Below, piece by piece: positions 1 through 64,000 of a stretch of 64,000 nt of DNA; positions within the stretch are counted from its first letter, which is position 1, and each line of letters starts with the position of its first letter. The notes under the pieces are model-generated. The model had not been told where the DNA came from. It was given only the letters and a program-made list of their open reading frames with translations, and ran no database searches. The position numbers were made by a program, and so were the translations under genes. Source of the stretch: Burkholderia sp. USMB20 (lineage in GTDB: Bacteria > Pseudomonadota > Gammaproteobacteria > Burkholderiales > Burkholderiaceae); NCBI RefSeq assembly GCF_000949135.2, contig NZ_JTAN02000021.1, positions 1-64,000 of the forward strand, read 5' to 3'.

Positions 1-1
1 G

Positions 2-667
2 TGCGACCGGATTCTCGTGCTGTCGTCGAACCCGGGCCGCGTGATCGCCGAGATCAAGGTGCCGTTCAAGCATCCGCGCAACCGGCTGGATCCGGATTTC
101 CGCAAGCTGGTCGACGACATCTACGCGAAGATGACGGCCCGTCAGACCGGCGAGGCGACGAAGAAGGGGCTCGAGCTCGGCAGCTGGATGCCGCGCGTGT
201 CGACCAACCTGATGGCCGGCCTGATCGAGACGCTCGCGATGGCACCGTACCACGGCCGCGCGGACATGCCGGAAATCGCGCGCACGCTGCATCTGGAAGT
301 GGACGAACTGTTTCCGATCGCCGAAGTGCTGCAGTACCTCGGCTTCGCCGACGTGCGCGAAGGCGACGTGTTCCTGACGCCGCCCGCGCGCGTGTTCGCG
401 GAGTTCGGCACGCAGGAGCGCAAGCTGATGTTCGCGGATCACCTGCTGAAGCACGTGCCGCTCGCCGCGCGGATCCGGAAGGTGCTGAACGAACGCCCGG
501 GGCATCGTGCGCCGCGCGTGCGTTTCGAGCAGGAGCTGGAGGATTTCCTGTCGGACGAGGCGGCCGAGGAAACGCTCGATGCGGTGATCGACTGGGGGCG
601 TTACGGCGAAGTCTTTTCGTACAACGACAAGACGGAAGTGTTCAGTCTCGAGGACGTGGAGAGCTGA
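2..667 (+). CDS. ABC transporter ATP-binding protein, C-terminal part (NitT/TauT type), 5' truncated
   Basis: The reading frame is open from the window edge and starts within CDRILVLSSNPGR, the end of the nucleotide-binding domain in nitrate/sulfonate/taurine-type importers. Walker A, Walker B and the signature motif lie outside the window. About 150 further residues match the AAA-associated C-terminal extension (ABC_transp_aux-like), a mostly helical domain found on a subset of these ATPases. The ATPase would power uptake of a small anion or organosulfur-type solute. The substrate cannot be told, because permease and binding protein are not in view. It is convergent with the RpiR gene. Confidence 0.8.
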   Translation, partial: CDRILVLSSNPGRVIAEIKVPFKHPRNRLDPDFRKLVDDIYAKMTARQTGEATKKGLELGSWMPRVSTNLMAGLIETLAMAPYHGRADMPEIARTLHLEVDELFPIAEVLQYLGFADVREGDVFLTPPARVFAEFGTQERKLMFADHLLKHVPLAARIRKVLNERPGHRAPRVRFEQELEDFLSDEAAEETLDAVIDWGRYGEVFSYNDKTEVFSLEDVES

Positions 668-694
668 CGTCCGCGCCCGAATGACGCGCGACCG

Positions 695-1573
695 TCATTC
701 GGGCAAATCCCGCTGATTCGCGTCCTGCTCGCTGCCGCCCGTACTGAGCCGCTCGATCTTTTCCATCCGCTGCCGCGCCAGCTCGGGAAGCCGGTTCGTC
801 ACGCCGATCACCAGTGCTTCGGCGAGCGCCAGCGCCGGCACGTTGGTCTGCAGCATCGCGAACGGGCGCCCCTGGATCCGCAGCACGATCTCGGCGAACG
901 CGCTGATCGGCGAGCGCCATTCGTCGGTGATCAGCAGCACCCGCGCGCCGAGCTGGTGCGCGGCCTGCGCGAACCGGATGCTGTCTTTCTGATAGCGGCG
1001 AAAATCGAAAATGACCAGCACGTCGCCGGGCCCCATGTCGGTCAGCGACACCGACGAGAGATTCAGGTTCGGCTCGACGTACTGCACATGCGGGCGCGCA
1101 TACGCGAGCGTGAACGAAAACAGCGACGCGAGCGGCGCGGTATAACGCCCGCCGCCGCAGAACACGCGGATTTCCGGATCGGCCAGCAGCGTCACCGCTT
1201 CGTCGAACGCCGCCGCGTCGAGTCCCTCGATCGTGGTGGCAAGCGATTGCGAGAGCCGCTGGAAGATCGCCGCATGGCTGTCGCGCATCCCTGATTCCGA
1301 GTGGAACGCGTCCATCCGCGCGAGCGGCGAATTCATCGCGGTATCGATCTCGTCGTGCAGCGCCTGCTGGAACGACGAGTAGTTCGGGAAGCCGATGCGC
1401 ACGACGAAGCGGAACACGGTCGGGTCGCTGACTTCGGCTTGCTTCGCGAAGCTCGCGATCGGCCCGAGCCCGAGGCTCGGATAGCGCTCCAGCAGCGCGT
1501 GCGCGACCTTCTGTTCCGACGGCGTGAAGCTATCCATCTGGGATAGCAGCAACGCCCTGATGCTTGTCCCCAT
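695..1573 (-). CDS. RpiR/MurR-family transcriptional regulator
   Basis: A 292-residue protein with an N-terminal RpiR helix-turn-helix (about residues 1-77: FTPSEQKVAHALLER, then EVSDPTVFRFV) and a C-terminal SIS sugar/phosphate-binding domain (about 120-260: VFCGGGRYTAPLA, then GDVLVIFDFRRY). A longer upstream frame exists, but the ATG at 1573 begins the conserved HTH (MGTSIRALL) and has a GGAG-type ribosome site. It is divergent from the gamma-glutamyltransferase gene across an AT-rich spacer containing an inverted repeat. Control of that gene and the downstream symporter is the natural inference. The effector is unknown; RpiR proteins usually sense phosphosugars, but some Burkholderia members sit beside amino-acid genes. 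Confidence 0.85.
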   Translation of the reverse strand: MGTSIRALLLSQMDSFTPSEQKVAHALLERYPSLGLGPIASFAKQAEVSDPTVFRFVVRIGFPNYSSFQQALHDEIDTAMNSPLARMDAFHSESGMRDSHAAIFQRLSQSLATTIEGLDAAAFDEAVTLLADPEIRVFCGGGRYTAPLASLFSFTLAYARPHVQYVEPNLNLSSVSLTDMGPGDVLVIFDFRRYQKDSIRFAQAAHQLGARVLLITDEWRSPISAFAEIVLRIQGRPFAMLQTNVPALALAEALVIGVTNRLPELARQRMEKIERLSTGGSEQDANQRDLPE

Positions 1574-1729
1574 CGGGCACTCCGGCTTGTTTTTATCTGA
1601 ATGAATGACAAATGGCAGGCATGCGTCTGCCGGCGACGCCGTGCATGTTAGCCGATCGCCGCGCCGCGGACCGTGTGAGGCCACAGATTAGAGGGGCGCA
1701 TCATTCGGGTCGTCAATCGGCTGATTATG

Positions 1730-1746
1730 TAATGTATTAAACATTA
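1730..1746. promoter_or_regulatory. Inverted repeat, candidate RpiR operator
   Basis: TAATGT-ATTAA-ACATTA is a perfect 6-bp inverted repeat in the AT-rich spacer between the divergent regulator and gamma-glutamyltransferase genes, about 55 bp upstream of the predicted ggt -35. Position and symmetry suggest an operator; binding by the adjacent RpiR protein is inference. Confidence 0.45.
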
Positions 1747-1799
1747 TCGATCGGAACCTTTCCATAAATTCATCGGGAATTCAGTAATTACCCTAGGTT

Positions 1800-1826
1800 T
1801 TGACATGAAAATGCCGATGCTATGAT
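1800..1826 (+). promoter_or_regulatory. Predicted sigma70 promoter of the gamma-glutamyltransferase gene
   Basis: TTGACA (1800-1805), a short 15-bp spacer and TATGAT (1821-1826) preceded by TG one base upstream (extended -10). The start would fall near 1833, giving a leader of about 110 nt. This promoter overlaps the earlier in-frame ATG at 1822 and so supports the start at 1942. Confidence 0.5.
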
Positions 1827-1941
1827 CGCGGCCTCGCCGGAATGTATGGTTTATTACATGCCGGATCAGCAGCGTCGTCCGGCCTTCCGAGTCGGTTGCG
1901 CATCCCGGTATGGCCCGGTCATTCGTCTGGAGGATTCCGTC

Positions 1942-3693
1942 ATGAGGCGGCTCGTCGTACTCACCCTGTTGTCGGCCATCAGCGCAGGCGCGCTCGCCGC
2001 TTCGGAACCCGCGGTGGAAGCGAAGAACGGCATGGTCGTGTCGTCGCAGCACTTCGCGTCGCAGATCGGCGTCGACATCCTCAAGGAAGGCGGCAACGCG
2101 GTGGACGCCGCCGTGGCGGTCGGCTACGCGCAAGCGGTGACCAATCCGTGCTGCGGCAACATCGGCGGCGGCGGCTTCATGACCCTGCACCTGGCCGACG
2201 GCCGCGACCGCTTCATCAACTTCCGCGAGACCGCGCCGGCCGCGGCGTCGGCGAACATGTATCTCGATGCGAACGGCAACGTCATTCCGGACGACAGCCT
2301 GTACGGCTATCGCGCGGTCGGCGTGCCGGGCACGGTCGCGGGCCTCGACCTCGCGCAGCGCAAGTACGGCAAGCTGACGCGCAGGCAGGTGATGGCGCCG
2401 GCGATCCGGCTTGCGCGCGACGGCTTCGTGCTGACACGCGGCGATACGGACATTCTCGACACGACGATCGAGCGCTTCAGGAAGGACCCGGAAGCCGCGC
2501 GCATCTTCCTGCGCCCGGGCGGCACGCCGCTGCAGCCGGGCGACCGCCTGGTGCAGAAGGACCTGGCACGCACGCTCGAGCGCATCGCGGAGCAGGGCCC
2601 CGACGCGTTCTATCACGGCGAGATTCCGAAGATCGTCGAAGCCGCGGCGAAGCGCGGCGGCGGGGTGATCACGGCGGCCGATTTCGCGTCGTATCGCGCG
2701 CAGGACATGGCGCCGCTGACCTGCACGTATCGCGGCTACGAGTTCGTGTCGGCGCCGCCGCCGAGCTCGGGCGGCGTGACGATGTGCGAGACGCTGAACG
2801 TGCTCGAAGGGTATGACCTGCGCAAATTCGGCTACCAGTCGGCATCGGTGGTCCACTACATGACCGAGGCGATGCGCCACGCGTACGAGGATCGCAACAC
2901 GCTGCTGGGCGACCCGAACTTCATCGACAATCCGGTCGCGAAGCTGACGAGCAAGCAGTATGCGGCCGAGATCCGCAAGCAGATCGGCGGCGACATGGCG
3001 ACGGCATCGATCGACGTGCAGCCGGGTGTCGGCGTGCACGAGAAGCCGGAGACGACCCACTACTCGATCATCGACCGCGACGGTAACGCGGTGTCGACCA
3101 CGTACACCGTCAACGGCCGCTTCGGCGCCGTGGTGATCGCGCCGGGCACGGGCTTCTTCCTGAACGACGAGATGGACGACTTCACGGTCAAGGTCGGCGC
3201 GCAGAACCTGTTCGGCCTCGTGCAGGGCACGCGCAACTCGATCGCACCGGGCAAGCGCCCGCTGTCGTCGATGGCGCCGACGATCGTGAAGAAGGACGGC
3301 AAGGTGTTCATGGTGGTCGGCTCGCCGGGCGGCTCGCGCATCATCACGATCACGCTGCAGACCGTGCTGAACGTGATCGACTACGGGATGACGCCGCAGG
3401 ATGCGGTCGGTGCGCCGCGCATCCATCATCAATGGCTGCCGGATCAGGTCTATTACGAGACCCGCGGCCTGTCGCCCGACACGCTCGCGATCCTGCGCAA
3501 CATGGGCTACAAGATGGTCGAGCAGACGCCGTGGGGCGCCGCCGAGCTGATCATGGTCGGCCTGCCCGGCACCGAGGCGGTGAGCCATCAGAGTTCCGGC
3601 AACGATTCGTCGGTGTCGGGCAACGTGCGCGTCGGCTACATCTACGGCGTCAACGATCCGCGCCGCCCGGCCGGTTCGGCAATCGGCTACTGA
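1942..3693 (+). CDS. ggt: Gamma-glutamyltransferase (glutathione hydrolase), periplasmic
   Basis: A 583-residue Ntn-hydrolase proenzyme that cleaves or transfers the gamma-glutamyl group of glutathione and related peptides. The ATG at 1942 follows a strong GGAGGA site and opens a signal peptide (MRRLVVLTLLSAISAGALAA). The autoprocessing/catalytic threonine is T371 in E-T-T-H-Y-S, as in E. coli Ggt. The motifs GNIGGGGFMTLH, PLSSMAPT and GSPGGSRII (gamma-glutamyl and oxyanion pocket) are present. The large/small subunit split and length are normal. It is followed after about 230 bp by a dicarboxylate/amino-acid symporter, which suggests periplasmic release of glutamate and then uptake. Confidence 0.93.
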   Translation: MRRLVVLTLLSAISAGALAASEPAVEAKNGMVVSSQHFASQIGVDILKEGGNAVDAAVAVGYAQAVTNPCCGNIGGGGFMTLHLADGRDRFINFRETAPAAASANMYLDANGNVIPDDSLYGYRAVGVPGTVAGLDLAQRKYGKLTRRQVMAPAIRLARDGFVLTRGDTDILDTTIERFRKDPEAARIFLRPGGTPLQPGDRLVQKDLARTLERIAEQGPDAFYHGEIPKIVEAAAKRGGGVITAADFASYRAQDMAPLTCTYRGYEFVSAPPPSSGGVTMCETLNVLEGYDLRKFGYQSASVVHYMTEAMRHAYEDRNTLLGDPNFIDNPVAKLTSKQYAAEIRKQIGGDMATASIDVQPGVGVHEKPETTHYSIIDRDGNAVSTTYTVNGRFGAVVIAPGTGFFLNDEMDDFTVKVGAQNLFGLVQGTRNSIAPGKRPLSSMAPTIVKKDGKVFMVVGSPGGSRIITITLQTVLNVIDYGMTPQDAVGAPRIHHQWLPDQVYYETRGLSPDTLAILRNMGYKMVEQTPWGAAELIMVGLPGTEAVSHQSSGNDSSVSGNVRVGYIYGVNDPRRPAGSAIGY

Positions 3694-3700
3694 CCTGAGC

Positions 3701-3720
3701 TGATTTGATTTGATCTGATT
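3701..3720 (+). repeat. Short tandem repeat, four TGATY pentamers
   Basis: TGATT-TGATT-TGATC-TGATT directly after the gamma-glutamyltransferase stop codon. The array is short and non-coding. No function is evident. Confidence 0.6.
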
Positions 3721-3920
3721 GCACCAGGCTGAACGGTTGCCCCGGCGTTCGCCATCGCGCGAGTGCCGGGGCAGCGACAGCGCGTCCGTTCGCGGACGTC
3801 CGCAGTATCGGGCGGGGCGGGTGCCCGGAATGCCGGGCCCGACCGACCCGCAATGCGCGCCGTGGCACGGCACTGACGCGCGCATTTTTTTCATTCCTGC
3901 TCCGTGCGTCGAGTTCCGTT

Positions 3921-5249
3921 ATGAACAAACGAATGTCTGCGGCAGTCTGGATCCTGCTCGCGATGGCGGCCGGCATCTTCATCGGCTACATGATCTATAC
4001 GCAGTTTCCGGACAAGCAGTCCGCGACCGAGATCGCCGGCTACATCTCCCTCGTGTCCGACGTGTTCCTGCGGTTGATCAAGATGGTGATCGGCCCGCTG
4101 GTGTTCTCGACGCTCGTCGTCGGCATCGCGCACATGGGCGACGCTTCGTCGGTGGGACGCGTGTTCGTGAAGGCGTTCGGCTGGTTCGTCACCGCGTCGC
4201 TGATCTCGCTGCTGCTCGGGCTGCTGATGGCGAACCTGCTGCGCCCGGGCGAGAACCTCGGCCTGCCGCTGCCGGATATCGGCGCATCCGCGCATCTCGC
4301 GACCTCCAAGTTCACGCTGAAGGATTTCGTCAGCCACATGGTGCCGAAGTCGATCGCCGAGGCGATGGCGAACAACGAGATCCTGCAGATCGTCGTGTTC
4401 TCGATGTTCTTCGGCGTCGCGCTGTCGGCGCTCGGCGAGCGCGGCAAGATCCTCGTCGCCGCGATCGACCAGCTGGCGCACGTGATGCTGAAGATCACCG
4501 GCTACGTGATGAAGCTCGCGCCGCTCGCGGTGCTGGCGGCGATGGCCGCGACCGTTGCGGTCAACGGGCTGTCGGTGTTGTTGAAGTTCGCGGTGTTCAT
4601 GGGCGACTTCTACGTGAGCCTGTTCCTGCTGTGGAGCACGCTCGTGATCGCCGGCCTGCTGTTCCTCGGGCCGCGCGTGTTCAAGCTGCTGGTGCTGATC
4701 AAGGAAGCGTTCATGCTGTCGTTCGCGACGGCGAGCTCCGAAGCCGCGTATCCGAAGATCCTCGACGCGCTCGACCGCTTCGGCGTGAAGCGCAAGATCT
4801 CGAGCTTCGTGATGCCGATGGGTTATTCGTTCAACCTCGACGGCTCGATGATGTACTGCACGTTCGCGTCGCTGTTCATCGCGCAGGCGTACAACATTCA
4901 CCTGTCGCTCGGCACGCAGGTCACGATGCTGCTGGTCCTGATGCTGACGTCGAAGGGGATGGCCGGCGTGCCGCGCGCATCGCTCGTCGTGATCGCGGCG
5001 ACACTGCACCAGTTCGACATCCCGGAAGCGGGGCTGCTGCTGATTCTCGGCGTCGACACGTTCCTCGACATGGGGCGCTCGGCCACCAATGCGGTCGGCA
5101 ATTCGATCGCGAGCGCGGTGGTCGCGAAGTGGGAGGGCGAGCTGATGTCGGAGTCCGAAGCACAAGCGCATGCCGCGCATCTCGACGCGGAACTGGAACG
5201 GCAGAACCGCGATCCGGCCTATGGTGCCGGTCAGGCGACGTCAGTTTAA
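3921..5249 (+). CDS. Dicarboxylate/amino acid:cation symporter (DAACS, GltP/DctA-like)
   Basis: A 442-residue polytopic inner-membrane protein of the glutamate/aspartate and C4-dicarboxylate symporter family. Family signatures are visible: LIKMVIGPLVFSTLVVGI near residue 50, the serine-rich re-entrant loop (SFATASSEAAYPKIL), MPMGYSFNLDGSMMY in TM7, and a late DTFLDMGRSATNAVGNS equivalent to the substrate-binding DxxRT/N segment. Because it follows the periplasmic gamma-glutamyltransferase, glutamate is a plausible substrate, but C4-dicarboxylates are equally possible. The stop codon shares bases with the stop of the convergent DUF3331 gene. Confidence 0.88.
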   Translation: MNKRMSAAVWILLAMAAGIFIGYMIYTQFPDKQSATEIAGYISLVSDVFLRLIKMVIGPLVFSTLVVGIAHMGDASSVGRVFVKAFGWFVTASLISLLLGLLMANLLRPGENLGLPLPDIGASAHLATSKFTLKDFVSHMVPKSIAEAMANNEILQIVVFSMFFGVALSALGERGKILVAAIDQLAHVMLKITGYVMKLAPLAVLAAMAATVAVNGLSVLLKFAVFMGDFYVSLFLLWSTLVIAGLLFLGPRVFKLLVLIKEAFMLSFATASSEAAYPKILDALDRFGVKRKISSFVMPMGYSFNLDGSMMYCTFASLFIAQAYNIHLSLGTQVTMLLVLMLTSKGMAGVPRASLVVIAATLHQFDIPEAGLLLILGVDTFLDMGRSATNAVGNSIASAVVAKWEGELMSESEAQAHAAHLDAELERQNRDPAYGAGQATSV

Positions 5250-5635
5250 GCGGCACACGCCTCGTCGATGCACGCCGCCAGCACCATCGCGGCGGCGTTG
5301 CCCGGCGCCGAGCCGAGCAGTTGCGGCGCGTAGACGCTGTCGCCGCGCGCGATCGGCCGCCCCGACAGCGCGCAGACGCCGCGCTTGCGCGTCGTGAACA
5401 ACCGCCACTTCTGGTAGCCGTAATGGCCGGTGCACGCGTCGCACCACGAAATCATCACGGTGTCGGCCGTGGGCCGCTCGAGCACGCTGATCGACGGCTG
5501 GCTCGTCGCATCCCACGACGGCAGGCGATCGCGCGTGATGCTGCGCCGTCGCGGGGCCGCCCATGAAACGGACGGCATGTCGAAGCTGCCGATCGCGGCG
5601 ACGGTCCTGAGCCAGGCAACTGCACTGTTGCTCAT
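5246..5635 (-). CDS. DUF3331 domain-containing protein
   Basis: A 129-residue soluble protein of a family I know mainly from Burkholderia and relatives, of unknown function. Diagnostic segments are SISVLERP, ISWCDACTGHYGYQKWR and CALSGRPIARGDSVYAP. The paired cysteines (WCDAC and later GVCALSG) could bind a metal, which is inference. The ATG at 5635 follows a GAGGAAAG ribosome site. It lies 44 bp downstream of the NADH dehydrogenase stop on the same strand and may be cotranscribed with it. Its stop (TAA) overlaps the convergent symporter's stop. Confidence 0.8.
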   Translation of the reverse strand: MSNSAVAWLRTVAAIGSFDMPSVSWAAPRRRSITRDRLPSWDATSQPSISVLERPTADTVMISWCDACTGHYGYQKWRLFTTRKRGVCALSGRPIARGDSVYAPQLLGSAPGNAAAMVLAACIDEACAA

Positions 5636-5679
5636 CTTTGCTTTCCTCGAAACGTTGGGCGACGCCGCGAAACGCGGCG

Positions 5680-6981
5680 TCACGACAGGCGGATGCGCGG
5701 CTGCACGCAGCCGTTGATCCGTTCGGCGAGCCACAGCAGCGTCGCCTTGGAGAATCCGTGCAGCGCCTGCTGGTGGCGCCGGTACAGCATCAGGTGGCTG
5801 AATTGCGCGAAACGCCCCTGGATGAAGCCGCCGCGGAAGAACCCGAATTGGCCGAGCGTGCCGAACGCGTCGTAGTCGCTGATCGACACGAGCGCGCCGA
5901 AATCGTGGAACGCGAACGGCGGCAGCGGCTTGCCGTCGAGCCAGGCGGGCAGGTGCTTCGCGAGATGTTCGGCCTGCTGGGTCGCCACCTGCGCGGTGGG
6001 CGGCAGCGGCCGTTCGTGGCCGTCGGGCTGCAGGCTCGCGCAATCGCCGATCGCGAACACGTGCTCGTCGGCCGTGGCCTGCAGCGTGGGCCCGACCAGG
6101 ATCTGGTTCGCGCGGTTCGTGTCGAGCCCGCCGAGTGCCTGCATGAAATCGGGCGCCTTCACACCCGCCGCCCACACCATCAGATCCGCTTCGGCGAACG
6201 AACCGTCGCCGTAGTGGAAGCCGTTCGCATCGGCCGCCGTCACGCGCGTGGACGTCAGCACGTGAAAGCCGATCTGCTCGAGCCGTCGCTGCGCCGACGC
6301 GGAAATCCGCGGCGGAAATGCGGCGAGGATGCGCGGGCCGCTTTCGAGCAGCGTGAGCCGCAGCCGCTCGCGCACCGTCGCGTCGCCATACGCCTGCGCC
6401 ACTTCCAGCAGCCGGCTTAGTTCCGCCGCCAGCTCCACGCCCGTCGCGCCCGCGCCGACGATCGCGACGCGAAACGGTTCGTCGCGCGCGATGCTGCGGA
6501 ACACGCGCATCCGCAGCGCTTCGTTGAAGGTTTCGGCCTGCCGCTGGCTGTCGATGAAGAAGCAGTGCTCGCGCACGCCCGGCACGCCGAAATCGTTGGC
6601 CTGGCTGCCGAGCGCGAGGATCAGCACGTCGTATTCGAGTTCGCGCGCGTCGATCACGCGTTCGCCGTCCTGCGAGCGAATCTCGCCGAGCTGCACGCGA
6701 CGGCGCGCGCGATCGAGCCCCGTCAATTCGCCGGGCTGGTACGTGTAGCCGTGATCGCGCGCATGGGCGAGAAAGATCACCTGCTGTTGCTGCACGTCGC
6801 GCGTACCGGCCGCGATCGTGTGCAGCATCGGCTTCCAGACATGGGTCGGGCTGCGGTCGACCACGGTGACCTGGGCGCGCCCGGTGCGGCCGGTGCGGCC
6901 GAGACGTTCGCCGAGGCGGGTTGCGAGCTGCAATCCGGCGATGCCGCCACCGACGATCACGATGCGAGTAGGGGTTGTCAT
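5680..6981 (-). CDS. ndh: Type II NADH dehydrogenase / NAD(P)-FAD oxidoreductase
   Basis: A 433-residue two-dinucleotide-binding-domain flavoprotein. An N-terminal FAD Rossmann motif (VIVGGGIAGLQLA, residues about 8-20) and an NADH motif (VAIVGAGATGVELAAELSR, near 175) are followed by AIGDCASL, which contacts FAD, and an amphipathic C-terminus (FRGGFIQGRFAQFSHLMLYRRHQ) typical of NDH-2 membrane attachment. NDH-2 passes electrons from NADH to quinone without pumping protons. The gene is divergent from a TetR regulator, with a 14-bp palindrome just upstream of its start, so repression by that TetR is likely. Confidence 0.88.
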   Translation of the reverse strand: MTTPTRIVIVGGGIAGLQLATRLGERLGRTGRTGRAQVTVVDRSPTHVWKPMLHTIAAGTRDVQQQQVIFLAHARDHGYTYQPGELTGLDRARRRVQLGEIRSQDGERVIDARELEYDVLILALGSQANDFGVPGVREHCFFIDSQRQAETFNEALRMRVFRSIARDEPFRVAIVGAGATGVELAAELSRLLEVAQAYGDATVRERLRLTLLESGPRILAAFPPRISASAQRRLEQIGFHVLTSTRVTAADANGFHYGDGSFAEADLMVWAAGVKAPDFMQALGGLDTNRANQILVGPTLQATADEHVFAIGDCASLQPDGHERPLPPTAQVATQQAEHLAKHLPAWLDGKPLPPFAFHDFGALVSISDYDAFGTLGQFGFFRGGFIQGRFAQFSHLMLYRRHQQALHGFSKATLLWLAERINGCVQPRIRLS

Positions 6982-6988
6982 GAATAAA

Positions 6989-7002
6989 TCATCACGTGAT
7001 GA
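6989..7002. promoter_or_regulatory. 14-bp perfect palindrome, candidate TetR operator
   Basis: TCATCACGTGATGA lies 8-21 bp upstream of the ndh start codon and 126 bp upstream of the divergent tetR gene. TetR-family operators are usually palindromes of this size in the shared spacer. Binding is inferred. Confidence 0.55.
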
Positions 7003-7127
7003 ATAAGGTATGATCCTAGCGCTTCCCGGCTTCGCGTGTCAACGGAGCGGGCAGGCAACCCGGTTCCGCGGACGCGAACCGGGGCCCGGACACGGGCATT
7101 CGATTCATTCAACGGGAGCAGGAAAAC

Positions 7128-7781
7128 GTGGCTGAAGTCACTGAGCGCGCGCCGTCGAAGCGGCGTACGCGCGGGCGGCCGCTGGCGGAGGCGTCCGTCG
7201 GACCGGACGTGATATTGCGGGCCGCGCGCCGCACGTTCGCGAAGCGCGGCTACGACGCGACGAGCGTGCGCGAGGTCGCGCGCGAGCTGGGCATCGACGC
7301 GGCGCTGATCGCCCATCATTTCGGCACGAAGGAGACGTTGTGGCTGGCTGTCGTCGAGCAGATCGTCGACCTGGCCGAGCCGCTGTTCGACGCGTTGCGC
7401 GCGCTGCGCACGTCGTCACTGCCGCATCGCGAGCGCGTGCGGCGCGCGATCGAGCTGTGCGTCGATCACGAGTTCGCGGAGCCGGACATCGGCATGTTCT
7501 TCTCGACGGCAGCGACCGAGGAGGGCGGGCGGCTCGACTGCCTGCAGCAGCGGATCGTGCGCCCGTATCACGACGCGATGTTTCCGCTGCTGGCCGACGC
7601 GGTCGAGGCCGGCGAGATCCGCCCGGTCGATCCGAACGTGCTGTTCTTCATGATCGCGAGCGCGGTCGGCACGACGGTGTCGTACAGCCACATGATGCTG
7701 GAGTTCACGTCGCTGCCCACGCGGCAGGAGGCGTTCCGGCAGGCCGTGCTCGACGTCGCGCTCGGCATCCTGAGCGTCTGA
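7128..7781 (+). CDS. TetR/AcrR-family transcriptional regulator
   Basis: A 217-residue regulator with an N-terminal TetR HTH (about residues 25-75: ILRAARRTFAKRGYDATSVREV, then ALIAHHFGTKETLW) and an all-helical ligand-binding C-terminus. The start is a GTG preceded by GGGAGCAGG. It opens with a basic tail (KRRTRGRP) common in this family. It is divergent from the NDH-2 gene and separated from it by a perfect palindrome, so it probably controls ndh and itself. The ligand is not predictable from sequence. Confidence 0.88.
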   Translation: MAEVTERAPSKRRTRGRPLAEASVGPDVILRAARRTFAKRGYDATSVREVARELGIDAALIAHHFGTKETLWLAVVEQIVDLAEPLFDALRALRTSSLPHRERVRRAIELCVDHEFAEPDIGMFFSTAATEEGGRLDCLQQRIVRPYHDAMFPLLADAVEAGEIRPVDPNVLFFMIASAVGTTVSYSHMMLEFTSLPTRQEAFRQAVLDVALGILSV

Positions 7782-7992
7782 GCGCCGCGCGCGACGCGAA
7801 GCCGTCCGGCGCGCCGGCGCGATTGACCTTACGCCGGGCAGGGCCCGGACTGCCATTGCTACCAACCGTCAACGTTTGGGCAGACTGGCGCCCTCGCGGG
7901 CACGGCGATCGCGGTGAGCGGCGGGGCGGGCGAGTCGGGTGACGCGGGACGCCGGCGCGGCATCGTGCATCGTGCCGGCCGCCGCGCATGCG

Positions 7993-8469
7993 TCAGTCGA
8001 GATCGGGCGGCGTGTCACCGAGCCAGCGCCGTGCGCCCGGCCCGTTGCGTCCCGCGCGGTCCTCGGGGTTGGTCAGCTTGCAGCGCTTCAGCGACAGGCA
8101 GCCGCAACCAATGCACTCGTCGAGATTGATGTAGAGCCGCTGCAGTTCCTCGATCCGGTTCGCGACGCGCTGTTTCCAGCCGCGCGACAGCCGCTGCCAG
8201 TCCTTGTTGGTCGGCGCGGTGTCTTCCGGCAGGCTCACGAGCTGTTCGGCGATCTCGTCGAGCGAATAGCCGATCTTCTGCGCGAACACGATGAACGCGA
8301 TCAGCCGCAGCACCGCGCGCGAATAGTGGCGATGGCTCGAGCCGTTGCGGTGCGACTTGATGAGCCCGCGTGTCTCGTAGAAACGCAGCGTCGATGCCGG
8401 CACGCCGCTGCGCGCGGCCACTTCGCGGATCGACATCAGCGGCCATTGCGGGATTTCGTCGATACCCAT
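7993..8469 (-). CDS. soxR: Redox-sensitive transcriptional activator SoxR
   Basis: A 158-residue MerR-family protein. The winged-helix domain (SIREVAARSGVPASTLRFYE, residues about 13-32) is followed by a dimerisation helix and the diagnostic [2Fe-2S] ligand set CX2CXCX5C (C119, C122, C124, C130). Oxidation of this cluster switches SoxR to an activator. The ATG at 8469 has a GGAGGGC ribosome site; the longer frame starts in the promoter and is unlikely. No soxS is nearby. As in other non-enteric bacteria, SoxR seems to control an efflux pump directly, here the divergent RND operon. Confidence 0.93.
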   Translation of the reverse strand: MGIDEIPQWPLMSIREVAARSGVPASTLRFYETRGLIKSHRNGSSHRHYSRAVLRLIAFIVFAQKIGYSLDEIAEQLVSLPEDTAPTNKDWQRLSRGWKQRVANRIEELQRLYINLDECIGCGCLSLKRCKLTNPEDRAGRNGPGARRWLGDTPPDLD

Positions 8470-8487
8470 GACGCCCTCCGGGAAAGC

Positions 8488-8518
8488 TTGACTTGAAGTT
8501 AACTTCAACTTTTATGCT
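8488..8518 (+). promoter_or_regulatory. SoxR-type promoter of the RND efflux operon
   Basis: -35 TTGACT (8488-8493) and -10 TATGCT (8513-8518) are separated by 19 bp, the overlong spacer of MerR-family promoters. A perfect 16-bp dyad, TTGAAGTTAACTTCAA (8493-8508), lies in the spacer. Its AAGTTAACTT core matches the soxS SoxR box as I know it. The dyad is also 24 bp upstream of the soxR start, so autoregulation is possible. Confidence 0.8.
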
Positions 8519-8548
8519 ACGCGGCAGTTTAACCCGTCGCGAGGCATC

Positions 8549-9775
8549 ATGCTCTCCTTATCCCTACGCAGGACCTCGCCTTTGGGCGCGGCCTGCGCAC
8601 TGCTGCTGGCGTTGTCGGGCTGTCACGACGGCAAAGGCGAAACGGCGGCCCAGCCGCTTCCCGAAGTCGGCGTGACGACCGTCGCGCCGCGCACGATCCG
8701 CCTCGCGGACGAATTCAACGGACGCGTCGAAGCAGTCGACGCGGTCGAGCTGCGGCCGCGCGTGAGCGGCTATCTGCAGCGCATCGCGTACAAGGAGGGC
8801 GACCTCGTCGCGCAGGGCGCGGTGCTGTTCGAGATCGATCCGCGTCCGTACCGGATCGCGCTCGACCGCGCGAACGCACAGCAGCAGCGGGCGCGCGCGG
8901 CCGCGAGCCTCGCCGATGTGCAGCTCAAGCGCGTGCGGACACTGATCGATGCGCATGCAACTTCCCAGGAGGAACTCGACAACGCGCGCGCGACCGCCGA
9001 GCAGGCGCGCGCCGACCTGCGGGCGGCCGACGCGGCCGTCGCCGACGCGAAGCTCAATCTCGGTTTCACCGAGGTGCGTGCGCCGATCGCGGGGCGCGTC
9101 GGCCGCGCGATCGCGACCGCCGGCAACCTCGCGCGTGCGGACGACACGCTGCTCACGACCGTCGTGTCGCAAGACCCCGTCTACGTGTATTTCGACTGCG
9201 ACGAGCAGAGCTACCTGCGCTACAACGCGCGGCGCGCCGACCCGAAGCATCGCGCGATCGGTGCCGATCCGGTACGCGTGGGTCTCGCGAACGAGACGGG
9301 TTTCCCGCACGCGGGCACCGTCGATTTTCTCGACAACCGGCTCGATCCGCAAACCGGCACGATCCGTGCGCGCGTGCGGCTGCCGAACGCGGACCACACG
9401 TTCACGCCCGGCCTCTATGCGCGCGTCCAGCTCGTCAGCGGTCGCGACCAGGATGCGCTGCTCGTCGACGACAAGGCGGTGCTCACCGACCAGGACCGCA
9501 AGTACGTGTACGTGATCGGCGCCGGCGACAAGGCGCTGCGTCGCGACGTCACGATCGGCCGTGCGCTGGACGGCGAGCGGATCGTCGAGAAGGGGCTGGA
9601 GCCGGGCGATCGCGTGGTCGTCGACGGCGTGCAGCGGATCTACTATCCGGGTGCGCAGGTGAAGCCGAAGGTGCTGCCTGCCCGCGCGGATGCGGACACC
9701 GGCACCGGCCCGGGCAGCGGCACGCAGGCCGTGGCGGTGGCCGTGGCCGACGCCGGCGCGCCGGCCGCGCGGTAA
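8549..9775 (+). CDS. RND efflux periplasmic adaptor (membrane fusion protein)
   Basis: A 408-residue lipoprotein adaptor. The signal sequence ends in a lipobox (LALSGC) after about 28 residues. Then come a lipoyl/barrel-sandwich half (VELRPRVSGYLQRIAYKEGDLV), a long coiled-coil hairpin (about 110-190) and beta-barrel domains (RVGLANETGFPHAGTVDFLD, TGTIRARVRLPN). It bridges the inner-membrane pump and the outer-membrane channel. It is the first gene of a three-gene operon and is immediately preceded by the SoxR-type promoter. Confidence 0.9.
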   Translation: MLSLSLRRTSPLGAACALLLALSGCHDGKGETAAQPLPEVGVTTVAPRTIRLADEFNGRVEAVDAVELRPRVSGYLQRIAYKEGDLVAQGAVLFEIDPRPYRIALDRANAQQQRARAAASLADVQLKRVRTLIDAHATSQEELDNARATAEQARADLRAADAAVADAKLNLGFTEVRAPIAGRVGRAIATAGNLARADDTLLTTVVSQDPVYVYFDCDEQSYLRYNARRADPKHRAIGADPVRVGLANETGFPHAGTVDFLDNRLDPQTGTIRARVRLPNADHTFTPGLYARVQLVSGRDQDALLVDDKAVLTDQDRKYVYVIGAGDKALRRDVTIGRALDGERIVEKGLEPGDRVVVDGVQRIYYPGAQVKPKVLPARADADTGTGPGSGTQAVAVAVADAGAPAAR

Positions 9776-9788
9776 CGGGAGGCCCGCA

Positions 9789-12700
9789 ATGGATTTCTCC
9801 CGCTTCTTCATCGACCGGCCGATTTTCGCGGTCGTGCTGTCGATCGTCATCTTCGCGATCGGCCTGATCTCGATCCCGATGCTGCCGGCCGGCGAATATC
9901 CGGAAGTCGTGCCGCCGAGCGTCGTCGTGCGCGCGACGTACCCGGGCGCGAACCCGAAGGAAATCGCCGAATCGGTCGCCGAACCGCTGGAAGAGGCGAT
10001 CAACGGCGTCGAAGGCATCATGTACATGAAGTCGGTCGCCGGTTCGGACGGCAGCCTGCAGGTCGTCGTCACGTTCCTGCAGGGCGTCGATCCCGATACG
10101 GCCGCCGTGCGCGTGCAGAACCGCGTGAGCCAGGCGTTGTCGCGCCTGCCGGACGAGGTGCGCCAGTACGGCGTGACCACGCAGAAGCAGTCGCCGACGC
10201 CGCTGATGTACGTGAGTCTCTATTCGCCGGACAACAGCCGCGATTCGCTGTACCTGCGCAACTACCTGACGCTGCACGTGAAGGACGAGCTGTCGCGCCT
10301 GACCGGCATCGGCGACGTCGGCGTGTACGGCTCAGGCGACTACGCGATGCGGCTCTGGCTCGACCCGAACCGGCTGGCGTCGCGCGGGCTGACCGCGAGC
10401 GACGTGATCGCCGCGGTGCGCGAGCAGAACGTGCAGGTGTCGGCCGGCCAGCTCGGCGCGGAGCCGACGCCGAAGAAAAACGACTTCCTCGTGTCGATCA
10501 ACGTGCGCGGCCGGCTGCGCACCGTGCAGGAATTCGGCGACATCGTGCTGCGCAACGGCGACGACGGCCAGGTCGTGAAGCTGTCCGACGTCGCGCGCAT
10601 CGAGCTCGGCGCGGGCGACTATACGCTGCGCTCGTACTTCAACGACAAGCACTCGGCCGTGGTCGGCATTTTCCTGTCGCCTGGCGCGAACGCGCTTGAC
10701 GTCGCGAAGGCGGTGTATGCGAAGCTCGACGAACTGTCGAAACGTTTCCCGCCGGGCGTCGCCTATCGTCCGGTGTGGGATCCGACCGTGTTCGTGCGCG
10801 AATCGATCCGCGCGGTGCAGCACACGCTGATCGAGGCCGTCGTGCTGGTCGTGCTCGTCGTGATCCTGTTCCTGCAGACCTGGCGCGCGTCGATCATTCC
10901 GCTCGTCGCGGTGCCCGTGTCGGTGGTCGGCACGTTCGCGTGGCTCTACCTGCTCGGCTATTCGATCAACACGCTGACGCTGTTCGGGCTCGTGCTCGCG
11001 ATCGGGATCGTCGTCGACGATGCGATCGTGGTGGTCGAGAACGTCGAGCGCAACATCGCACAGGGTTTGAGCCCGCGCGACGCCGCGCACCAGGCGATGC
11101 GCGAGGTGTCGGGGCCGATCGTCGCGATCGCGCTCGTGCTGTGCGCGGTGTTCGTGCCGATGGCGTTCATGTCGGGTGTGACGGGCCAGTTCTACAGGCA
11201 GTTCGCGGTGACGATCGCGATCTCGACGGTGATCTCCGCGGTCAACTCGCTGACGCTGTCGCCCGCGCTCGCCGCGAAACTGCTGCGTCCGCACGGCGCG
11301 CCGAAGGATGCGTTGACCCGCGTGCTCGACCGCGCATTCGGCTGGCTGTTTCATCCGTTCAACCGCTTCTTCGAGCGCAGCTCCGATCGCTATCACGGCG
11401 TGGTCGCGCGCACGCTGAAGCGGCGCGGCGCCGTGTTCGCGGTCTACGCGGCCTTGCTCGCCGCGACCGCGCTGCTGTTCAACGCGGTGCCGGGCGGCTT
11501 CATCCCCGTGCAGGACAAGTTGTACCTGTTCGCCGGCGCGAAGCTGCCGGAGGGCGCGTCGCTCGCCCGCACCAGCGCGGTCACCGAGCAGATGACGAAG
11601 ATCGCGCTCGGAACCGACGGCGTCGAGATGGTGCCGGCGTTCGCCGGGCTGAACGCGCTGCAAGGCGTGAACACGCCGAACATCACGAACTCGTACGTGA
11701 TCCTGAAGCCGTTCGACCAGCGTCACCGCAGCGCCGCGCAGATCAACGCGGACCTGAACGCACGCTTCGCGGCGATCGGCGGCGGCATCACCTATGCGCT
11801 GATGCCGCCGCCGATCCAGGGCCTCGGCAACGGTTCGGGCTACTCGCTTTACCTCGAGGATCGCGGCGGGCTCGGCTACGGTGAATTGCAGAAGGCGCTG
11901 ACGGCGTTCCAGGCCGCGGTCGCAAAAACGCCGGGGATGAGTTATCCCGTCAGCTCGTACCAGGCGAACATCCCGCAGCTGGAAGTGAAGGTCGACCGGC
12001 TGAAGGCGAAGGCGCAAGGCGTCGCGCTCACCGACCTGTTCAACACGCTGCAGGTCTATCTCGGCTCGATGTACGTGAACGACTTCAACGCGTTCGGCCG
12101 CGTGTACCGCGTGATGGCGCAGGCCGATGCCGGTCACCGGCAGACGGCCGCGGACATCGCGAACCTGCGCACGCGCAACGCGAAAGGCGAGATGGTGCCG
12201 ATCGGCTCGATGGTGACGGTCGCGCCCGCGTATGGGCCGGACCCGGTCGTCCGCTACAACGGCTATCCGGCGGCGGACCTGATCGGCGACGCCGATCCGA
12301 AGGCGATGTCGTCGTCGCAGGCGATCGCGAAGCTGCAGCAGATCGCGAAGGACGTTCTGCCGCCGGGCATCACGCTCGAATGGACCGATCTCAGCTACCA
12401 GGAGGTCACGCAGAGCAACGCGGCGATCGTCGTGTTCCCGCTCGCGGTGATGCTCGTGTTCCTGGTGCTCGCGTCGCTGTACGAGAGCTGGACGCTGCCG
12501 CTTGCGGTGATCCTGATCGTGCCGGTGTGCATGTGCGCGGCGCTGTTCGGCGTGTGGCTGTCCGGCGGCGACAACAACGTGTTCGTGCAGGTCGGTCTCG
12601 TCGTGCTGATGGGGCTCGCGTGCAAGAACGCGATCCTGATCGTCGAGTTCGCGCGCGAACTCGAAATCCAGGGCAAGGGTGCGATCGCAGCGGCGCTCGA

Positions 12701-12962
12701 GGCATGCAGGCTGCGGCTGCGCCCGATCGTGATGACGTCGGTCGCGTTCATCGCGGGCTCGGTGCCGCTCCTGATCGGCGGCGGCGCGGGCAGCGAAGTG
12801 CGGGCGGCTACCGGCGTCACGGTGTTCGCGGGGATGCTCGGCGTCACGTTGTTCGGGCTGTTCCTCACGCCCGTGTTCTACGTGGCGATCCGCAAGCTCG
12901 CGCGCGGCACGCCGGCCGTGTGGAGCGAACAGCACGGCACCCTCGAAGGAGAAAACCGATGA
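9789..12962 (+). CDS. RND multidrug efflux permease (HAE1 family)
   Basis: A 1057-residue proton-driven inner-membrane transporter of the AcrB/MexB family. The ATG at 9789, after GGGAGG, gives the canonical start MDFSRFFIDRPIFA; an earlier in-frame start lies inside the adaptor gene. The proton-relay aspartates occur in TM4 (GIVVDDAIVVVENVERN). The second half carries the duplicated GLACKNAILIVEFAREL. The length is normal for HAE1 pumps. The gap after the adaptor is 13 bp, and the stop overlaps the start of the outer-membrane factor (ATGA). Substrates are not predictable from sequence; SoxR control suggests redox-cycling compounds such as phenazines. Confidence 0.93.
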   Translation: MDFSRFFIDRPIFAVVLSIVIFAIGLISIPMLPAGEYPEVVPPSVVVRATYPGANPKEIAESVAEPLEEAINGVEGIMYMKSVAGSDGSLQVVVTFLQGVDPDTAAVRVQNRVSQALSRLPDEVRQYGVTTQKQSPTPLMYVSLYSPDNSRDSLYLRNYLTLHVKDELSRLTGIGDVGVYGSGDYAMRLWLDPNRLASRGLTASDVIAAVREQNVQVSAGQLGAEPTPKKNDFLVSINVRGRLRTVQEFGDIVLRNGDDGQVVKLSDVARIELGAGDYTLRSYFNDKHSAVVGIFLSPGANALDVAKAVYAKLDELSKRFPPGVAYRPVWDPTVFVRESIRAVQHTLIEAVVLVVLVVILFLQTWRASIIPLVAVPVSVVGTFAWLYLLGYSINTLTLFGLVLAIGIVVDDAIVVVENVERNIAQGLSPRDAAHQAMREVSGPIVAIALVLCAVFVPMAFMSGVTGQFYRQFAVTIAISTVISAVNSLTLSPALAAKLLRPHGAPKDALTRVLDRAFGWLFHPFNRFFERSSDRYHGVVARTLKRRGAVFAVYAALLAATALLFNAVPGGFIPVQDKLYLFAGAKLPEGASLARTSAVTEQMTKIALGTDGVEMVPAFAGLNALQGVNTPNITNSYVILKPFDQRHRSAAQINADLNARFAAIGGGITYALMPPPIQGLGNGSGYSLYLEDRGGLGYGELQKALTAFQAAVAKTPGMSYPVSSYQANIPQLEVKVDRLKAKAQGVALTDLFNTLQVYLGSMYVNDFNAFGRVYRVMAQADAGHRQTAADIANLRTRNAKGEMVPIGSMVTVAPAYGPDPVVRYNGYPAADLIGDADPKAMSSSQAIAKLQQIAKDVLPPGITLEWTDLSYQEVTQSNAAIVVFPLAVMLVFLVLASLYESWTLPLAVILIVPVCMCAALFGVWLSGGDNNVFVQVGLVVLMGLACKNAILIVEFARELEIQGKGAIAAALEACRLRLRPIVMTSVAFIAGSVPLLIGGGAGSEVRAATGVTVFAGMLGVTLFGLFLTPVFYVAIRKLARGTPAVWSEQHGTLEGENR

Positions 12963-14455
12963 GCGCCGCATTCCGTCTTTCCGCGCTCGCGCTGTCGATG
13001 ACGCTCGCCGCGTGCGCGGTCGGCCCCGATTTCAAGCGGCCCGCTACGGCGAGCGCCGCGCGCTTCGCGCGCGACGCGCATCCGGCCACGCACGACGCGT
13101 CGCCGCCCGATGCGTCGGCCGCTGCCGATGCCGCGTTCTGGCGCGGCTTCGGCGATCCGGCGCTCACGCAGCTGATCGATGCGGCGCTCGCCGCGAACCA
13201 GGACCTGCAGGTCGCCGTATCGCGCTACGACGCATCGAACGCGCTGCTGTCGCAGGCCGCGTTCGACCGCTATCCGACGATTACCGCGAGCGGCCGGATC
13301 GGCCATCAGCTGACGAGCAGGGACCAGGCGTTCGGCGCGCCGCGCAGCCAGCGCGATACGCCGATCTCCAGTGTCGGGATCAATGCGGCGTGGGAACTCG
13401 ACCTGTTCGGCCGCGTGCGCCGCTCGATCGAGTCGCAGCGGGCGGAAACGGCTGCGAGTGCGGCCGACGTGCGCGCGGTGCGTGTCGCGATCGCGGGCGA
13501 GGTCGCGAGCACGTACGTGGATCTGCGCGGCTCGCAGGAGCGGCTGCGGATCGCACGCGAGAACGCCGACAACCAGAAGCAGACGCTCGCGCTGATCAAT
13601 GCGCGCGTCGGCGCGGGACGTGGCTCCGAACTCGATGCGGCGCGGGCGCGCGCGCAGTACGAATCGACGACGTCGCGGATCGCCGTGTACGAAGCGGCGA
13701 TCGGCGTCGACGAGCATCGGCTCGCGGTGTTGACCGGGCAGACGCCGGATGCGCTGATCGGCCGGTTCGACATCCCGAACGCTGCCGCATCGAAAGGCGT
13801 GCCGGTACCGCTGCCGGCGCTTGCCGCCGACATCGATCCCGGCACGCCGGGCGACCTGCTGCGCCGCCGCCCCGATGTCGCTGCCGCCGAAGCACGACTG
13901 CACGCGGCGACCGCGCGCGTCGGCGTCGCGACAGCCGACCTGTTTCCGCGCTTCACGCTGTCGGGGCTGCTCGGCAGCGCGACGAGCAGCTACGGATTCG
14001 TCCGTGCGGGCAGCGATACGAACCTGATCGCGCTCGGCATCGACTGGTCGTTCCTCGATGTCGGCCGCGTGCGCGCGCGGATCGCGGCGAGCGACGCGGA
14101 CGCGGCCGGCCAGCTCGCGCAGTACCGGCAGACCGTGCTCGGCGTGCTGGAGGAAACGGAGAATGCGCTGCTGCGTGTCGCCCGCACGCGGGAGGAGACC
14201 GCGCACCTCGTGCGCGCGGCGGACGACAGCGCTCGCGCGGCACAGCTTGCGCAGACGCGCTTCTCGGCCGGTGCGATCGACTACTACGAAGTGCTCGACG
14301 CGCAACGGACGCTGCTGCAGGCGCAGGACGCGGCGGCCGACGGGCGGATGCGCAGCGCGGCATCGACGGTCGCTCTGTACAAGGCGCTCGCGGGCGGCTG
14401 GCCGTCGGGAACGGCGCAGCAGGCACCCGGTCCGCTCGCGCGATCGGGGCCGTAG
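12959..14455 (+). CDS. Outer-membrane efflux factor (OprM/NodT family lipoprotein)
   Basis: A 498-residue TolC-fold channel with a lipoprotein signal (LSMTLAACAVGPDFKRP, the usual NodT/OprM mature start). Two repeated helical-hairpin halves follow, including GDLLRRRPDVAAAEARL and LDAQRTLLQAQ near the end. It forms the exit duct for the adaptor and permease encoded upstream. It overlaps the permease by 4 bp, implying translational coupling, and ends the operon. Confidence 0.92.
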   Translation: MSAAFRLSALALSMTLAACAVGPDFKRPATASAARFARDAHPATHDASPPDASAAADAAFWRGFGDPALTQLIDAALAANQDLQVAVSRYDASNALLSQAAFDRYPTITASGRIGHQLTSRDQAFGAPRSQRDTPISSVGINAAWELDLFGRVRRSIESQRAETAASAADVRAVRVAIAGEVASTYVDLRGSQERLRIARENADNQKQTLALINARVGAGRGSELDAARARAQYESTTSRIAVYEAAIGVDEHRLAVLTGQTPDALIGRFDIPNAAASKGVPVPLPALAADIDPGTPGDLLRRRPDVAAAEARLHAATARVGVATADLFPRFTLSGLLGSATSSYGFVRAGSDTNLIALGIDWSFLDVGRVRARIAASDADAAGQLAQYRQTVLGVLEETENALLRVARTREETAHLVRAADDSARAAQLAQTRFSAGAIDYYEVLDAQRTLLQAQDAAADGRMRSAASTVALYKALAGGWPSGTAQQAPGPLARSGP

Positions 14456-14920
14456 GGCGAGGGCGCGGGTCGCGCGGCGGGCAGGGACGTTGCGTCCGCC
14501 CGCCGGGCGATCGACTTCGCATCGCCGGGTTGGCGCTTGCGTCCCCGTTGGCGACCCGCGAGGGCGTCGCACGGACTGACGACGGTCGATGCGGCGCCGG
14601 TCTCGTTGATCGGCATGGCACTCCGTGCGCCTGCCTTGCAGCGATGCCGGCCGTTCGGCGGGGCCGGATCGCCGGCCGGCTCGCGCGCCGGCGGCGGCCC
14701 GGCGCATCGGTCGGCGCACCTTGCATCGCCCGCGCCGCCCGCGCGGCGCGGCAACCGGCCGATTCCCCGTCGCGAAACATTGTTCTGCCTCGTCGTAAAC
14801 GTCTCGAATGCGTGATATTTGCGCTGCCCGATCCGGTTTAGAGTGGCCGCAAATCGATGACGATGTGTCGTATGGCCGCAGTCGCGGGCCGTACCGATGC
14901 ACCAGAGGAGCTGGAGACAA
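14456..14920. other. Intergenic region with a GC-rich hairpin
   Basis: No convincing gene lies between the efflux operon and the NCS1 permease. A strong stem (14477-14489 pairing with 14493-14504, one bulge) follows the outer-membrane factor stop but has no T-tract. It could be a weak terminator or mRNA 3' end. Confidence 0.4.
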
Positions 14921-16438
14921 ATGACTGAAGGCAGGATTACCCAAGTCGAATCGTTCGGTTTCGAGCGCATTCCCGACGTATCGCGCTATGCGCGTCCGAT
15001 CGATCTGTTCCGGTTGCTGTTCGGCGGCTGCAACACGTTTTCCACGTCGGTGCTCGGCAGCTTTCCCGTGCTGGTCGGGCTGTCGTTCAAGGCCGGCATG
15101 TGCGCGATCGTGCTGGGCGTGCTCGCCGGCACCTGCATCCTCGCGCCGATGAGCCTGTTCGGACCGCGCAACGGCACGAGCGACCCCGTGTCGTCCGGCG
15201 CGCATTTCGGCATTCACGGCCGGATCGTCGGGTCGTTCCTCGCGCTGCTCACGTCGATCGCGTTCTTCTCGCTCGCGGTGTGGAGCTCGGGCGATGCGCT
15301 CGTCGGCGGCGCGCACGACATGGTCGGCGTGCCGGTCAACGGCTTCACGCTCGGCGCCGCGTACATGGTGTTCGCGGTGCTCGTGCTGATCGTCTGCATC
15401 TACGGCTTTCGCTTCATGCTGTGGGTCAACAAGATCGCCGTGTGGGCCGCGAGCCTGCTGTTCGTCGCCGGCCTGTTCGCGTTCGCGGGGTTGTTCGACC
15501 TGAACTACGCGGGCACGCTGAACCAGGGCAGCGCAGGCTTCCGGGCCGCGTTCGTCGGCGCCGTGCTGGTTGCATTGAGCAACCCGGTGTCGTTCGCGTC
15601 GACGCTCGGCGACTGGGCGCGCTACATTCCGCAGCAGACGCCGAAGCGGCGCGTGATGGCCGCCGTGTTCGCCGCGCAGATCGCGACCTTCGTGCCGTTC
15701 TTCTTCGGGCTCGCGACCGCGACCATCATCGCGTCGAAGGCGCCCGCGTTCATCGCGTCGAACGACTACGTCGGCGGGCTGCTCGCCGTGTCGCCGCGCT
15801 GGTTCCTGCTGCCGATGTGCCTGATCGCGATCATCGGCGGGATGTCGACCGGCACGACCGCGCTGTACGGCACGGGCCTCGACGTGTCGAGCATGTTCCC
15901 GCGCTTCCTGAATCGTGTGCGCGCGACGCTGCTGATCGGCACGATCGCGATCGCGTTCATCTTCGTCGGCCGCTTCTGGTTCAACCTCGTCGAAAGCGTC
16001 GCGACGTTCTCGACGCTGATCGACACGTTCAGTTGCCCGTGGATGGCGATCATGGTGATCGGCTACGTGACGCGCCGCGGTTTCTATCTCGCGGACGACC
16101 TGCAGGTGTTCAACCGCGGGCTGCGCGGCGGCCACTACTGGTTCACGCACGGCTGGAACCTGCGCGCGATGGGCGCGTGGCTGCCGGCGGCCTTCATCGG
16201 ACTGTCGTTCGTGAACCTGCCGGGCCAGTTCGTCGGGCCGCTCGGCAACCTCGCGGGTGGACTCGATCTCAGCGTGCCGGTGTCGCTGGTGGTCGGCGGG
16301 CTGCTGTATTTCGTGCTGCTGACGGTGTATCCGGAAGCGGAAGGCGTGTACGGCGCGCGCGGACGTTTCCTCGTGCGCGGCGGCAGGCAGGCGGCGCGCG
16401 GTGTCGGCGCCCCGGCAATTCGGCCGAAGGGGTATTGA
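14921..16438 (+). CDS. NCS1-family nucleobase:cation symporter (purine-cytosine permease-like)
   Basis: A 505-residue membrane protein with about 12 hydrophobic segments and NCS1 features: an N-terminal GFERIPDVSRYARPIDLFRL, a TM1 LFGGCNTFSTSVLGSFPV, and SFASTLGDWARYIPQQTPKR in the loop before TM7. The ATG at 14921 follows a GGAG site. It probably imports a nucleobase, allantoin-like or related heterocycle by H+ or Na+ symport. No catabolic enzyme for such a substrate is adjacent, so the substrate is open. Confidence 0.85.
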   Translation: MTEGRITQVESFGFERIPDVSRYARPIDLFRLLFGGCNTFSTSVLGSFPVLVGLSFKAGMCAIVLGVLAGTCILAPMSLFGPRNGTSDPVSSGAHFGIHGRIVGSFLALLTSIAFFSLAVWSSGDALVGGAHDMVGVPVNGFTLGAAYMVFAVLVLIVCIYGFRFMLWVNKIAVWAASLLFVAGLFAFAGLFDLNYAGTLNQGSAGFRAAFVGAVLVALSNPVSFASTLGDWARYIPQQTPKRRVMAAVFAAQIATFVPFFFGLATATIIASKAPAFIASNDYVGGLLAVSPRWFLLPMCLIAIIGGMSTGTTALYGTGLDVSSMFPRFLNRVRATLLIGTIAIAFIFVGRFWFNLVESVATFSTLIDTFSCPWMAIMVIGYVTRRGFYLADDLQVFNRGLRGGHYWFTHGWNLRAMGAWLPAAFIGLSFVNLPGQFVGPLGNLAGGLDLSVPVSLVVGGLLYFVLLTVYPEAEGVYGARGRFLVRGGRQAARGVGAPAIRPKGY

Positions 16439-16575
16439 GCGCAGCATCGCGCGTCGCTGCGCGCTGGAAATACCGGTGCCGCCGCGCGGGAGATCCGCCG
16501 GCGGCATGGTTGTTTCAGGATGCCGGGTTGTATGCGCGTATGGAAGGCCGCCCCTGACTTCTCCCGCGCGCGGCC

Positions 16576-16608
16576 GAAAACGAAAGCGCCCGCCGGGCAG
16601 GCGGGCGC
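16576..16608 (-). terminator. Rho-independent terminator downstream of the SDR gene
   Basis: A 9-bp perfect stem (GCGCCCGCC, 16586-16594, pairing with 16600-16608) with a 5-nt loop. On the minus strand it is followed by a T-rich TTTCGTTTTC. It lies just after the SDR stop codon. Confidence 0.75.
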
Positions 16609-16627
16609 GTGTCGACTCCGCTGCGGA

Positions 16628-17383
16628 TCAGTGGAACGTGCTGCCCGCGAGCATCCCGCCGTCGACGATGAATTCCGAACCCGTGCAATACGCGGATTCG
16701 TCGGACGCGAGGAACAGCACGAGGCTCGCCACTTCGTCGGGTTTGCCGATGCGTGCGATCGGCAGACCGCTGTAGATCGACGACGGGTCGAAATCCGCGT
16801 ATTCCGGCGGGCGTGCCATCACGGTGTCGATGCCACCCGGGTGGACCGAGTTCACGCGGATCCCGTAGCGGCCGAACTCGAGCGCGGCGGCCTTCGTCAT
16901 CCCGCGCACCGCGAACTTGCTCGATACATACGCGCTGCCGCCGGCCACGCCTTCCATCCCGGCCGTCGACGACACGTTGACGATCGAGCCGCCGCCCGCA
17001 TCCTTCAGCGCGGCCAATGCCGATTTCATGCCGAGCCAGCAGCCGACCTGGTTCACGTCGATCACCTTGCGATAGTCGTCGAGCGAACACGACTCGATCG
17101 GCACGAGCTTCAGGATCGCCGCGTTGTTCACGAGGATGTCGAGCCGCCCGAAATGCGCGAGCGTCGCATTGACGGCGGTGTGCCAGTCGTCTTCGTTCGT
17201 CACGTCGAGATGCTGATAGCGCGCGGCGTCGCCGAGTTCGGCCGCGACGCGCCGGCCCGCGTCGTCCAGCACGTCGGCGATCACCACGCGTGCGCCTTCG
17301 GCGACGAACCGGCGTGCCTCCGCCTCGCCCTGGCCGCGGGCGCCGCCCGTGATCAGCGCTACCTTGCCTTCGAGTCGTTTCAT
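16628..17383 (-). CDS. Short-chain dehydrogenase/reductase (classical SDR)
   Basis: A 251-residue classical SDR. It has the cofactor motif TGGARGQGEAEARR near residue 12, an aspartate after beta-2 (VIADV) indicating NAD(H) preference, NNAAI, and a catalytic S-Y-K set (VSSTAG, then AYVSSK). The C-terminal substrate loop ends in GSEFIVDGGM. It resembles 3-alpha/20-beta hydroxysteroid or cyclic-alcohol dehydrogenases, but the substrate is unknown. An AGGAG site precedes the start. It lies 43 bp after the VOC gene and ahead of a terminator, so the two form a small operon. Confidence 0.88.
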   Translation of the reverse strand: MKRLEGKVALITGGARGQGEAEARRFVAEGARVVIADVLDDAGRRVAAELGDAARYQHLDVTNEDDWHTAVNATLAHFGRLDILVNNAAILKLVPIESCSLDDYRKVIDVNQVGCWLGMKSALAALKDAGGGSIVNVSSTAGMEGVAGGSAYVSSKFAVRGMTKAAALEFGRYGIRVNSVHPGGIDTVMARPPEYADFDPSSIYSGLPIARIGKPDEVASLVLFLASDESAYCTGSEFIVDGGMLAGSTFH

Positions 17384-17426
17384 CGTGTGTGCTCCTGTGA
17401 GTGTAGGGGGACGCGCGCGGGCCCGC

Positions 17427-17960
17427 TCAGGCGGCAGCTGACGCGTCGATGATGCGGACCGGATCGGCGCCGTCCCAGGTACGCGCTTCGGCGATGCCGT
17501 GCGCGATCATCGCGCGCATGCCTGCACCTTCGATTACTTCGACGCGCACGCCGGGATCGTCGGCGTCGTCGAGATAGGCGACGCGCGTGGCCGGGTTGTG
17601 CGCGTCGAACACCACGCGCAGCCCGCGCGCCGTAAGTTGCGCGACGGCGGCATCGAGATCGTCGACCACCCATGCGACATGATGCAGGCCCGTGAGCAGT
17701 TGTCCGTGCGCATCGCGGTACGGCGACGGCGCGTCGTTCGTCACGTGGATCAGTTCGATCTGCAGATCGGCGCGATACGCGAGCCCGACGTCCATCGTGA
17801 CCGTCGTCGCTTCGCCGAGGCAGCGGCCGTCGAGCCGCACGTTGCGAAACACGGTCCAGGGGCCGACATCGTGGCGGGCGCGCCAGCGCGCGATGCTGCG
17901 GTCGAGATCGGCGACCACATAGCCGATCTGGTCGATGGGGCCGAGGATAGGGTCGTTCAT
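17427..17960 (-). CDS. VOC (glyoxalase/extradiol-fold) family protein
   Basis: A 177-residue protein with two beta-alpha-beta-beta-beta units: IDQIGYVVADLDRSIARW at the N-terminus and LHHVAWVVDDLDAAVAQL near residue 95. Metal-ligand positions are plausible (H in LHHVAW, E in VRVEVIEG), but the reaction cannot be told. The ATG at 17960 follows GGAG; an earlier start only adds low-complexity arginine-rich residues. It is first in a two-gene unit with the SDR, suggesting joint action on a small carbonyl or cyclic substrate. Confidence 0.8.
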   Translation of the reverse strand: MNDPILGPIDQIGYVVADLDRSIARWRARHDVGPWTVFRNVRLDGRCLGEATTVTMDVGLAYRADLQIELIHVTNDAPSPYRDAHGQLLTGLHHVAWVVDDLDAAVAQLTARGLRVVFDAHNPATRVAYLDDADDPGVRVEVIEGAGMRAMIAHGIAEARTWDGADPVRIIDASAAA

Positions 17961-18163
17961 GGTGTCTCCGTGGCGGGCGCGCGAGCGGGCGCGGCGCCGT
18001 TTCGTGCGGCAATCGGCGCGCGATGAATGACGGTCATGATGGCAACAAAGGCGGCGCGGCGTGCCGTCCAAACGGACTAGCTGCAGGCTATCCGGACGGC
18101 GCTGGGCGCTGCATCGCTGACGACGGATTTGCGTATAGGACGGGACGAGCGAGGAAGGCGAGG

Positions 18164-18187
18164 AAGCAGGAAAGCAGGAAAGCAGGG
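18164..18187. repeat. Short tandem repeat (AAGCAGGA x3)
   Basis: Three copies of AAGCAGGA (the last ends in GGG) in the 268-bp gap between the VOC gene and the LysR gene. The purine-rich stretch extends upstream as GAGGAAGGCGAGG. No other element is seen in this gap. Such microsatellites can vary in length between strains. Confidence 0.55.
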
Positions 18188-18228
18188 AGGAGCCGAAGCT
18201 GACGAAGCGCGTAAGCCGGATTCGCGCA

Positions 18229-19146
18229 TTACCCCGCGTTCGGCCTCTTGACCGTCAGTCGGCACACCGTTGCGAGCGCAAGCAGGTTCGGATCACGTTC
18301 GCGCCGATGCAGGAAGCTCAGGCCGATCGTCTGGCGGATCGTCGGTCCGGCGAGCGGCACTAGCGCGATCTTGTGCGAGAAGAGGTCGCGCACGCGGCCC
18401 GGCAGCAGCGAATGGCCGACACCGCCCGACACGAGGTTGATCAGCGAAAAGATGTCGCCCACGCGCATCACGACGTTCGCCGTGACGCCCGCGGCCCGGA
18501 ACGCTTTCGTGAAACCGTCTTGCGTCGCGAAACCTTCGCCGAGCGACACGAACGGCACGTCGCGGCAGGCGGCGAGATCGACCGCATTGCATTGCGCGTA
18601 CGGCGAATCGATTGGTGCGGCGAAGAACATTTCGTCCTCGAACAGCGCGATCGATTCGATTTCGGCGTCCGGTTCGGGCAGCGCCATCAGCGTCGCATCG
18701 ATCGCGCCTTGCCGAAGCTTGTCAAGCAGGTCGGCGTTCGAGCCGAGCACGAGCTCGGCCTGCAGCTCGGGCCGACGCTCCTTCAGCGCGATCACGACCT
18801 CGGGCACCGTACGGATCGTCAGCGAATAGAGCGAGCCGATTTTCAACTGCCCGGCGCCGTAGCCGGCCGCTTCGCGCGTCGAGCGTATGCCGTCCGTCAT
18901 CGTCTTCAGCACGTCGCCCGCGACCTCAGCGAGCACCTGCGCGGCGTCGGTCGGAATCAGGTTCCGTCCTTCGTGGCGAAACAGCGCGCAATGCATCCCT
19001 TCCTCGAGCGTGTGCAGCGCACGATGCACGCTGACCGTGCTGACGTTGAGCGCCTCGGCGGCTTTCGCGAGGCTGCCGGCTTCCATGAAGGCGAGAAGCA
19101 CCTCGAGCTTGCGGAAGGTGATCTCTTCGTTGATGCGATTGCGCAT
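18229..19146 (-). CDS. LysR-family regulator resembling malonate-utilisation regulators
   Basis: A 305-residue LysR protein. The N-terminal HTH (ITFRKLEVLLAFMEAGSLAKAAEALNVS region, residues about 8-35) and ALHTLEEGMHCALF are close to what I recall of MdcR-type proteins; a periplasmic-binding-like effector domain follows. No malonate decarboxylase genes are in the window, so I do not assign the symbol. The ATG at 19146 begins the HTH. It is divergent from an MHS-family transporter 293 bp away, the most likely target, and could govern uptake of an organic acid. Confidence 0.82.
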   Translation of the reverse strand: MRNRINEEITFRKLEVLLAFMEAGSLAKAAEALNVSTVSVHRALHTLEEGMHCALFRHEGRNLIPTDAAQVLAEVAGDVLKTMTDGIRSTREAAGYGAGQLKIGSLYSLTIRTVPEVVIALKERRPELQAELVLGSNADLLDKLRQGAIDATLMALPEPDAEIESIALFEDEMFFAAPIDSPYAQCNAVDLAACRDVPFVSLGEGFATQDGFTKAFRAAGVTANVVMRVGDIFSLINLVSGGVGHSLLPGRVRDLFSHKIALVPLAGPTIRQTIGLSFLHRRERDPNLLALATVCRLTVKRPNAG

Positions 19147-19439
19147 GGTCGGGGCGGCGGGAAGGGCGATCGACGATTCTGCCGCAGAACACCAGCAGCA
19201 ACAATGCGCGAATGTCCGGAATATCCGCATCGCGGCGGTACGCGATGACGACGTTTAATCTGCGGCTAAGTATCGACCGCTCCCGTTAATTGATGCGGGT
19301 TTTCGGCGTCCCTATGATCGGTTCATGCCGGTTGCGCTCGGGCGCGGGACGATCTTGCGTGTCCCGTCGCGCGCAGCGGTTCGCGATCGCCCGCCCGGGC
19401 GGCGGCCGGCACGGCCCCACGAGACTGCAGGAGACAAGC

Positions 19440-20756
19440 ATGCGCGACCTACGTCGGAACACGCGGCATCGGCAATTCGTTGCCGCCGTCGTCGGCAATA
19501 CCCTCGAGTGGTACGACTTCATCGTCTACGGATTCTTTTCCGGCATCATCGCGCGGCTGTTCTTTCCCGCCGAAAGCCAGTATGCGTCGCTGCTGATGTC
19601 GCTCGCGACGTTCGGCGTCGGCTTCTTCATGCGTCCGGTGGGCGGCATCCTGCTCGGGCTCTATGCGGACCGCAAGGGTCGCAAGGCCGCGATGCAGCTC
19701 ATCATCTTCCTGATGACGCTGTCGATCGCGCTGATCACGTTCGCGCCGTCGTACGCGACGATCGGCCCGGCGGCGCCGATCCTGATCGTCGTCGCGCGGC
19801 TGCTGCAGGGCTTCGCGACCGGCGGCGAGTACGCGAGCGCCACCGCGTTCCTGGTCGAGAGCGCGCCCGCGCACCGGCGCGGCCTGTACGGCTCGTGGCA
19901 ACTGATCGGCCAGTGCCTCGCCGTGTTCTCGGGCGCGGCGATGGGCGCGTGGGCCACGCAGTCGCTGTCGGATGCGGCGCTGCACAGCTGGGGCTGGCGC
20001 GTGCCGTTCGCGCTCGGGCTGCTGATCGGGCCGGTTGGCTTGTGGATCCGCCGTCACATGGAGGAGACCGAAGCGTTCCTTGATGCGAGCAAGTCGACGG
20101 TCGAGCCGCCGGCGAGCGTGTCGCGCGTGCTGCGCGACAACCTGCGCGGCGTGCTGGTGTCGATGGGGCAGACGATCACCGGCACGGCGGTGTTCTACGT
20201 GATGCTCGTCAACATGCCGACGTTCGTGCACAAGACCTTCGGGCTGCCCCTCGACCAGGTCTTCAAGGTGCAGATGGTGGCGGTCGCGCTGCTGACGGTG
20301 ACGATTCCGGTCGCGGCGATCGTGTCCGACCGCATCGGCCGGCGGCCCGTGCTGATCGCCGGCACGCTGTCGCTGCTGACGCTCACGTATCCGCTGTTCT
20401 CGTGGCTGGCCGCCGCGCCGGGCGTCGGGCGCCTGCTCGTGATGCAACTCGTGATCTGCACGATCATCGGCATCTGCTACGGTCCCGCGCCGACCACGCT
20501 CGCCGAGCAGTTCGCGACGCGATCGAGATCGACCGGCGTCGCGCTCGCGTACAACGTTGCCGTGATGGTGTTCGGCGGTTTCGCACCGTTCATCGTCACA
20601 TGGCTGACGCGTGCGAGCGGGTCGCCCGTCGCGCCCGCGTGGTACGTGCTGTTCGCCGCGTCGTTCGGGCTGGCCGCAAGCGTGTTCATGCACGACGGCG
20701 CGCCGTGCGTGCTCGCGCGCCGGCAGTTCTCGGGCGAGCCGCTGAGCGCCAAATAG
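19440..20756 (+). CDS. MHS-family MFS transporter (organic acid:proton symporter-like)
   Basis: A 438-residue, 12-TM transporter of the metabolite:H+ symporter branch. Signatures are VVGNTLEWYDFIVYGFFS in TM1, FFMRPVGGILLGLYADRKGRK in the TM2-3 loop, and RLLQGFATGGEYASAT in TM4. These are typical of citrate, ketoglutarate, proline and shikimate carriers. The ATG at 19440 follows CAGGAGAC. It faces the divergent LysR gene, which probably responds to its substrate. The substrate is unassigned. Confidence 0.87.
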   Translation: MRDLRRNTRHRQFVAAVVGNTLEWYDFIVYGFFSGIIARLFFPAESQYASLLMSLATFGVGFFMRPVGGILLGLYADRKGRKAAMQLIIFLMTLSIALITFAPSYATIGPAAPILIVVARLLQGFATGGEYASATAFLVESAPAHRRGLYGSWQLIGQCLAVFSGAAMGAWATQSLSDAALHSWGWRVPFALGLLIGPVGLWIRRHMEETEAFLDASKSTVEPPASVSRVLRDNLRGVLVSMGQTITGTAVFYVMLVNMPTFVHKTFGLPLDQVFKVQMVAVALLTVTIPVAAIVSDRIGRRPVLIAGTLSLLTLTYPLFSWLAAAPGVGRLLVMQLVICTIIGICYGPAPTTLAEQFATRSRSTGVALAYNVAVMVFGGFAPFIVTWLTRASGSPVAPAWYVLFAASFGLAASVFMHDGAPCVLARRQFSGEPLSAK

Positions 20757-20906
20757 TCGTTCGCCGTTCGGGTCGAGCAGCCATCGGCCCGGGCGGCATG
20801 CGACGTATCGGCGCCGCCGATGGTTAGCATCGCGGACAGCGGCCTACCGGGGCCGCCGCCCGCTCGTTACGCTTGCGCGATCATCCACTCTGTCCGGAAG
20901 GTCGCC

Positions 20907-22157
20907 ATGTCCCGGCTCGACTACACGCTGCTCGGCCCCTGCCTGCTCGCCATCGCGATCGACGCGATGGGGTTCGGGCTCGTCTACCCGATGATGTCCG
21001 CGATCTTCAGCGATCCGCACGCGGGCATCCTGCCGGCCGACGCCGGCGAACACGCGCGCAACTTCTACCTCGGTGTCGGCTACGGGATCTATCCGCTCTG
21101 CATGTTCTTCGGCTCGTCGCTGATGGGCGAGTTGTCGGACCGTTACGGCCGCCGCCGGATCCTGCTGCTGTGCGTGCTCGGCCTTGCGGCCGGCTACGCG
21201 CTGATGGCCGCCGGCGCGTGGCACGGGAGCGTCGCGCTGCTGCTGGCCGGGCGCGGGCTCACCGGTTTGATGGCCGGCTGCCAGGGCATCGCGCAGGCGG
21301 CCATCACCGACCTGAGCACGCCCGGGAACAAGGCGTACAACATGAGCATCATGTCGCTCGCGTTCAGCGCCGGCGTGATCGTCGGCCCCGTGCTCGGCGG
21401 CGTCACGTCCGACCGGACGATCTCGCCGCTGTTCGACTACGGCACGCCGTTCGTGCTCGTCGCCGCGCTGTCGCTCGTGTGCGCGTTCTGGACCTGGGCG
21501 TCGTATCGCGACACGGCCGCGCCGCGCGGCGACACGCGCATCGATCCGCTGCTGCCGCTGCGGATCATCGGGGAAGCCGCACGTCAGCGCAACGTCGCGT
21601 TCCTGTCGGTGGTGTTCTTCCTGATGCAGGTCGGCTACGGACTCTACCTGCAGACCATCATGCTGCTGCTGCAGGCGAAGTTCGGCTATACGAGCGCGCG
21701 GCTCGGGCTGTTCAGCGGCGTGATCGGCATCTGCTTCGTGTTCGGCCTGCTGTTCGTCGTGCGGCTGATGCTGCGCGTGTGGCGTGTGGTCGACATCGCG
21801 AAGACGGGCCTGCTCGTCGCGGGCCTCGGCCAGATCGCGTCGGCACTGTTCCCGCACGAGCCGGTGCTGTGGGTGCTCGCGATGGTGGTCGGCTGTTTCG
21901 ACATGGTCGCCTACACGACCATGTATACGGCGTTTTCCGATGCGGTTAGCGAGGACCGGCAGGGCTGGGCGCTCGGCGTCGCGGGCTCGGTGATGGCCGT
22001 CGCATGGGTCGTGACGGGCGCGCTGACGAACCTGTTGCCGGTATTCGGCGAGATCGGGCTGCTGCAGATCGGCGGCGCGGGCTTCCTGCTCAGCTTCGTG
22101 ATGATGGTGAGCTATGGGCGCAAGCAGGCCGGCGGGCGCGCGACCGCGCTGTCGTAG
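20907..22157 (+). CDS. MFS transporter (TetA/DHA1-like)
   Basis: A 416-residue, 12-TM major facilitator with IAIDAMGFGLVYPMM in TM1, GELSDRYGRRRILLL (the motif A loop) after TM2, and GLMAGCQGIAQAAITDLS in TM4. It resembles DHA1 drug:H+ antiporters, and export is more likely than uptake. The ATG at 20907 follows GGAAGG. It lies 150 bp downstream of the MHS gene on the same strand and could be cotranscribed, though no functional link is clear. Confidence 0.83.
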   Translation: MSRLDYTLLGPCLLAIAIDAMGFGLVYPMMSAIFSDPHAGILPADAGEHARNFYLGVGYGIYPLCMFFGSSLMGELSDRYGRRRILLLCVLGLAAGYALMAAGAWHGSVALLLAGRGLTGLMAGCQGIAQAAITDLSTPGNKAYNMSIMSLAFSAGVIVGPVLGGVTSDRTISPLFDYGTPFVLVAALSLVCAFWTWASYRDTAAPRGDTRIDPLLPLRIIGEAARQRNVAFLSVVFFLMQVGYGLYLQTIMLLLQAKFGYTSARLGLFSGVIGICFVFGLLFVVRLMLRVWRVVDIAKTGLLVAGLGQIASALFPHEPVLWVLAMVVGCFDMVAYTTMYTAFSDAVSEDRQGWALGVAGSVMAVAWVVTGALTNLLPVFGEIGLLQIGGAGFLLSFVMMVSYGRKQAGGRATALS

Positions 22158-22421
22158 ACGGTTGCGCGCAGGTTGGCCCGATCCTGTCGGACGTTGCCCC
22201 GCGGGTCGCTGTCGCGCGTGAGCGCGCGGCCCGACACCAGTGCCTCGCGGTCACGGCGGGTCAGCCCGCGGCGGCAATCTGGCGCGGGGCCGCGTGCGGC
22301 GACGTGTTGACGACCGGGCAGGTGCTCGCGCTCGATGTCGCACGACGCATGCGCGGCCGGTGCGCTGGCCGCGTTCAAGGTGCGAAGCGGTCGGCCGCGC
22401 ATCGGCGCGCGGCCCACCCGG

Positions 22422-22898
22422 TCAGAACATCGTGTTCCCGTTCGCGGCTTTTTCGGGCACCGGCTGGATCACGTCCCAGTGCTCGACGATCTTGCCATCC
22501 TTCACGCGGAAGATGTCGACCACCGCTTCGCCGCGATCGCCCGGGCGCTCGGTCGCATGCACGTGCAGATAGACGAGGTCGCCGTCGGTCGCGCTGCGGA
22601 CGATTTGTGCGCGTGATTCGGGGTTCTTCTGGAACGCGCCGACGAAGTACGACACGAACGGCTTCTTGCCGTCGGGCACGTGCGGGTTGTGCTGCTTGTA
22701 GTCGTCGGCGACGACGGCGGCAGCCTCGAGCGCTTCGTGCTTGTTGAAGAAGCGGTCGTAGAACGTCAGCACGAGCTGGCGGTTGGCTTCCTCGGCGGCC
22801 AGGTCGCGCGCGGCCGGGTCGGCGGCCGGCGCGGCGGTCGATGCGGCGAGCAGGACGAACGCGGCAACGGTACGAACGGGCGAGCGGAGCGATGACAT
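22422..22898 (-). CDS. Exported NTF2-like (SnoaL-type) protein
   Basis: A 158-residue protein with a signal peptide (VAAFVLLAASTAAPAAD) and an NTF2/SnoaL-like fold: LVLTFYDRFFNKHE, DDYKQHNPHVPDGK and a C-terminal IVEHWDVIQPVPEK, the usual SnoaL-type ending. Family members are cyclases, isomerases or ligand binders; no reaction can be assigned. It is divergent from an HxlR regulator across a large inverted repeat and has its own predicted promoter, so it is probably that regulator's target. Confidence 0.85.
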   Translation of the reverse strand: MSSLRSPVRTVAAFVLLAASTAAPAADPAARDLAAEEANRQLVLTFYDRFFNKHEALEAAAVVADDYKQHNPHVPDGKKPFVSYFVGAFQKNPESRAQIVRSATDGDLVYLHVHATERPGDRGEAVVDIFRVKDGKIVEHWDVIQPVPEKAANGNTMF

Positions 22899-23060
22899 GC
22901 GGCAGGTTCCTTGTCTGGAGATGCGTGGACGGACGCGCGGTGCGTGGTGTGCGACTGCGGATGACGCCGATCGTCGTCATCGGCGGCGACGGGGTGCCGG
23001 TGGTGCGCGTGCGCATGCTTCGTAGAACTGGCAAGTCCGCTGGGCCATCGAGTCGATCGA

Positions 23061-23089
23061 ATGGTACAGTTGCCGCGAACCCGTCACAA
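23061..23089 (-). promoter_or_regulatory. Predicted promoter of the NTF2-like gene
   Basis: On the minus strand, -35 TTGTGA (23084-23089), a 17-bp spacer, and -10 TACCAT (23061-23066). The HxlR-associated inverted repeat begins 3 bp upstream of the -35. The transcript would have a long leader of about 155 nt, in which I see no motif. Confidence 0.5.
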
Positions 23090-23092
23090 GAA

Positions 23093-23127
23093 GTCACCGC
23101 GGTGTGAACAGGTCACACCGCGGTGAC
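23093..23127. promoter_or_regulatory. Large perfect inverted repeat, candidate HxlR operator
   Basis: Arms GTCACCGCGGTGTGA (23093-23107) and TCACACCGCGGTGAC (23113-23127) match perfectly over 15 bp around a 5-nt centre. Each arm also contains the 10-bp palindrome CACCGCGGTG, so the site could seat two dimers. It lies between divergent promoters, 30 bp before the hxlR-type start. The alternative GTG start at 23104 lies inside this repeat and is therefore unlikely. Confidence 0.7.
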
Positions 23128-23157
23128 CGTGCATTGCCCGTGAAAGAGAATCCCGTC

Positions 23158-23526
23158 ATGTCGTTTCCGTCCGCCGACGAATCCGTCGAATTCGATCAGC
23201 CGTGCCCGATCCGCGATGTGCTCGACCGCATCGGCGACCAGTGGAGCCTGCTCGTGCTCGAGGCGCTGTCCGGCGGCACGATGCGTTTCAACGAACTCGC
23301 CCGTGCGATCGGCGACGTGTCGAAGCAGATGCTGTCGCGCACGCTCAAGCGGCTCGAGCAGGACGGCTTCGTCAGCCGCACGCTGTATGCCGAGGTGCCG
23401 CCGCGCGTCGAATATGCGCTGACGGACCTCGGGCGTTCGTTCCTGACGCCGATGCACGCGCTGATCCGCTGGGCAGACGAACATCATCGTGCGATTTGCG
23501 CGGCCCGTCGCCGCGCGCGCGAGTAG
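23158..23526 (+). CDS. HxlR-family transcriptional regulator
   Basis: A 122-residue winged-helix regulator with the family hallmarks CPIRDVLDRIGDQWSLLVLEALSGG, RFNELARAIGDVSKQMLSRTLKRLEQDG and VEYALTDLGRSF. The single cysteine C19 sits where redox- or aldehyde-sensing HxlR proteins (YodB, HypR) carry their reactive cysteine, so electrophile sensing is possible but unproven. The ATG at 23158 has a purine-rich AAAGAGA site. The upstream inverted repeat is probably its operator, governing both itself and the divergent NTF2-like gene. Confidence 0.88.
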   Translation: MSFPSADESVEFDQPCPIRDVLDRIGDQWSLLVLEALSGGTMRFNELARAIGDVSKQMLSRTLKRLEQDGFVSRTLYAEVPPRVEYALTDLGRSFLTPMHALIRWADEHHRAICAARRRARE

Positions 23527-23842
23527 GAAAGCAGCGGGCGTTGAGCGGAGTGCGTCGTGCGGTCGCGTGACGGCCGGCGACGGGATGCGTGCGTTGCGGC
23601 AGCGGCAAGTGATTTCGTTATCCGAACGTTTCGGGGGCGTTGCTTTCGCATGCGCTGTCGCGAAGGGCGCAACGCACGCGTGGCGATCGGCGTTTGAGGG
23701 GTGCCGACGACCGTCGTGACCCGGGCGAGCGCGATCGGCATCCGCCCGTTCGGTCAGCTCGTAGGCAGGACAGGGCGGCGTGTCGATCGGCAAGGGCGCG
23801 GAAGCGGCGGCTTCGCGCCGAGCCACGGCCGCCGCGGAAGAC
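23527..23842. other. Intergenic region, nothing recognised
   Basis: This 316-bp gap lies between convergent HxlR and YXWGXW-type genes. I see no credible gene, RNA or strong terminator. Open frames in it are arginine-rich products of the high G+C content. Confidence 0.5.
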
Positions 23843-24217
23843 TTAACGCCAGGCGCCGTCGACGTAGACCCACACTTGACCCTGGCGCCGCCAGTATCCA
23901 GGTACCCATCTGCGCCCGGGGCGGCGGGCGACCCAGCGTCCGTGCACCCATATATAGTGGCCGCGCTGCCAGCGCCAGTAGCCGTCGGTCCAGACATAGC
24001 CGTGCGGCCGTGGAGGCGGCGGCCGGCGATCATGCCGCGGTGCAGGCGGTGCGAAGCCCGGGCGATCTGAATAAGGCGGCCTGCCGGGGCCCGGAGGCGG
24101 TCCGGGCGGCCGGTACCCGGGCGGGGCGGGCTGGGCGGAGACGGTACGCAGCCAGCCGCCGGTGGCGGCAAAGGCGGCGGTCAGTCCGACGGCGCGCAGC
24201 AACGAGCGTCGATCCAT
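23843..24217 (-). CDS. Exported proline/tryptophan-rich protein with YXWGXW-like repeats
   Basis: A 124-residue protein with a signal peptide starting MDRRSLLRAVGLTAAF. A proline/arginine-rich linker (about 30-72) follows, then repeats of aromatic and basic residues (YVWTDGYWRWQRGHYIWVHG, WVPGYWRRQGQVWVYVDGAW). These correspond to the short YXWGXW-type repeats of small envelope proteins common in beta-proteobacteria. Function is unknown; cell-envelope location is inferred. It stands alone, divergent from the porin leader region. Confidence 0.75.
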   Translation of the reverse strand: MDRRSLLRAVGLTAAFAATGGWLRTVSAQPAPPGYRPPGPPPGPGRPPYSDRPGFAPPAPRHDRRPPPPRPHGYVWTDGYWRWQRGHYIWVHGRWVARRPGRRWVPGYWRRQGQVWVYVDGAWR

Positions 24218-24828
24218 GCGGGTCCTCTATATATGTAGTCGAAGCCGCCTTACATTAGCCCGCCGGTCCCGGAGCCGGGTTACGCGGGTCGTTAAGGCTG
24301 TTACCGCATGTCACGACGACCCGGCGGCTGCCGGGGCGCCGCCGTCGATCTCCCCGTTGCAGTTGGCGCCGACGGCCAATGGGGGCGGCTACGGCCGCGC
24401 GGCCGAATGTTTACCGTTCAGTCGCTGCGTTTTAGGCGGCCAGACCCAACATTTGAGATTGTTTTGGGTAAAAATTACCGTTTTCGTGTGGTTCCATCGA
24501 TTCCGTTTGTTGTTTCTATGCAACCGTCAAGACGATGACACGAAAGAATGGTGGGATGAAAGCCTCCAAAAAACATCCGTCAATAGGTCAAAAAAAGACG
24601 TTAAAACAAATACTTATAACGCGTCCCCACTTTCATTATTTCTAGTTCTGGAAAAGCTTATTTCTTTATTTGCAGATCGCGCCCCTAGGGTACACCCCTA
24701 AACTCACGGTTCCCAAACGGGCAACTATCCGGGCGCGGCCAGAAGGACCGATGGCGCTCCCGGGCGGTTGCAGACCGTTTATGAACAAGGTCGCGAGACC
24801 TGCCTCTTTTTAGAAGGGAGCTCCACGA
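24218..24828 (+). promoter_or_regulatory. AT-rich leader/regulatory region of the major porin
   Basis: A 611-bp non-coding region. From about 24,410 to 24,690 base composition falls sharply from the surrounding high G+C, with A- and T-tracts such as CAAAAAAAGACG and TTATTTCTTTATTTG. Candidate -10 hexamers include TATAAC near 24,616, but I cannot pick one promoter confidently. Curved AT-rich DNA upstream of a heavily expressed porin fits UP-element activity or binding by a nucleoid protein; both are inference. Confidence 0.5.
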
Positions 24829-25935
24829 ATGAACAAGACTCTGATCGTTGCAGCAGCTGCAGCATCGTTCGCTACCGTCGCTCACGCGCAAAGCAGCGTC
24901 ACGCTGTACGGCGTGCTGGACGCAGGCATCACCTACCAAAGCAACGTCCAGAACGCAGCCGGCCAAGGCAAGTCGCTGTGGTCGATGGGTTCGGGCATTG
25001 ACCAGAGCCGCTTCGGCCTGCGTGGTTCGGAAGACCTCGGTGGCGGCCTGAAGGCAATCTTCACGTTGGAAAGCGGCTTCAACATCGGCAACGGCAAGTT
25101 CGCGAACAACAACGGCATGTTCAACCGCCAGGCTTTCGTCGGCCTGTCGAGCCAGTACGGCACGGTTACGCTGGGTAAGCAGTACGACTCCGTCCAGGAC
25201 TACCTGGCACCGCTGACCGCAACGGGCTCGTGGGGCGGTACGTACTTCGCTCACCCGTTCAACAACGACAACCTGAGCACGAACGGCGGCTACTCGGCTA
25301 ACAACACGATCAAGTTCGCAAGCGCGAACTACGCTGGCCTGCAATTCGGCGGCACGTACTCGTTCTCGAACAGCACGAACTTCGGCAACAACCGTGCTTA
25401 CAGCGGCGGCGTGTCGTACCAGTACCAAGGCCTGAAGCTGGGTGCAGCTTACTCGCAAGCGAACAACCCGAACAACAACGGCACGGGCGCAGTTGACTCG
25501 TCGTCGGCTCTGTTCAACGGCCAAGGCCGCCTGCGCACGTACGGCGCGGCTGCTGCATACGCATTCGGCCCGGCGCAAGTTGGCGCAGCATGGACGCAAT
25601 CGCGTGTCGACAACCAAGCTAACGGCGCGGCTACGTTCCACGCTGACAACTACGAAGTCAACGCGAAGTACAACCTGACGCCGGCTCTGGGCCTGGGCGC
25701 AGCGTACACGTACACGAACGCGAAGGTTGCTGGCGAAAGCACGCACTGGAACCAGTTCGGCCTGCAAGCTGACTACTCGCTGTCGAAGCGCACCGACGTC
25801 TACGCACAAGCTGTGTACCAGCGCGCTGCGAAGAACGGCGTTGGCGCATCGATCTACAACGGCGACGTCAACACGCTGCCGAGCTCGTCGATCAACCAAA
25901 CCGCAGCAACGGTTGGTCTGCGTCACCGCTTCTAA
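24829..25935 (+). CDS. Major general porin (Gram-negative porin family, Omp38/OpcP-like)
   Basis: A 368-residue 16-strand trimeric porin. The signal peptide is MNKTLIVAAAAASFATVAHA; the mature protein begins QSSVTLYGVLDAGI, includes SRFGLRGSEDLGGGLKAIFTLE and ends in the outer-membrane terminal TVGLRHRF (final Phe). Codon use is unlike its neighbours: GCT, GCA, CGT and CAA are much more common, as in very highly expressed genes. It sits behind a long AT-rich leader and ahead of a strong terminator. It probably allows general diffusion of small hydrophilic solutes. Confidence 0.93.
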   Translation: MNKTLIVAAAAASFATVAHAQSSVTLYGVLDAGITYQSNVQNAAGQGKSLWSMGSGIDQSRFGLRGSEDLGGGLKAIFTLESGFNIGNGKFANNNGMFNRQAFVGLSSQYGTVTLGKQYDSVQDYLAPLTATGSWGGTYFAHPFNNDNLSTNGGYSANNTIKFASANYAGLQFGGTYSFSNSTNFGNNRAYSGGVSYQYQGLKLGAAYSQANNPNNNGTGAVDSSSALFNGQGRLRTYGAAAAYAFGPAQVGAAWTQSRVDNQANGAATFHADNYEVNAKYNLTPALGLGAAYTYTNAKVAGESTHWNQFGLQADYSLSKRTDVYAQAVYQRAAKNGVGASIYNGDVNTLPSSSINQTAATVGLRHRF

Positions 25936-25970
25936 GCGTGACGGCTGGGTAACCAGCTTCGCAGTATCGA

Positions 25971-25998
25971 AAAAGGCGCCTTCGGGCGCCTTTTTTTT
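25971..25998 (+). terminator. Rho-independent terminator of the porin gene
   Basis: An A-run, then GGCGCC-TTCG-GGCGCC (a stable UUCG tetraloop hairpin, 25975-25990), then eight Ts (25991-25998), 36 bp after the porin stop. Confidence 0.92.
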
Positions 25999-26052
25999 CG
26001 CCCGCCGCATCGGCGATGCGGGCTGCGATGACGCTGCGTATCGTCCGGCCGC

Positions 26053-26083
26053 AAAAAAAGCGAAGCGCTGAGCCTCGCTTTTT
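26053..26083 (-). terminator. Terminator downstream of rnk (possibly bidirectional)
   Basis: AAAAAGCGA (26055-26063) pairs with TCGCTTTTT (26075-26083), with further pairing possible in the loop. On the minus strand the stem is followed by seven Ts, placing it 39 bp after the rnk stop. The plus-strand T-run is shorter, so it may also back up porin termination. Confidence 0.75.
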
Positions 26084-26121
26084 GCTTGGTGTGCCGACGT
26101 GTGCGCTGCCGGCCGGCAGCA

Positions 26122-26520
26122 TCAGCGCGTGTATTCGCCGTTGGCTTCCGGCTGGAACACGATCGCGGCGACCTTCATCAGCCTTTCGGCGCCGCTCGGC
26201 TGCAGCACTTTCACCAGCTGACCGCGTTGCGTGCCGAGCAGCGCCATGCCGACCGGCGAGAACACGTTCAGGCGGCCGAGCTCGAGATTGGCGGCGTCCG
26301 GATAAACAATCGTCCAGGTGGCCTGCTCCTGGGTCGCTTCGTCGAGCAGCGTGATCTGCGAATTCATCGTGACGACGTTTGCCTTGATGGCGTCCGGTTG
26401 CACGATGTCTGCGCGCTCGAGCAGCGTGTCGAGCATCGTCTGGAAGCGCGGGTTGTGTTCGGCGTGCTTCTCGAGGCGAGCAACGTCGAGTTCGGTCAAC
26501 TGGTAAAGGCGTTGTTTCAT
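26122..26520 (-). CDS. rnk: Rnk-type regulator of nucleoside diphosphate kinase (GreA/B C-terminal fold)
   Basis: A 132-residue protein with an N-terminal helical segment (LTELDVARLEKHAE) and a GreA/GreB-like FKBP-fold C-terminal domain: SQITLLDEATQEQATWTIVYPD, LNVFSPVGMALLGTQRGQLV. In other bacteria Rnk binds RNA polymerase in competition with Gre factors and affects NTP pools. It lacks the Gre coiled coil that carries catalytic acidic residues, as expected for Rnk. The ATG at 26520 matches family starts (MKQRLYQLT). Confidence 0.85.
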   Translation of the reverse strand: MKQRLYQLTELDVARLEKHAEHNPRFQTMLDTLLERADIVQPDAIKANVVTMNSQITLLDEATQEQATWTIVYPDAANLELGRLNVFSPVGMALLGTQRGQLVKVLQPSGAERLMKVAAIVFQPEANGEYTR

Positions 26521-27034
26521 GGCAGTTCTCCAAATGATCGGCATGGGGCAGGCGGGGCGTGCCTATGGGGATCGCCCGGAGCCTGTCTGACCTGGCTCCG
26601 GGAAGGAGACCGAGCCGTCAGATCAGGCGCCGGGCAGGCGCGAGCGGCGCCTGGGCCGTGCGTCGAGCGAGGGGATGCGCCGGCTGGCCGGCGCGCACGC
26701 GCACGCCGACCAGGCCGGGCGGCGAAACCGAAGCGAGCGTGGGCGCGTGCATGGTGAATGGGGTATCGAGAGGTGAATAAAACCTTACGATTCTACAACA
26801 CAACCTTCCCGATCGGTGATTTGGCTGTCGGCCTTTCGTCAGGCATTGTTGTGAAAATGATTTAAGTAATAGCGATCGCACACGGTGACAGCGGTCGATT
26901 TTTTCCGAAAATGCAACGCTGTATGTTCAAACCAAGGGTTTCCCCTTGGTATCGCCAGCACTACACTTGATCCATCGCTTCAGACAGTCCCGCCGGGAGC
27001 GACGTCAAAAGAGAACATATTTCGGAGGTCCATC
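26521..27034. other. Intergenic region between divergent rnk and DUF4148 genes
   Basis: A 514-bp region with no supported gene. About 26,780-26,950 is comparatively AT-rich and probably holds the promoters of the two divergent genes. I do not see a clear consensus pair. Confidence 0.45.
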
Positions 27035-27364
27035 ATGAAGTCGATCATCTACGCAGCGATCGCTGCATCCGTTCTTGCCGCCCCGATCGCATCGTTCGCA
27101 CAGTCCGAGCAGGGCTTGACTCGCGACCAGGTTCGGGCCGAACTCGTGCAACTCGAACAGAACGGCTACAAGCCGCTCGCGAGCGATTCGCAATATCCGG
27201 ACAACATCCAGGCCGCGGAACAACGGATCCAGCCGAACCAGCCGATGCTCGCCCAAGCCGATACGAGCGGTTATGGTGCGGTGGCGACGGGCGCAGGCCA
27301 GTCGGGCCGCCGCATGACGCATGAAGCCGCGAATCCCGTGAACTCCGTCTACTTTGGCAACTGA
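27035..27364 (+). CDS. Exported DUF4148 protein
   Basis: A 109-residue protein with signal peptide MKSIIYAAIAASVLAAPIAS and a DUF4148 core (GLTRDQVRAELVQLEQNGYKP, YPDNIQAAEQRI). This is a Burkholderiales-specific family, often multi-copy, with unknown function and likely periplasmic. The ATG at 27035 follows a perfect GGAGG. A terminator follows at 27476-27505. It is convergent with the CBS-domain gene. Confidence 0.88.
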   Translation: MKSIIYAAIAASVLAAPIASFAQSEQGLTRDQVRAELVQLEQNGYKPLASDSQYPDNIQAAEQRIQPNQPMLAQADTSGYGAVATGAGQSGRRMTHEAANPVNSVYFGN

Positions 27365-27475
27365 ACATTCCCGGGTCTGCCCGAGCACAGCATGTGACCG
27401 ACGGGACGCGCGCCGCTTGCGCGCGTCTGCGTCAGCAGAGCAGAACCTCCGTCGCCGCATTCCGGCGGCTTTTCC

Positions 27476-27505
27476 GCCCAGACGCTCGCGCGTTTGGGCC
27501 TTTTT
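27476..27505 (+). terminator. Rho-independent terminator after the DUF4148 gene
   Basis: A 10-bp stem (GCCCAGACGC, 27476-27485, pairing with GCGTTTGGGC, 27490-27499, with one G-T pair), a 4-nt loop, then CTTTTT. Confidence 0.8.
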
Positions 27506-27517
27506 CGCTGGGACGGA

Positions 27518-27979
27518 TCAGGCGGACGTGACCGTCGGGGTGCCGTGGATATAGTGTTCCAGTTGGCTGATCGTGAATTGCTGGTCGGCAATCACGCTCT
27601 TCACGAGGTCGCCGATCGAGATCAGGCCGATCAGCTTGCCGTCCTGGATGACGGGCAGGTGGCGCATCCGGTGCTCGGTCATCAGTGCCATGCACTCGTC
27701 GGTGGATTGCGACGGTTCGACGTAGCGCACCTTGGCCGTCATGATTTCCTCGACGCGGGTGGCTTTCGACGAACGGTCCTGCAGCACGACCTTGCGCGCG
27801 TAGTCGCGCTCGGTGACGATGCCCGCGATGTCGTCGCCGTCCATGACCAGCAATGCGCCGATTCCCTTTTCCGCCATCAGCTTGATGGCGTCATAGACGA
27901 AATCGGCTTTCTTGACGGTGTAGATCGTGCGGCCGGAATCCGGCTTGGCTTTGAGAATTTGCGCGACAGTCGTGCTCAT
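27518..27979 (-). CDS. CBS-pair domain protein
   Basis: A 153-residue protein made of two tandem CBS motifs: DAIKLMAEKGIGALLVMDGDDIAGIVTERD (about 30-60) and ECMALMTEHRMRHLPVIQDGKLIGLISIGDLVKS (about 97-130). Stand-alone CBS pairs bind adenosine nucleotides and act as energy or redox sensors, sometimes on partner enzymes. No partner is encoded nearby. The start at 27979 (MSTTVAQIL) fits the family and is preceded by a GGAGAAAG-like site. Confidence 0.9.
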   Translation of the reverse strand: MSTTVAQILKAKPDSGRTIYTVKKADFVYDAIKLMAEKGIGALLVMDGDDIAGIVTERDYARKVVLQDRSSKATRVEEIMTAKVRYVEPSQSTDECMALMTEHRMRHLPVIQDGKLIGLISIGDLVKSVIADQQFTISQLEHYIHGTPTVTSA

Positions 27980-28156
27980 TTGCTTTCTCCGTGTGCGGGA
28001 CGATGCAGGGAAGGCAGGGCGTGATGCGCGGCACCCGACGGGCCCAGTATAGCCGGGCCTGCTGCGGCAGTCGCGTGACGTTTCCAGATTAGCGGTAAAC
28101 TCCGGTCACGCACTATCCACACAACTCCTACATTCCAGATCGTTTCGATTGAATTC

Positions 28157-28807
28157 ATGATGTCTTCGCGTCCTCAATCGCCCACGCAGGGCAATGGCCA
28201 GGCAGACGAGTGCGTGACGCTCGTCGCCACCGCGTCGCTGCCCACGCGCTACGGTACGTTCACGTCGTACGCTTTCCGCGTATCGGGCAGCGATGCCGAA
28301 CATCTCGCGCTCGTGATGGGCGACGTCACCGGCGAGCAGTCCGTGCTCACGCGGCTGCATTCCGAATGCCTGACCGGCGACGTGTTCGGCTCCTTCCGCT
28401 GCGATTGCGGCGAGCAGCTCGATCTCGCGCTGCGCTACATCGCGGCGGAAGATCGCGGTGTGCTGCTGTATCTGCGCGGCCACGAGGGGCGCGGCATCGG
28501 CCTGAGCAACAAGATCCGCGCATATGCGCTGCAGGAGCAGGGGCGCGACACCGTCGAGGCGAATCTCGACCTCGGCCTGCCCGACGACGCTCGCGAATAC
28601 GATTCGGCCGCCGCGATCCTGCGGATCCTCGGCGTGACGTCGGTGCGCCTGATGAGCAACAACCCGAAGAAGTTCGACACGCTCGTGAAGCACGGCATTC
28701 CCGTGTGTGAACGCGTGGCGCTCGCCGTGCCCGTGCGCGAGGAAAACGAGCGTTACATCCGGACCAAGCAGGTCAAGTTCGGGCATTACTTCGAAGAAAA
28801 CGAGTAA
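28157..28807 (+). CDS. ribA: GTP cyclohydrolase II
   Basis: A 216-residue enzyme for the first step of riboflavin synthesis (GTP to 2,5-diamino-6-ribosylamino-4-pyrimidinone 5'-phosphate). It has the zinc ligands C-x10-C-x-C in the segment [19 protein letters not shown], the GTP-binding/catalytic loop [12 protein letters not shown], and [11 protein letters not shown] near the C-terminus. It is monofunctional, with no RibB half. Other rib genes are absent. Only 177 bp separate it from the divergent CBS gene and I see no FMN riboswitch there. This may be a second ribA copy in the genome. Confidence 0.93.
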
Positions 28808-29063
28808 TCGCGTTCGACGCGTGGGCGCCCGATCGGGCGTCGCGCTCATTCCGTGAACGCCGGGCGGGACGATGCGTCCCGCCGCATTCGATTCCCGTCG
28901 CCGGTTCTCGCGACTGTCGCCGCTGGTTGCCGGCGCAGCTGACGAGCGCGATTGCTTCATCCCTCCGCTTCGCCTTCGAGCTCGCTCCCGCGTTACGAGA
29001 ACGGTGTGCGCGGCCCGATGCACCCCATACCTTCTGCACATCCCGATCACGGTTGATCCGCCA

Positions 29064-29633
29064 TTGAAGATAGAAACCGAACGTTTGACGTTGCGTCGCT
29101 GGCGACCGGGCGATGCCGGTGCGCTCGTTGCGATGCACGCGGATCCCGATGTGACCGCGTGGCTGGCGCGTGGCCCGATGTCCTTCGATGAGGCGGAGGC
29201 CGTCATCGCACGCTTCGAAGCGCATTTCGACGCGCACGGTTTCGGTGTGTGGGCGATCGAGCGCCGTGCGGATGGCGCGCTGATCGGGCTCTGCGGGTTG
29301 TCGCGTGAAGTTCGTGACGAGCATCCGATGGCGCCGTGCGTCGAGATCATGTGGCGCCAGGCCCGCACATCGTGGGGGCATGGCCATGTCGCGGAAGCGG
29401 CCGCTGCGGTATTGGTCGACGGGTTCGGCCGGGTGGGGCTCGGCGAGATCTTTGCATGGACGGCTGCTGCCAACCAGCGATCGCAGCGTGTTGCACGGCA
29501 ACTCGGGATGGTGCGGCAACCGATGCGCGATTTCGAGCATCCTGCGTTGCCGCCGGGGCATGCGCTGCGGCCGCATGTGGTGTTTGTCGCGCACGCAACT
29601 CCCGTTCGTCCGGATGATTACGTCAGCGCGTAA
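29064..29633 (+). CDS. GNAT-family acetyltransferase (RimJ/RimL-like)
   Basis: An N-acetyltransferase of about 189 residues: TERLTLRRWRPGDAGALVAMHADPDVTAWLARG at the start, then EIMWRQARTSWGHGHVAEAAAAVLVDG (acetyl-CoA loop region) and ANQRSQRVARQLGM. The frame is open much further upstream, but homology begins at KIETERLTL, so I place the start at the TTG 29064. No strong ribosome site decides it. Its 3' end overlaps the convergent VOC gene by 16 bp. The acceptor substrate is unknown. Confidence 0.78.
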   Translation: MKIETERLTLRRWRPGDAGALVAMHADPDVTAWLARGPMSFDEAEAVIARFEAHFDAHGFGVWAIERRADGALIGLCGLSREVRDEHPMAPCVEIMWRQARTSWGHGHVAEAAAAVLVDGFGRVGLGEIFAWTAAANQRSQRVARQLGMVRQPMRDFEHPALPPGHALRPHVVFVAHATPVRPDDYVSA

Positions 29634-30043
29634 CGTGCCCCGGGCACGCTTGCCCGCTCACGCCACCTCGCGTTCTGCAGCACGATCCGGTAGCCGTCGG
29701 CGTCCTCGAACGTCTGTCCGCACGCATCCCAATATGGATTGAACGATGTCGCCCGCATGAAGCCGTGCGCGACTGCGCGTGCGCACGCGGCTTCCCATGC
29801 CGGGCGGTCGGGAAGATAGAAGACGATCAGGTCTTCGGGTGTCGGCGACGGGGCAACCGGATGCGCCGGACCGTGCGTGAATTCAAAGTGGTAGTCGAGT
29901 TCTTCGCGTCCGGGCATCACGCCGGAGAAACCGTCGTGATCGTCGAAGCGCGCGAGCACTGCTAGCTCGAATGCGTCGCGGTACATGTGCTCGGTTCTGG
30001 CGAGGTCGGCGACGGGGCGGGCGATGCGCAGGTGGGCGCGCAT
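29618..30043 (-). CDS. VOC (glyoxalase-like) family protein
   Basis: A 141-residue single-domain VOC protein: LRIARPVADLARTEHMYRDAFELAVLARFDDHDGF, DYHFEFTHGPAHPVAPSPTPEDLIVFYLP and FNPYWDACGQTFEDADGYRIVLQ. It has the GYRIVL strand, but the usual metal-ligand Glu is absent in the last strand, so it may bind a ligand rather than catalyse. The ATG at 30043 begins the domain; the long upstream extension crosses a G14 tract. Its tail overlaps the convergent GNAT gene. Confidence 0.8.
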   Translation of the reverse strand: MRAHLRIARPVADLARTEHMYRDAFELAVLARFDDHDGFSGVMPGREELDYHFEFTHGPAHPVAPSPTPEDLIVFYLPDRPAWEAACARAVAHGFMRATSFNPYWDACGQTFEDADGYRIVLQNARWRERASVPGARYALT

Positions 30044-30113
30044 GACGACGTCGGCTCTGGGTGAGCGATTCGTCGATGATAAGCCGACGGGCAGGCGCGG
30101 GGGCGCTGCTCGC

Positions 30114-30127
30114 GGGGGGGGGGGGGG
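30114..30127. repeat. Homopolymeric G14 tract
   Basis: Fourteen consecutive Gs, 71-84 bp upstream of the VOC start codon, in non-coding DNA. Runs of this length slip during replication and are also hard to sequence, so the exact count is uncertain. Confidence 0.8.
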
Positions 30128-30155
30128 ATGTGTCCCCGATAAATTATCGCAGGCA

Positions 30156-30182
30156 AGAAAAAGCCCGCTACTGGAGCGGGCT
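30156..30182 (-). terminator. Rho-independent terminator downstream of the cepI operon
   Basis: AGCCCGCT (30162-30169), a 5-nt loop and AGCGGGCT (30175-30182) form a perfect 8-bp stem. On the minus strand it is followed by a T-run ending at 30158. It is about 210 bp past the stop of the gene downstream of cepI. An additional 7-bp hairpin (TCCATGT/ACATGGA) lies at 30185-30204. Confidence 0.8.
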
Positions 30183-30392
30183 GAATCCATGTTTGGAGAC
30201 ATGGAGGAGACGGATGTAACTTTAAGGGAAAACCCGAGGGATGGCAAGCCCTAGTTGTAATTGTGCAACGCAGCGCGCCTTGAGCTGTCTGACCAGGCTG
30301 GTGCTGCACGCCATCCAGCTGTCGCGGGCGTTCCACCGTGTCGTGCCGAACAGCCGCCGCACCGTCGCGTATCCGCGGAGCCGCCGCCGGTC

Positions 30393-31154
30393 CTACATTG
30401 CGCCTGCCCGCGCGTGCGCGGCAAACGCGCCGAACCGCTCCTGCGCAACCGGCACCGCGTACTTGTTGCGCATTTCCGTCTCGATCCACGCGCAGGCCTC
30501 GCGCGCGCAGTCGGTCAGCGCATGCCGTGTCGCGTGTCCGTCGATGTCGTAGACGAAGCGCACGCCCACCTCGTCGTCGGCGACTTGCCGTTGCAGCTGA
30601 TTGAGCTGCAGTTGCGGCCCGTGTCGCTGCGACAGCGCGCGCAGCTCGTCGAAGTGATATTCGAGCCAGTCGGCAAAGAACAGCGCGTCGCTATGGCAGC
30701 GCAGACGGAACGCCGCACTACGCGACGGACGCTGCGCGCCGCCGCCCGCGGCCTGCGGCTCGCCGTTTGGCGCGATGGCCGCATCGACGGGCGCAAGCGG
30801 CTGCCCGGTCTGCCGGTACGGTTTGCGGTCGCGCAGTGCGTGCCACAGCAGTTCGTCGCCGGCGGCACCGGACGGCTGCATCGTCAGGTCGCGCCGGCCG
30901 TCGCCGACAGCGGCGACGTCGCGGATCACGAGGCGCAGCGAGCAGAGCGGCTCGTCCGCTACCAGCAGCGTCGCCGTGCGCGGCAGCCCGCACACGAGCG
31001 GCGCGGCGCCGGCGGCCCGGAACACGAGCCCGCGGCGATCGAGCCGCACGAGCGGCAGCGGCCGCGCAAACGACGGGTAGGCGACTGCGATGCGGGCGCC
31101 GCCGGCACCCGTCAACCCGGGCATCATCGCGCGAAAGACCTGAGACTGGTCCAC
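30393..31154 (-). CDS. Conserved protein encoded downstream of cepI
   Basis: A 253-residue protein of no family I can name. It has a GTG start (31154) with a strong AAGGAG site, 52 bp after cepI, and no terminator between, so it is very likely cotranscribed with cepI. No signal peptide or membrane segment is evident. An N-terminal beta-rich part (RIAVAYPSFARPLPLVRLDRRGLVF) and a C-terminal helical part (FFADWLEYHFDELRALSQRHG, HALTDCAREACAWIETEM) are linked by an alanine/glycine-rich stretch near 130-145. From memory, a gene in this position in B. cenocepacia (BCAM1871) contributes to AHL signalling and virulence. That is recalled literature, not something read in the sequence. Confidence 0.75.
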   Translation of the reverse strand: MDQSQVFRAMMPGLTGAGGARIAVAYPSFARPLPLVRLDRRGLVFRAAGAAPLVCGLPRTATLLVADEPLCSLRLVIRDVAAVGDGRRDLTMQPSGAAGDELLWHALRDRKPYRQTGQPLAPVDAAIAPNGEPQAAGGGAQRPSRSAAFRLRCHSDALFFADWLEYHFDELRALSQRHGPQLQLNQLQRQVADDEVGVRFVYDIDGHATRHALTDCAREACAWIETEMRNKYAVPVAQERFGAFAAHARAGAM

Positions 31155-31206
31155 GGTGGTTCTCCTTTGTTACGATTCCGCCCGGCCGGACTACGCGCGT
31201 TCCGGC

Positions 31207-31818
31207 TCAGGCGGCGATGGCTTGCCGGGCAGCCCGTCCCGGCTCGATTCCCAGTGCGGCAAACGTTTGCGGATCGATGTCGATCCAGCACGCGACAACC
31301 AGACGACCGTCCACCTGTTTCGGGGGACCTGCCCGGTGCGCGTGCACGCCGATCCGGCGGAACAGCCGCTCCATGCTCGCGAACGTCACGCCGATCAGCT
31401 GCCGCGCGCCCCGTTGCGCCGCGCATTCGACGACCGCGGCGAGCATCGGGCGGACGGCCCACTCGGCATTGCCGGGACCGCCTTCGTCGTCGCCGGTCGC
31501 CGCGAACCGCGACAGCTCCCAGACGGCAGCCGATTGCGGCAGTGCGACGTCCTCGGCGATCAGGTCGGCGAACAACGACTTCAGCAGATACGGGCGGGTG
31601 GTCGGCAACAGGCGCGCACATCCGCACACTTCGCCGCCGGCGTTTCTCGCGAACACGTAGACGGTATCGTCGCGATCGAACTGGTCGCGCTCGAAACATT
31701 CGTTCGCCGACGGGAGCGCCCAACCGAGCTGTTCGACGAACACATGGCGCCGATAGCGCCCGAGATCCGCTGCAAGTTCGTGTGGTAACCGCCCTTCATC
31801 GTGAACGAAGGTCCGCAT
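31207..31818 (-). CDS. cepI: Acyl-homoserine lactone synthase CepI
   Basis: A 203-residue LuxI-family synthase that makes N-octanoyl- and some N-hexanoyl-homoserine lactone from SAM and acyl-ACP. The conserved N-terminal residues are in place (RRHVFVEQLGW, then FDRDDTVYVFARN and GCARLLPTTRPYLL), with WELSRFA and VGVTFASMERLFRR-type segments later. The sequence is nearly identical to Bcc CepI proteins I know. A cep box lies 62-81 bp upstream. The gene is followed by a probable cotranscribed gene and preceded by rsaM on the same strand. Confidence 0.96.
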   Translation of the reverse strand: MRTFVHDEGRLPHELAADLGRYRRHVFVEQLGWALPSANECFERDQFDRDDTVYVFARNAGGEVCGCARLLPTTRPYLLKSLFADLIAEDVALPQSAAVWELSRFAATGDDEGGPGNAEWAVRPMLAAVVECAAQRGARQLIGVTFASMERLFRRIGVHAHRAGPPKQVDGRLVVACWIDIDPQTFAALGIEPGRAARQAIAA

Positions 31819-31879
31819 GGTGTCCTCGGATCGGTACTTTGGTATGCCCGCATTACATCGCGCGTTCCGAGGAGGCGGT

Positions 31880-31899
31880 AACTGGTAACTCTTACAGGG
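31880..31899 (-). promoter_or_regulatory. cep box (CepR-binding site) of cepI
   Basis: The minus strand reads CCCTGTAAGAGTTACCAGTT, matching the established cepI cep box, with the CTG-N10-CAG dyad. CepR bound to octanoyl-homoserine lactone activates cepI from it. Confidence 0.93.
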
Positions 31900-32027
31900 T
31901 GAGGGTGCGCCGACACCATTCGACCGGTGGTAACGGTTTCTTGATCGGCGGGATTGAAATACCGGCGGCTTTTGCTTATAAAGAGCGCCAGTCTTGCGGA
32001 AATGTCAGATGAAAGCGCGGCCGGTTG

Positions 32028-32471
32028 TCACTGGAGCACGGGACCGGCATGATAGACGTCGTTGCGACCGAGCAATGCCGACGCAACCGCGGCCGGCCAG
32101 TCGATGTGTGCGAGCCGCGCGGCGAGCACGGCGGCGGTGCGGAACATGCCGAGGTCGGCGCCGGTGGCGTCGACGGCCATGATGTTGCTGCGGACGTCGC
32201 CGCCCGCGATCGCGAACGTGCCCGTCGCGCGCTCGAGATACCAGTCCCAGCCGACCGTCAGGTACGCGAGGCCGGCACTGGCCGGGCGGTGCCATTCGGT
32301 GTAGCCGGCCAGGCGCGCGTCGACGGCGCTGTCGCGCAGCTCCGCGAGCAGCGATGCATCGAGGCCGCTCGCGACATGGTCGAGCGCGAGCGCGGCCAGC
32401 GCGCTTTCGGACAGGCGCACGTAGCCGTCCGGAGACGGGCCGCGGACCGGGTGCAACAAAGGTGAAGTCAT
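32028..32471 (-). CDS. rsaM: RsaM-family quorum-sensing modulator
   Basis: A 147-residue protein of the RsaM/DUF4902 family, found between luxI- and luxR-type genes in Burkholderia and some Pseudomonas. Visible segments are PDGYVRLSESALAALALDHV, YTEWHRPASAGLAYLTVGWDWYLE and RSNIMAVDATGADLG. RsaM proteins restrain AHL production by a mechanism that is not settled; no DNA-binding motif is evident here. Gene order (rsaM between cepI and cepR, divergent from cepR) is the standard Bcc arrangement. A cep-box-like dyad lies in the spacer to cepR. Confidence 0.93.
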   Translation of the reverse strand: MTSPLLHPVRGPSPDGYVRLSESALAALALDHVASGLDASLLAELRDSAVDARLAGYTEWHRPASAGLAYLTVGWDWYLERATGTFAIAGGDVRSNIMAVDATGADLGMFRTAAVLAARLAHIDWPAAVASALLGRNDVYHAGPVLQ

Positions 32472-32505
32472 GCGCGGAATGTATCAGCCCCGAACCGGCG
32501 CTGGC

Positions 32506-32525
32506 ACCTGACAGGTATGACAGCG
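32506..32525. promoter_or_regulatory. cep-box-like dyad between rsaM and cepR
   Basis: ACCTGACAGGTATGACAGCG contains the CTG-N10-CAG core (32508-32523) shared with the cepI box. It is 35 bp upstream of rsaM and 20 bp upstream of the cepR start. It could give CepR-dependent control of rsaM and cepR autorepression. Confidence 0.65.
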
Positions 32526-32544
32526 TAACGTTGTCGGAGAATGA

Positions 32545-33264
32545 ATGGAACTGCGCTGGCAGGATGCCTACCAACAATTCAGCGCCGCGGAAGACGAGCA
32601 GCAGCTCTTCCAGCGGATCGCCGCTTATTCTAAACGCCTCGGCTTCGAATATTGCTGTTACGGCATTCGCGTGCCGTTGCCCGTGTCGAAGCCGGCCGTC
32701 GCGATCTTCGATACCTATCCGGACGGCTGGATGGCCCACTACCAGGCGCAGAACTACATCGAGATCGACTCGACGGTGCGTGACGGCGTGCTCAGCACCA
32801 ACATGATCGTCTGGCCGGACGTCGACCGGATCGATCCGTGTCCGCTTTGGCGGGACGCGCGCGACCACGGGCTGTCGGTGGGCGTCGCGCAGTCGAGCTG
32901 GGCGGCGCGCGGCGCGTTCGGGCTGCTGAGCATCGCGCGTCATGCGGACCGGCTCACGCCGGCCGAGATCAACATGCTGACGCTGCAGACCAACTGGCTC
33001 GCGAACCTGTCGCATTCGCTGATGAGCCGCTTCATGGTGCCGAAGCTGTCGCCCGAGGCGAGCGTCACGCTGACCGCGCGCGAGCGCGAGGTGCTGTGCT
33101 GGACGGCCGAAGGGAAGACCGCGTGCGAGATCGGCCAGATCCTCAGCATCTCGGAGCGCACGGTCAACTTCCACGTGAACAACATCCTCGAGAAGCTCGC
33201 CGCGACCAACAAGGTCCAGGCGGTGGTCAAGGCGATCTCGGCCGGGCTCATCGATACGCCCTGA
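32545..33264 (+). CDS. cepR: LuxR-family AHL-responsive regulator CepR
   Basis: A 239-residue LuxR-type regulator. The N-terminal autoinducer-binding domain contains the ligand-pocket segment FDTYPDGWMAHYQAQNYIEIDSTV (Tyr, Trp and Asp positions conserved). The C-terminal GerE-type HTH spans about 172-235 (LTAREREVLCWTAEGKTACEIGQIL, ERTVNFHVNNILEKL). It binds octanoyl-homoserine lactone and controls virulence, protease and siderophore genes across the genome. GGAG precedes the ATG. It is divergent from rsaM and convergent with the MgtC-family gene. Confidence 0.96.
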   Translation: MELRWQDAYQQFSAAEDEQQLFQRIAAYSKRLGFEYCCYGIRVPLPVSKPAVAIFDTYPDGWMAHYQAQNYIEIDSTVRDGVLSTNMIVWPDVDRIDPCPLWRDARDHGLSVGVAQSSWAARGAFGLLSIARHADRLTPAEINMLTLQTNWLANLSHSLMSRFMVPKLSPEASVTLTAREREVLCWTAEGKTACEIGQILSISERTVNFHVNNILEKLAATNKVQAVVKAISAGLIDTP

Positions 33265-33312
33265 CGCGGCACCGGCGGCGGGGCGGTCGTGCCGAGCCGG
33301 CCGCCTTTGCGC

Positions 33313-34020
33313 TCACTCCATCATCGGCTCCGCTTCCTTCGCGGTCCAGCTCACGCTGGAAATGCTCTTCTCCATGCTCATCCGGCTCGCGATCTGCTCG
33401 AGCTTCTGCTGATCCTTCGGATGCAGCTTCAGCGTCGCGGTCACCTTCAATCGGTCCGGCTGCTCGGGCACGTCCTCGCTCGTCAGGCTCTGGAACGACA
33501 GCGGTTTCGCATACATCGCGTTCGACAGCAGCGTGCGGATGTGTACTTCGTCGGCGGCGAGGCAGATCACGGTGATCTGGTATTCGCGCACGAGGTCGGC
33601 ATTCGACACGGGTGTCGCGTTGATCGCCTGGCTGACGCCGCGCAGCACCGTGTTGGTGAGCAGCACGACGCCCGTGCCGGCCAGGGCCGGCACGTAGTGG
33701 CCGGAGCCGGCCAGCACGCCGACGGCGGCCGAGCACCACAGCGTCGCGGCCGTGTTGATGCCCTGGATCGAGCCCTTGTCGCGCATGATCACGCCGCCGC
33801 CGAGAAAGCCGACGCCCGACACGACGTAAGCGGCGATCTGCGTGACGCCGGCCACGCCGTTGCCGGTCAGCACGCCGAGCGTGACGAACAGGCAGGCGCC
33901 GCTCGCGACGAGCGTGATCGTGCGCAGCCCCGCCGTGCGTTGCCGCATCTGGCGTTCAAGGCCGATCGCGACGCCGCAGGCGAACGCAGTGAAAAGACGG
34001 AGTGCGAAATCGAGAGTCAT
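33313..34020 (-). CDS. MgtC/SapB-family membrane protein
   Basis: A 235-residue protein with an N-terminal MgtC domain of about five membrane segments (FALRLFTAFACGVAIGLERQMRQRTAGLRTITLVASGACLF and VVSGVGFLGGGVIM motifs, residues 1-130). A soluble ACT-like C-terminal domain (about 150-235) completes it, as in full-length MgtC. In intracellular pathogens MgtC supports survival in macrophages and low magnesium by affecting F-ATPase and phosphate uptake. The ATG at 34020 is preferred over one 9 codons upstream because GGA-type spacing is better. The leader contains two strong hairpins. Confidence 0.88.
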   Translation of the reverse strand: MTLDFALRLFTAFACGVAIGLERQMRQRTAGLRTITLVASGACLFVTLGVLTGNGVAGVTQIAAYVVSGVGFLGGGVIMRDKGSIQGINTAATLWCSAAVGVLAGSGHYVPALAGTGVVLLTNTVLRGVSQAINATPVSNADLVREYQITVICLAADEVHIRTLLSNAMYAKPLSFQSLTSEDVPEQPDRLKVTATLKLHPKDQQKLEQIASRMSMEKSISSVSWTAKEAEPMME

Positions 34021-34328
34021 GATGGTCCTGCCGTGCCAAGTGCGCATGCCGGCCCGCGGCGCGGCGGCGCGAAGCCGAACGCGGCACGATGGCCGTCATC
34101 GCGCGGTACTGTACCGCGCGGATGCGTCATTCAATGTGAAACGGATGGCGTGCGGGCTCGCGGAACGCGAGCCGCGGCAGGAGAACTGCGGCGGACAGGC
34201 GTTCAGGCGGCAAGCGGCGCACGCAACGGAGTGCTGCAACTGTCCACGATGGTTCCTGAAGGAAGAATGGGCGGCATTCTAGTGGGCCGCGCGCGCAGGC
34301 GTCAACCCGCCTGGCGGCCGGCCGGTGG
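34021..34328. promoter_or_regulatory. Intergenic region with two strong hairpins upstream of the MgtC-family gene
   Basis: CGCGCGGTAC-T-GTACCGCGCG (34100-34120) is a 21-bp palindrome, and GGCTCGCG-GAA-CGCGAGCC (34155-34173) an 8-bp stem. Both lie upstream of the mgtC-like start on its transcribed strand. The TolC-family gene on the right ends at 34329 on the same strand. They might be an operator, part of an mRNA leader, or the upstream gene's 3' structure; none has a T-tract. I see no M-box magnesium riboswitch. Confidence 0.45.
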
Positions 34329-35888
34329 TCACTGCGACGGTGACTGCGACGCGCCGATCGTCCCCGTCGCGAGCGCGAGCGCGGCGGCGGCCGACAGCGC
34401 GCCGGCGTAGCTATCGACCTCCGCGTTGCGGGCCGCGAGCAGCTGGCTTTGCGCGATCGTCGCATCGGTGACCGAGCCGACGCCGTTGCGGTACGCGGTC
34501 AGCGCCGCGTCGTAGCTCGTCTGCGCGGCATCGACGAGCGCCTTCGCCGCGTCGTGCGACGCGAGGCTCGTCTGCACCGCGTTCTGCGCGGCGACGACCT
34601 GGCGGACGGCCTCCTCCTTGGTCCGCGTGAGGCGCGCGGATGCGCTCTGCGCATCGTTGCGCGCCTGCATCAGCACCGCCGAGCGCAGGCCGCCGTCGTA
34701 CAGCGGAATCGTCACGCCGAGGAACACGCCGCCGCCGTAGTGGCTGCCGTTCAGGTTCACGGTCGGGGCCTGGTCGCCGATGGCGGGCAGCGCGGTGATC
34801 GCCGTGCCGCCGCTGGCGTAGGACGTCGACGCCGACAGGAAGATCTTCGGCATGAAAGCGGCTTGAGCGGCCTTGATCTTCGCGCGGTTGGCCTGCTCGA
34901 GCGCATAGGCGCCCTGCAGGTCGGGGCGGCGCGCGATCGCGTCCGATACGATCGCGTCGACCGACGACGCGAGCGCGGGCGGCAGCGCTCGCCTGGGCAG
35001 CGCGGCGATCGACGGTTTCGACAGCGGCGAGATGCCGAGCGCGGAAACCAGCGCGAGGTAGCTGTCGCTTTCCGTGCCGTTCGCCTGGACCAGCGCGAGG
35101 TTCGCCTGTGCGCGATTCTGCGTCGCCTGCGCGAGTTCGACGACGGTGCCGACGCCTTGCCTGAGCCGTGCGCGCGACGCCGCGAGAATCGCGTCCGCGT
35201 TCGCCAGGCCCTGCTGCGCGCTGACCGCGCGCGAGCGGGCGGCTTCGTAACGGTAATACGCGACGGTCACGTCGTGGATCACCTGCTGATGCACGGCCGT
35301 GAACGCGACGTTCGACGCGACCGACGCCTGTTCGGCCGCCTCGACGCGTGCGGCGCGGCCGCCGAAATCGAACAGCAGCCATTGCAGCGACAGCGCCGAG
35401 ATCGTGCCGTGCACGGTCGTGTTGCTCGACGAGTCACCGAGGATCGTCGACGTCGAGCCGTGACTCGCCTGGTACGCGCCCATCGCGGTCGCGGACAGGT
35501 TCGGCAGGTACGCGGCCTTCGCGATGCCGACCGCGAGCGCCGCGTTGCGCGCGTCGTTCCACGCGATGCGGGTCAGCGGGTTCGTCGATTCGGCGAGATC
35601 GATCAGCTCGGGCAGCGTGTATGGATGCGCGGCATCGAGCGCGGCCGGCGGCGACACCGATGCGAGCGCGGGCGAGGCCGGCAGCGTGTAGTCGTGCGGC
35701 GCACGTTGCGCAGATGCAAGCGGTGGCGCCGGCACGATGTCGCCGGCGGCCGACGTTTGCGGCTGCCACGGGCGGTCGGGGGCCTCCGGCGCGAGATCGA
35801 CCGACGACGTGGCGCAACCGGTCAGCGCGATGGCGGTCGCGAGCGCGGCGGCGGCGATCGATGCGGCCGGCGGTTCAGGGACGCGCAT
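34329..35888 (-). CDS. TolC-family outer-membrane factor of a FUSC/HlyD efflux system
   Basis: A 519-residue outer-membrane channel with a lipobox-type signal (ATAIALTGCATSS). After a proline-rich linker come two TolC repeat units: PYTLPELIDLAESTNPLTRIAWNDARNAALAVGIAKAAYLPNL and RRPDLQGAYALEQANRAKIKAAQAAFMPKIFLSAS. The final helices include YRNGVGSVTDATIAQSQLLAARNA. Its start overlaps the FUSC gene by 14 bp; it is the last gene of a four-gene unit. Confidence 0.9.
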   Translation of the reverse strand: MRVPEPPAASIAAAALATAIALTGCATSSVDLAPEAPDRPWQPQTSAAGDIVPAPPLASAQRAPHDYTLPASPALASVSPPAALDAAHPYTLPELIDLAESTNPLTRIAWNDARNAALAVGIAKAAYLPNLSATAMGAYQASHGSTSTILGDSSSNTTVHGTISALSLQWLLFDFGGRAARVEAAEQASVASNVAFTAVHQQVIHDVTVAYYRYEAARSRAVSAQQGLANADAILAASRARLRQGVGTVVELAQATQNRAQANLALVQANGTESDSYLALVSALGISPLSKPSIAALPRRALPPALASSVDAIVSDAIARRPDLQGAYALEQANRAKIKAAQAAFMPKIFLSASTSYASGGTAITALPAIGDQAPTVNLNGSHYGGGVFLGVTIPLYDGGLRSAVLMQARNDAQSASARLTRTKEEAVRQVVAAQNAVQTSLASHDAAKALVDAAQTSYDAALTAYRNGVGSVTDATIAQSQLLAARNAEVDSYAGALSAAAALALATGTIGASQSPSQ

Positions 35889-37974
35889 GAGGGGCAGGCT
35901 CCTTCGGGGTGTCTGGGCGCGCGGCGTCGGCGATGTGCGCGAGCCGCGTGTCGATCAGGTTCAGCAGCGCGTCGCGTGCAGGGTCGGTGGAAGTGGCGGC
36001 CAGCGGCGGGGCCGGCACGGCTGCCGCGCCTGCCGTCGACGACGGCGGCGCCGAAGCGGCGTCGGCAGTCGGGGCGTCGTCGCGCAGTTCGACCACGCGC
36101 GCGAGGTGCGCGCCGATCGCCGCATCGCCCGGCGTGCGCTCGGCGAGCAGGAACAGCGGGCCTTCGAGTGCGCCGAGCTCCGCGAGCGCGCGTCGCCGGG
36201 TGGCGAGCCACGTGGCGGCCGGCCGCACCCACGATGGTTCGTAATGGATCAGGCTCAGCTCCTGCGCGATCGCGCCGTGGCGCGCGAACGCTTCGGCGGC
36301 GAGCGTGCGGCGTTCGGCCGGCTGCACGACCTGCGCGATACGGCGCCATTGATCGAGCAGCGCCGCGAACGCGACGTCGATCTGCTTGCCGATGCTGACG
36401 GGCCAGATGCGCGTGAACACGAGATACACGACGACGTTGCCGAGCAGGATGCCGATCGTGCGATCGCGCGCGAGCGTCAGGTCGAAGCCGGGGCTCGCGC
36501 CCTGGATCACGCACAGGAAGAACGCGAACGCGACCTGGAAGCCCGCGTACGCAATGCGCGGCGAACCGAAAGCGACCCACGCGGACAGCCACGCGCCGAC
36601 GAACACGAGCGCCATCAGCTCGCCGATCGACGACAGCGCCGGCACGACGAACACGAGCGCCGCGGTGCCGATCAGCGCGCCGACGATGCAGCCGGCGATC
36701 CGCAGCGTGAGCTTCTCGACCGTTTCGGCCGTCGAGCCGAGCGACACCATGTAGCAGGTGATGAAGCAGGTATGGATGCCCGACCAGTCGAGCTGCGAGT
36801 ACAGCAGGTAGCAGAACATCGCCGCGACGGTCGTCTTCAGCGCGTAGCGGATGTGGTCGGGGTTGGTGCGCGCGTCCGGCAGGAAGAAGCCGCCGCGCGG
36901 CGCGGCGGGTGCGTTGGCGGTTGCAGCCGATGCGTCGGGCGGAGTCGCCGTCGGTGCGGCAGATGCGGCCGGTGCAGTCGCTGCAGTCGATTCAGCAGGT
37001 ATGGCCGGCTCGGCGAACTGCGTGATGGCCGTGTGCAGATCGGCTGCGACGACGCGCGCGAGCGGCGGCAGCGTATCGGCCGGCGGCAGCGCCAGCGTCA
37101 CGTCGACCGGATAGCCGCCTTGCTCGAGGATGCCGGCCATCTCGTCGAGTGTCGCCGCAGCCGGTTCCGCGAACGCGGCGGGCAGTCGCGCGTCCGGCTC
37201 GCGGTCGGCGAGCGAGACCGCGACGAGCAGCGCGGTGCTCGACGCGATGGCTTGCCGTATCGCGGGTGCGTCGGCGGCGGGCGTCGACCCTTCGAGCGTC
37301 GACAGCTTGAGCCACGTGAGCAGCTGCTTGTCGCCTTCGCGCAGGCTCGTGTCGAAGGCCGCACGCGCGTCCTCGTCGCCGCGCAGCCGCTGCGCGGCGA
37401 TCCGCAGTCGTTTCGCGAGCTGCGCGAGCGCGAGCTTGCGCGGCGAAGGCGCGATCAGCAGGTTGACGACGATCGCGACGCCGACCGGAATCGCGACCAT
37501 CAGCCATGCGTAGAGCAGCGCACGCGTCGCGGCTTCGCCGACCGGCGCGAGGCCGAGCTGGTCGAGCCCGAAGCCGACGATCATCGCGAGGATCGCGCCG
37601 ACCGGGCGCAGCTTGCTCGCCGACGTGAGGTACAGCAACCCGGCCGACAGCACGGCCATGCACGCGACGCGCAGCACCGAATAGTCGATGCTGAAGATCG
37701 CGACGCCGATCACGAGCGCGATCACGAGCGTGATGAGCAGCAGCATCGCGACCGCGAGCACGACGCTCGTCACGCGGTCGGCGCGGTTCAGGAAGAACAC
37801 GACGTATGCGGAGATCGCGGCTTCCGGCGTACCGTAGCCGCTCGTCACGAGCACGACGAGCGCGCAGATCAGTGCGACCCGCGCGGCCATCGCGGCGCGC
37901 CCCGGAAACGGCGCGAGCAGTCGCAGGACTTCGCGCGGGCCGGGCGAGCGGACTTCAGCGGCAGGCTGAGCCAT
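35875..37974 (-). CDS. FUSC-family inner-membrane efflux protein (AaeB-like)
   Basis: A 699-residue protein with two membrane blocks of about five or six helices (residues about 25-165 and 365-500). Each is followed by a soluble helical region, the standard FUSC/AaeB architecture. Visible segments: YGTPEAAISAYVVFFLNRADRV, KTTVAAMFCYLLYSQLDWSGIHTCFITCYMVSLGS and GNVVVYLVFTRIWPVSIGKQ. AaeB relatives export aromatic carboxylic acids such as 4-hydroxybenzoate; the substrate here is inferred to be of that kind. An alanine/proline-rich linker near 325-350 separates the halves. It overlaps HlyD by 20 bp and the OMF by 14 bp. Confidence 0.9.
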   Translation of the reverse strand: MAQPAAEVRSPGPREVLRLLAPFPGRAAMAARVALICALVVLVTSGYGTPEAAISAYVVFFLNRADRVTSVVLAVAMLLLITLVIALVIGVAIFSIDYSVLRVACMAVLSAGLLYLTSASKLRPVGAILAMIVGFGLDQLGLAPVGEAATRALLYAWLMVAIPVGVAIVVNLLIAPSPRKLALAQLAKRLRIAAQRLRGDEDARAAFDTSLREGDKQLLTWLKLSTLEGSTPAADAPAIRQAIASSTALLVAVSLADREPDARLPAAFAEPAAATLDEMAGILEQGGYPVDVTLALPPADTLPPLARVVAADLHTAITQFAEPAIPAESTAATAPAASAAPTATPPDASAATANAPAAPRGGFFLPDARTNPDHIRYALKTTVAAMFCYLLYSQLDWSGIHTCFITCYMVSLGSTAETVEKLTLRIAGCIVGALIGTAALVFVVPALSSIGELMALVFVGAWLSAWVAFGSPRIAYAGFQVAFAFFLCVIQGASPGFDLTLARDRTIGILLGNVVVYLVFTRIWPVSIGKQIDVAFAALLDQWRRIAQVVQPAERRTLAAEAFARHGAIAQELSLIHYEPSWVRPAATWLATRRRALAELGALEGPLFLLAERTPGDAAIGAHLARVVELRDDAPTADAASAPPSSTAGAAAVPAPPLAATSTDPARDALLNLIDTRLAHIADAARPDTPKEPAPHARP

Positions 37975-39004
37975 GCCGGACCTCGACGATCGCGCTCGCG
38001 CCGACGCGTACGAGCTTGCCGTCGGGTTCGTCGAGCTTCACACGCACCGGGAAGCGCTGCGCGACATGTACCCAGTTCACCGAGCGCTGCACGATCGGCA
38101 GCGCGCGCGGCAGGTTGATGCGGTCGCTGTCCGAGATGCCCGCGCCGATCCCGACGACCTTGCCCGTCAGCGGCCGGCTGCGGTCGATCATCGAATAGAC
38201 GGTCGCGCAGTCGCCGACCGCGATGCGGTTCAACGACGTTTCGCGGAAATTGCCGACGGCGAACCATTCGCTCGCATCGATCAGCGTGAAGATCGACTGG
38301 TTCGGCGCGAGGGTTTCGCCGGCAAGCACGGTCAGGCCCGTCACGAGCCCGTCGTGCGGCGCGCGCACCACCGTGTCGTCGAGCGCGTGCTGCGCGCGGG
38401 CGAGTGCGGCTTCGCGTGCATGGAGCGTGGCGATCGCGTCGGCGTCGTCGCCGATCGTCTGCGCGGACGATCGCTGCTGTTCCTGCGCCTGCGCGAGCGA
38501 CACGGCCGCGTCGCGCTGCCGGACCTTCGCCTGGTCGAACTGCTGCGCGCTGACGTAGCCCTGCGCCGCGAGCGGTGCGAGCCGGTTCACGTCGCGCGTC
38601 GCGAGATCGTGATTCTGCGACGCGCGCTTGACCTGCTCGGCGGCGACGGCTGCGTTCGAGCGCTCGCCGATCAGCGACCGGCGGCGCGTGTCGAGCGACG
38701 CGCGCGCGAGTTCGAGATCGGCCTGCGCCTGCGCGACCGTCAGCCGGTACGGCACGGGATCGATCTGATACAGCAGGTCGCCTTTTGCAACGCGCTGGTT
38801 CTCGTGCACGGCAAGCTGCACGATGCGGCCGCCGACGGGCGACGCGACGTGCACGACGTCCGCGTCGATCGACGCGTCGTCGGTGGACGGGTAGGCCGTC
38901 GTGCGGTGGTACGCGTATGCGAGCGCGGCGATGCCGAGCGCGACGATCGCCAGCGCGATCACGCGGCCTTTCGTGGACGGACGGGCGGTGCCGGCGGCCT
39001 TCAT
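37955..39004 (-). CDS. HlyD/EmrA-family periplasmic adaptor
   Basis: A 349-residue adaptor anchored by one N-terminal membrane segment (VIALAIVALGIAALAYAY, about 14-31). Barrel-sandwich halves (YPSTDDASIDADVVHVASPVGGRIVQLAVHENQRVAKGDLLYQIDP and DDTVVRAPHDGLVTGLTVLAGETL) flank a long coiled coil (about 90-220). It connects the FUSC pump to the outer-membrane factor. The ATG at 39004 overlaps the YtcA stop by 4 bp (ATGA), a translational-coupling arrangement; the longer upstream frame is spurious. Confidence 0.9.
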   Translation of the reverse strand: MKAAGTARPSTKGRVIALAIVALGIAALAYAYHRTTAYPSTDDASIDADVVHVASPVGGRIVQLAVHENQRVAKGDLLYQIDPVPYRLTVAQAQADLELARASLDTRRRSLIGERSNAAVAAEQVKRASQNHDLATRDVNRLAPLAAQGYVSAQQFDQAKVRQRDAAVSLAQAQEQQRSSAQTIGDDADAIATLHAREAALARAQHALDDTVVRAPHDGLVTGLTVLAGETLAPNQSIFTLIDASEWFAVGNFRETSLNRIAVGDCATVYSMIDRSRPLTGKVVGIGAGISDSDRINLPRALPIVQRSVNWVHVAQRFPVRVKLDEPDGKLVRVGASAIVEVRHGSACR

Positions 39005-39294
39005 GCGAACGGCCCCGTGCCGGTGAGCCACACGATCACGGCGACCACGAGCCCGATCGCGGTGCAGACGGCGAGCTGGTAGGGCACCGTGGCGGCCCAG
39101 CCGGTCGCGACGAACACGCGGTGCGCGACGATCGCGCCGATGATGCCGACGATCGCGCTGACGAGCCAGAGCGGGAAATACGCGCCGAACAGGACGTACG
39201 ACGGTGCGCCGCGCGACGCGCAGCCCGCGAGCGGCAGGGCGGGCGCGAGGACGGCGGCGACGCGCAGGGGCGCGCGCGGCGTTGTTTTTCTCAT
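39001..39294 (-). CDS. YtcA-family small membrane lipoprotein
   Basis: A 97-residue protein with a lipobox (ALPLAGCASRG, Cys near residue 25) and two hydrophobic helices (FPLWLVSAIVGIIGAIVAHRVF and LAVCTAIGLVVAVIVWLTG). It matches the YtcA family, whose genes regularly precede HlyD/FUSC efflux genes. It is first in the overlapping four-gene operon and is probably an accessory subunit. No regulator gene is adjacent. Confidence 0.83.
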   Translation of the reverse strand: MRKTTPRAPLRVAAVLAPALPLAGCASRGAPSYVLFGAYFPLWLVSAIVGIIGAIVAHRVFVATGWAATVPYQLAVCTAIGLVVAVIVWLTGTGPFA

Positions 39295-39616
39295 GGTGTG
39301 ACGAGCTCGACGTTGGGGGTGGATGCCGGGCGCGGCGCAAGGCGGTTCGTCGCCGCGACGACGATTCCGCGATACGGAGCCGATAATAAATCAGCGCGAT
39401 GTAGACCGCCAGCGATGCGGCGTGCATCGGCGGCATGCGGCGGGCTGCCCGGCGGGCCGCCGCACTCACCGCACCCGTGACCGGTCGTGCCGGCCGGTAT
39501 CTGTGTACCATCGTGCGAAGGGCGCGGCGCGTGGCGCGGGGCATGACGAGACCTGGCGTCACGGTCCCGTCCGACGCGCGGCGCGGAAGCGGTATCGCAA
39601 CGAGGACGAGTATTCC
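39295..39616. other. Divergent promoter region between the efflux operon and the metallophosphoesterase
   Basis: A 322-bp spacer without a supported gene. It must hold promoters in both directions. I do not see a clear consensus pair or a dyad that stands out. Confidence 0.45.
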
Positions 39617-40765
<1,149 letters not shown>

Positions 40766-40860
40766 CGCGCCGGAATGACAGCGCATGGCGGCGCGCGTCG
40801 CCGTTGGCTACCATGCAGACGTGGTTTCCCCGCACCGTTCATTTGCTGCCTGATCGCGAC

Positions 40861-41466
40861 ATGTCGACGCCCGATCTTTTCGCCGATTCGCCCGTGCCCG
40901 ACGTGGACTGGTACCCGGACTGGCTCGCGCCGGCCGACGCCGATCGCGTGCTGGCCGCGCTGATCGATGAGGTCGCGTGGCGGCAGGACACGATCCGCAC
41001 GCCGCGCGGTCGCATTCCGCTGCCGCGGCTCACCGCGTGGCAGGGCGAGCCCGACGCCGTCTACGTGTATTCGGGGATCCGCAACGTGCCCGCGCCGTGG
41101 ACGCCGGCCGTGCTTGACCTGAAGCGCGCGGTCGAGGCGACCTGCGGCGCGCGATTCAACAGTGTGCTGCTCAATCGGTATCGCAACGGGCAGGACAGTC
41201 TCGGCTGGCATGCCGACAACGAGCCGGAGCTCGGCGACGCGCCGGTTATCGCATCGGTGAGCCTCGGCGCGATGCGCGTGTTCGACCTGCGTCATCGTGC
41301 GACCGGCGTCGTGCACGCGTACCGGCTGACACACGGCAGCCTGCTCGTGATGCGCGGCCGCACGCAGGCCGAATGGCAGCACCGCGTGCCGAAGGCGCCG
41401 GCCGTGCAGGGTGAGCGCGTCAACCTGACGTTCCGGCGGGTGGTGTCGGCGGGAAGCGGCCGGTAG
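40861..41466 (+). CDS. alkB: AlkB-family 2-oxoglutarate/Fe(II) dioxygenase
   Basis: A 201-residue oxygenase of the AlkB2/3-like class that oxidatively removes alkyl groups from DNA or RNA bases. Visible features are the Fe ligands H-x-D in LGWHADNEPELG and a distal His in EWQHRVPK, the nucleotide-recognition segment FNSVLLNRYRNGQDS, and the 2-oxoglutarate arginines in RVNLTFRRV. The ATG at 40861 is chosen because homology begins at DLFADSP; another ATG lies 16 codons upstream. It stands 95 bp after the metallophosphoesterase gene and may be cotranscribed. Confidence 0.85.
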   Translation: MSTPDLFADSPVPDVDWYPDWLAPADADRVLAALIDEVAWRQDTIRTPRGRIPLPRLTAWQGEPDAVYVYSGIRNVPAPWTPAVLDLKRAVEATCGARFNSVLLNRYRNGQDSLGWHADNEPELGDAPVIASVSLGAMRVFDLRHRATGVVHAYRLTHGSLLVMRGRTQAEWQHRVPKAPAVQGERVNLTFRRVVSAGSGR

Positions 41467-41820
41467 CGGCCGGAGATGCCGACCGGCGGACGCCAGGGGC
41501 CGACGTAGGTGATGGTCCGGCGCACGCGTGCCGGTCGCACCCCGTTTTTCATCCGGGCGAAGCTAGCCGCCGTCGATGCGGCACGTTGCCGCACTCAGGT
41601 GTCCGGGGCGGCTTGAACCGGCCTGCGAGGCCCGTCCCATAAGGGTTTCAGGTGGTTTTGATTGACCGCCCGGTTCTGATAGGCAGGTGTAAGCCCTGAT
41701 GGTGCGTCGCAACATTCATTGACTAGACTGTCGAATGGCTGAAACGCGCCGGACGCCGGCGCATTTTTTCGACATGCCTGACGCGTCGCCGACGTGATGC
41801 GCAGTGCAGGAGCATAACCC
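41467..41820. other. Intergenic region, nothing recognised
   Basis: A 354-bp gap. The right half is less G+C-rich (for example TTTTGATTGACC near 41,656 and CATTCATTGACTAGAC near 41,712), which suggests the promoter of the small gene that follows. No RNA or gene is supported. Confidence 0.4.
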
Positions 41821-42027
41821 GTGACCGTACTGGACTCATCCCTCGAACCCTCGCTGCACGTCTTCGAACAAGACGGCGGATGGCAATGGGCGCTGACGGT
41901 GAAGCGGGCGTCGGGTGTCGGTGTGAAAGTCGTCGCATTCAGCACGGACGGCTTTCGCGGTGAAGCCGACGCATACGCCGCTGGCCAGCTCGCCCGTGCC
42001 GAGTACGACGCTGCCGTGACGGCCTGA
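41821..42027 (+). CDS. Small conserved protein of unknown function
   Basis: A 68-residue soluble protein with a GTG start preceded by an AGGAG site. A predicted beta-strand pair (LHVFEQDGGWQWALTVKR, VGVKVVAFSTDGF) is followed by a C-terminal helix (ADAYAAGQLARAEYDAA). Codon use is normal for the genome. I cannot name a family and infer no function. Confidence 0.65.
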   Translation: MTVLDSSLEPSLHVFEQDGGWQWALTVKRASGVGVKVVAFSTDGFRGEADAYAAGQLARAEYDAAVTA

Positions 42028-42409
42028 CGTCGCGTCGCGCCGATCCCGCTCGCGGATCGGTGTGGTCGTTTGCTCCCTCGCGTTTCTTCCCCCTTTCGTT
42101 TTCTAGTCGCACATCGGCCGTGATCGTGCCGGCCGGTACCGCACGTGAGGCATCCCGATCGCGGATGAGCAGGGCCGGCGGCCCGCCTTGCCTACGGCGA
42201 CGTTCCGGTGGGCAGTCCTGTCTATCGCTGTTATCCTTTCGATCGCATCAGGCTATATGACAGTCCGGCGACCCGATTCGGGCGCGCCGGGCCATCGGCC
42301 GCCTGCGCCGGATCGTGTTGATCCGGTCCGGTCGAAAATCCATAATCAAGCATTGCGGGTCATTCGTGAACGCTTCCATTCCGTCCATGTGCACAGGATC
42401 AATCCAACG
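42028..42409. other. Intergenic region upstream of the first IclR gene
   Basis: A 382-bp non-coding stretch with a pyrimidine-rich patch (CTTCCCCCTTTCGTTTTC, near 42,090). No copy of the TGTTCC-N6-GGAACA operator found at 44.7-45.0 kb occurs here. I see no clear promoter or RNA. Confidence 0.4.
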
Positions 42410-43354
42410 ATGAGCGGCGCATCGAAACCGCCGGCGAAGCCGGCAAGCGCGCCGCGCGCGACAGCCGGCGACGACGTCGACCACGACGCGTCGAAGCAGG
42501 CCGCGGGCGACGACGAATCGTCGGGCGGCGCGTCGTCGTATCTGGTGCCGGGCCTCGAGCGCGGGCTGCGGATCCTCGCCGAATTCTCCGCGCGCGAGCC
42601 GGTGCTCGGCGCGCCCGAGCTGTCGAAGCGCATCGGCATTCCGCGCACGACCACCTTCCGCCTGCTGCAGACGCTCGAAGCGCTCGGCTTTCTCGAGCGC
42701 GTGAACGGCGACCGTTATTTCCGGCTCGGCGTCGGCGTACTGCGGCTCGGCTTCGAATACCTGAATTCGCTGGAACTGACCGATCTCGGCACGCCCGTGC
42801 TCGAACGATTGCGCGATGCGACGGGCCTGTCGACGCACCTGCTGATCCGCGACCAGCGCGATGTCGTGTTCGTCGCGAAGGCGCAGAGCAACACATCGAT
42901 GTTCGGCTCGGTGAAGGTGCACGTCGGCACGCGGCTGCCCGCGCACGCGACCGTGCATGGCCATGTGCTGATGGGCGACCTCACGCGCGACGCGCTGCGC
43001 CAGCTGTATCCGGAGAAGCGCCTCGAACAGTTCACCGAGCGCACGCCGGGCACGGTGGATGAGTTGTACGAGCGCGTGCGTCATTACGCGCGGCTCGGCT
43101 ACGCGGTCAGCGAAGCCGCGTTCGAGAGCGGCATCTCGGCCGTGACCGCACCCGTGCGCGACCATTCGGGCGCGATCGTCGCGGCGATCACCGCGACGGT
43201 GCCGCGCTCGGAAATCGGCGAGGCCGGCGAGAAGGAGCGGCTCGTCGAAGCGGTATGCGGCGCGGCGGTCGACCTGTCGCAGCGGCTGAACTACCGGCCG
43301 CTCGAAAGCGACCCGACGTTCGCGCACGCGCGCCATCGGGTCGCGATGTTCTGA
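42410..43354 (+). CDS. IclR-family transcriptional regulator (paralogue 1)
   Basis: A 314-residue IclR regulator. A long charged, disordered N-terminal tail (1-43) precedes the winged helix (YLVPGLERGLRILAEFS, LSKRIGIPRTTTFRLLQTLEALGFL, about 44-105). The IclR ligand domain (about 120-300) contains HLLIRDQRDVVFVAKAQS and THGH-like VHGHVLMGDL. The ATG at 42410 is preceded by AGGA. It is clearly paralogous to the IclR gene at 49.1 kb over its entire folded part. It is convergent with the porin, separated by a bidirectional terminator. It probably helps control the aromatic cluster. Confidence 0.87.
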   Translation: MSGASKPPAKPASAPRATAGDDVDHDASKQAAGDDESSGGASSYLVPGLERGLRILAEFSAREPVLGAPELSKRIGIPRTTTFRLLQTLEALGFLERVNGDRYFRLGVGVLRLGFEYLNSLELTDLGTPVLERLRDATGLSTHLLIRDQRDVVFVAKAQSNTSMFGSVKVHVGTRLPAHATVHGHVLMGDLTRDALRQLYPEKRLEQFTERTPGTVDELYERVRHYARLGYAVSEAAFESGISAVTAPVRDHSGAIVAAITATVPRSEIGEAGEKERLVEAVCGAAVDLSQRLNYRPLESDPTFAHARHRVAMF

Positions 43355-43411
43355 TTCGCGGCATGAGCCGCGTCGCGCGGCTTCGTCAGTAGCCTGTCGC
43401 AAGTAGTCAAA

Positions 43412-43439
43412 AAAAGAGCAGCCCGCGGGCTGCTCTTTT
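43412..43439. terminator. Bidirectional rho-independent terminator
   Basis: A 28-bp perfect palindrome, AAAAGAGCAGCCCG followed by its complement, with flanking A- and T-runs on both strands. It lies between the convergent IclR and porin genes and should terminate both. Confidence 0.9.
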
Positions 43440-43474
43440 CGTTTCCGCCGTCGGGCGCATCCGCCCGCCGCCGC

Positions 43475-44554
43475 TCAGAACGAGTGATGGATGCCGGTCA
43501 GCACGATCACCTGGTTCGCGGTGCTCGACGCGCCGGCCGTGAAGAACGCGGCCTTCGCGCCGCCCGAACCGTGCTCGTACAGCACGTTCGCATACAGCTG
43601 CGTGCGCTTCGACAGCGCATAGATGTCGCCGAGCTCGACCTGCGTCCAGCGGCGGCCGGCCAGCGTCGTGGTCGCCGCGCCGCCCGCGATCGTGTTGAAC
43701 GCGCTGCTGCGGTAGTTCACGCCCGCGTCGTAGCTCTGGAACGTGTCGGAAAACCCGTTCGACTGCATCTTCACGCGCGTGTAGAGGCCGTGCACGAGGA
43801 AGTCGCCGATCTGGTAGGACGCGCCCGCGCCGATGTTCTCGACCTTGTTCGCGATGTAGCCAGTCGCGGTGTTCTGCCCCTGGAACGACGTGATACCCGT
43901 CTGGCTGATCAGGATCGCGCGGTCGTGCTCGTTCGAGTAGACGGCCGACGCCTTGAACGGCCCGTTCGCGTAGTTCAGCGCGACCCCGACCGACTTGCCG
44001 GTCGAGAAGTTCGTCGTGTTGCCGAGCGCCATCGCCGCCGCGGCCGAGAAGCCGGCGAAGCTCGGCGAACGGTACTTGACCGCGTTGTTGTACGGCACGT
44101 TGCCGGTCGCGGCGAGCCCGTCGATGTTGCCCGGATGGAACGCATACCAGCTCAGCGCGAGATACGCGGTGCTGAGCGGATCGAGATAGTCGAACGTCAG
44201 CGGCGTCTGGCGGCCGAGCGTCAGCGTGCCGTAGCGGTCGGAGCTGAGGCCGACGAAGGCCGCGCGGTTCCAGATCGTGTTCGCGGTCGCGAACTGGCCG
44301 TTGTTCGTATAGAAGCCGTTTTCGAGCTGGAAGATCGCCGACAGGCCGCTGCCGAGGTCTTCCTTGCCTTTCAGCCCCCACCGGTCGGGTTGCGTGTTGC
44401 CCTGGATCATCGCCCACTTCGCGTGGCCGCCGACGTTGTTCACATAGGCGACGCCGGCATCCAGGCTGCCGTACAGCACCACGCTGCTTTGTGCCCAGGC
44501 GCCCGACATCGCGCCCATTCCGATGATTGCTGCTGCTACCGCTTGCTTGACCAT
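43475..44554 (-). CDS. Substrate-inducible porin of the aromatic-catabolism cluster
   Basis: A 359-residue Gram-negative porin. Signal peptide MVKQAVAAAIIGMGAMSGAWA, mature start QSSVVLYGSLDAGVAY, DRWGLKGKEDLGSGLSAIFQLENGF, and a terminal GIHHSF ending in Phe. Unlike the porin at 24.8 kb, its codon use is ordinary, suggesting conditional expression. AGGAG precedes the start. It is divergent from the catabolic operon and has a predicted promoter with the same operator, so it is probably the outer-membrane entry route for the cluster's substrate. Confidence 0.92.
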   Translation of the reverse strand: MVKQAVAAAIIGMGAMSGAWAQSSVVLYGSLDAGVAYVNNVGGHAKWAMIQGNTQPDRWGLKGKEDLGSGLSAIFQLENGFYTNNGQFATANTIWNRAAFVGLSSDRYGTLTLGRQTPLTFDYLDPLSTAYLALSWYAFHPGNIDGLAATGNVPYNNAVKYRSPSFAGFSAAAAMALGNTTNFSTGKSVGVALNYANGPFKASAVYSNEHDRAILISQTGITSFQGQNTATGYIANKVENIGAGASYQIGDFLVHGLYTRVKMQSNGFSDTFQSYDAGVNYRSSAFNTIAGGAATTTLAGRRWTQVELGDIYALSKRTQLYANVLYEHGSGGAKAAFFTAGASSTANQVIVLTGIHHSF

Positions 44555-44658
44555 TTGATCTCCTGACTCTCCAAACCTGATGAGAAACGTGCCGTGGCGG
44601 CGGGCGCGGGGGACGGCCGGCCGTCGCGCGTTCTTCACCACCGGGCGGGCATTTTTAA

Positions 44659-44676
44659 TGTTCCATATAAGGAACA
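44659..44676. promoter_or_regulatory. Operator copy 1: TGTTCC-N6-GGAACA, downstream of the porin promoter
   Basis: TGTTCC-ATATAA-GGAACA, a perfect 6-bp inverted repeat. On the porin strand it begins about 20 bp after the -10, near +14, where bound protein would block transcription. IclR-family sites often have this TTCC-N6-GGAA form. Confidence 0.75.
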
Positions 44677-44696
44677 ATGTGCCTCTGATGGAATGA

Positions 44697-44725
44697 AGTA
44701 TAGAGGTGTCGTGCGCCGGATCAAA
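44697..44725 (-). promoter_or_regulatory. Predicted promoter of the cluster porin
   Basis: On the minus strand, -35 TTTGAT (44720-44725), a 17-bp spacer and -10 TATACT (44697-44702). The start would be near 44,690, with the operator immediately downstream. Confidence 0.65.
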
Positions 44726-44897
44726 AATAAATTTATCGGGCCGGATGCGGGTGGTGACGATCCGCAACACGGGACCGAGCGTCCTGAAAAAAGGACTTAA
44801 ATCCCCGACACTAAACAAAAAATCACCTTTTTGAAGATGAGTGGCGGCGATCGTCGACCCGGCGGTCGGTGTTTTCCCTAGGACGTGCAGCTTTTTG

Positions 44898-44926
44898 TTT
44901 TACTCGTGGGAAGTCACTCCTATAAT
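44898..44926 (+). promoter_or_regulatory. Predicted promoter of the aromatic-catabolism operon
   Basis: A perfect -10 TATAAT (44921-44926) with a weak -35 TTTTAC (44898-44903) at 17 bp. The start would be near 44,933, about 70 nt before the ferredoxin gene. The poor -35 leaves room for activation. Confidence 0.65.
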
Positions 44927-44943
44927 CACCATCCATAAACTGC

Positions 44944-44961
44944 TGTTCCGGGTATGGAACA
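44944..44961. promoter_or_regulatory. Operator copy 2: TGTTCC-N6-GGAACA, downstream of the operon promoter
   Basis: TGTTCC-GGGTAT-GGAACA has arms identical to copy 1 and sits at about +11 to +28 of the catabolic operon transcript. Two identical dyads with equivalent placement at divergent promoters point to one shared repressor. Confidence 0.78.
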
Positions 44962-45004
44962 AACCCGGGGCGAACCGAGAGTCGATCAGAAGGAAGGGTG
45001 TGAG

Positions 45005-45322
45005 ATGTCTGAACAATGGGTTTGTGCCGGGCACGCCGGCGCGCTGTCGGAAGACACGCCGATCGAGTTCAAGCGGACCGACGGCGTCGAAATCGGGATC
45101 TACCGCGTCGGCGACGAGGTGTATGCGCTCGAGAACGTGTGCCCGCATGCCTACGCGCTGCTGACGCAGGGGTTCGTCGACGAAGGCACGGTCGAATGTC
45201 CTCTGCACGAGGCCGTGTTCGACATCAAGACGGGCGAATGCCTGAAGGGCCCGGGCGGGCGCGCGCTGAAGCAGTACGCGGTGCGCCTGGCTGGCGAGGA
45301 AATCCAGATCAAGGTGGAGTAA
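45005..45322 (+). CDS. Rieske-type [2Fe-2S] ferredoxin of an aromatic oxygenase
   Basis: A 105-residue soluble Rieske ferredoxin (BphA3/CarAc-like) with cluster ligands C46-x-H48 and C65-x2-H68. It carries electrons from the FAD reductase encoded at 55.8 kb to the terminal oxygenase at 45.7 kb. The ATG at 45005 follows AGGAAGG. It is the first gene of the catabolic operon, downstream of the operator. Confidence 0.92.
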   Translation: MSEQWVCAGHAGALSEDTPIEFKRTDGVEIGIYRVGDEVYALENVCPHAYALLTQGFVDEGTVECPLHEAVFDIKTGECLKGPGGRALKQYAVRLAGEEIQIKVE

Positions 45323-45325
45323 CCG

Positions 45326-45637
45326 ATGAAAGAAGCGACCGTCAACTTCAATCCGTTCCTGAAGCCGTGGGTGGCGCCGCAGCCGAACAACGTCGCCGGC
45401 AAGGGGCAGATCGAGATCCCGGGCCAGGTCGAGAACCGCATCTGGCAAAACCGCAAGGCCGAGCCGACGCAGTACGAGAACGATCTGGGCGATGCGCTCG
45501 AACGCGTGTTCGAGAGCGGCGCGACCGAGCTGGACGAGGTCGTCGCGGGCCTGAACCGCATCGGCTTCCGCGCGCCGGACGGCACGGCGTGGACGCCCGA
45601 GCGCTTCCGCGCCGAAATGGCCTCGCTGGCGGAATGA
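45326..45637 (+). CDS. Small recombinase-like helix-turn-helix protein of the oxygenase operon
   Basis: A 103-residue protein only 3 bp after the ferredoxin. The C-terminal half (DEVVAGLNRIGFRAPDGTAWTPERFRAEMASL) looks like the HTH found at the end of serine recombinases, although no catalytic recombinase domain is present. I recall similar small proteins encoded beside Rieske oxygenases in proteobacteria. The N-terminal half (NPFLKPWVAPQPNNVAGKGQIEIPGQVENRIWQNR) is unlike DNA-binding proteins. It may be an assembly or structural partner of the oxygenase. Its role is unknown. Confidence 0.75.
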   Translation: MKEATVNFNPFLKPWVAPQPNNVAGKGQIEIPGQVENRIWQNRKAEPTQYENDLGDALERVFESGATELDEVVAGLNRIGFRAPDGTAWTPERFRAEMASLAE

Positions 45638-45697
45638 GCGCACCGACCGCGCCGCACGCCTGAGCGCCGACCCGACAACCGCATCCGGAGCACACTG

Positions 45698-46768
45698 ATG
45701 ACGTCCCCCGCACAACACGAAACACAACACGACCCGGTCCGCGACTATCTCGACCGCGGCATCAAGAACTACTGGTATCCCGTTGCGCCCAGCTGGCAGG
45801 TGTCGAATGCGCCCGTCGGCCTCACGCGCCTGTCCGAGCAGATCGTGCTGTGGCGCGATCACGAAGGCAAAGTCCATGCGCTCGAAGACCGTTGCCCGCA
45901 CCGCGGCGCGCGCCTGTCGCTCGGCTGGAACCTCGGCGGCAGCATCGCGTGCTGGTATCACGGCATCGAAGTCGACGGCGGCGGCACGGTCAACCGCGTG
46001 CCGGCCGTATCGAACTGTCCGCTCGAAGGCACGAAGTGCGTGAAGTCGTATCCGGTCGAAGAGAAGGCCGGCGCGATCTTCCTGTGGTTTGGCGACGAAG
46101 CGCACGGCGAGCCGGCGCCGCTGAACCTGCCGGAAGAACTGGTCGCCGACGAATACGCGCACTTCCTGTGCGTGTCGAACTGGAAGTGCAATTACCAGTA
46201 CGCGATCGACAACGTGATGGACCCGATGCACGGCGCGTACCTGCACGCGACGTCGCACTCGATGGCCGAAGGCGACAAGCAGGCCGACATGCGCGTGCGG
46301 AAGACGGAAACGGGCCTGATGTTCGAGAAGATCGGCCAGCGCGACGTGAACTTCGACTGGGTCGAGCTCGGCGAAACCGGCTGCCTGTGGATGCGCCTCG
46401 CGATTCCGTACAAGCAGAAGTTCGGCCCGGGCGGCAACTTCGGGATCATCGGCTTCGCGACGCCGGTCGACGGCGACAACTGCCAGGTCTACTTCTGGCG
46501 TACGCGCAAGGTCAGCGGCTGGCAGCGCGACGTGTGGCGCTTCATGTACCGCAACCGCCTCGAAGGCCTGCACTGGGACGTGCTCGAGCAGGACCGCTAC
46601 GTCCTCGAGAGCCTCGCGCCGAACGCGCGCGATCACGAATACCTGTACCAGCACGACGTCGGCATGACGCGCGTGCGCCGGATGCTGCGCACGCGTGCGC
46701 AGGAGCATCTTTCCGCGCTCGACGCGCATCGCGCGGCGCAGGCCGCGGCGGAGCCGTCGAATGGCTGA
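45698..46768 (+). CDS. Rieske non-heme iron oxygenase, single-subunit (alpha) type
   Basis: A 356-residue terminal oxygenase with Rieske ligands C66-x-H68 and C85-x2-H88 and a mononuclear iron site D175, H178 and H183 in DNVMDPMHGAYLH, with bridging Asp171. No beta subunit is encoded, so it belongs to the homotrimeric class (phthalate, vanillate, carbazole or phenoxybenzoate type), not benzoate/biphenyl enzymes. With the separate Rieske ferredoxin and FAD reductase it makes a three-component system. It may hydroxylate or O-demethylate an aromatic acid. The substrate is unknown. Confidence 0.9.
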   Translation: MTSPAQHETQHDPVRDYLDRGIKNYWYPVAPSWQVSNAPVGLTRLSEQIVLWRDHEGKVHALEDRCPHRGARLSLGWNLGGSIACWYHGIEVDGGGTVNRVPAVSNCPLEGTKCVKSYPVEEKAGAIFLWFGDEAHGEPAPLNLPEELVADEYAHFLCVSNWKCNYQYAIDNVMDPMHGAYLHATSHSMAEGDKQADMRVRKTETGLMFEKIGQRDVNFDWVELGETGCLWMRLAIPYKQKFGPGGNFGIIGFATPVDGDNCQVYFWRTRKVSGWQRDVWRFMYRNRLEGLHWDVLEQDRYVLESLAPNARDHEYLYQHDVGMTRVRRMLRTRAQEHLSALDAHRAAQAAAEPSNG

Positions 46769-47531
46769 GTTCGCTCCGGTCGTGTCTCTGCCGGGGCGCC
46801 GCGTGCTCGTCACGGGCGGCGCGCGCGGTCTCGGCGCGGCGTTCGTGAAGGCGCTCGTCGAAGCGGGCGCGCAGGTCGCATTCGGCGACGTGCTCGCCGA
46901 AGAGGGCCGCGCGCTGGCCGCGCAGCTCACGCAAGCCGGCCACACCGCGCAATTCTTCACGCTCGACCTGGCCGATCCGGCGAGCGTCACGGCTTTCGTC
47001 GCGCAGGGCGCGGCGGCGCTCGGCGGCATCGACGCACTGATCAACAACGCGGCGATCACGAACTCGGGCGGCAAGCTGTCGACGGAGCTCGACGTGTCGA
47101 CCTGGGATGCCGTGATGAACGTGAACGTGCGCGGCGTCTGGCTCGTCAGCAATGCGGCGCTGCCGTACCTCGCGCAATCGGGCCGCGGCGCGATCGTGAA
47201 CCTCGCATCGGACACCGCGCTGTGGGGCGCGCCGAAGCTGCTCGCGTACGTCGCCAGCAAGGGCGCGGTGATCGCGATGACGCATGCGCAGGCGCGCGAG
47301 TTCGGCGCCCACGGCGTGACGGTCAACGCGATCGCGCCGGGGCTCACCGAAGTCGAGGCGACGGCCTACGTGCCGGCGGAACGCCACGCGTTCTACATGC
47401 AGGGCCGCGCGCTGACGCGCGCGCAGGTGCCCGAGGACGTGACGGGCCCCGTGCTGTTCCTGCTGTCGGACGGCGCGCGCTTCGTGACGGGTCAACTGCT
47501 GCCGGTGAACGGCGGCTTCGTAATGAATTGA
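46761..47531 (+). CDS. Classical SDR dehydrogenase of the aromatic operon
   Basis: A 256-residue SDR: TGGARGLG (18-25), Asp43 suggesting NAD+, NNAAI, and catalytic S150, Y163 and K167 (YVASK). Its likely job is oxidising a cis-dihydrodiol or an alcohol made by the oxygenase. Its start overlaps the oxygenase stop by 8 bp. It is distinct from the atypical SDR encoded at 50.0 kb. Confidence 0.9.
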   Translation: MAEFAPVVSLPGRRVLVTGGARGLGAAFVKALVEAGAQVAFGDVLAEEGRALAAQLTQAGHTAQFFTLDLADPASVTAFVAQGAAALGGIDALINNAAITNSGGKLSTELDVSTWDAVMNVNVRGVWLVSNAALPYLAQSGRGAIVNLASDTALWGAPKLLAYVASKGAVIAMTHAQAREFGAHGVTVNAIAPGLTEVEATAYVPAERHAFYMQGRALTRAQVPEDVTGPVLFLLSDGARFVTGQLLPVNGGFVMN

Positions 47532-47564
47532 ATTGAAGTTTTCACTCTGATGAAGGAGAGGACG

Positions 47565-48092
47565 ATGGCGGACGCCGATCTCGAACGCAAGTCGTGGGAC
47601 CAGCCGGAAGGCGCAAGCTTCAACGACTGGATGGAAGGGCGCGTCGCGCGCTACGCGACGCGGCGCTACGACTGGGACGCACTGAAGTTCCAGGCCGACT
47701 ACGACCCGAAGTACCGTCGTGCGCAGATGCGCTACGTCGGCACGGGCGGCACGGGCGTCGCGAAGGACGTCAACACGGTGCCGGCCGGCAACTTCACGTT
47801 CTCGACGATGGTCATTCCGGCCGGCAACATCGGCCCGAGCCACATCCATATCGACGTGGAAGAAATCTTCTTCGTGCTGCGCGGCAAGATGAAGGTGATC
47901 TGCGAGCGCGACGGCGAGACCTGGGAAGCGATCCTCGGCGAGCGCGACCTGATCTCGGTGCCGCCGGGCGTGTACCGCACGGAAATCAACATCGGCGAGG
48001 AAGACGCGCTGATGTGCGTGATGCTCGGTTCGCCGAAGCCCATCACGCCGACGTATCCGCCGGATTCGCCGCTCGCGAAGATCAAGCGCTGA
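47565..48092 (+). CDS. Cupin-domain protein
   Basis: A 175-residue single-cupin protein with metal-binding motif 1 around PSHIHIDVEEIFFVLRGKMKV (two His and Glu) and motif 2 around DLISVPPGVYRTEIN. The second motif lacks the usual His, so it may hold metal weakly or serve as an isomerase or binding protein. AAGGAGAG precedes the ATG. Within the operon it may act on a ring-cleavage product or quinone. No specific reaction is supported. Confidence 0.85.
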   Translation: MADADLERKSWDQPEGASFNDWMEGRVARYATRRYDWDALKFQADYDPKYRRAQMRYVGTGGTGVAKDVNTVPAGNFTFSTMVIPAGNIGPSHIHIDVEEIFFVLRGKMKVICERDGETWEAILGERDLISVPPGVYRTEINIGEEDALMCVMLGSPKPITPTYPPDSPLAKIKR

Positions 48093-48110
48093 GACGGGGC
48101 GGAGCAAGCA

Positions 48111-49022
48111 ATGCGTGTCATCGACAAACGTGAACGCGACCGCACCGCGGCGTTCGCAGCGCTGCTCGGGCAGTTTCCCGAACAGCGCTGCGCGGCCGGC
48201 GCGGCGGGCACGATCGGCTACCGTGAGGCTGGCGCAGGCGAGGCCGGCGCGCAGCATGCGGGCCGCGCGCTGCCCGTCGTGCTGCTGCACGGGATCGGCT
48301 CGGGCGCCGCATCGTGGGTGTGCCAGCTCGACTCGCTCGGCGCGTCGCGCCGCGTGCTCGCGTGGGATGCGCCCGGCTACGGCGTGTCGACGCCCGTGCA
48401 CGGCGCGTCGCCGGTCGCCGCCGATTACGCGGCGTCGCTGAACGCGTGGCTCGAGGCACTCGGCATCGAACGCTGCGTGCTGGTCGGGCATTCGCTCGGC
48501 GCGATCGTCGCGGGCGGGTTGACCCGCGTGATGCCCGCGCGGATCGCCGGCCTGCTGCTGATCTCGCCCGCGGGCGGTTACGGCAGCGCGCCCGCGGAAA
48601 CGCGCGACACGCGCCGCGATGCACGCCTCGCGATGCTCGACGAACTCGGCCCGGCCGGGCTCGCCGAACAGCGCAGCGGCAACATGCTGTCGGGTTTCGC
48701 GAGCGAGGATGCGCGTGCATGGGTACGCTGGAACATGGCGCGCATCGTGCCGGCCGGTTATGCGCAGGCCACGCATCTGCTCGCGAACGCCGATCTCGCG
48801 TCCGATCTCGCCGGCTTTCGCGGCCGCACGGCGGTGGCGGTCGGCGCGAACGACGCGATCACGCCGCCGGCTGCCTGCGAGCGGATCGCCGCTGCCGCGC
48901 ACGTCGGGCTGCAAGTGATTCCGCAGGCCGGTCATGCGGGCTACGTGGAAGCGCCGGCGGTCTACTCGTCGCTGATCGACGCGTTCTGCCGTCAATGCGA
49001 CCGTCAACGGGGGCTGGAATGA
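48111..49022 (+). CDS. Alpha/beta-hydrolase (meta-cleavage product hydrolase-like)
   Basis: A 303-residue hydrolase with oxyanion segment LLHGIGSGAASW, nucleophile S128 in GHSLG, acid D248 in GANDAITPP and base H275 in QAGHAGYVE. The order and spacing match C-C bond hydrolases such as BphD, which split ring-fission products; esterases are the alternative. The pairing with an extradiol dioxygenase in the same operon favours a C-C hydrolase. GGAG precedes the ATG. Confidence 0.87.
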   Translation: MRVIDKRERDRTAAFAALLGQFPEQRCAAGAAGTIGYREAGAGEAGAQHAGRALPVVLLHGIGSGAASWVCQLDSLGASRRVLAWDAPGYGVSTPVHGASPVAADYAASLNAWLEALGIERCVLVGHSLGAIVAGGLTRVMPARIAGLLLISPAGGYGSAPAETRDTRRDARLAMLDELGPAGLAEQRSGNMLSGFASEDARAWVRWNMARIVPAGYAQATHLLANADLASDLAGFRGRTAVAVGANDAITPPAACERIAAAAHVGLQVIPQAGHAGYVEAPAVYSSLIDAFCRQCDRQRGLE

Positions 49023-49026
49023 ACTA

Positions 49027-49056
49027 CCCCCACGCTCACATTCGTTCGCTTGGGGG
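49027..49056. repeat. Intergenic hairpin (CCCCCA-n-TGGGGG)
   Basis: CCCCCACGC and CGCTTGGGGG pair with one mismatch around a loop, in the 100-bp gap between hydrolase and IclR genes. It resembles short C/G-ended repeats common between Burkholderia genes (from memory). It could reduce read-through or mark a former insertion point. Confidence 0.5.
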
Positions 49057-49122
49057 GGCGCAGCCCGCTCAATCCCGACATGCATTTCAACGTGCCCCTG
49101 GGGCGGCCCGACCGGAGGCATC

Positions 49123-49980
49123 ATGAGCGAACCGTTGCAACAACAGGATGCGGACACCGCGAAGTCCGAGGCCAACTACGTGGTGCCGGGCCTCGAACGC
49201 GGTTTGCGGATCCTCGCCGAATTCTCGCCGCGCGAGCCGGTGCTCGGCGCGCCGGAACTGTCCAAGCGCCTCGGCATTCCGCGCACGACGGTGTTCCGTC
49301 TTCTGCAGACGCTCGAATCGCTCGGCTTTCTCGAGCGCGCGGACAAGGATCGCAACTACAAGCTCGGCATCGCCGTGCTGCGGCTCGGCTTCGAATACCT
49401 GAGCTCGCTCGAGCTGACCGATCTCGGCCTGCCGGTGATCGAGAGCCTGCGCGATGCGACCGGCTTCACGACGCACATCGTGATCCGTGACGGCCGCGAC
49501 GTGGTGTTCGTCGCGAAGGCGCAGAGCCAGTCGCCGGTGTTCAGCTCGATTCGCGTGAACGTCGGCACGCGGCTGCCCGCGCATGCGACGACCCACGGCC
49601 ACGTTCTGATGGGCGACCTGTCGCTGAAGGAGTTGCGGGCGCTGTATCCGGAAGGCGCGCTGAACCGGATGACGAGTGCGACGCCGGAATCCGTCGACGC
49701 GCTCTACGAAGTGATCCGGGAAGATGCGCTGCGCGGCTACGGCGTCAGCAATTCGTCGTTCGAGCGCGGCATTTCGGTGGTCACGGCGCCGGTGCGCAAC
49801 GACACGCAGAGGATCGTCGCGTGCATCACGGTGACGGTGCCGCGGCCGGAGATCGACGCGGCGCTGATCGCCGACGGCCTGATCGACAAGGTGCAGCGCG
49901 CGGCGGCGGAATTGTCGCGGCGGCTCAATTACCGCTCGGATGACGAGCACACGTTTCTCAAGGCTTTAGGACTGCGATGA
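49123..49980 (+). CDS. IclR-family transcriptional regulator (paralogue 2, within the operon)
   Basis: A 285-residue IclR regulator with a winged helix (YVVPGLERGLRILAEFS, LSKRLGIPRTTVFRLLQTLESLGFL, about 20-80) and a ligand domain (HIVIRDGRDVVFVAKAQS, TTHGHVLMGDL). GGAGG precedes the ATG. It is cotranscribed with catabolic genes: its stop overlaps the next start by 4 bp (ATGA). It is a close paralogue of the IclR protein encoded at 42.4 kb but has a much shorter N-terminal tail. It probably binds the TGTTCC-N6-GGAACA dyads and so autoregulates; this is inferred. Confidence 0.9.
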   Translation: MSEPLQQQDADTAKSEANYVVPGLERGLRILAEFSPREPVLGAPELSKRLGIPRTTVFRLLQTLESLGFLERADKDRNYKLGIAVLRLGFEYLSSLELTDLGLPVIESLRDATGFTTHIVIRDGRDVVFVAKAQSQSPVFSSIRVNVGTRLPAHATTHGHVLMGDLSLKELRALYPEGALNRMTSATPESVDALYEVIREDALRGYGVSNSSFERGISVVTAPVRNDTQRIVACITVTVPRPEIDAALIADGLIDKVQRAAAELSRRLNYRSDDEHTFLKALGLR

Positions 49981-50766
49981 TTCAGATCGATCTGACCGGG
50001 CAGGTGGCGGTGGTGACGGGCGGTTCGTCCGGCATCGGCCTCGCGACTGCCGAACGGTTCCTGCAGGCCGGCGCATCGGTCGCGATTTGCGGCCGCGACG
50101 GCGAGCGTCTCGCGCGCGCCGAGGCGATGCTCGGCGAGAAATATACGGGCGCGCCGCTGCTCGCGGTGCGCTGCAACGTGCTCGACGAAGCCGACGTGGC
50201 CGCGTTCGCGCAGGCCGTGTCCGACCGCTTCGGCCGCGCCGACATGCTCGTCAACAACGCAGGCCAGGGCCGCGTGTCGACTTTCGTCGACACGACCGAC
50301 GACGCATGGCGCGAAGAGCTCGAACTGAAGTACTTCAGCATCATCCGCCCGACGCGCGCATTCCTGCCGCTGTTGCGCGATGCGGCCGCGCCGACGATCA
50401 CCTGCGTGAATTCGCTGCTCGCGCTGCAGCCGGAGCCGCACATGGTCGCGACGTCGTCGGCGCGCGCGGGCGTGCTGAGCCTCGTGAAGTCGCTCGCGAC
50501 CGAACTCGCGCCGCAGCGCATCCGCGTGAACTCGATCCTGATCGGCATCGTGGAGTCGGGGCAGTGGCGCCGCCGCTACGAAGCGCAGGCGCCGGCCGGC
50601 GAAAGCTGGGAGGACTGGACGGGCGCGCTCGCCCGCAAGAAGAACATTCCGCTGAACCGCTTCGGCAAGCCCGACGAGGCAGCCTGGGCACTTTTTTATC
50701 TCGCAACGCATCTGTCGTCCTACACGACGGGCAGCCATATCGACGTTTCTGGAGGCTTTGCACGCC

Positions 50767-50774
<8 letters not shown>
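49977..50774 (+). CDS. Atypical SDR lacking the YxxxK catalytic pair
   Basis: A 265-residue SDR-fold protein with an intact cofactor motif TGGSSGIG (14-21), VNNAG and Ser146. Where classical SDRs have Tyr-x3-Lys it has T159-S-S-A-R163. Either another residue (Arg163 or a nearby His) does the chemistry, or it binds NAD(P) without classical redox activity. A subset of SDRs share an ATS-x-ARAG motif, so this is a divergent lineage, not simple decay. It overlaps both neighbours (4 and 8 bp), so it is tightly coupled in the operon. Confidence 0.88.
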
Positions 50775-53258
<2,484 letters not shown>

Positions 53259-53369
53259 GCAGGCAGACAACCCGGACAACCAGGCCGACGCGGCCATTCG
53301 GGCCATTGAACGGCCGCCGGCGCCACGGCGCGGGCGGCTGCGCAGAGACAGATTTGTGGGACTTGTGAC

Positions 53370-54860
53370 ATGACTCCATTCGATACGAGCCTCGTACCCA
53401 ACGGCGACATCCTGATCGGCGGCGAGTGGCGGCGCGGCCGCGGCGCGCCTTACGCGAGCATCTATCCGGCCGACCAGTCGCTGAACATGGAAGTCTCGAC
53501 GGCGAACGCGGAAGACGCGGCCGACGCCGTCGTGGCCGCCGACGCAGCGTGGCGGCGCGCCGACTGGGCCGGCCTCAAGCCGCACCAGCGCGCGCTGGTG
53601 CTGTACCGGATCGCCGACCTGATCATGCAGCGTCACGAGGCGCTCGCGAACCTGCAACGCCGCGACAACGGCAAGCCGATCGGCGAGACGCGCGTGCTGG
53701 TGGCGAGTGCGGCCAACACGTTCCGCTATTTCGCGGCGTGCCTGGAAACGCTCGACGAAGAACTGACGCCGTCGCGCGGCGACTACCTGACGATGAGCGT
53801 GCACGAGCCGATCGGCGTGATCGCCGCGATCACGCCGTGGAATTCGCCGATCGCGTCCGACGCGCAGAAGCTCGCGCCGGCGCTCGCCGGCGGCAACGCG
53901 GTCGTGCTCAAGCCTGCCGAGGTGACGCCGCTCGTGTCGCTCGCGCTGGCCCGCATCTGCGAGGAAGCCGGCGTGCCGAAGGGCGTGCTGAGCGTGCTGC
54001 CGGGCAAGGGCTCGGTGATCGGCGACGTGCTGGTGCGCCATCCGCTCGTGAAGAAGGTGTCGTTTACCGGCGGCACCGAAGTGGGTCGCGGCATCGCGCG
54101 CATCGCGGCGGAAAAGCTGATGCCCGTATCGCTCGAACTCGGCGGCAAGTCGCCGACGATCGTATGCGACGACGCGGATCTCGATCACGCGGTGAACGGC
54201 GTGCTGTACGGCATCTTCAGCTCGTCGGGCGAAGCGTGCATCGCGGGTTCGCGGCTGTTCGTGCAGCGCTCGGTATACGACGCGTTCATGAAGCGCCTGG
54301 TCGCGGGCGCACGCAAGCTGCGCGTGGGCGACCCGACGCGGCCCGACACGCAGATGGGCCCGCTGATCACCGCGAAGCATCGCGAGTCGGTGGAACGCTA
54401 CGTCGCGCTCGGGCTGGAGGAAGGCGGCCGCCTGCTGTGCGGCGGCGAACGGCCGTCGGGCGACGGGCGCGAGGACGGCTTCTTCTACCAGCCGACGATT
54501 CTCGAAGGCTTGCCGAACAGCGCGCGCATCTGCCAGGAGGAAATCTTCGGGCCGGTGCTGGTCGCGATGCCGTTCGACGACGAAGCGTCGCTGATCGCGC
54601 AGGCGAACGACAGCGTGTTCGGCCTCGCCGCCGGCATCTGGACCCGCGACTACAAGCGCGCATGGCGCATCGCGCGGGCACTGGAGACGGGCACCGTCTG
54701 GATCAACACGTACAAGCTGTTTTCGATCTCCACGCCGTTCTCGGGCTGGAAGGAGAGCGGGATGGGCCGCGAGAAGGGCCGTCTCGGCATCCGCGAGTAC
54801 ATGCAGCAGAAAAGCCTGTACTGGGGCTTGAACGACGCGCCGCTGCCGTGGGCGAACTGA
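53370..54860 (+). CDS. NAD(P)+-dependent aldehyde dehydrogenase
   Basis: A 496-residue ALDH with catalytic C290 (GEACIAGSRL), general base E256 in LELGGKSP, the cofactor loop FTGGTEVGRGIAR, PWNSPIASDAQKLAPALAGGNAVVLKP, and a C-terminal ESGMGREKGRLGI. It resembles betaine/hydroxymuconic-semialdehyde dehydrogenases. In this operon it may oxidise a semialdehyde from ring fission or the aldehyde product of the ThDP enzyme. A 111-bp gap separates it from the broken upstream gene, larger than other gaps in the operon. Confidence 0.92.
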   Translation: MTPFDTSLVPNGDILIGGEWRRGRGAPYASIYPADQSLNMEVSTANAEDAADAVVAADAAWRRADWAGLKPHQRALVLYRIADLIMQRHEALANLQRRDNGKPIGETRVLVASAANTFRYFAACLETLDEELTPSRGDYLTMSVHEPIGVIAAITPWNSPIASDAQKLAPALAGGNAVVLKPAEVTPLVSLALARICEEAGVPKGVLSVLPGKGSVIGDVLVRHPLVKKVSFTGGTEVGRGIARIAAEKLMPVSLELGGKSPTIVCDDADLDHAVNGVLYGIFSSSGEACIAGSRLFVQRSVYDAFMKRLVAGARKLRVGDPTRPDTQMGPLITAKHRESVERYVALGLEEGGRLLCGGERPSGDGREDGFFYQPTILEGLPNSARICQEEIFGPVLVAMPFDDEASLIAQANDSVFGLAAGIWTRDYKRAWRIARALETGTVWINTYKLFSISTPFSGWKESGMGREKGRLGIREYMQQKSLYWGLNDAPLPWAN

Positions 54861-54878
54861 GCGAAGGGGAATGACGCA

Positions 54879-55841
54879 ATGAGCATCTTGGGTATCGAGC
54901 AGATCACGTACGGTGTCGACGACCTCGCGACGTGCCGGCGCTTTTTCGCCGACTGGGGCCTGAAGGAAGTCGCGCACGACGACACGCGCGCACGTTTCGA
55001 AACGCTGAACGGCTGCACCGTGCTGGTCGTGAAGGCCGACGATCCGTCGCTGCCGCCCGCGTTCGAAGCGGGCCCGACGCTGCGCGAAGTCACGTGGGGC
55101 GTCGCGACGCAGCAGGAAGTCGACGCGCTGCGCACGAAGCTGGCCGGCCAGCCCGGCTATTACGCGCAGGACGATGCGGTCGGCTGCATCGATCCGAACG
55201 GGATGGCGATCCGCATCGAGGTGACGCGCAAGCGCGCGCTCAACATCACCGGCTCGCCGTCGAACGTGTGGGGCCGGACGGCGCGGGTCGACCAGCCGAG
55301 CCCGATCTATGCGCGCGCCGAGCCGGTCGAGGTCGGGCACGTCGTGTTCTTCACGAACTGCCTCGACGCGCAGGAGAAGTTCTATCACGAGCTGCTCGGC
55401 TTCGAGACGTCGGACCGCTATCCGGGCCGCGGCGCGTTCATGCGCTGCGCGCCGCACGGCGGCCACCACGACCTGTTCCTGCTCGCGTTGCCCAATGGCA
55501 AGCGCGGCCTGAACCACGTCGCGTTCACCGTGCGCGACATCCACGAAGTGTTCGGCGGCGGCATGCACATCGACCGCTGCGGCTGGGAAACGCAGCTCGG
55601 CCCGGGGCGTCATCCGGTCTCGTCCGCGTATTTCTGGTACTTCCAGAACCCGGCCGGCGCGCTGATCGAGTACTACGCGGACGAAGACGTGCTGACGCCC
55701 GAATGGCAGCCGCGCGAATTCGAACCGGGCCCGACCGTGTTCGCCGAATGGGCCGTCGACGGCGGCCTCGACGGCAACACGCGCCGGCAGAAGAATGCGA
55801 AGGCGCCGGAAGGCAAGTTCATGACGGAGCGCAAATCATGA
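54879..55841 (+). CDS. Type I extradiol ring-cleavage dioxygenase (VOC superfamily)
   Basis: A 320-residue two-domain VOC protein. The C-terminal domain keeps the Fe(II) 2-His-1-carboxylate set: H154 (VGHVVFFT), H213 (LNHVAFTV) and E264 (LIEYYAD). The N-terminal domain (QITYGVDDLATCRRFFADWGL) is the non-catalytic repeat. Such enzymes open catecholic rings beside the hydroxyls. This makes meta-cleavage the likely central step of the pathway. AAGGGGA precedes the ATG, and the stop overlaps the next start. Confidence 0.88.
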   Translation: MSILGIEQITYGVDDLATCRRFFADWGLKEVAHDDTRARFETLNGCTVLVVKADDPSLPPAFEAGPTLREVTWGVATQQEVDALRTKLAGQPGYYAQDDAVGCIDPNGMAIRIEVTRKRALNITGSPSNVWGRTARVDQPSPIYARAEPVEVGHVVFFTNCLDAQEKFYHELLGFETSDRYPGRGAFMRCAPHGGHHDLFLLALPNGKRGLNHVAFTVRDIHEVFGGGMHIDRCGWETQLGPGRHPVSSAYFWYFQNPAGALIEYYADEDVLTPEWQPREFEPGPTVFAEWAVDGGLDGNTRRQKNAKAPEGKFMTERKS

Positions 55842-57082
55842 GCGCAACGAACTCGCAGGAACCGGCCGCGCCTCGCACGGTCGTCGTGATCGGCGGCGGC
55901 CAGGCCGCCGGCTGGGTGCTGAAGACGCTGCGCGCGGAGGGCTTCGCGGGCCGTCTCGTGATGATCGCCGACGAGCCGCACCTGCCGTACGAGCGTCCGC
56001 CGCTGTCGAAGGCCGTGCTGGCCGGTGACGCCGACATCGAGACCGTGCGCGTCGTGCGCCCGGACGAATTCGCCGCGCTGAACGTCGAGGCATGGCAGCC
56101 GGAACGCGCGGTGTCGATCGACCGTGCGCGCCGCGTGGTGAAAATCGAAAGCGGCCTCGAAGTCGAATACGACCGCCTCGTGATCGCGACCGGCGGCACG
56201 TCGCGCCGCTTGCCTGACTCGATCGTCAGGACCCCGAACCTGCATTACCTGCGTACGCTCGACGAAGCGGCCGCGCTCGGCGAGAAACTGCGCGCGAGCC
56301 GGCGTGTGCTCGTGATCGGCGGCGGCTGGATCGGCCTCGAGGTCGCGGCGACCGCGCGCAAGCTCGGCGTCGAAGCGGTGGTCGTCGAAGGCGCGCCGCG
56401 GCTGTGCGGCCGCTCGGTGCCGCAGGTCGTGTCGGACTTCCTGCTCGACCTGCATCGCGCGAACGGTGTCGACGTGCGCCTCGGCGCGGCGCTCGCATCG
56501 CTCGACGCGCAGCCGGACGACGCATCGAAGGTGCGCGCGACGCTTGCGGACGGCACGACGATCGACGCCGATTTCGCGGTGGCCGGCATCGGCCTCGCGC
56601 TGAACGCGACACTCGCGAGCGACGCGGGCCTCGCCGTCGACGACGGCATCGTGGTCGACGAATTCGGCGCGACCAGCGATCCGGCGATCTTCGCGTGCGG
56701 CGACGTCGCGAACCATCACAACGGCTGGCTGAAGCGGCGCGTGCGGCTCGAATCGTGGGCGAACGCGCAGAACCAGGCGATCGCGGCCGCGAAGGCCGTG
56801 CTCGGCGTGCGCGCGCCGTACGCCGAGATTCCGTGGTTCTGGTCCGATCAATACGACGTGAACCTGCAGATCCTCGGCGATCTGCCGGCCGATGCGCAGC
56901 TCGTCGTGCGCGGCGATCTCGCCGCGCGACGCGCGACGCTGTTTTTCGTGGGCGACGGACATGTGAGAGGTGTCATCGCCATCAACAACGCGCGCGAGCT
57001 CAAGCTCGCACGCAAGTGGATGAACCAGGGCCGGGCAGTGAACACGGAAGCCCTGGCGGACACGACCCAAGCGCTTGCCTGA
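55838..57082 (+). CDS. FAD-dependent ferredoxin reductase (BphA4/putidaredoxin reductase-like)
   Basis: A 414-residue flavoprotein with FAD motif VVIGGGQAAGWVLKTLR (about 15-31), LPYERPPLSKAVLAGD, NAD motif VLVIGGGWIGLEVAATARKLG (near 150) and ACGDVANHHN for FAD. The C-terminal domain (IPWFWSDQYDVNLQILGD) is diagnostic of oxygenase-coupled ferredoxin reductases. It would reduce the Rieske ferredoxin encoded at the start of the operon, completing a three-component oxygenase. It overlaps the dioxygenase gene by 4 bp. Confidence 0.92.
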   Translation: MSATNSQEPAAPRTVVVIGGGQAAGWVLKTLRAEGFAGRLVMIADEPHLPYERPPLSKAVLAGDADIETVRVVRPDEFAALNVEAWQPERAVSIDRARRVVKIESGLEVEYDRLVIATGGTSRRLPDSIVRTPNLHYLRTLDEAAALGEKLRASRRVLVIGGGWIGLEVAATARKLGVEAVVVEGAPRLCGRSVPQVVSDFLLDLHRANGVDVRLGAALASLDAQPDDASKVRATLADGTTIDADFAVAGIGLALNATLASDAGLAVDDGIVVDEFGATSDPAIFACGDVANHHNGWLKRRVRLESWANAQNQAIAAAKAVLGVRAPYAEIPWFWSDQYDVNLQILGDLPADAQLVVRGDLAARRATLFFVGDGHVRGVIAINNARELKLARKWMNQGRAVNTEALADTTQALA

Positions 57083-57120
57083 CCGGCGAAACCGGTACAA
57101 AGACCCAGGAGACACCCCGC

Positions 57121-58521
57121 ATGAGCACTTTCGACAACGTCGTGGCCGGCAGGGCCACGATGGAAGCTGCCGCCTCCACGCCCGGCGCGATCATCGCGCG
57201 GCTCGAGCGGCTTCCGGCCAACGCGATGCAGATCCGCGCGCGCGTGCTGATCGGCACCGCGACGTTCTTCGACGGCTTCGACGTGATCACGATCGCGGCG
57301 ACGCTGCCGCTGCTGATTCACAAGTGGGGGCTGTCGCCGACGCAGATCGGCATGCTGATCGCGTCCGGCGCGATCGGCCAGCTGATCGGCGCATTCCTGT
57401 TTCCCGCGCTCGCGGAGAAGCATGGCCGCGTGAAGGCGATCGCGTGGAGTTCCGCGGTGATCGGCATCACCAGCATCGCGTGCGGCTTCGCGCCGACGTT
57501 CGAGGTGTTCGTGCTGCTGCGGATCCTGCAGGGGCTCGGCCTCGGTGGCGAGCTGCCGGTCGCGGCGACGTACATCAACGAAATCACGCGCGCGCACGGC
57601 CGCGGCCGCTTCGTGCTGCTGTACGAAATCGTGTTCCCGATCGGCCTGCTGGTATCGATGGCGCTCGGCGCGTGGCTCGTGCCGCGGTTCGGCTGGGAGA
57701 TCATGTACTTCGTCGGCGGGCTGCCGCTGATCCTCGCGCTGGTGCTCACGCGTCTGGTGCCGGAATCGCCGCGCTGGCTCGCGTCGCGCGGGCGGCTCCC
57801 GGAAGCCGGGCGCGCGGTCGGCGTGTTCGAAGCGTCGGTGCGCGGCGAACTGCCGCCGGTCACGCAGGTGGCCGCGTACGACGAGATGGTGCGCCAGCAC
57901 CCGAAGCGCCGGATGAGCGACCTGTTCAGCGCCGCGTATCGCAAGCGCACGCTCGCGGTGGCGACGCTGTGGGCGACCTGCGGGTTCATCCAGTACGGGC
58001 TGTCCACGTGGCTGCCGACGATCTACAAGAACTTCTATCACGCGCCGCTGCAGCTCGCGCTGAATCTCGCGGTGATCGGCTCGGTGATGGGCGTGCTCGG
58101 TTCGCTCGCGTCCGCGCTGCTGGTCGACAAGCTCGGCCGCAAGCCGGTGATCGTGTGGTCGTTCGTGCTGTGCGCGCTGTCGCTGGCGTTCGCGGGCATC
58201 TACCACGCGTCGTCGGTGTACGTCGTCGCGACCTTTTGCTCGCTGTCGCTGGGGCTGATGGCATCGGGCTTCATCACCGCGTACGTCTATACGCCGGAAC
58301 AGTATCCGACGAGCATCCGCGCGTCGGGCTGCGGGCTCGGCAGCGCGTGGCTGAAGATCGCGTCGTTCGCGGCGCCGATGATCGTGCCGCACGCGATCAT
58401 CGGCGGCAATCTCGCGCCGGCGTTCTACCTGATCGGCATCGTGCCGCTGATCGCCGCCGTGACCGTTCATTTCGTCGGGATCGAGACGAAGGGGAAGGTG
58501 CTCGAAGCGCTCGAGGCATAA
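57121..58521 (+). CDS. MFS importer, aromatic acid:H+ symporter (AAHS)-like
   Basis: A 466-residue, 12-TM transporter with LIGTATFFDGFDVITIAATLPLL in TM1, FLFPALAEKHGRVKAI in the TM2-3 loop, LQGLGLGGELPVAATYINEITRAHGRGRFV and VPESPRWLASRGR in the central loop. These point to the sugar/aromatic-acid symporter branch. As the last gene of the operon, before a strong terminator, it is the likely inner-membrane importer of the pathway substrate, probably an aromatic or heteroaromatic acid. Confidence 0.9.
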   Translation: MSTFDNVVAGRATMEAAASTPGAIIARLERLPANAMQIRARVLIGTATFFDGFDVITIAATLPLLIHKWGLSPTQIGMLIASGAIGQLIGAFLFPALAEKHGRVKAIAWSSAVIGITSIACGFAPTFEVFVLLRILQGLGLGGELPVAATYINEITRAHGRGRFVLLYEIVFPIGLLVSMALGAWLVPRFGWEIMYFVGGLPLILALVLTRLVPESPRWLASRGRLPEAGRAVGVFEASVRGELPPVTQVAAYDEMVRQHPKRRMSDLFSAAYRKRTLAVATLWATCGFIQYGLSTWLPTIYKNFYHAPLQLALNLAVIGSVMGVLGSLASALLVDKLGRKPVIVWSFVLCALSLAFAGIYHASSVYVVATFCSLSLGLMASGFITAYVYTPEQYPTSIRASGCGLGSAWLKIASFAAPMIVPHAIIGGNLAPAFYLIGIVPLIAAVTVHFVGIETKGKVLEALEA

Positions 58522-58551
58522 GCGCGGCGCGCGGCAAAGGCGATGTGGAAG

Positions 58552-58578
58552 GCCCGGACGATGTGTCCGGGCTTTTTT
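58552..58578 (+). terminator. Rho-independent terminator of the aromatic-catabolism operon
   Basis: A perfect 8-bp stem GCCCGGAC/GTCCGGGC (58552-58559 and 58565-58572), a 5-nt loop, then six Ts. It is 31 bp after the transporter stop. Confidence 0.92.
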
Positions 58579-58686
58579 CGTTTCGGGCAGCGGATCGTGC
58601 GTGCCGGACAGCGCGAACGCACGCGATGGCCGGCCTCCGGATAGCGTGTTCTAATTCATGCTTGCGTTTTTTCCCCGGCCGCCGCG

Positions 58687-59238
58687 ATGCCCTTGCTCGA
58701 ACCCGTCACGCTGCATACGTCCCGCCTCGTCCTGCGTCCGCTTCGCGACACGGACGCTCACGCGTTCTTCGACCTCTGGTCCGATGCACAGGCGATGCGC
58801 TATGCGTCGTTCGCGCCGCTCACGGATTGGCGGCAGGCCGCCGAGCGCGTCGCGCGCAACCTCGCGACGACCGCCAGCGGCCAGGATCTCGTCTGCGTGC
58901 TCGAAGCGCGGGACACCGGCGACGTGCTCGGCGAATGCGTGCTGTTTCATGCGCACGAGCAATGCCGGCGTGCGGAAATCGGCTTCAGCCTGCGGCGCCG
59001 CTACTGGCGCGGCGGCTATATGCGCGAGGCCGCGTCGGCGGTCATCGACCACGCGTTCGGCACACTGCGCCTGAACCGCATCGAGGCCGACATCGATCCG
59101 CGCAACGTCGCTTCGGCCGCGTTGCTCGAACGGCTCGGGTTCGTCAGGGAAGGCGTGCTGCGCGAACGCTGGATCGTCGGCGACGAGGTGTCGGACAGCG
59201 CGCTGTACGGTTTGCTCGCGCGCGATCGTCGCGGGTGA
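58687..59238 (+). CDS. GNAT-family N-acetyltransferase (RimJ/RimL-like)
   Basis: A 183-residue acetyltransferase: TSRLVLRPLRDTDAHAFFDLWSD at the start, EIGFSLRRRYWRGGYMREAASAVIDHAFGTLRLNRIEADIDPRNVASAALLERLGF through the acetyl-CoA site, and LRERWIVGDEVSDSALYGLL at the end. This pattern is typical of RimJ-like enzymes acting on protein N-termini or small amines. The substrate is unknown. The ribosome site is weak. Confidence 0.87.
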   Translation: MPLLEPVTLHTSRLVLRPLRDTDAHAFFDLWSDAQAMRYASFAPLTDWRQAAERVARNLATTASGQDLVCVLEARDTGDVLGECVLFHAHEQCRRAEIGFSLRRRYWRGGYMREAASAVIDHAFGTLRLNRIEADIDPRNVASAALLERLGFVREGVLRERWIVGDEVSDSALYGLLARDRRG

Positions 59239-59407
59239 TGCGGGTGATGCGGGTGACGCGGCGTGTCCGGTGCGAACGAATTGCGCATCGGCATCGTTCC
59301 CGTAGTCGCGACGCAGGCGCGGCGTCCGATCCGGCTGGCGGCTTGCCGGATTGCCGTGTCGAACGTACGCTTTGCCTACCGCCGACTCCATCAGCAGGTT
59401 ACCGCCC

Positions 59408-59809
59408 ATGCAAGCCCATCCTCTGCGTCTTTCCCCCGGCGACGATCTGCGCGCGTCGATCGAGCAGGCGCTGCGTCGACTCGACGCGCATGCAGCATTC
59501 GTGATCCAGGGCATCGGCAGCCTGAACGTCGCGCAGCTGCGCTATGCCGGCGTCGCTGCGCCGACCGAGCTGCGCGGCGATCTCGAGATCCTGACGCTGG
59601 CCGGTTCGGTCTCGCCGGACGGCGCGCACCTGCACATGGCGGTGTCCGACGCGCACGGCCGCGTCTCGGGCGGCCACGTCGCGACCGGCTGCGTGGTGCG
59701 CACGACCGCCGAGATCCTGCTCGTATCGTTGCCCGCGCATCGTTTTTCCCGCGAGCACGATGCGCTCACCGGGTTCAACGAGCTGGTGGTCCGTCCGGCG
59801 AAAGACTGA
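59408..59809 (+). CDS. PPC/DUF296 domain protein
   Basis: A 133-residue stand-alone PPC (DUF296) domain: LRLSPGDDLRASIEQALRRLDAHAAFVIQGIGSLNVAQLRY, LEILTLAGSVSPDG, HLHMAVSDAHGRVSGGHVATGCVV. Bacterial single-domain PPC proteins form trimers with a possible metal site at the HLHMAV/GGHV histidines. In plants the domain joins AT-hooks. Function in bacteria is unclear. The ATG at 59408 is chosen because the domain begins there. Confidence 0.87.
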   Translation: MQAHPLRLSPGDDLRASIEQALRRLDAHAAFVIQGIGSLNVAQLRYAGVAAPTELRGDLEILTLAGSVSPDGAHLHMAVSDAHGRVSGGHVATGCVVRTTAEILLVSLPAHRFSREHDALTGFNELVVRPAKD

Positions 59810-59874
59810 GATCGCGCGGGCCGGGCCGTTCACGATCGCGCGTCCATCGCAACGACGCACGACCGGCGGCGATG

Positions 59875-61110
59875 TCAACGGACCGTCTTGCCGACCACAT
59901 GGCGCCGGCAATGTTCGAGATACGCCTCTTCGTGCGCGGCCATCAGTTCGATGATGCTTCGCCACAGCCATGACGGCGCGTCGGCCGTCTTCGGGTGCTG
60001 GCGCCGCAACTCGCTGCACCACGCGCGTTGCGTCGCGTGGTCCATCTGCGCGGCATGCGCGTTGCCGATCACCAGCGCCAGATAGCGCGCGACTTTGACC
60101 GCATCGGCCTCCGACATCCGTTCCGCGTCCAGTTTCAGATCCTGCGGCATCAATTCGCGTATGACGACGGGGCATCCGTCGAGGCGTGCCGCGCACATCC
60201 GGCTGCCCAGCATCGGCGATACGTGCCGCGCGCCTTCGAGCACCCGTTGCGCGGGATCGCGCGGCATGCGCACGCCGGGATCCTTCGGGGCCTTCGCCGC
60301 CGCGGCCTCCTTGATGTCGATCAGATACGGCGGATGGCCGTCGGAACACGCGTCGTCGATATCGAGCATGACCGCGAAGCGGCGCCGTCCGAGCGAGCTG
60401 CATCCCTTTACCCAGAAGGCGGCGTCGAGCACCTTCATCCTCGCGTCGCGGTGTGGCGCGCGGCTGAGCGCCGCGCCGATCGGCGAATCCGGGGTGGATT
60501 CGAACAGCGCGTGGATGGCGCTCCGCTCGCGCTCGGACAACGGCCAGAAGCGTTTGCCGAGCGGAATGCGCGGCGTGACGTTCTGGATCGTCTGCCGGTC
60601 GAGCTTGCGCCACGATCGGTGCAGCGCCGCCTTCATCGCGATCTTGATCGCGGTTGGGCGTTGCAGGTGACTGGTCTCGGCGCGGTGCCGGCTGTCGAAC
60701 GCCTGCTCGTATCCGGCGATGAGCGCTTCTACCATCCGCCACGTGATGATGCCGGGCAGATCGGAGCTGCGCGCCGCGGTCGCGAGCGAGAAGCCGAGAC
60801 GCAGCAGGTCGTGTACGGGATTGCCGATCACGCTCTGGTCGAGATCGCGGATCTGCACGGCAACCTCGCCCGTCTTCGCCGCGACGGGCCCCAGATTGCC
60901 GAGATGGCAGTCGCCGCCGATCCATACCGCGGGGCCGTCGGGCAGGGTGCCGGAGCGATGGTCCGCGAGCCATGCGTAGAAGCGCTCGGCGCTGCCGCGC
61001 GTATACGTGTGTATCGAGCGCGCCATCTTGCCGCTGCGCAGGCGCGCGAGAATCTGTGCGCGCTGGTCGCTGGACGGCAGCCGTGCCGATCCCGATGCTT
61101 TCTTCGCCAC
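59875..61110 (-). CDS. DUF2252 family protein
   Basis: A 411-residue protein of the DUF2252 family, which has a kinase-like (aminoglycoside-phosphotransferase-related) fold by family knowledge. Characteristic segments are FYAWLADH, WIGGDCHLGNLGPV, IRDLDQSVIGNPVHDLLRLGFSLA (catalytic-loop-like GDxHxxN and D) and LIDIKEAAAA. The biochemical role is not established. It starts with GTG at 61110 after AGGAG. It follows the NRAMP gene by about 104 bp on the same strand and may be cotranscribed. Confidence 0.85.
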   Translation of the reverse strand: MAKKASGSARLPSSDQRAQILARLRSGKMARSIHTYTRGSAERFYAWLADHRSGTLPDGPAVWIGGDCHLGNLGPVAAKTGEVAVQIRDLDQSVIGNPVHDLLRLGFSLATAARSSDLPGIITWRMVEALIAGYEQAFDSRHRAETSHLQRPTAIKIAMKAALHRSWRKLDRQTIQNVTPRIPLGKRFWPLSERERSAIHALFESTPDSPIGAALSRAPHRDARMKVLDAAFWVKGCSSLGRRRFAVMLDIDDACSDGHPPYLIDIKEAAAAKAPKDPGVRMPRDPAQRVLEGARHVSPMLGSRMCAARLDGCPVVIRELMPQDLKLDAERMSEADAVKVARYLALVIGNAHAAQMDHATQRAWCSELRRQHPKTADAPSWLWRSIIELMAAHEEAYLEHCRRHVVGKTVR

Positions 61111-61214
61111 GATGCGTTCTCCTTCTGTTCCGCGGCATCCGTCGCCGGTGCGTGTGCCGGCTCGCGTGACGTCGGTGTATCCGGCGCCGCGCCGGCCGGC
61201 GCGGCTCCACCTGC

Positions 61215-62501
61215 TCAACCCGGCACGAACACGCCCAACGCCGCGACCGCCATCGCGAACGTCGCGAGCCAGCCGCCCCAGGCCAGCAGGCCGGTGATCG
61301 CGAATTTGCCCATGATGCGCGTGCTGTGGGCCATCAGCATCATCACGACCATGATCGGCACGGCGGTCACGCCGTTGATGACCGCACTCCAGTAGAGCGC
61401 GCGGATCGGGTCGAAATGCATGAACGTGATCGCGACGCCGCCGATGATCGCCAGTGCGATGACCGCATAGAACTCGCGCGCGACGCCGAATTGCAGCGCG
61501 AGGCTGCTGCGCCAGCGGAAAGTGCCCGCGGCCGCATAGGCGGCCGACCCCGCGAGGACCGGCAGCGCCAGCAGGCCGGTGCCGATGATTCCGAGCGCGA
61601 ACAGCACGTACGCGAAGTGCCCGCCGATCGGCTCGAGCGCCCGCGCGGCATCCGCCGACGTCTTCACGTCGATGTGGTGCAGGTTCAGCGTGGCCGCGGC
61701 CGTCAGCGTGATGAAGAACGCGATGACGTTCGACACGCCCATCCCGACCCACGTATCGAAGTTGATCCGGCGCAGCTGCGCGGGGGCCTGGTGAGGTGCG
61801 TGCCGCAACGACTGCTGGTTCGGCACCGCGCGCAGCTCCTCGACTTCCTGCGATGCCTGCCAGAAGAACAGGTACGGGCTGATCGTGGTGCCGAGCACGG
61901 CGATGACCGTGGTCAGGTAGGCGGCGGAGAACTGGACGCGCGGCAACACGAGCGCACGGCCGACCTCGCCCCACGGGACGGGCACGATGAGCGCCACGGC
62001 GACGTAGGCGAGCAGGACCAGCGCGGTCCATTTGAGCAGGCGCGCGTAGCGGTCGTACGGCACGAGGATCTGCAGCAGGGCCGATGCGCCTCCGAGGCAC
62101 ACGACGTAGAGTTCTTGCGAGCCGTGCAGCAGCAGCTTGACCGCCGCGCCCATCGCCGACAGGTCGGCCGCGATGTTGATTACGTTCGCGACGATCAGCA
62201 GCACGACGGTGACGTAGAGCAGCCACGGCGGATAGTGCGTGCGTATGTTCGACGCGAGGCCCTTGCCCGTCACGCGGCCGATGCGCGCGCTGACCAGCTG
62301 GATCGCCGTCATCAGCGGATACGTCAGCAAGAGCGTCCACAGCAATTCGAAGCCGAACTGCGCACCCGCCTGCGAGTACGTGCCGATGCCGGACGGATCG
62401 TCGTCCGCGGCACCGGTGACGAGGCCCGGCCCGAGGCGGCGGAGCCACGTTGCGGCACGCGGACGCTGCTCCGCGGAATCGAGGGACTCGTTGTCGTTCA
62501 T
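61215..62501 (-). CDS. NRAMP-family divalent metal transporter
   Basis: A 428-residue, about 11-TM transporter. TM1 contains the metal-binding segment GAADDDPSGIGTYSQAGAQFGFELLW (DPSG in place of the DPGN of Mn/Fe transporters). TM6 carries VLGTTISPYLFFWQASQEVEE where MntH has the MPHxxY methionine. Loss of both signatures places it in a divergent NRAMP-related group, possibly Mg2+- or Al3+-type, so Mn2+ or Fe2+ import should not be assumed. A 39-codon upstream extension is unlikely. Confidence 0.85.
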   Translation of the reverse strand: MNDNESLDSAEQRPRAATWLRRLGPGLVTGAADDDPSGIGTYSQAGAQFGFELLWTLLLTYPLMTAIQLVSARIGRVTGKGLASNIRTHYPPWLLYVTVVLLIVANVINIAADLSAMGAAVKLLLHGSQELYVVCLGGASALLQILVPYDRYARLLKWTALVLLAYVAVALIVPVPWGEVGRALVLPRVQFSAAYLTTVIAVLGTTISPYLFFWQASQEVEELRAVPNQQSLRHAPHQAPAQLRRINFDTWVGMGVSNVIAFFITLTAAATLNLHHIDVKTSADAARALEPIGGHFAYVLFALGIIGTGLLALPVLAGSAAYAAAGTFRWRSSLALQFGVAREFYAVIALAIIGGVAITFMHFDPIRALYWSAVINGVTAVPIMVVMMLMAHSTRIMGKFAITGLLAWGGWLATFAMAVAALGVFVPG

Positions 62502-62967
62502 GATCGCGACTCGTGGGGAAGGGGGCAATCGAGTCGCAATTGGCATGCCCGACGGAACGCGCGGCGGCGCGGGCGGGTTATGGGATGCGACCGCCAGACG
62601 CGGTGCAACCGAACGCAATTTGACGCGATGGAAGACCGGCTCGGCCGACGGGCGGGGAGCGGCGGTACGGCAGGGAGCGCACGACGTGCTCGCGTGCTCG
62701 TGACGGGGGGAACCCGAACCCAGTTGGAGAAGCGACGGACGGTGCCGAGCGATTCGCGCAAGTCGCTATCGCTGCGACGTGCGTGACGTGTCGCGGCGAA
62801 CGCTCATCTTTCGCCGCGATCGTCGGATGGTTGGCGTATTCGTACTGCCGCTGCCGGCGAGCCAATGCCGCCGGTGGCAAGCGAAAGAACCTCGGAAGGC
62901 GCCACGGATCACAGTTGGCGCTCAGGCGCCGCGACACGCATGCGACCGGCGCGGCGCCCGGTCGGCC
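62502..62967. other. Intergenic region, nothing recognised
   Basis: A 466-bp region upstream of the NRAMP gene and downstream of the small exported protein, both on the minus strand. I find no supported gene, terminator or dyad. Confidence 0.45.
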
Positions 62968-63216
62968 TCAACGGGCCGCCACCGCGACGTCCTGATTACC
63001 GCGCCCGGACACGAGGCAGCTCGACATGAACGCTTCGCTCTGGCTGTCGGCCGCCGCGCTGCCGAAGCCCTTGCCGAGCGCGGCGTATTTCACCTGCTCG
63101 GCGCCCTGCGAGCAGGCGGTCGGGCTGGCGTCGCGGCCTTGCGCATGCAGCAGCGCGCGATCGCCGACCAGATAGACCAGCAGCGCGAAAAAAGCGATGT
63201 GTACGACTCGTCTCAT
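62968..63216 (-). CDS. Small exported protein of unknown function
   Basis: An 82-residue protein with an N-terminal hydrophobic segment (VVHIAFFALLVYLVGDRALLHA, signal peptide or anchor). Its short mature region holds two cysteines (TACSQGA, MSSCLVSG) that could form a disulfide. GAGGAGACG precedes the ATG. Gene context gives no clue to its role. Confidence 0.65.
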   Translation of the reverse strand: MRRVVHIAFFALLVYLVGDRALLHAQGRDASPTACSQGAEQVKYAALGKGFGSAAADSQSEAFMSSCLVSGRGNQDVAVAAR

Positions 63217-63562
63217 GGTTCGTCTCCTCGTCGCTCAAGCGTAACGCGGAGACGTTTCTCGAAGCACTTGGGGCTTCCCCCGGTAAACGTCTGCAGAAAT
63301 GGCGACGAGCCCGGCTGATCGCGTCCCGTTTTTACCGTGCGGACGACGAAAAGGCACGTTGGCCGCCCGCATCGCCGCGCGATTGACGCGAGTTTGACGA
63401 ATGTCAGACGGCGGGCAGGGCGAGACGGTCGTGCCGACGGTCAGGGCGATAGCATGAATACATGTTTCAACGGAACGCGATGCGCGGCAGGCGATGGGCG
63501 CCGCGGCTCCGAATGCAGCGGGTACGTATTGAACATCGCTATCGAATTAGTGAGGAATCCAA
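63217..63562. other. Divergent spacer between two small genes, nothing recognised
   Basis: A 346-bp spacer. Promoters for the divergent small genes must be here; I see no clear pair or RNA motif. Confidence 0.4.
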
Positions 63563-63673
63563 ATGCTTAACGTATCGTCCGTCCTGATCAGTCTCGCGCC
63601 GATGTGGGCGATTCTGCTGGTTGCATCGTCCGCCGCGACCTATCTCGTGTTCTGGCGCAAGGTCATCAAGTAA
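63563..63673 (+). CDS. Very small single-span membrane protein (36 aa)
   Basis: An ATG preceded by TGAGGAA (good ribosome site) opens a 36-codon frame ending TAA. The product is mostly one hydrophobic helix (ISLAPMWAILLVASSAATYLVF) with a basic C-terminus (WRKVIK), so a small inner-membrane protein with the tail in the cytoplasm is likely. Such proteins often modulate a larger membrane complex. No partner is visible. Confidence 0.6.
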   Translation: MLNVSSVLISLAPMWAILLVASSAATYLVFWRKVIK

Positions 63674-63699
63674 GCGGCGAGCGCCGCACCGCGTGCCGC

Positions 63700-64000
63700 T
63701 TATCTGACCGCCGTCACCGGCACGTTCGAAATCCGCACGAGGCGGCCCATCATGCTGCGACCGAACATCGACAGCATCTGATGAAACGGATCGTGCCGCG
63801 GCGCGACCACGACGATTTCGTCGCAGCCCGTCTCGGCCGCAACGGCCGCGATCGTGTCGGCCACCGGCCCGACCTTCTTCACGACGCTGTATCGGACGCC
63901 GGCTTCCCGCAGCACCCGCTCGGCCGTCGCCAGATCGTCGCACGCGAACTGGTCCTCGATCGAGCGCAGTCGCGACAGCGAGTGAAATGCCTCGAGCCGC
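63700..64000 (-). CDS. Universal stress protein (UspA family), C-terminal part
   Basis: The frame stays open through the right edge, so the N-terminus is missing. The visible 100 residues contain the UspA C-terminal half: RVLREAGVRYSVVKKVGPVADTIAAVAAETGCDEIVVVAPRHDPFHQMLSMFGRSMMGRLVRISNVPVTAV. The usual ATP-binding Gx2Gx9G[ST] motif is changed: the loop reads APRHDP-x7-MFGRSMMG. An ATG at 63915 is internal and not the real start. Confidence 0.82.
   Translation of the reverse strand, partial: RLEAFHSLSRLRSIEDQFACDDLATAERVLREAGVRYSVVKKVGPVADTIAAVAAETGCDEIVVVAPRHDPFHQMLSMFGRSMMGRLVRISNVPVTAVR

What the first reader, a model, noticed from the sequence alone, without database searches (positions are those of the whole stretch)
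44555..58578. Uncharacterised aromatic meta-cleavage cluster with an unusual enzyme set
One long, mostly overlapping unit encodes a three-component Rieske oxygenase (homomeric terminal oxygenase, Rieske ferredoxin, FAD reductase), two SDRs, a type I extradiol dioxygenase, a C-C-type hydrolase and an aldehyde dehydrogenase. This is the logic of a meta pathway. It also contains a ThDP enzyme, an aspartate-dehydrogenase-like gene, a cupin and a small recombinase-like HTH protein, which I do not know from any named pathway. Hydratase and aldolase genes of standard meta pathways are absent; the ThDP enzyme might replace them. An amino-dehydrogenase-like gene hints at a nitrogen-containing ring or amino-acid-derived aromatic substrate.
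Basis: partly seen in the sequence, partly recalled or inferred. Interest (0 to 1): 0.9.

Follow-up and report, generated by a model that had tools for sequence, protein, structure and literature searches.

The report
Likely kynurenic acid breakdown gene cluster
A conserved set of about fourteen bacterial genes, found in variants from Burkholderia to Klebsiella and Streptomyces, looks like a recipe for breaking down a nitrogen-containing ring compound, most likely kynurenic acid, a tryptophan by-product for which I found no bacterial breakdown genes named in the papers I could search.

Summary
Window 45005-58521 is one gene run: Rieske ferredoxin, HTH_62 protein, Rieske oxygenase, SDR1, cupin, alpha/beta hydrolase, IclR, SDR2, ThDP enzyme, aspartate dehydrogenase (AspDH), ALDH, type I extradiol dioxygenase (EDO), FAD reductase, MFS carrier; a porin is divergent. 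No hydratase or aldolase was found. AspDH is broken here by two frame changes; intact copies exist in relatives. The set is not strain-specific: 56 of 61 sampled same-genus genomes carry the ThDP gene (one partial), and related sets occur in Comamonadaceae, Pandoraea, Acinetobacter, Klebsiella, Vibrio, Novosphingobium and Streptomyces. A palindrome (TGTTCC-N6-GGAACA) flanks both divergent promoter-like sites; in 6 whole genomes its 7 exact copies all lie at this locus. Best reading: catabolism of kynurenate (4-hydroxyquinoline-2-carboxylate). The enzyme classes fit the recalled steps of that classical pathway, and hydrolysis of its last pyridine would release iminosuccinate, the AspDH substrate, plus glutarate. 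The cluster's AspDH from Klebsiella is published as a specific aspartate dehydrogenase. SDR2, and a different SDR that replaces it elsewhere, both lack the catalytic Tyr/Lys. The substrate is inferred, not shown.

The parts
43475..44554 (-). Porin, divergent from the operon
   Evidence: Porin_4 match 2.4e-46; also divergent beside the cluster in Burkholderia, Paraburkholderia and Caballeronia loci
44659..44676 (.). Palindrome TGTTCC-N6-GGAACA, predicted IclR operator (porin side)
   Evidence: exact match; 3 matches at up to 1 mismatch in the window against 0.02 expected; conserved in part of the relatives
44697..44724 (-). Sigma-70-like promoter toward the porin
   Evidence: consensus scan only, 9 of 12
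44899..44926 (+). Sigma-70-like promoter toward the operon
   Evidence: consensus scan only, 10 of 12
44944..44961 (.). Palindrome TGTTCC-N6-GGAACA, predicted IclR operator (operon side)
   Evidence: exact match, 285 bases from the first
45005..45322 (+). Rieske-type ferredoxin
   Evidence: Rieske 6.1e-19
45326..45637 (+). HTH_62 small protein, companion of the Rieske oxygenase
   Evidence: PF20552 7.8e-30; within 400 bases upstream of Rieske in 48 of 54; model with a three-helix C-terminal part
45698..46768 (+). Terminal Rieske oxygenase without a beta-subunit gene (proposed kynurenate 7,8-dioxygenase)
   Evidence: Rieske + VanA_C; best solved-structure matches: dicamba O-demethylase, a putative phthalate dioxygenase, carbazole dioxygenase
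46761..47531 (+). SDR1, canonical Tyr-Lys (proposed dihydrodiol dehydrogenase)
   Evidence: Y/K in 92 of 92 relatives; overlaps the Rieske gene
47565..48092 (+). Cupin, HxH...E site with Arg where a third His is expected (proposed pyridine-ring step)
   Evidence: Cupin_2 1.6e-10; R138 in 101 of 101 sequences
48111..49022 (+). Alpha/beta hydrolase with conserved Ser, Asp, His (proposed C-C or ring hydrolase)
   Evidence: S128, D248, H275 at least 95% conserved in 98 loci
49123..49980 (+). IclR-family regulator (PcaR/PcaU-like)
   Evidence: TIGR02431 164 bits, below its cut-off of 285
49977..50774 (+). SDR2, atypical Lys-Ser-Thr-Arg site (proposed side-chain C=C reductase)
   Evidence: NF005468 above cut-off; T/R in 41 of 41; relative 3lf1/3lf2, Q9HYA2
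50767..52437 (+). ThDP enzyme (proposed 2-oxo acid decarboxylase)
   Evidence: NF005470 975.7 bits, cut-off 495, a family without stated function
52430..53258 (+). L-aspartate dehydrogenase gene, broken here by two frame changes
   Evidence: two family halves in two frames; unbroken in relatives; Klebsiella ortholog characterised
53370..54860 (+). Aldehyde dehydrogenase
   Evidence: BADH/HpaE-like, below equivalog cut-offs
54879..55841 (+). Type I extradiol dioxygenase (proposed 7,8-dihydroxykynurenate 8,8a-dioxygenase)
   Evidence: H154, H213, E264 in 43 of 43; HpaD/C23O-like, below cut-offs
55838..57082 (+). FAD ferredoxin reductase (HcaD/AndAa-like)
   Evidence: HcaD-type 389 bits, below the 450 cut-off; Reductase_C
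57121..58521 (+). MFS carrier, aromatic acid:H+ symporter-like
   Evidence: TIGR00895 222.6 bits, below its cut-off of 419

Best explanation
The locus encodes a self-contained pathway, probably IclR-controlled, that imports and degrades kynurenate. (1) Rieske oxygenase, ferredoxin and reductase, with the HTH_62 protein as accessory, make the 7,8-dihydrodiol. (2) SDR1 oxidises it to 7,8-dihydroxykynurenate. (3) EDO cleaves C8-C8a, giving 5-(3-carboxy-3-oxopropenyl)-4,6-dihydroxypicolinate. (4) SDR2 saturates the side chain. (5) The ThDP enzyme decarboxylates the 2-oxo acid to an aldehyde. (6) ALDH gives 5-(2-carboxyethyl)-4,6-dihydroxypicolinate. (7) Cupin and alpha/beta hydrolase open the lactam and cut the C-C bond, giving glutarate and iminosuccinate. 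(8) AspDH reduces iminosuccinate to aspartate, or it hydrolyses spontaneously to oxaloacetate and ammonia. Carbon: 10 = CO2 + 5 + 4. Shown here: gene set, conservation, active-site residues, palindrome. Shown in print: activity of the Klebsiella AspDH. Recalled: the intermediates and order of steps 1-6. Inferred: all assignments of genes to steps, steps 7-8, and the substrate.
For: The enzyme classes fit the recalled classical pathway, with no hydratase or aldolase. Names of several intermediates occur in print, two of the three papers placing one in tryptophan metabolism (passages), and the 1961 and 1963 enzymology is cited by title in reference lists (passages). The ends of KpnAspDH of PMC5554190, read from its primers, match the cluster's AspDH of Klebsiella L139 (the middle was not compared); that enzyme prefers oxaloacetate (pyruvate 3.9%, 2-oxoglutarate 3.5%) and has a Km for ammonium of 52.6 mM, which would fit a pre-formed imine as true substrate. 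By my reasoning, a ring half N-C(COOH)=CH-C(OH), as in kynurenate, is what would yield iminosuccinate. A Rid-family hydrolase lies in 15 of 69 loci of at least 17 kb. SDR2 and a different SDR that replaces it both have Thr/Ser and Arg for Tyr and Lys (41 of 41 and 35 of 35), never together (0 of 103 loci), so an unusual reduction seems required. Exact palindrome: 7 sites in 6 whole genomes, all at this locus. The separate carrier-Rieske operon of G058 also carries a 1-mismatch site, which ties oxygenase and lower genes together.
Against: No assay or growth datum. No kynurenine- or tryptophan-pathway gene was recognised among recurrent neighbours (judged mostly by eye). No paper found naming these genes for kynurenate. 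The cupin has no proven step, and that an SDR of this kind reduces C=C is a guess. In this window AspDH is broken. L077 and L100 lack AspDH, hydrolase, SDR1 and Rieske matches in the 20 kb held. EDO matches occur in only 38 and Rieske matches in 46 of 69 loci; loci are cut at 20 kb, but the six Pandoraea loci of that set have no EDO match in what is held. Vibrio, Streptomyces and G516 have an EDO only 27-32% alike. The palindrome is absent in 20 of 44 sequences scanned. The nearest solved Rieske protein is an O-demethylase.
Confidence: 0.5

Rival explanations
1. Same enzymatic logic but another nitrogen heteroaromatic (xanthurenate, quinaldate, another quinoline or a fused N-ring acid) is the main substrate; kynurenate is secondary or not used.
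For: An FAD phenol-type monooxygenase (3-hydroxybenzoate 6-monooxygenase/salicylate family, below cut-offs) occurs in 24 of 69 loci of at least 17 kb and never with the GR-type reductase (0 of 103 loci). Vibrio L140 has it, in pieces, with lower genes but no Rieske or SDR1 match, as expected if a ring that already bears one OH (such as xanthurenate) is hydroxylated to the same catechol. A CODH-type molybdenum hydroxylase lies beside three MAG loci.
Against: The window and the 12 same-genus loci of its type (L021-L029, L031, L034, L035) have the Rieske plus SDR1 entry and no FAD monooxygenase match, so their substrate should be a ring needing two hydroxyls. But G058, also same genus, has such a monooxygenase (65%).
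Confidence: 0.25
2. A nitrogen-free aromatic meta pathway (for example a phenylpropanoid or naphthalene-like acid); AspDH only balances amino groups or serves NAD synthesis.
For: ALDH, EDO and hydrolase resemble ordinary meta-pathway enzymes; the MFS resembles aromatic-acid symporters; record annotations label AspDH with NAD biosynthesis.
Against: AspDH matches occur in 65 of 69 loci, and the cluster copy is the only Asp_DH_C gene in 8 of 8 genomes checked; Rid-family hydrolases recur (15 of 69).
Confidence: 0.15
3. A Rieske O-demethylase pathway for methoxylated aromatics: the oxygenase unmasks a phenol rather than dihydroxylating a ring.
For: Best solved match of the Rieske protein is dicamba O-demethylase (90.7 bits); VanA_C domain.
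Against: An SDR with Tyr/Lys (92 of 92) directly follows the oxygenase and would have no clear role after demethylation; loci with an FAD monooxygenase suggest ring hydroxylation.
Confidence: 0.07

Closest known systems
Kynurenate (quinoline) pathway of Pseudomonas, enzymology of 1961-1963 (EC 1.14.99.2, 1.3.1.18, 1.13.11.10 and following; recalled)
   Same: Predicted reactions: dihydroxylation, dihydrodiol oxidation, 8,8a cleavage, side-chain reduction, decarboxylation, aldehyde oxidation
   Different: No genes known to me; steps after 5-(2-carboxyethyl)-4,6-dihydroxypicolinate are my proposal
Lumichrome/riboflavin catabolic cluster of Nocardioides (lum genes, PMC12746152)
   Same: Combines a Rieske system, an extradiol dioxygenase and a ThDP-dependent decarboxylase on an N-heteroaromatic (passages read)
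   Different: Uses a P450, amidases, a xanthine oxidase-type enzyme and a two-subunit Rieske; the ThDP enzyme decarboxylates the heterocycle; 'aldehyde dehydrogenase' does not occur in the main text
Isoflavone ifc cluster, and naringenin fde as cited there (PMC11069340)
   Same: Glyoxalase-fold ring-cleavage enzyme, alpha/beta hydrolase, cupins (passages read)
   Different: FAD monooxygenase entry; 'Rieske', 'thiamine' and 'aspartate dehydrogenase' do not occur in the main text
Standard catechol/homoprotocatechuate meta pathways (xyl, dmp, hpa; recalled)
   Same: EDO, ALDH and hydrolase classes
   Different: No hydratase or aldolase; equivalog scores far below cut-off (HpaD 64 of 321, catechol 2,3-dioxygenase 52 of 320, BphD 41 of 462)
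SDR Q9HYA2 (PDB 3lf1, 3lf2; P. aeruginosa PAO1, organism recalled)
   Same: Relative of SDR2 (350 bits over 261 residues) with the same Lys-Ser-Thr-Arg residues in the alignment; a published 'atypical catalytic center' is recalled
   Different: Structure known, substrate unknown to me; a like cluster at PA3497-PA3515 is recalled, not checked here

Membership tests
Kynurenate (quinoline) pathway | Ring-dihydroxylating oxygenase with electron-transfer chain | tested here: met
   Rieske oxygenase, ferredoxin, FAD reductase; class only, specificity untested
Kynurenate (quinoline) pathway | Dihydrodiol dehydrogenase | tested here: inconclusive
   SDR1 with Tyr/Lys in 92 of 92, overlapping the oxygenase gene; broad SDR class, no equivalog above cut-off among those shown
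Kynurenate (quinoline) pathway | Extradiol dioxygenase for an o-dihydroxy ring | tested here: met
   H154, H213, E264 in 43 of 43; class only
Kynurenate (quinoline) pathway | Side-chain reductase, 2-oxo acid decarboxylase, aldehyde dehydrogenase | tested here: inconclusive
   SDR2, ThDP enzyme and ALDH present; that SDR2 reduces C=C and the ThDP enzyme decarboxylates is inference
Kynurenate (quinoline) pathway | Turnover of kynurenate and 7,8-dihydroxykynurenate | not testable with these tools
   needs assay
Kynurenate (quinoline) pathway | Genomic link to kynurenine or tryptophan genes (supporting, not defining) | tested here: inconclusive
   none recognised among recurrent neighbours, judged mostly by eye
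Standard meta-cleavage pathway | 2-hydroxypentadienoate hydratase and 4-hydroxy-2-oxovalerate aldolase | tested here: not met
   each gene of the run matches another family; elsewhere in the genome not searched
L-aspartate dehydrogenase | Asp_DH_C domain and aspartate/oxaloacetate activity | tested here: met
   domain 1.5e-30; a relative's copy matches 2dc1 and 1j5p; activity published for the Klebsiella ortholog; the window's copy is broken
Site-specific recombinase (HTH_62 label) | Catalytic recombinase domain or mobile context | tested here: not met
   only HTH_62 matched; no structural match with E<=0.001 (model pTM 0.55); context is the Rieske gene

The most novel reading that the evidence does not exclude
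This is the missing gene set of the bacterial kynurenate pathway, known enzymatically since the 1960s: a widespread regulon that ends in glutarate and iminosuccinate, uses AspDH to capture ring nitrogen as aspartate, has two interchangeable entries (Rieske plus dihydrodiol dehydrogenase for kynurenate; FAD monooxygenase for xanthurenate) and two distantly related Tyr/Lys-less SDRs for one unusual side-chain reduction.
Probability: 0.4. Interest if true: 0.78.

Novelty: new variant of a known kind. Interest (0 to 1): 0.62.

Why it matters
Kynurenate is a tryptophan metabolite with receptor activity in animals and occurs in food plants and microbes. If right, orphan enzymes get genes; gene families now labelled only generically (ThDP enzyme, SDR2, cupin, HTH_62) get a shared role; a published AspDH used in biotechnology gets its natural context; and kynurenate removal by soil and gut bacteria becomes predictable from genomes. 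Even if the substrate is another N-heteroaromatic, a conserved catabolic gene set spanning Alpha-, Beta- and Gammaproteobacteria and Streptomyces has been delimited, with a testable operator and chemistry.

Tried and rejected
Rejected: standard meta pathway (no hydratase or aldolase in the run; equivalog scores far below cut-offs). Rejected as cluster relatives: the 35-38% EDO hits of G263 and G357, which sit in meta clusters with hydratase-like genes by eye. Riboflavin/lumichrome and isoflavone clusters were compared from passages and found different. A search for PA locus numbers found no paper. One-mismatch palindrome sites elsewhere: of the many listed, three were inspected; they lie by LysR-type genes (by eye) and look unrelated. 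The molybdenum hydroxylase near L099, L103 and L113 is CODH-like and, in L113, on the opposite strand, so weak. The HTH_62 fold search gave nothing with E<=0.001. The cupin model is moderate (pLDDT 71.5) and its fold search was never accepted. Literature searches for kynurenate genes found none (PMC papers under CC0, CC BY and CC BY-SA only; judged from listings and passages of a few papers). Recalled, from no call: EC/KEGG details and order of the kynurenate pathway, the PA3497-PA3515 layout, the 'atypical catalytic center' paper, the reclassification of kynurenate strain ATCC 11299b as Delftia acidovorans, and the names CepI/CepR/RsaM.
Full report
OBSERVATION. The run 45005-58521 on the + strand holds fourteen genes, with a divergent porin at 43475-44554. 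Family matches and GC3 of 0.84-0.93 for the 13 unbroken genes support them. Overlaps and short gaps, one promoter-like site upstream and none inside fit one transcription unit; terminator-like sites are at chance level (10 found, 9.1 expected). AspDH is the exception: two frame changes about 70 bases apart divide it, while in 8 of 8 aligned relatives both parts share a frame. I cannot tell sequencing error from decay.

DISTRIBUTION. Reading the listing (101 genomes), 55 of the 61 same-genus genomes have the full ThDP protein at 83-99% identity, one (G033) a partial one at 95%, and five (G023, G031, G032, G034, G046) only distant matches. Outside the genus the set is patchy: EDO matched at E<=1e-30 in 3 of 369 class genomes, of which only G001 is an ortholog in the same setting, and the cupin at E<=1e-25 in 9 of 398 phylum genomes. 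Annotated records show the set in Acinetobacter baumannii, Klebsiella pneumoniae, Vibrio nigripulchritudo (without Rieske and SDR1), Novosphingobium resinovorum and Caballeronia; the Streptomyces chartreusis record has no annotation but holds ALDH, EDO-like, AspDH, hydrolase, cupin, SDR1, SDR2, ThDP, HTH_62 and Rieske matches. Over its 14 kb the window is 93.3% identical to Burkholderia cenocepacia and 92.0% to B. arboris records, so it comes from a cepacia-complex-like species.

MODULES. In Klebsiella and Acinetobacter the order is ferredoxin, HTH_62, Rieske, SDR1, EDO, reductase, carrier and then cupin, hydrolase, SDR2, AspDH, ALDH, ThDP, with an IclR gene between SDR1 and EDO in Klebsiella; this suggests an upper and a lower part. 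Of 103 tabulated loci (L109 and L043 dropped as duplicates), 69 are at least 17 kb; two of these 69, L135 and L167, overlap in one genome. In the 69: ThDP 67, cupin 67, hydrolase 66, SDR1 65, AspDH 65, ALDH 63, Rieske 46, EDO 38, SDR2 36, alternative SDR 27, FAD monooxygenase 24, GR-type reductase 23, Rid-family hydrolase 15 (identity cut-offs were set by me). Missing genes may lie beyond the ends held. GR-type reductase and FAD monooxygenase never share a locus, nor do the two SDRs, in all 103; kinship among the loci contributes to this. G058 has core genes at 68-92% but a Rieske at 54% with a VanB-type reductase, so oxygenase modules are exchanged; it also has the FAD monooxygenase. Vibrio L140 lacks Rieske and SDR1 and carries the FAD monooxygenase in pieces. 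L077 and L100 carry cupin, ThDP, alternative SDR, FAD monooxygenase and EDO, and L100 also ALDH, without Rieske, SDR1, hydrolase or AspDH in the 20 kb held. HTH_62 lies within 400 bases upstream of 48 of 54 Rieske genes; of the other six, two are cut by a contig end and four have it about 1.7-2.7 kb upstream (L034 and L109 are one contig counted twice).

ACTIVE SITES. SDR1 keeps Tyr and Lys in 92 of 92. SDR2 has Thr and Arg in those places in 41 of 41 (window included); the alternative SDR has Ser and Arg in 35 of 35. SDR2's best solved match is Q9HYA2, with the same Lys-Ser-Thr-Arg residues; I recall it being described as an atypical catalytic centre of P. aeruginosa. EDO keeps H154, H213, E264 in 43 of 43. 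The cupin keeps H93, H95, E99, E100 but has Arg at the expected place of the third His in 101 of 101, so a dioxygenase role seems less likely than a hydrolytic or lyase role (inference). These sets hold only sequences above the identity and coverage cut-offs of the call.

REGULATION. TGTTCC-N6-GGAACA occurs exactly at 44659 and 44944, 285 bases apart, one beside each divergent promoter-like site; 3 matches at up to one mismatch in the window against 0.02 expected, the third (4621) elsewhere. Of 44 sequences scanned, 24 have at least one match at up to one mismatch and 20 have none, among them one Paraburkholderia, the seven Pandoraea and seven Comamonadaceae loci tried and five from other groups (L034/L109 and L030/L123 are one contig or genome each). 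In 6 whole genomes the exact palindrome occurs 2, 2, 1, 1, 1 and 0 times, each time at this locus. At up to one mismatch 17-26 sites per genome appear against 4-7 for a reversed control; three inspected look unrelated. In G058 the separate carrier-Rieske operon bears a one-mismatch site. Binding by the cluster's IclR is inferred.

ASPARTATE DEHYDROGENASE. The primers printed in PMC5554190 (section 5 read) translate to ends MKKVMLIGY and CRELA, identical to the ends of the cluster's AspDH in Klebsiella L139. That enzyme was purified: oxaloacetate 100%, pyruvate 3.9%, 2-oxoglutarate 3.5%, Km for ammonium 52.6 mM (passages). The Delftia enzyme of the same paper ends TAIAI, as does the cluster AspDH of G646, whose first residues differ. 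Asp_DH_C is single-copy in 8 of 8 genomes checked. A specific enzyme with poor ammonium affinity inside a catabolic operon suggests that the pathway itself delivers iminosuccinate (inference; the same paper reports low activity of the Ralstonia enzyme in its hands).

DEDUCTION OF SUBSTRATE. EDO followed by a reductase, a 2-oxo acid decarboxylase and an aldehyde dehydrogenase is what would be needed to shorten a 2-oxobutenoate side chain left by cleavage at a ring-fusion carbon. If the other ring must then yield iminosuccinate, it should carry N-C(COOH)=CH-C(OH). Together this is 7,8-dihydroxy-4-hydroxyquinoline-2-carboxylate, the known first catechol of kynurenate breakdown. Names of intermediates appear in print (passages), and the 1961 and 1963 papers are cited by title (passages); the pathway order is recalled. 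The carbon count closes: CO2, glutarate, iminosuccinate. The broken AspDH of the window need not stop such a pathway, because iminosuccinate hydrolyses by itself; this is inference.

VERDICT. The cluster is a widespread catabolic gene set; kynurenate is the best single substrate at about 0.5, another N-heteroaromatic about 0.25.

Noticed in passing
window 30155-30212 (-): Betaproteobacteria toxic small RNA (RF02278, 61.2 bits).
   Followed up: no
window 31207-33264: By eye a LuxI-like synthase (203 aa, -), a 147-aa gene (-) and a LuxR-like regulator (239 aa, +), resembling a cepI/rsaM-like/cepR layout (names recalled; ORFs, no family scan).
   Followed up: no
window 8549-12962: By eye an RND-type efflux pair next to a MerR-like gene (ORFs, no family scan).
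   Followed up: no
records H27-H29: In B. arboris, B. stagnalis and B. multivorans records the 14-kb query spans about 15.7-16.6 kb, so some 2 kb extra lies inside or beside the operon there.
   Followed up: no
record H34, NZ_CP066767.1: A 19.7-kb B. ambifaria 'plasmid' record begins inside this operon's end (query 9477-14023 at 94.6%); perhaps a chromosomal fragment.
   Followed up: no
L064:17465-17812 and 13 other loci: A conserved protein of about 116 aa without Pfam or NCBIfam match at the limits used sits beside the cluster in 14 loci.
   Followed up: partly
L140 (Vibrio nigripulchritudo plasmid): ThDP and FAD monooxygenase genes of the cluster appear split across frames, so this copy may be decaying.
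   Followed up: partly
L142 (Streptomyces chartreusis): An unannotated version of the cluster in an actinomycete.
   Followed up: partly
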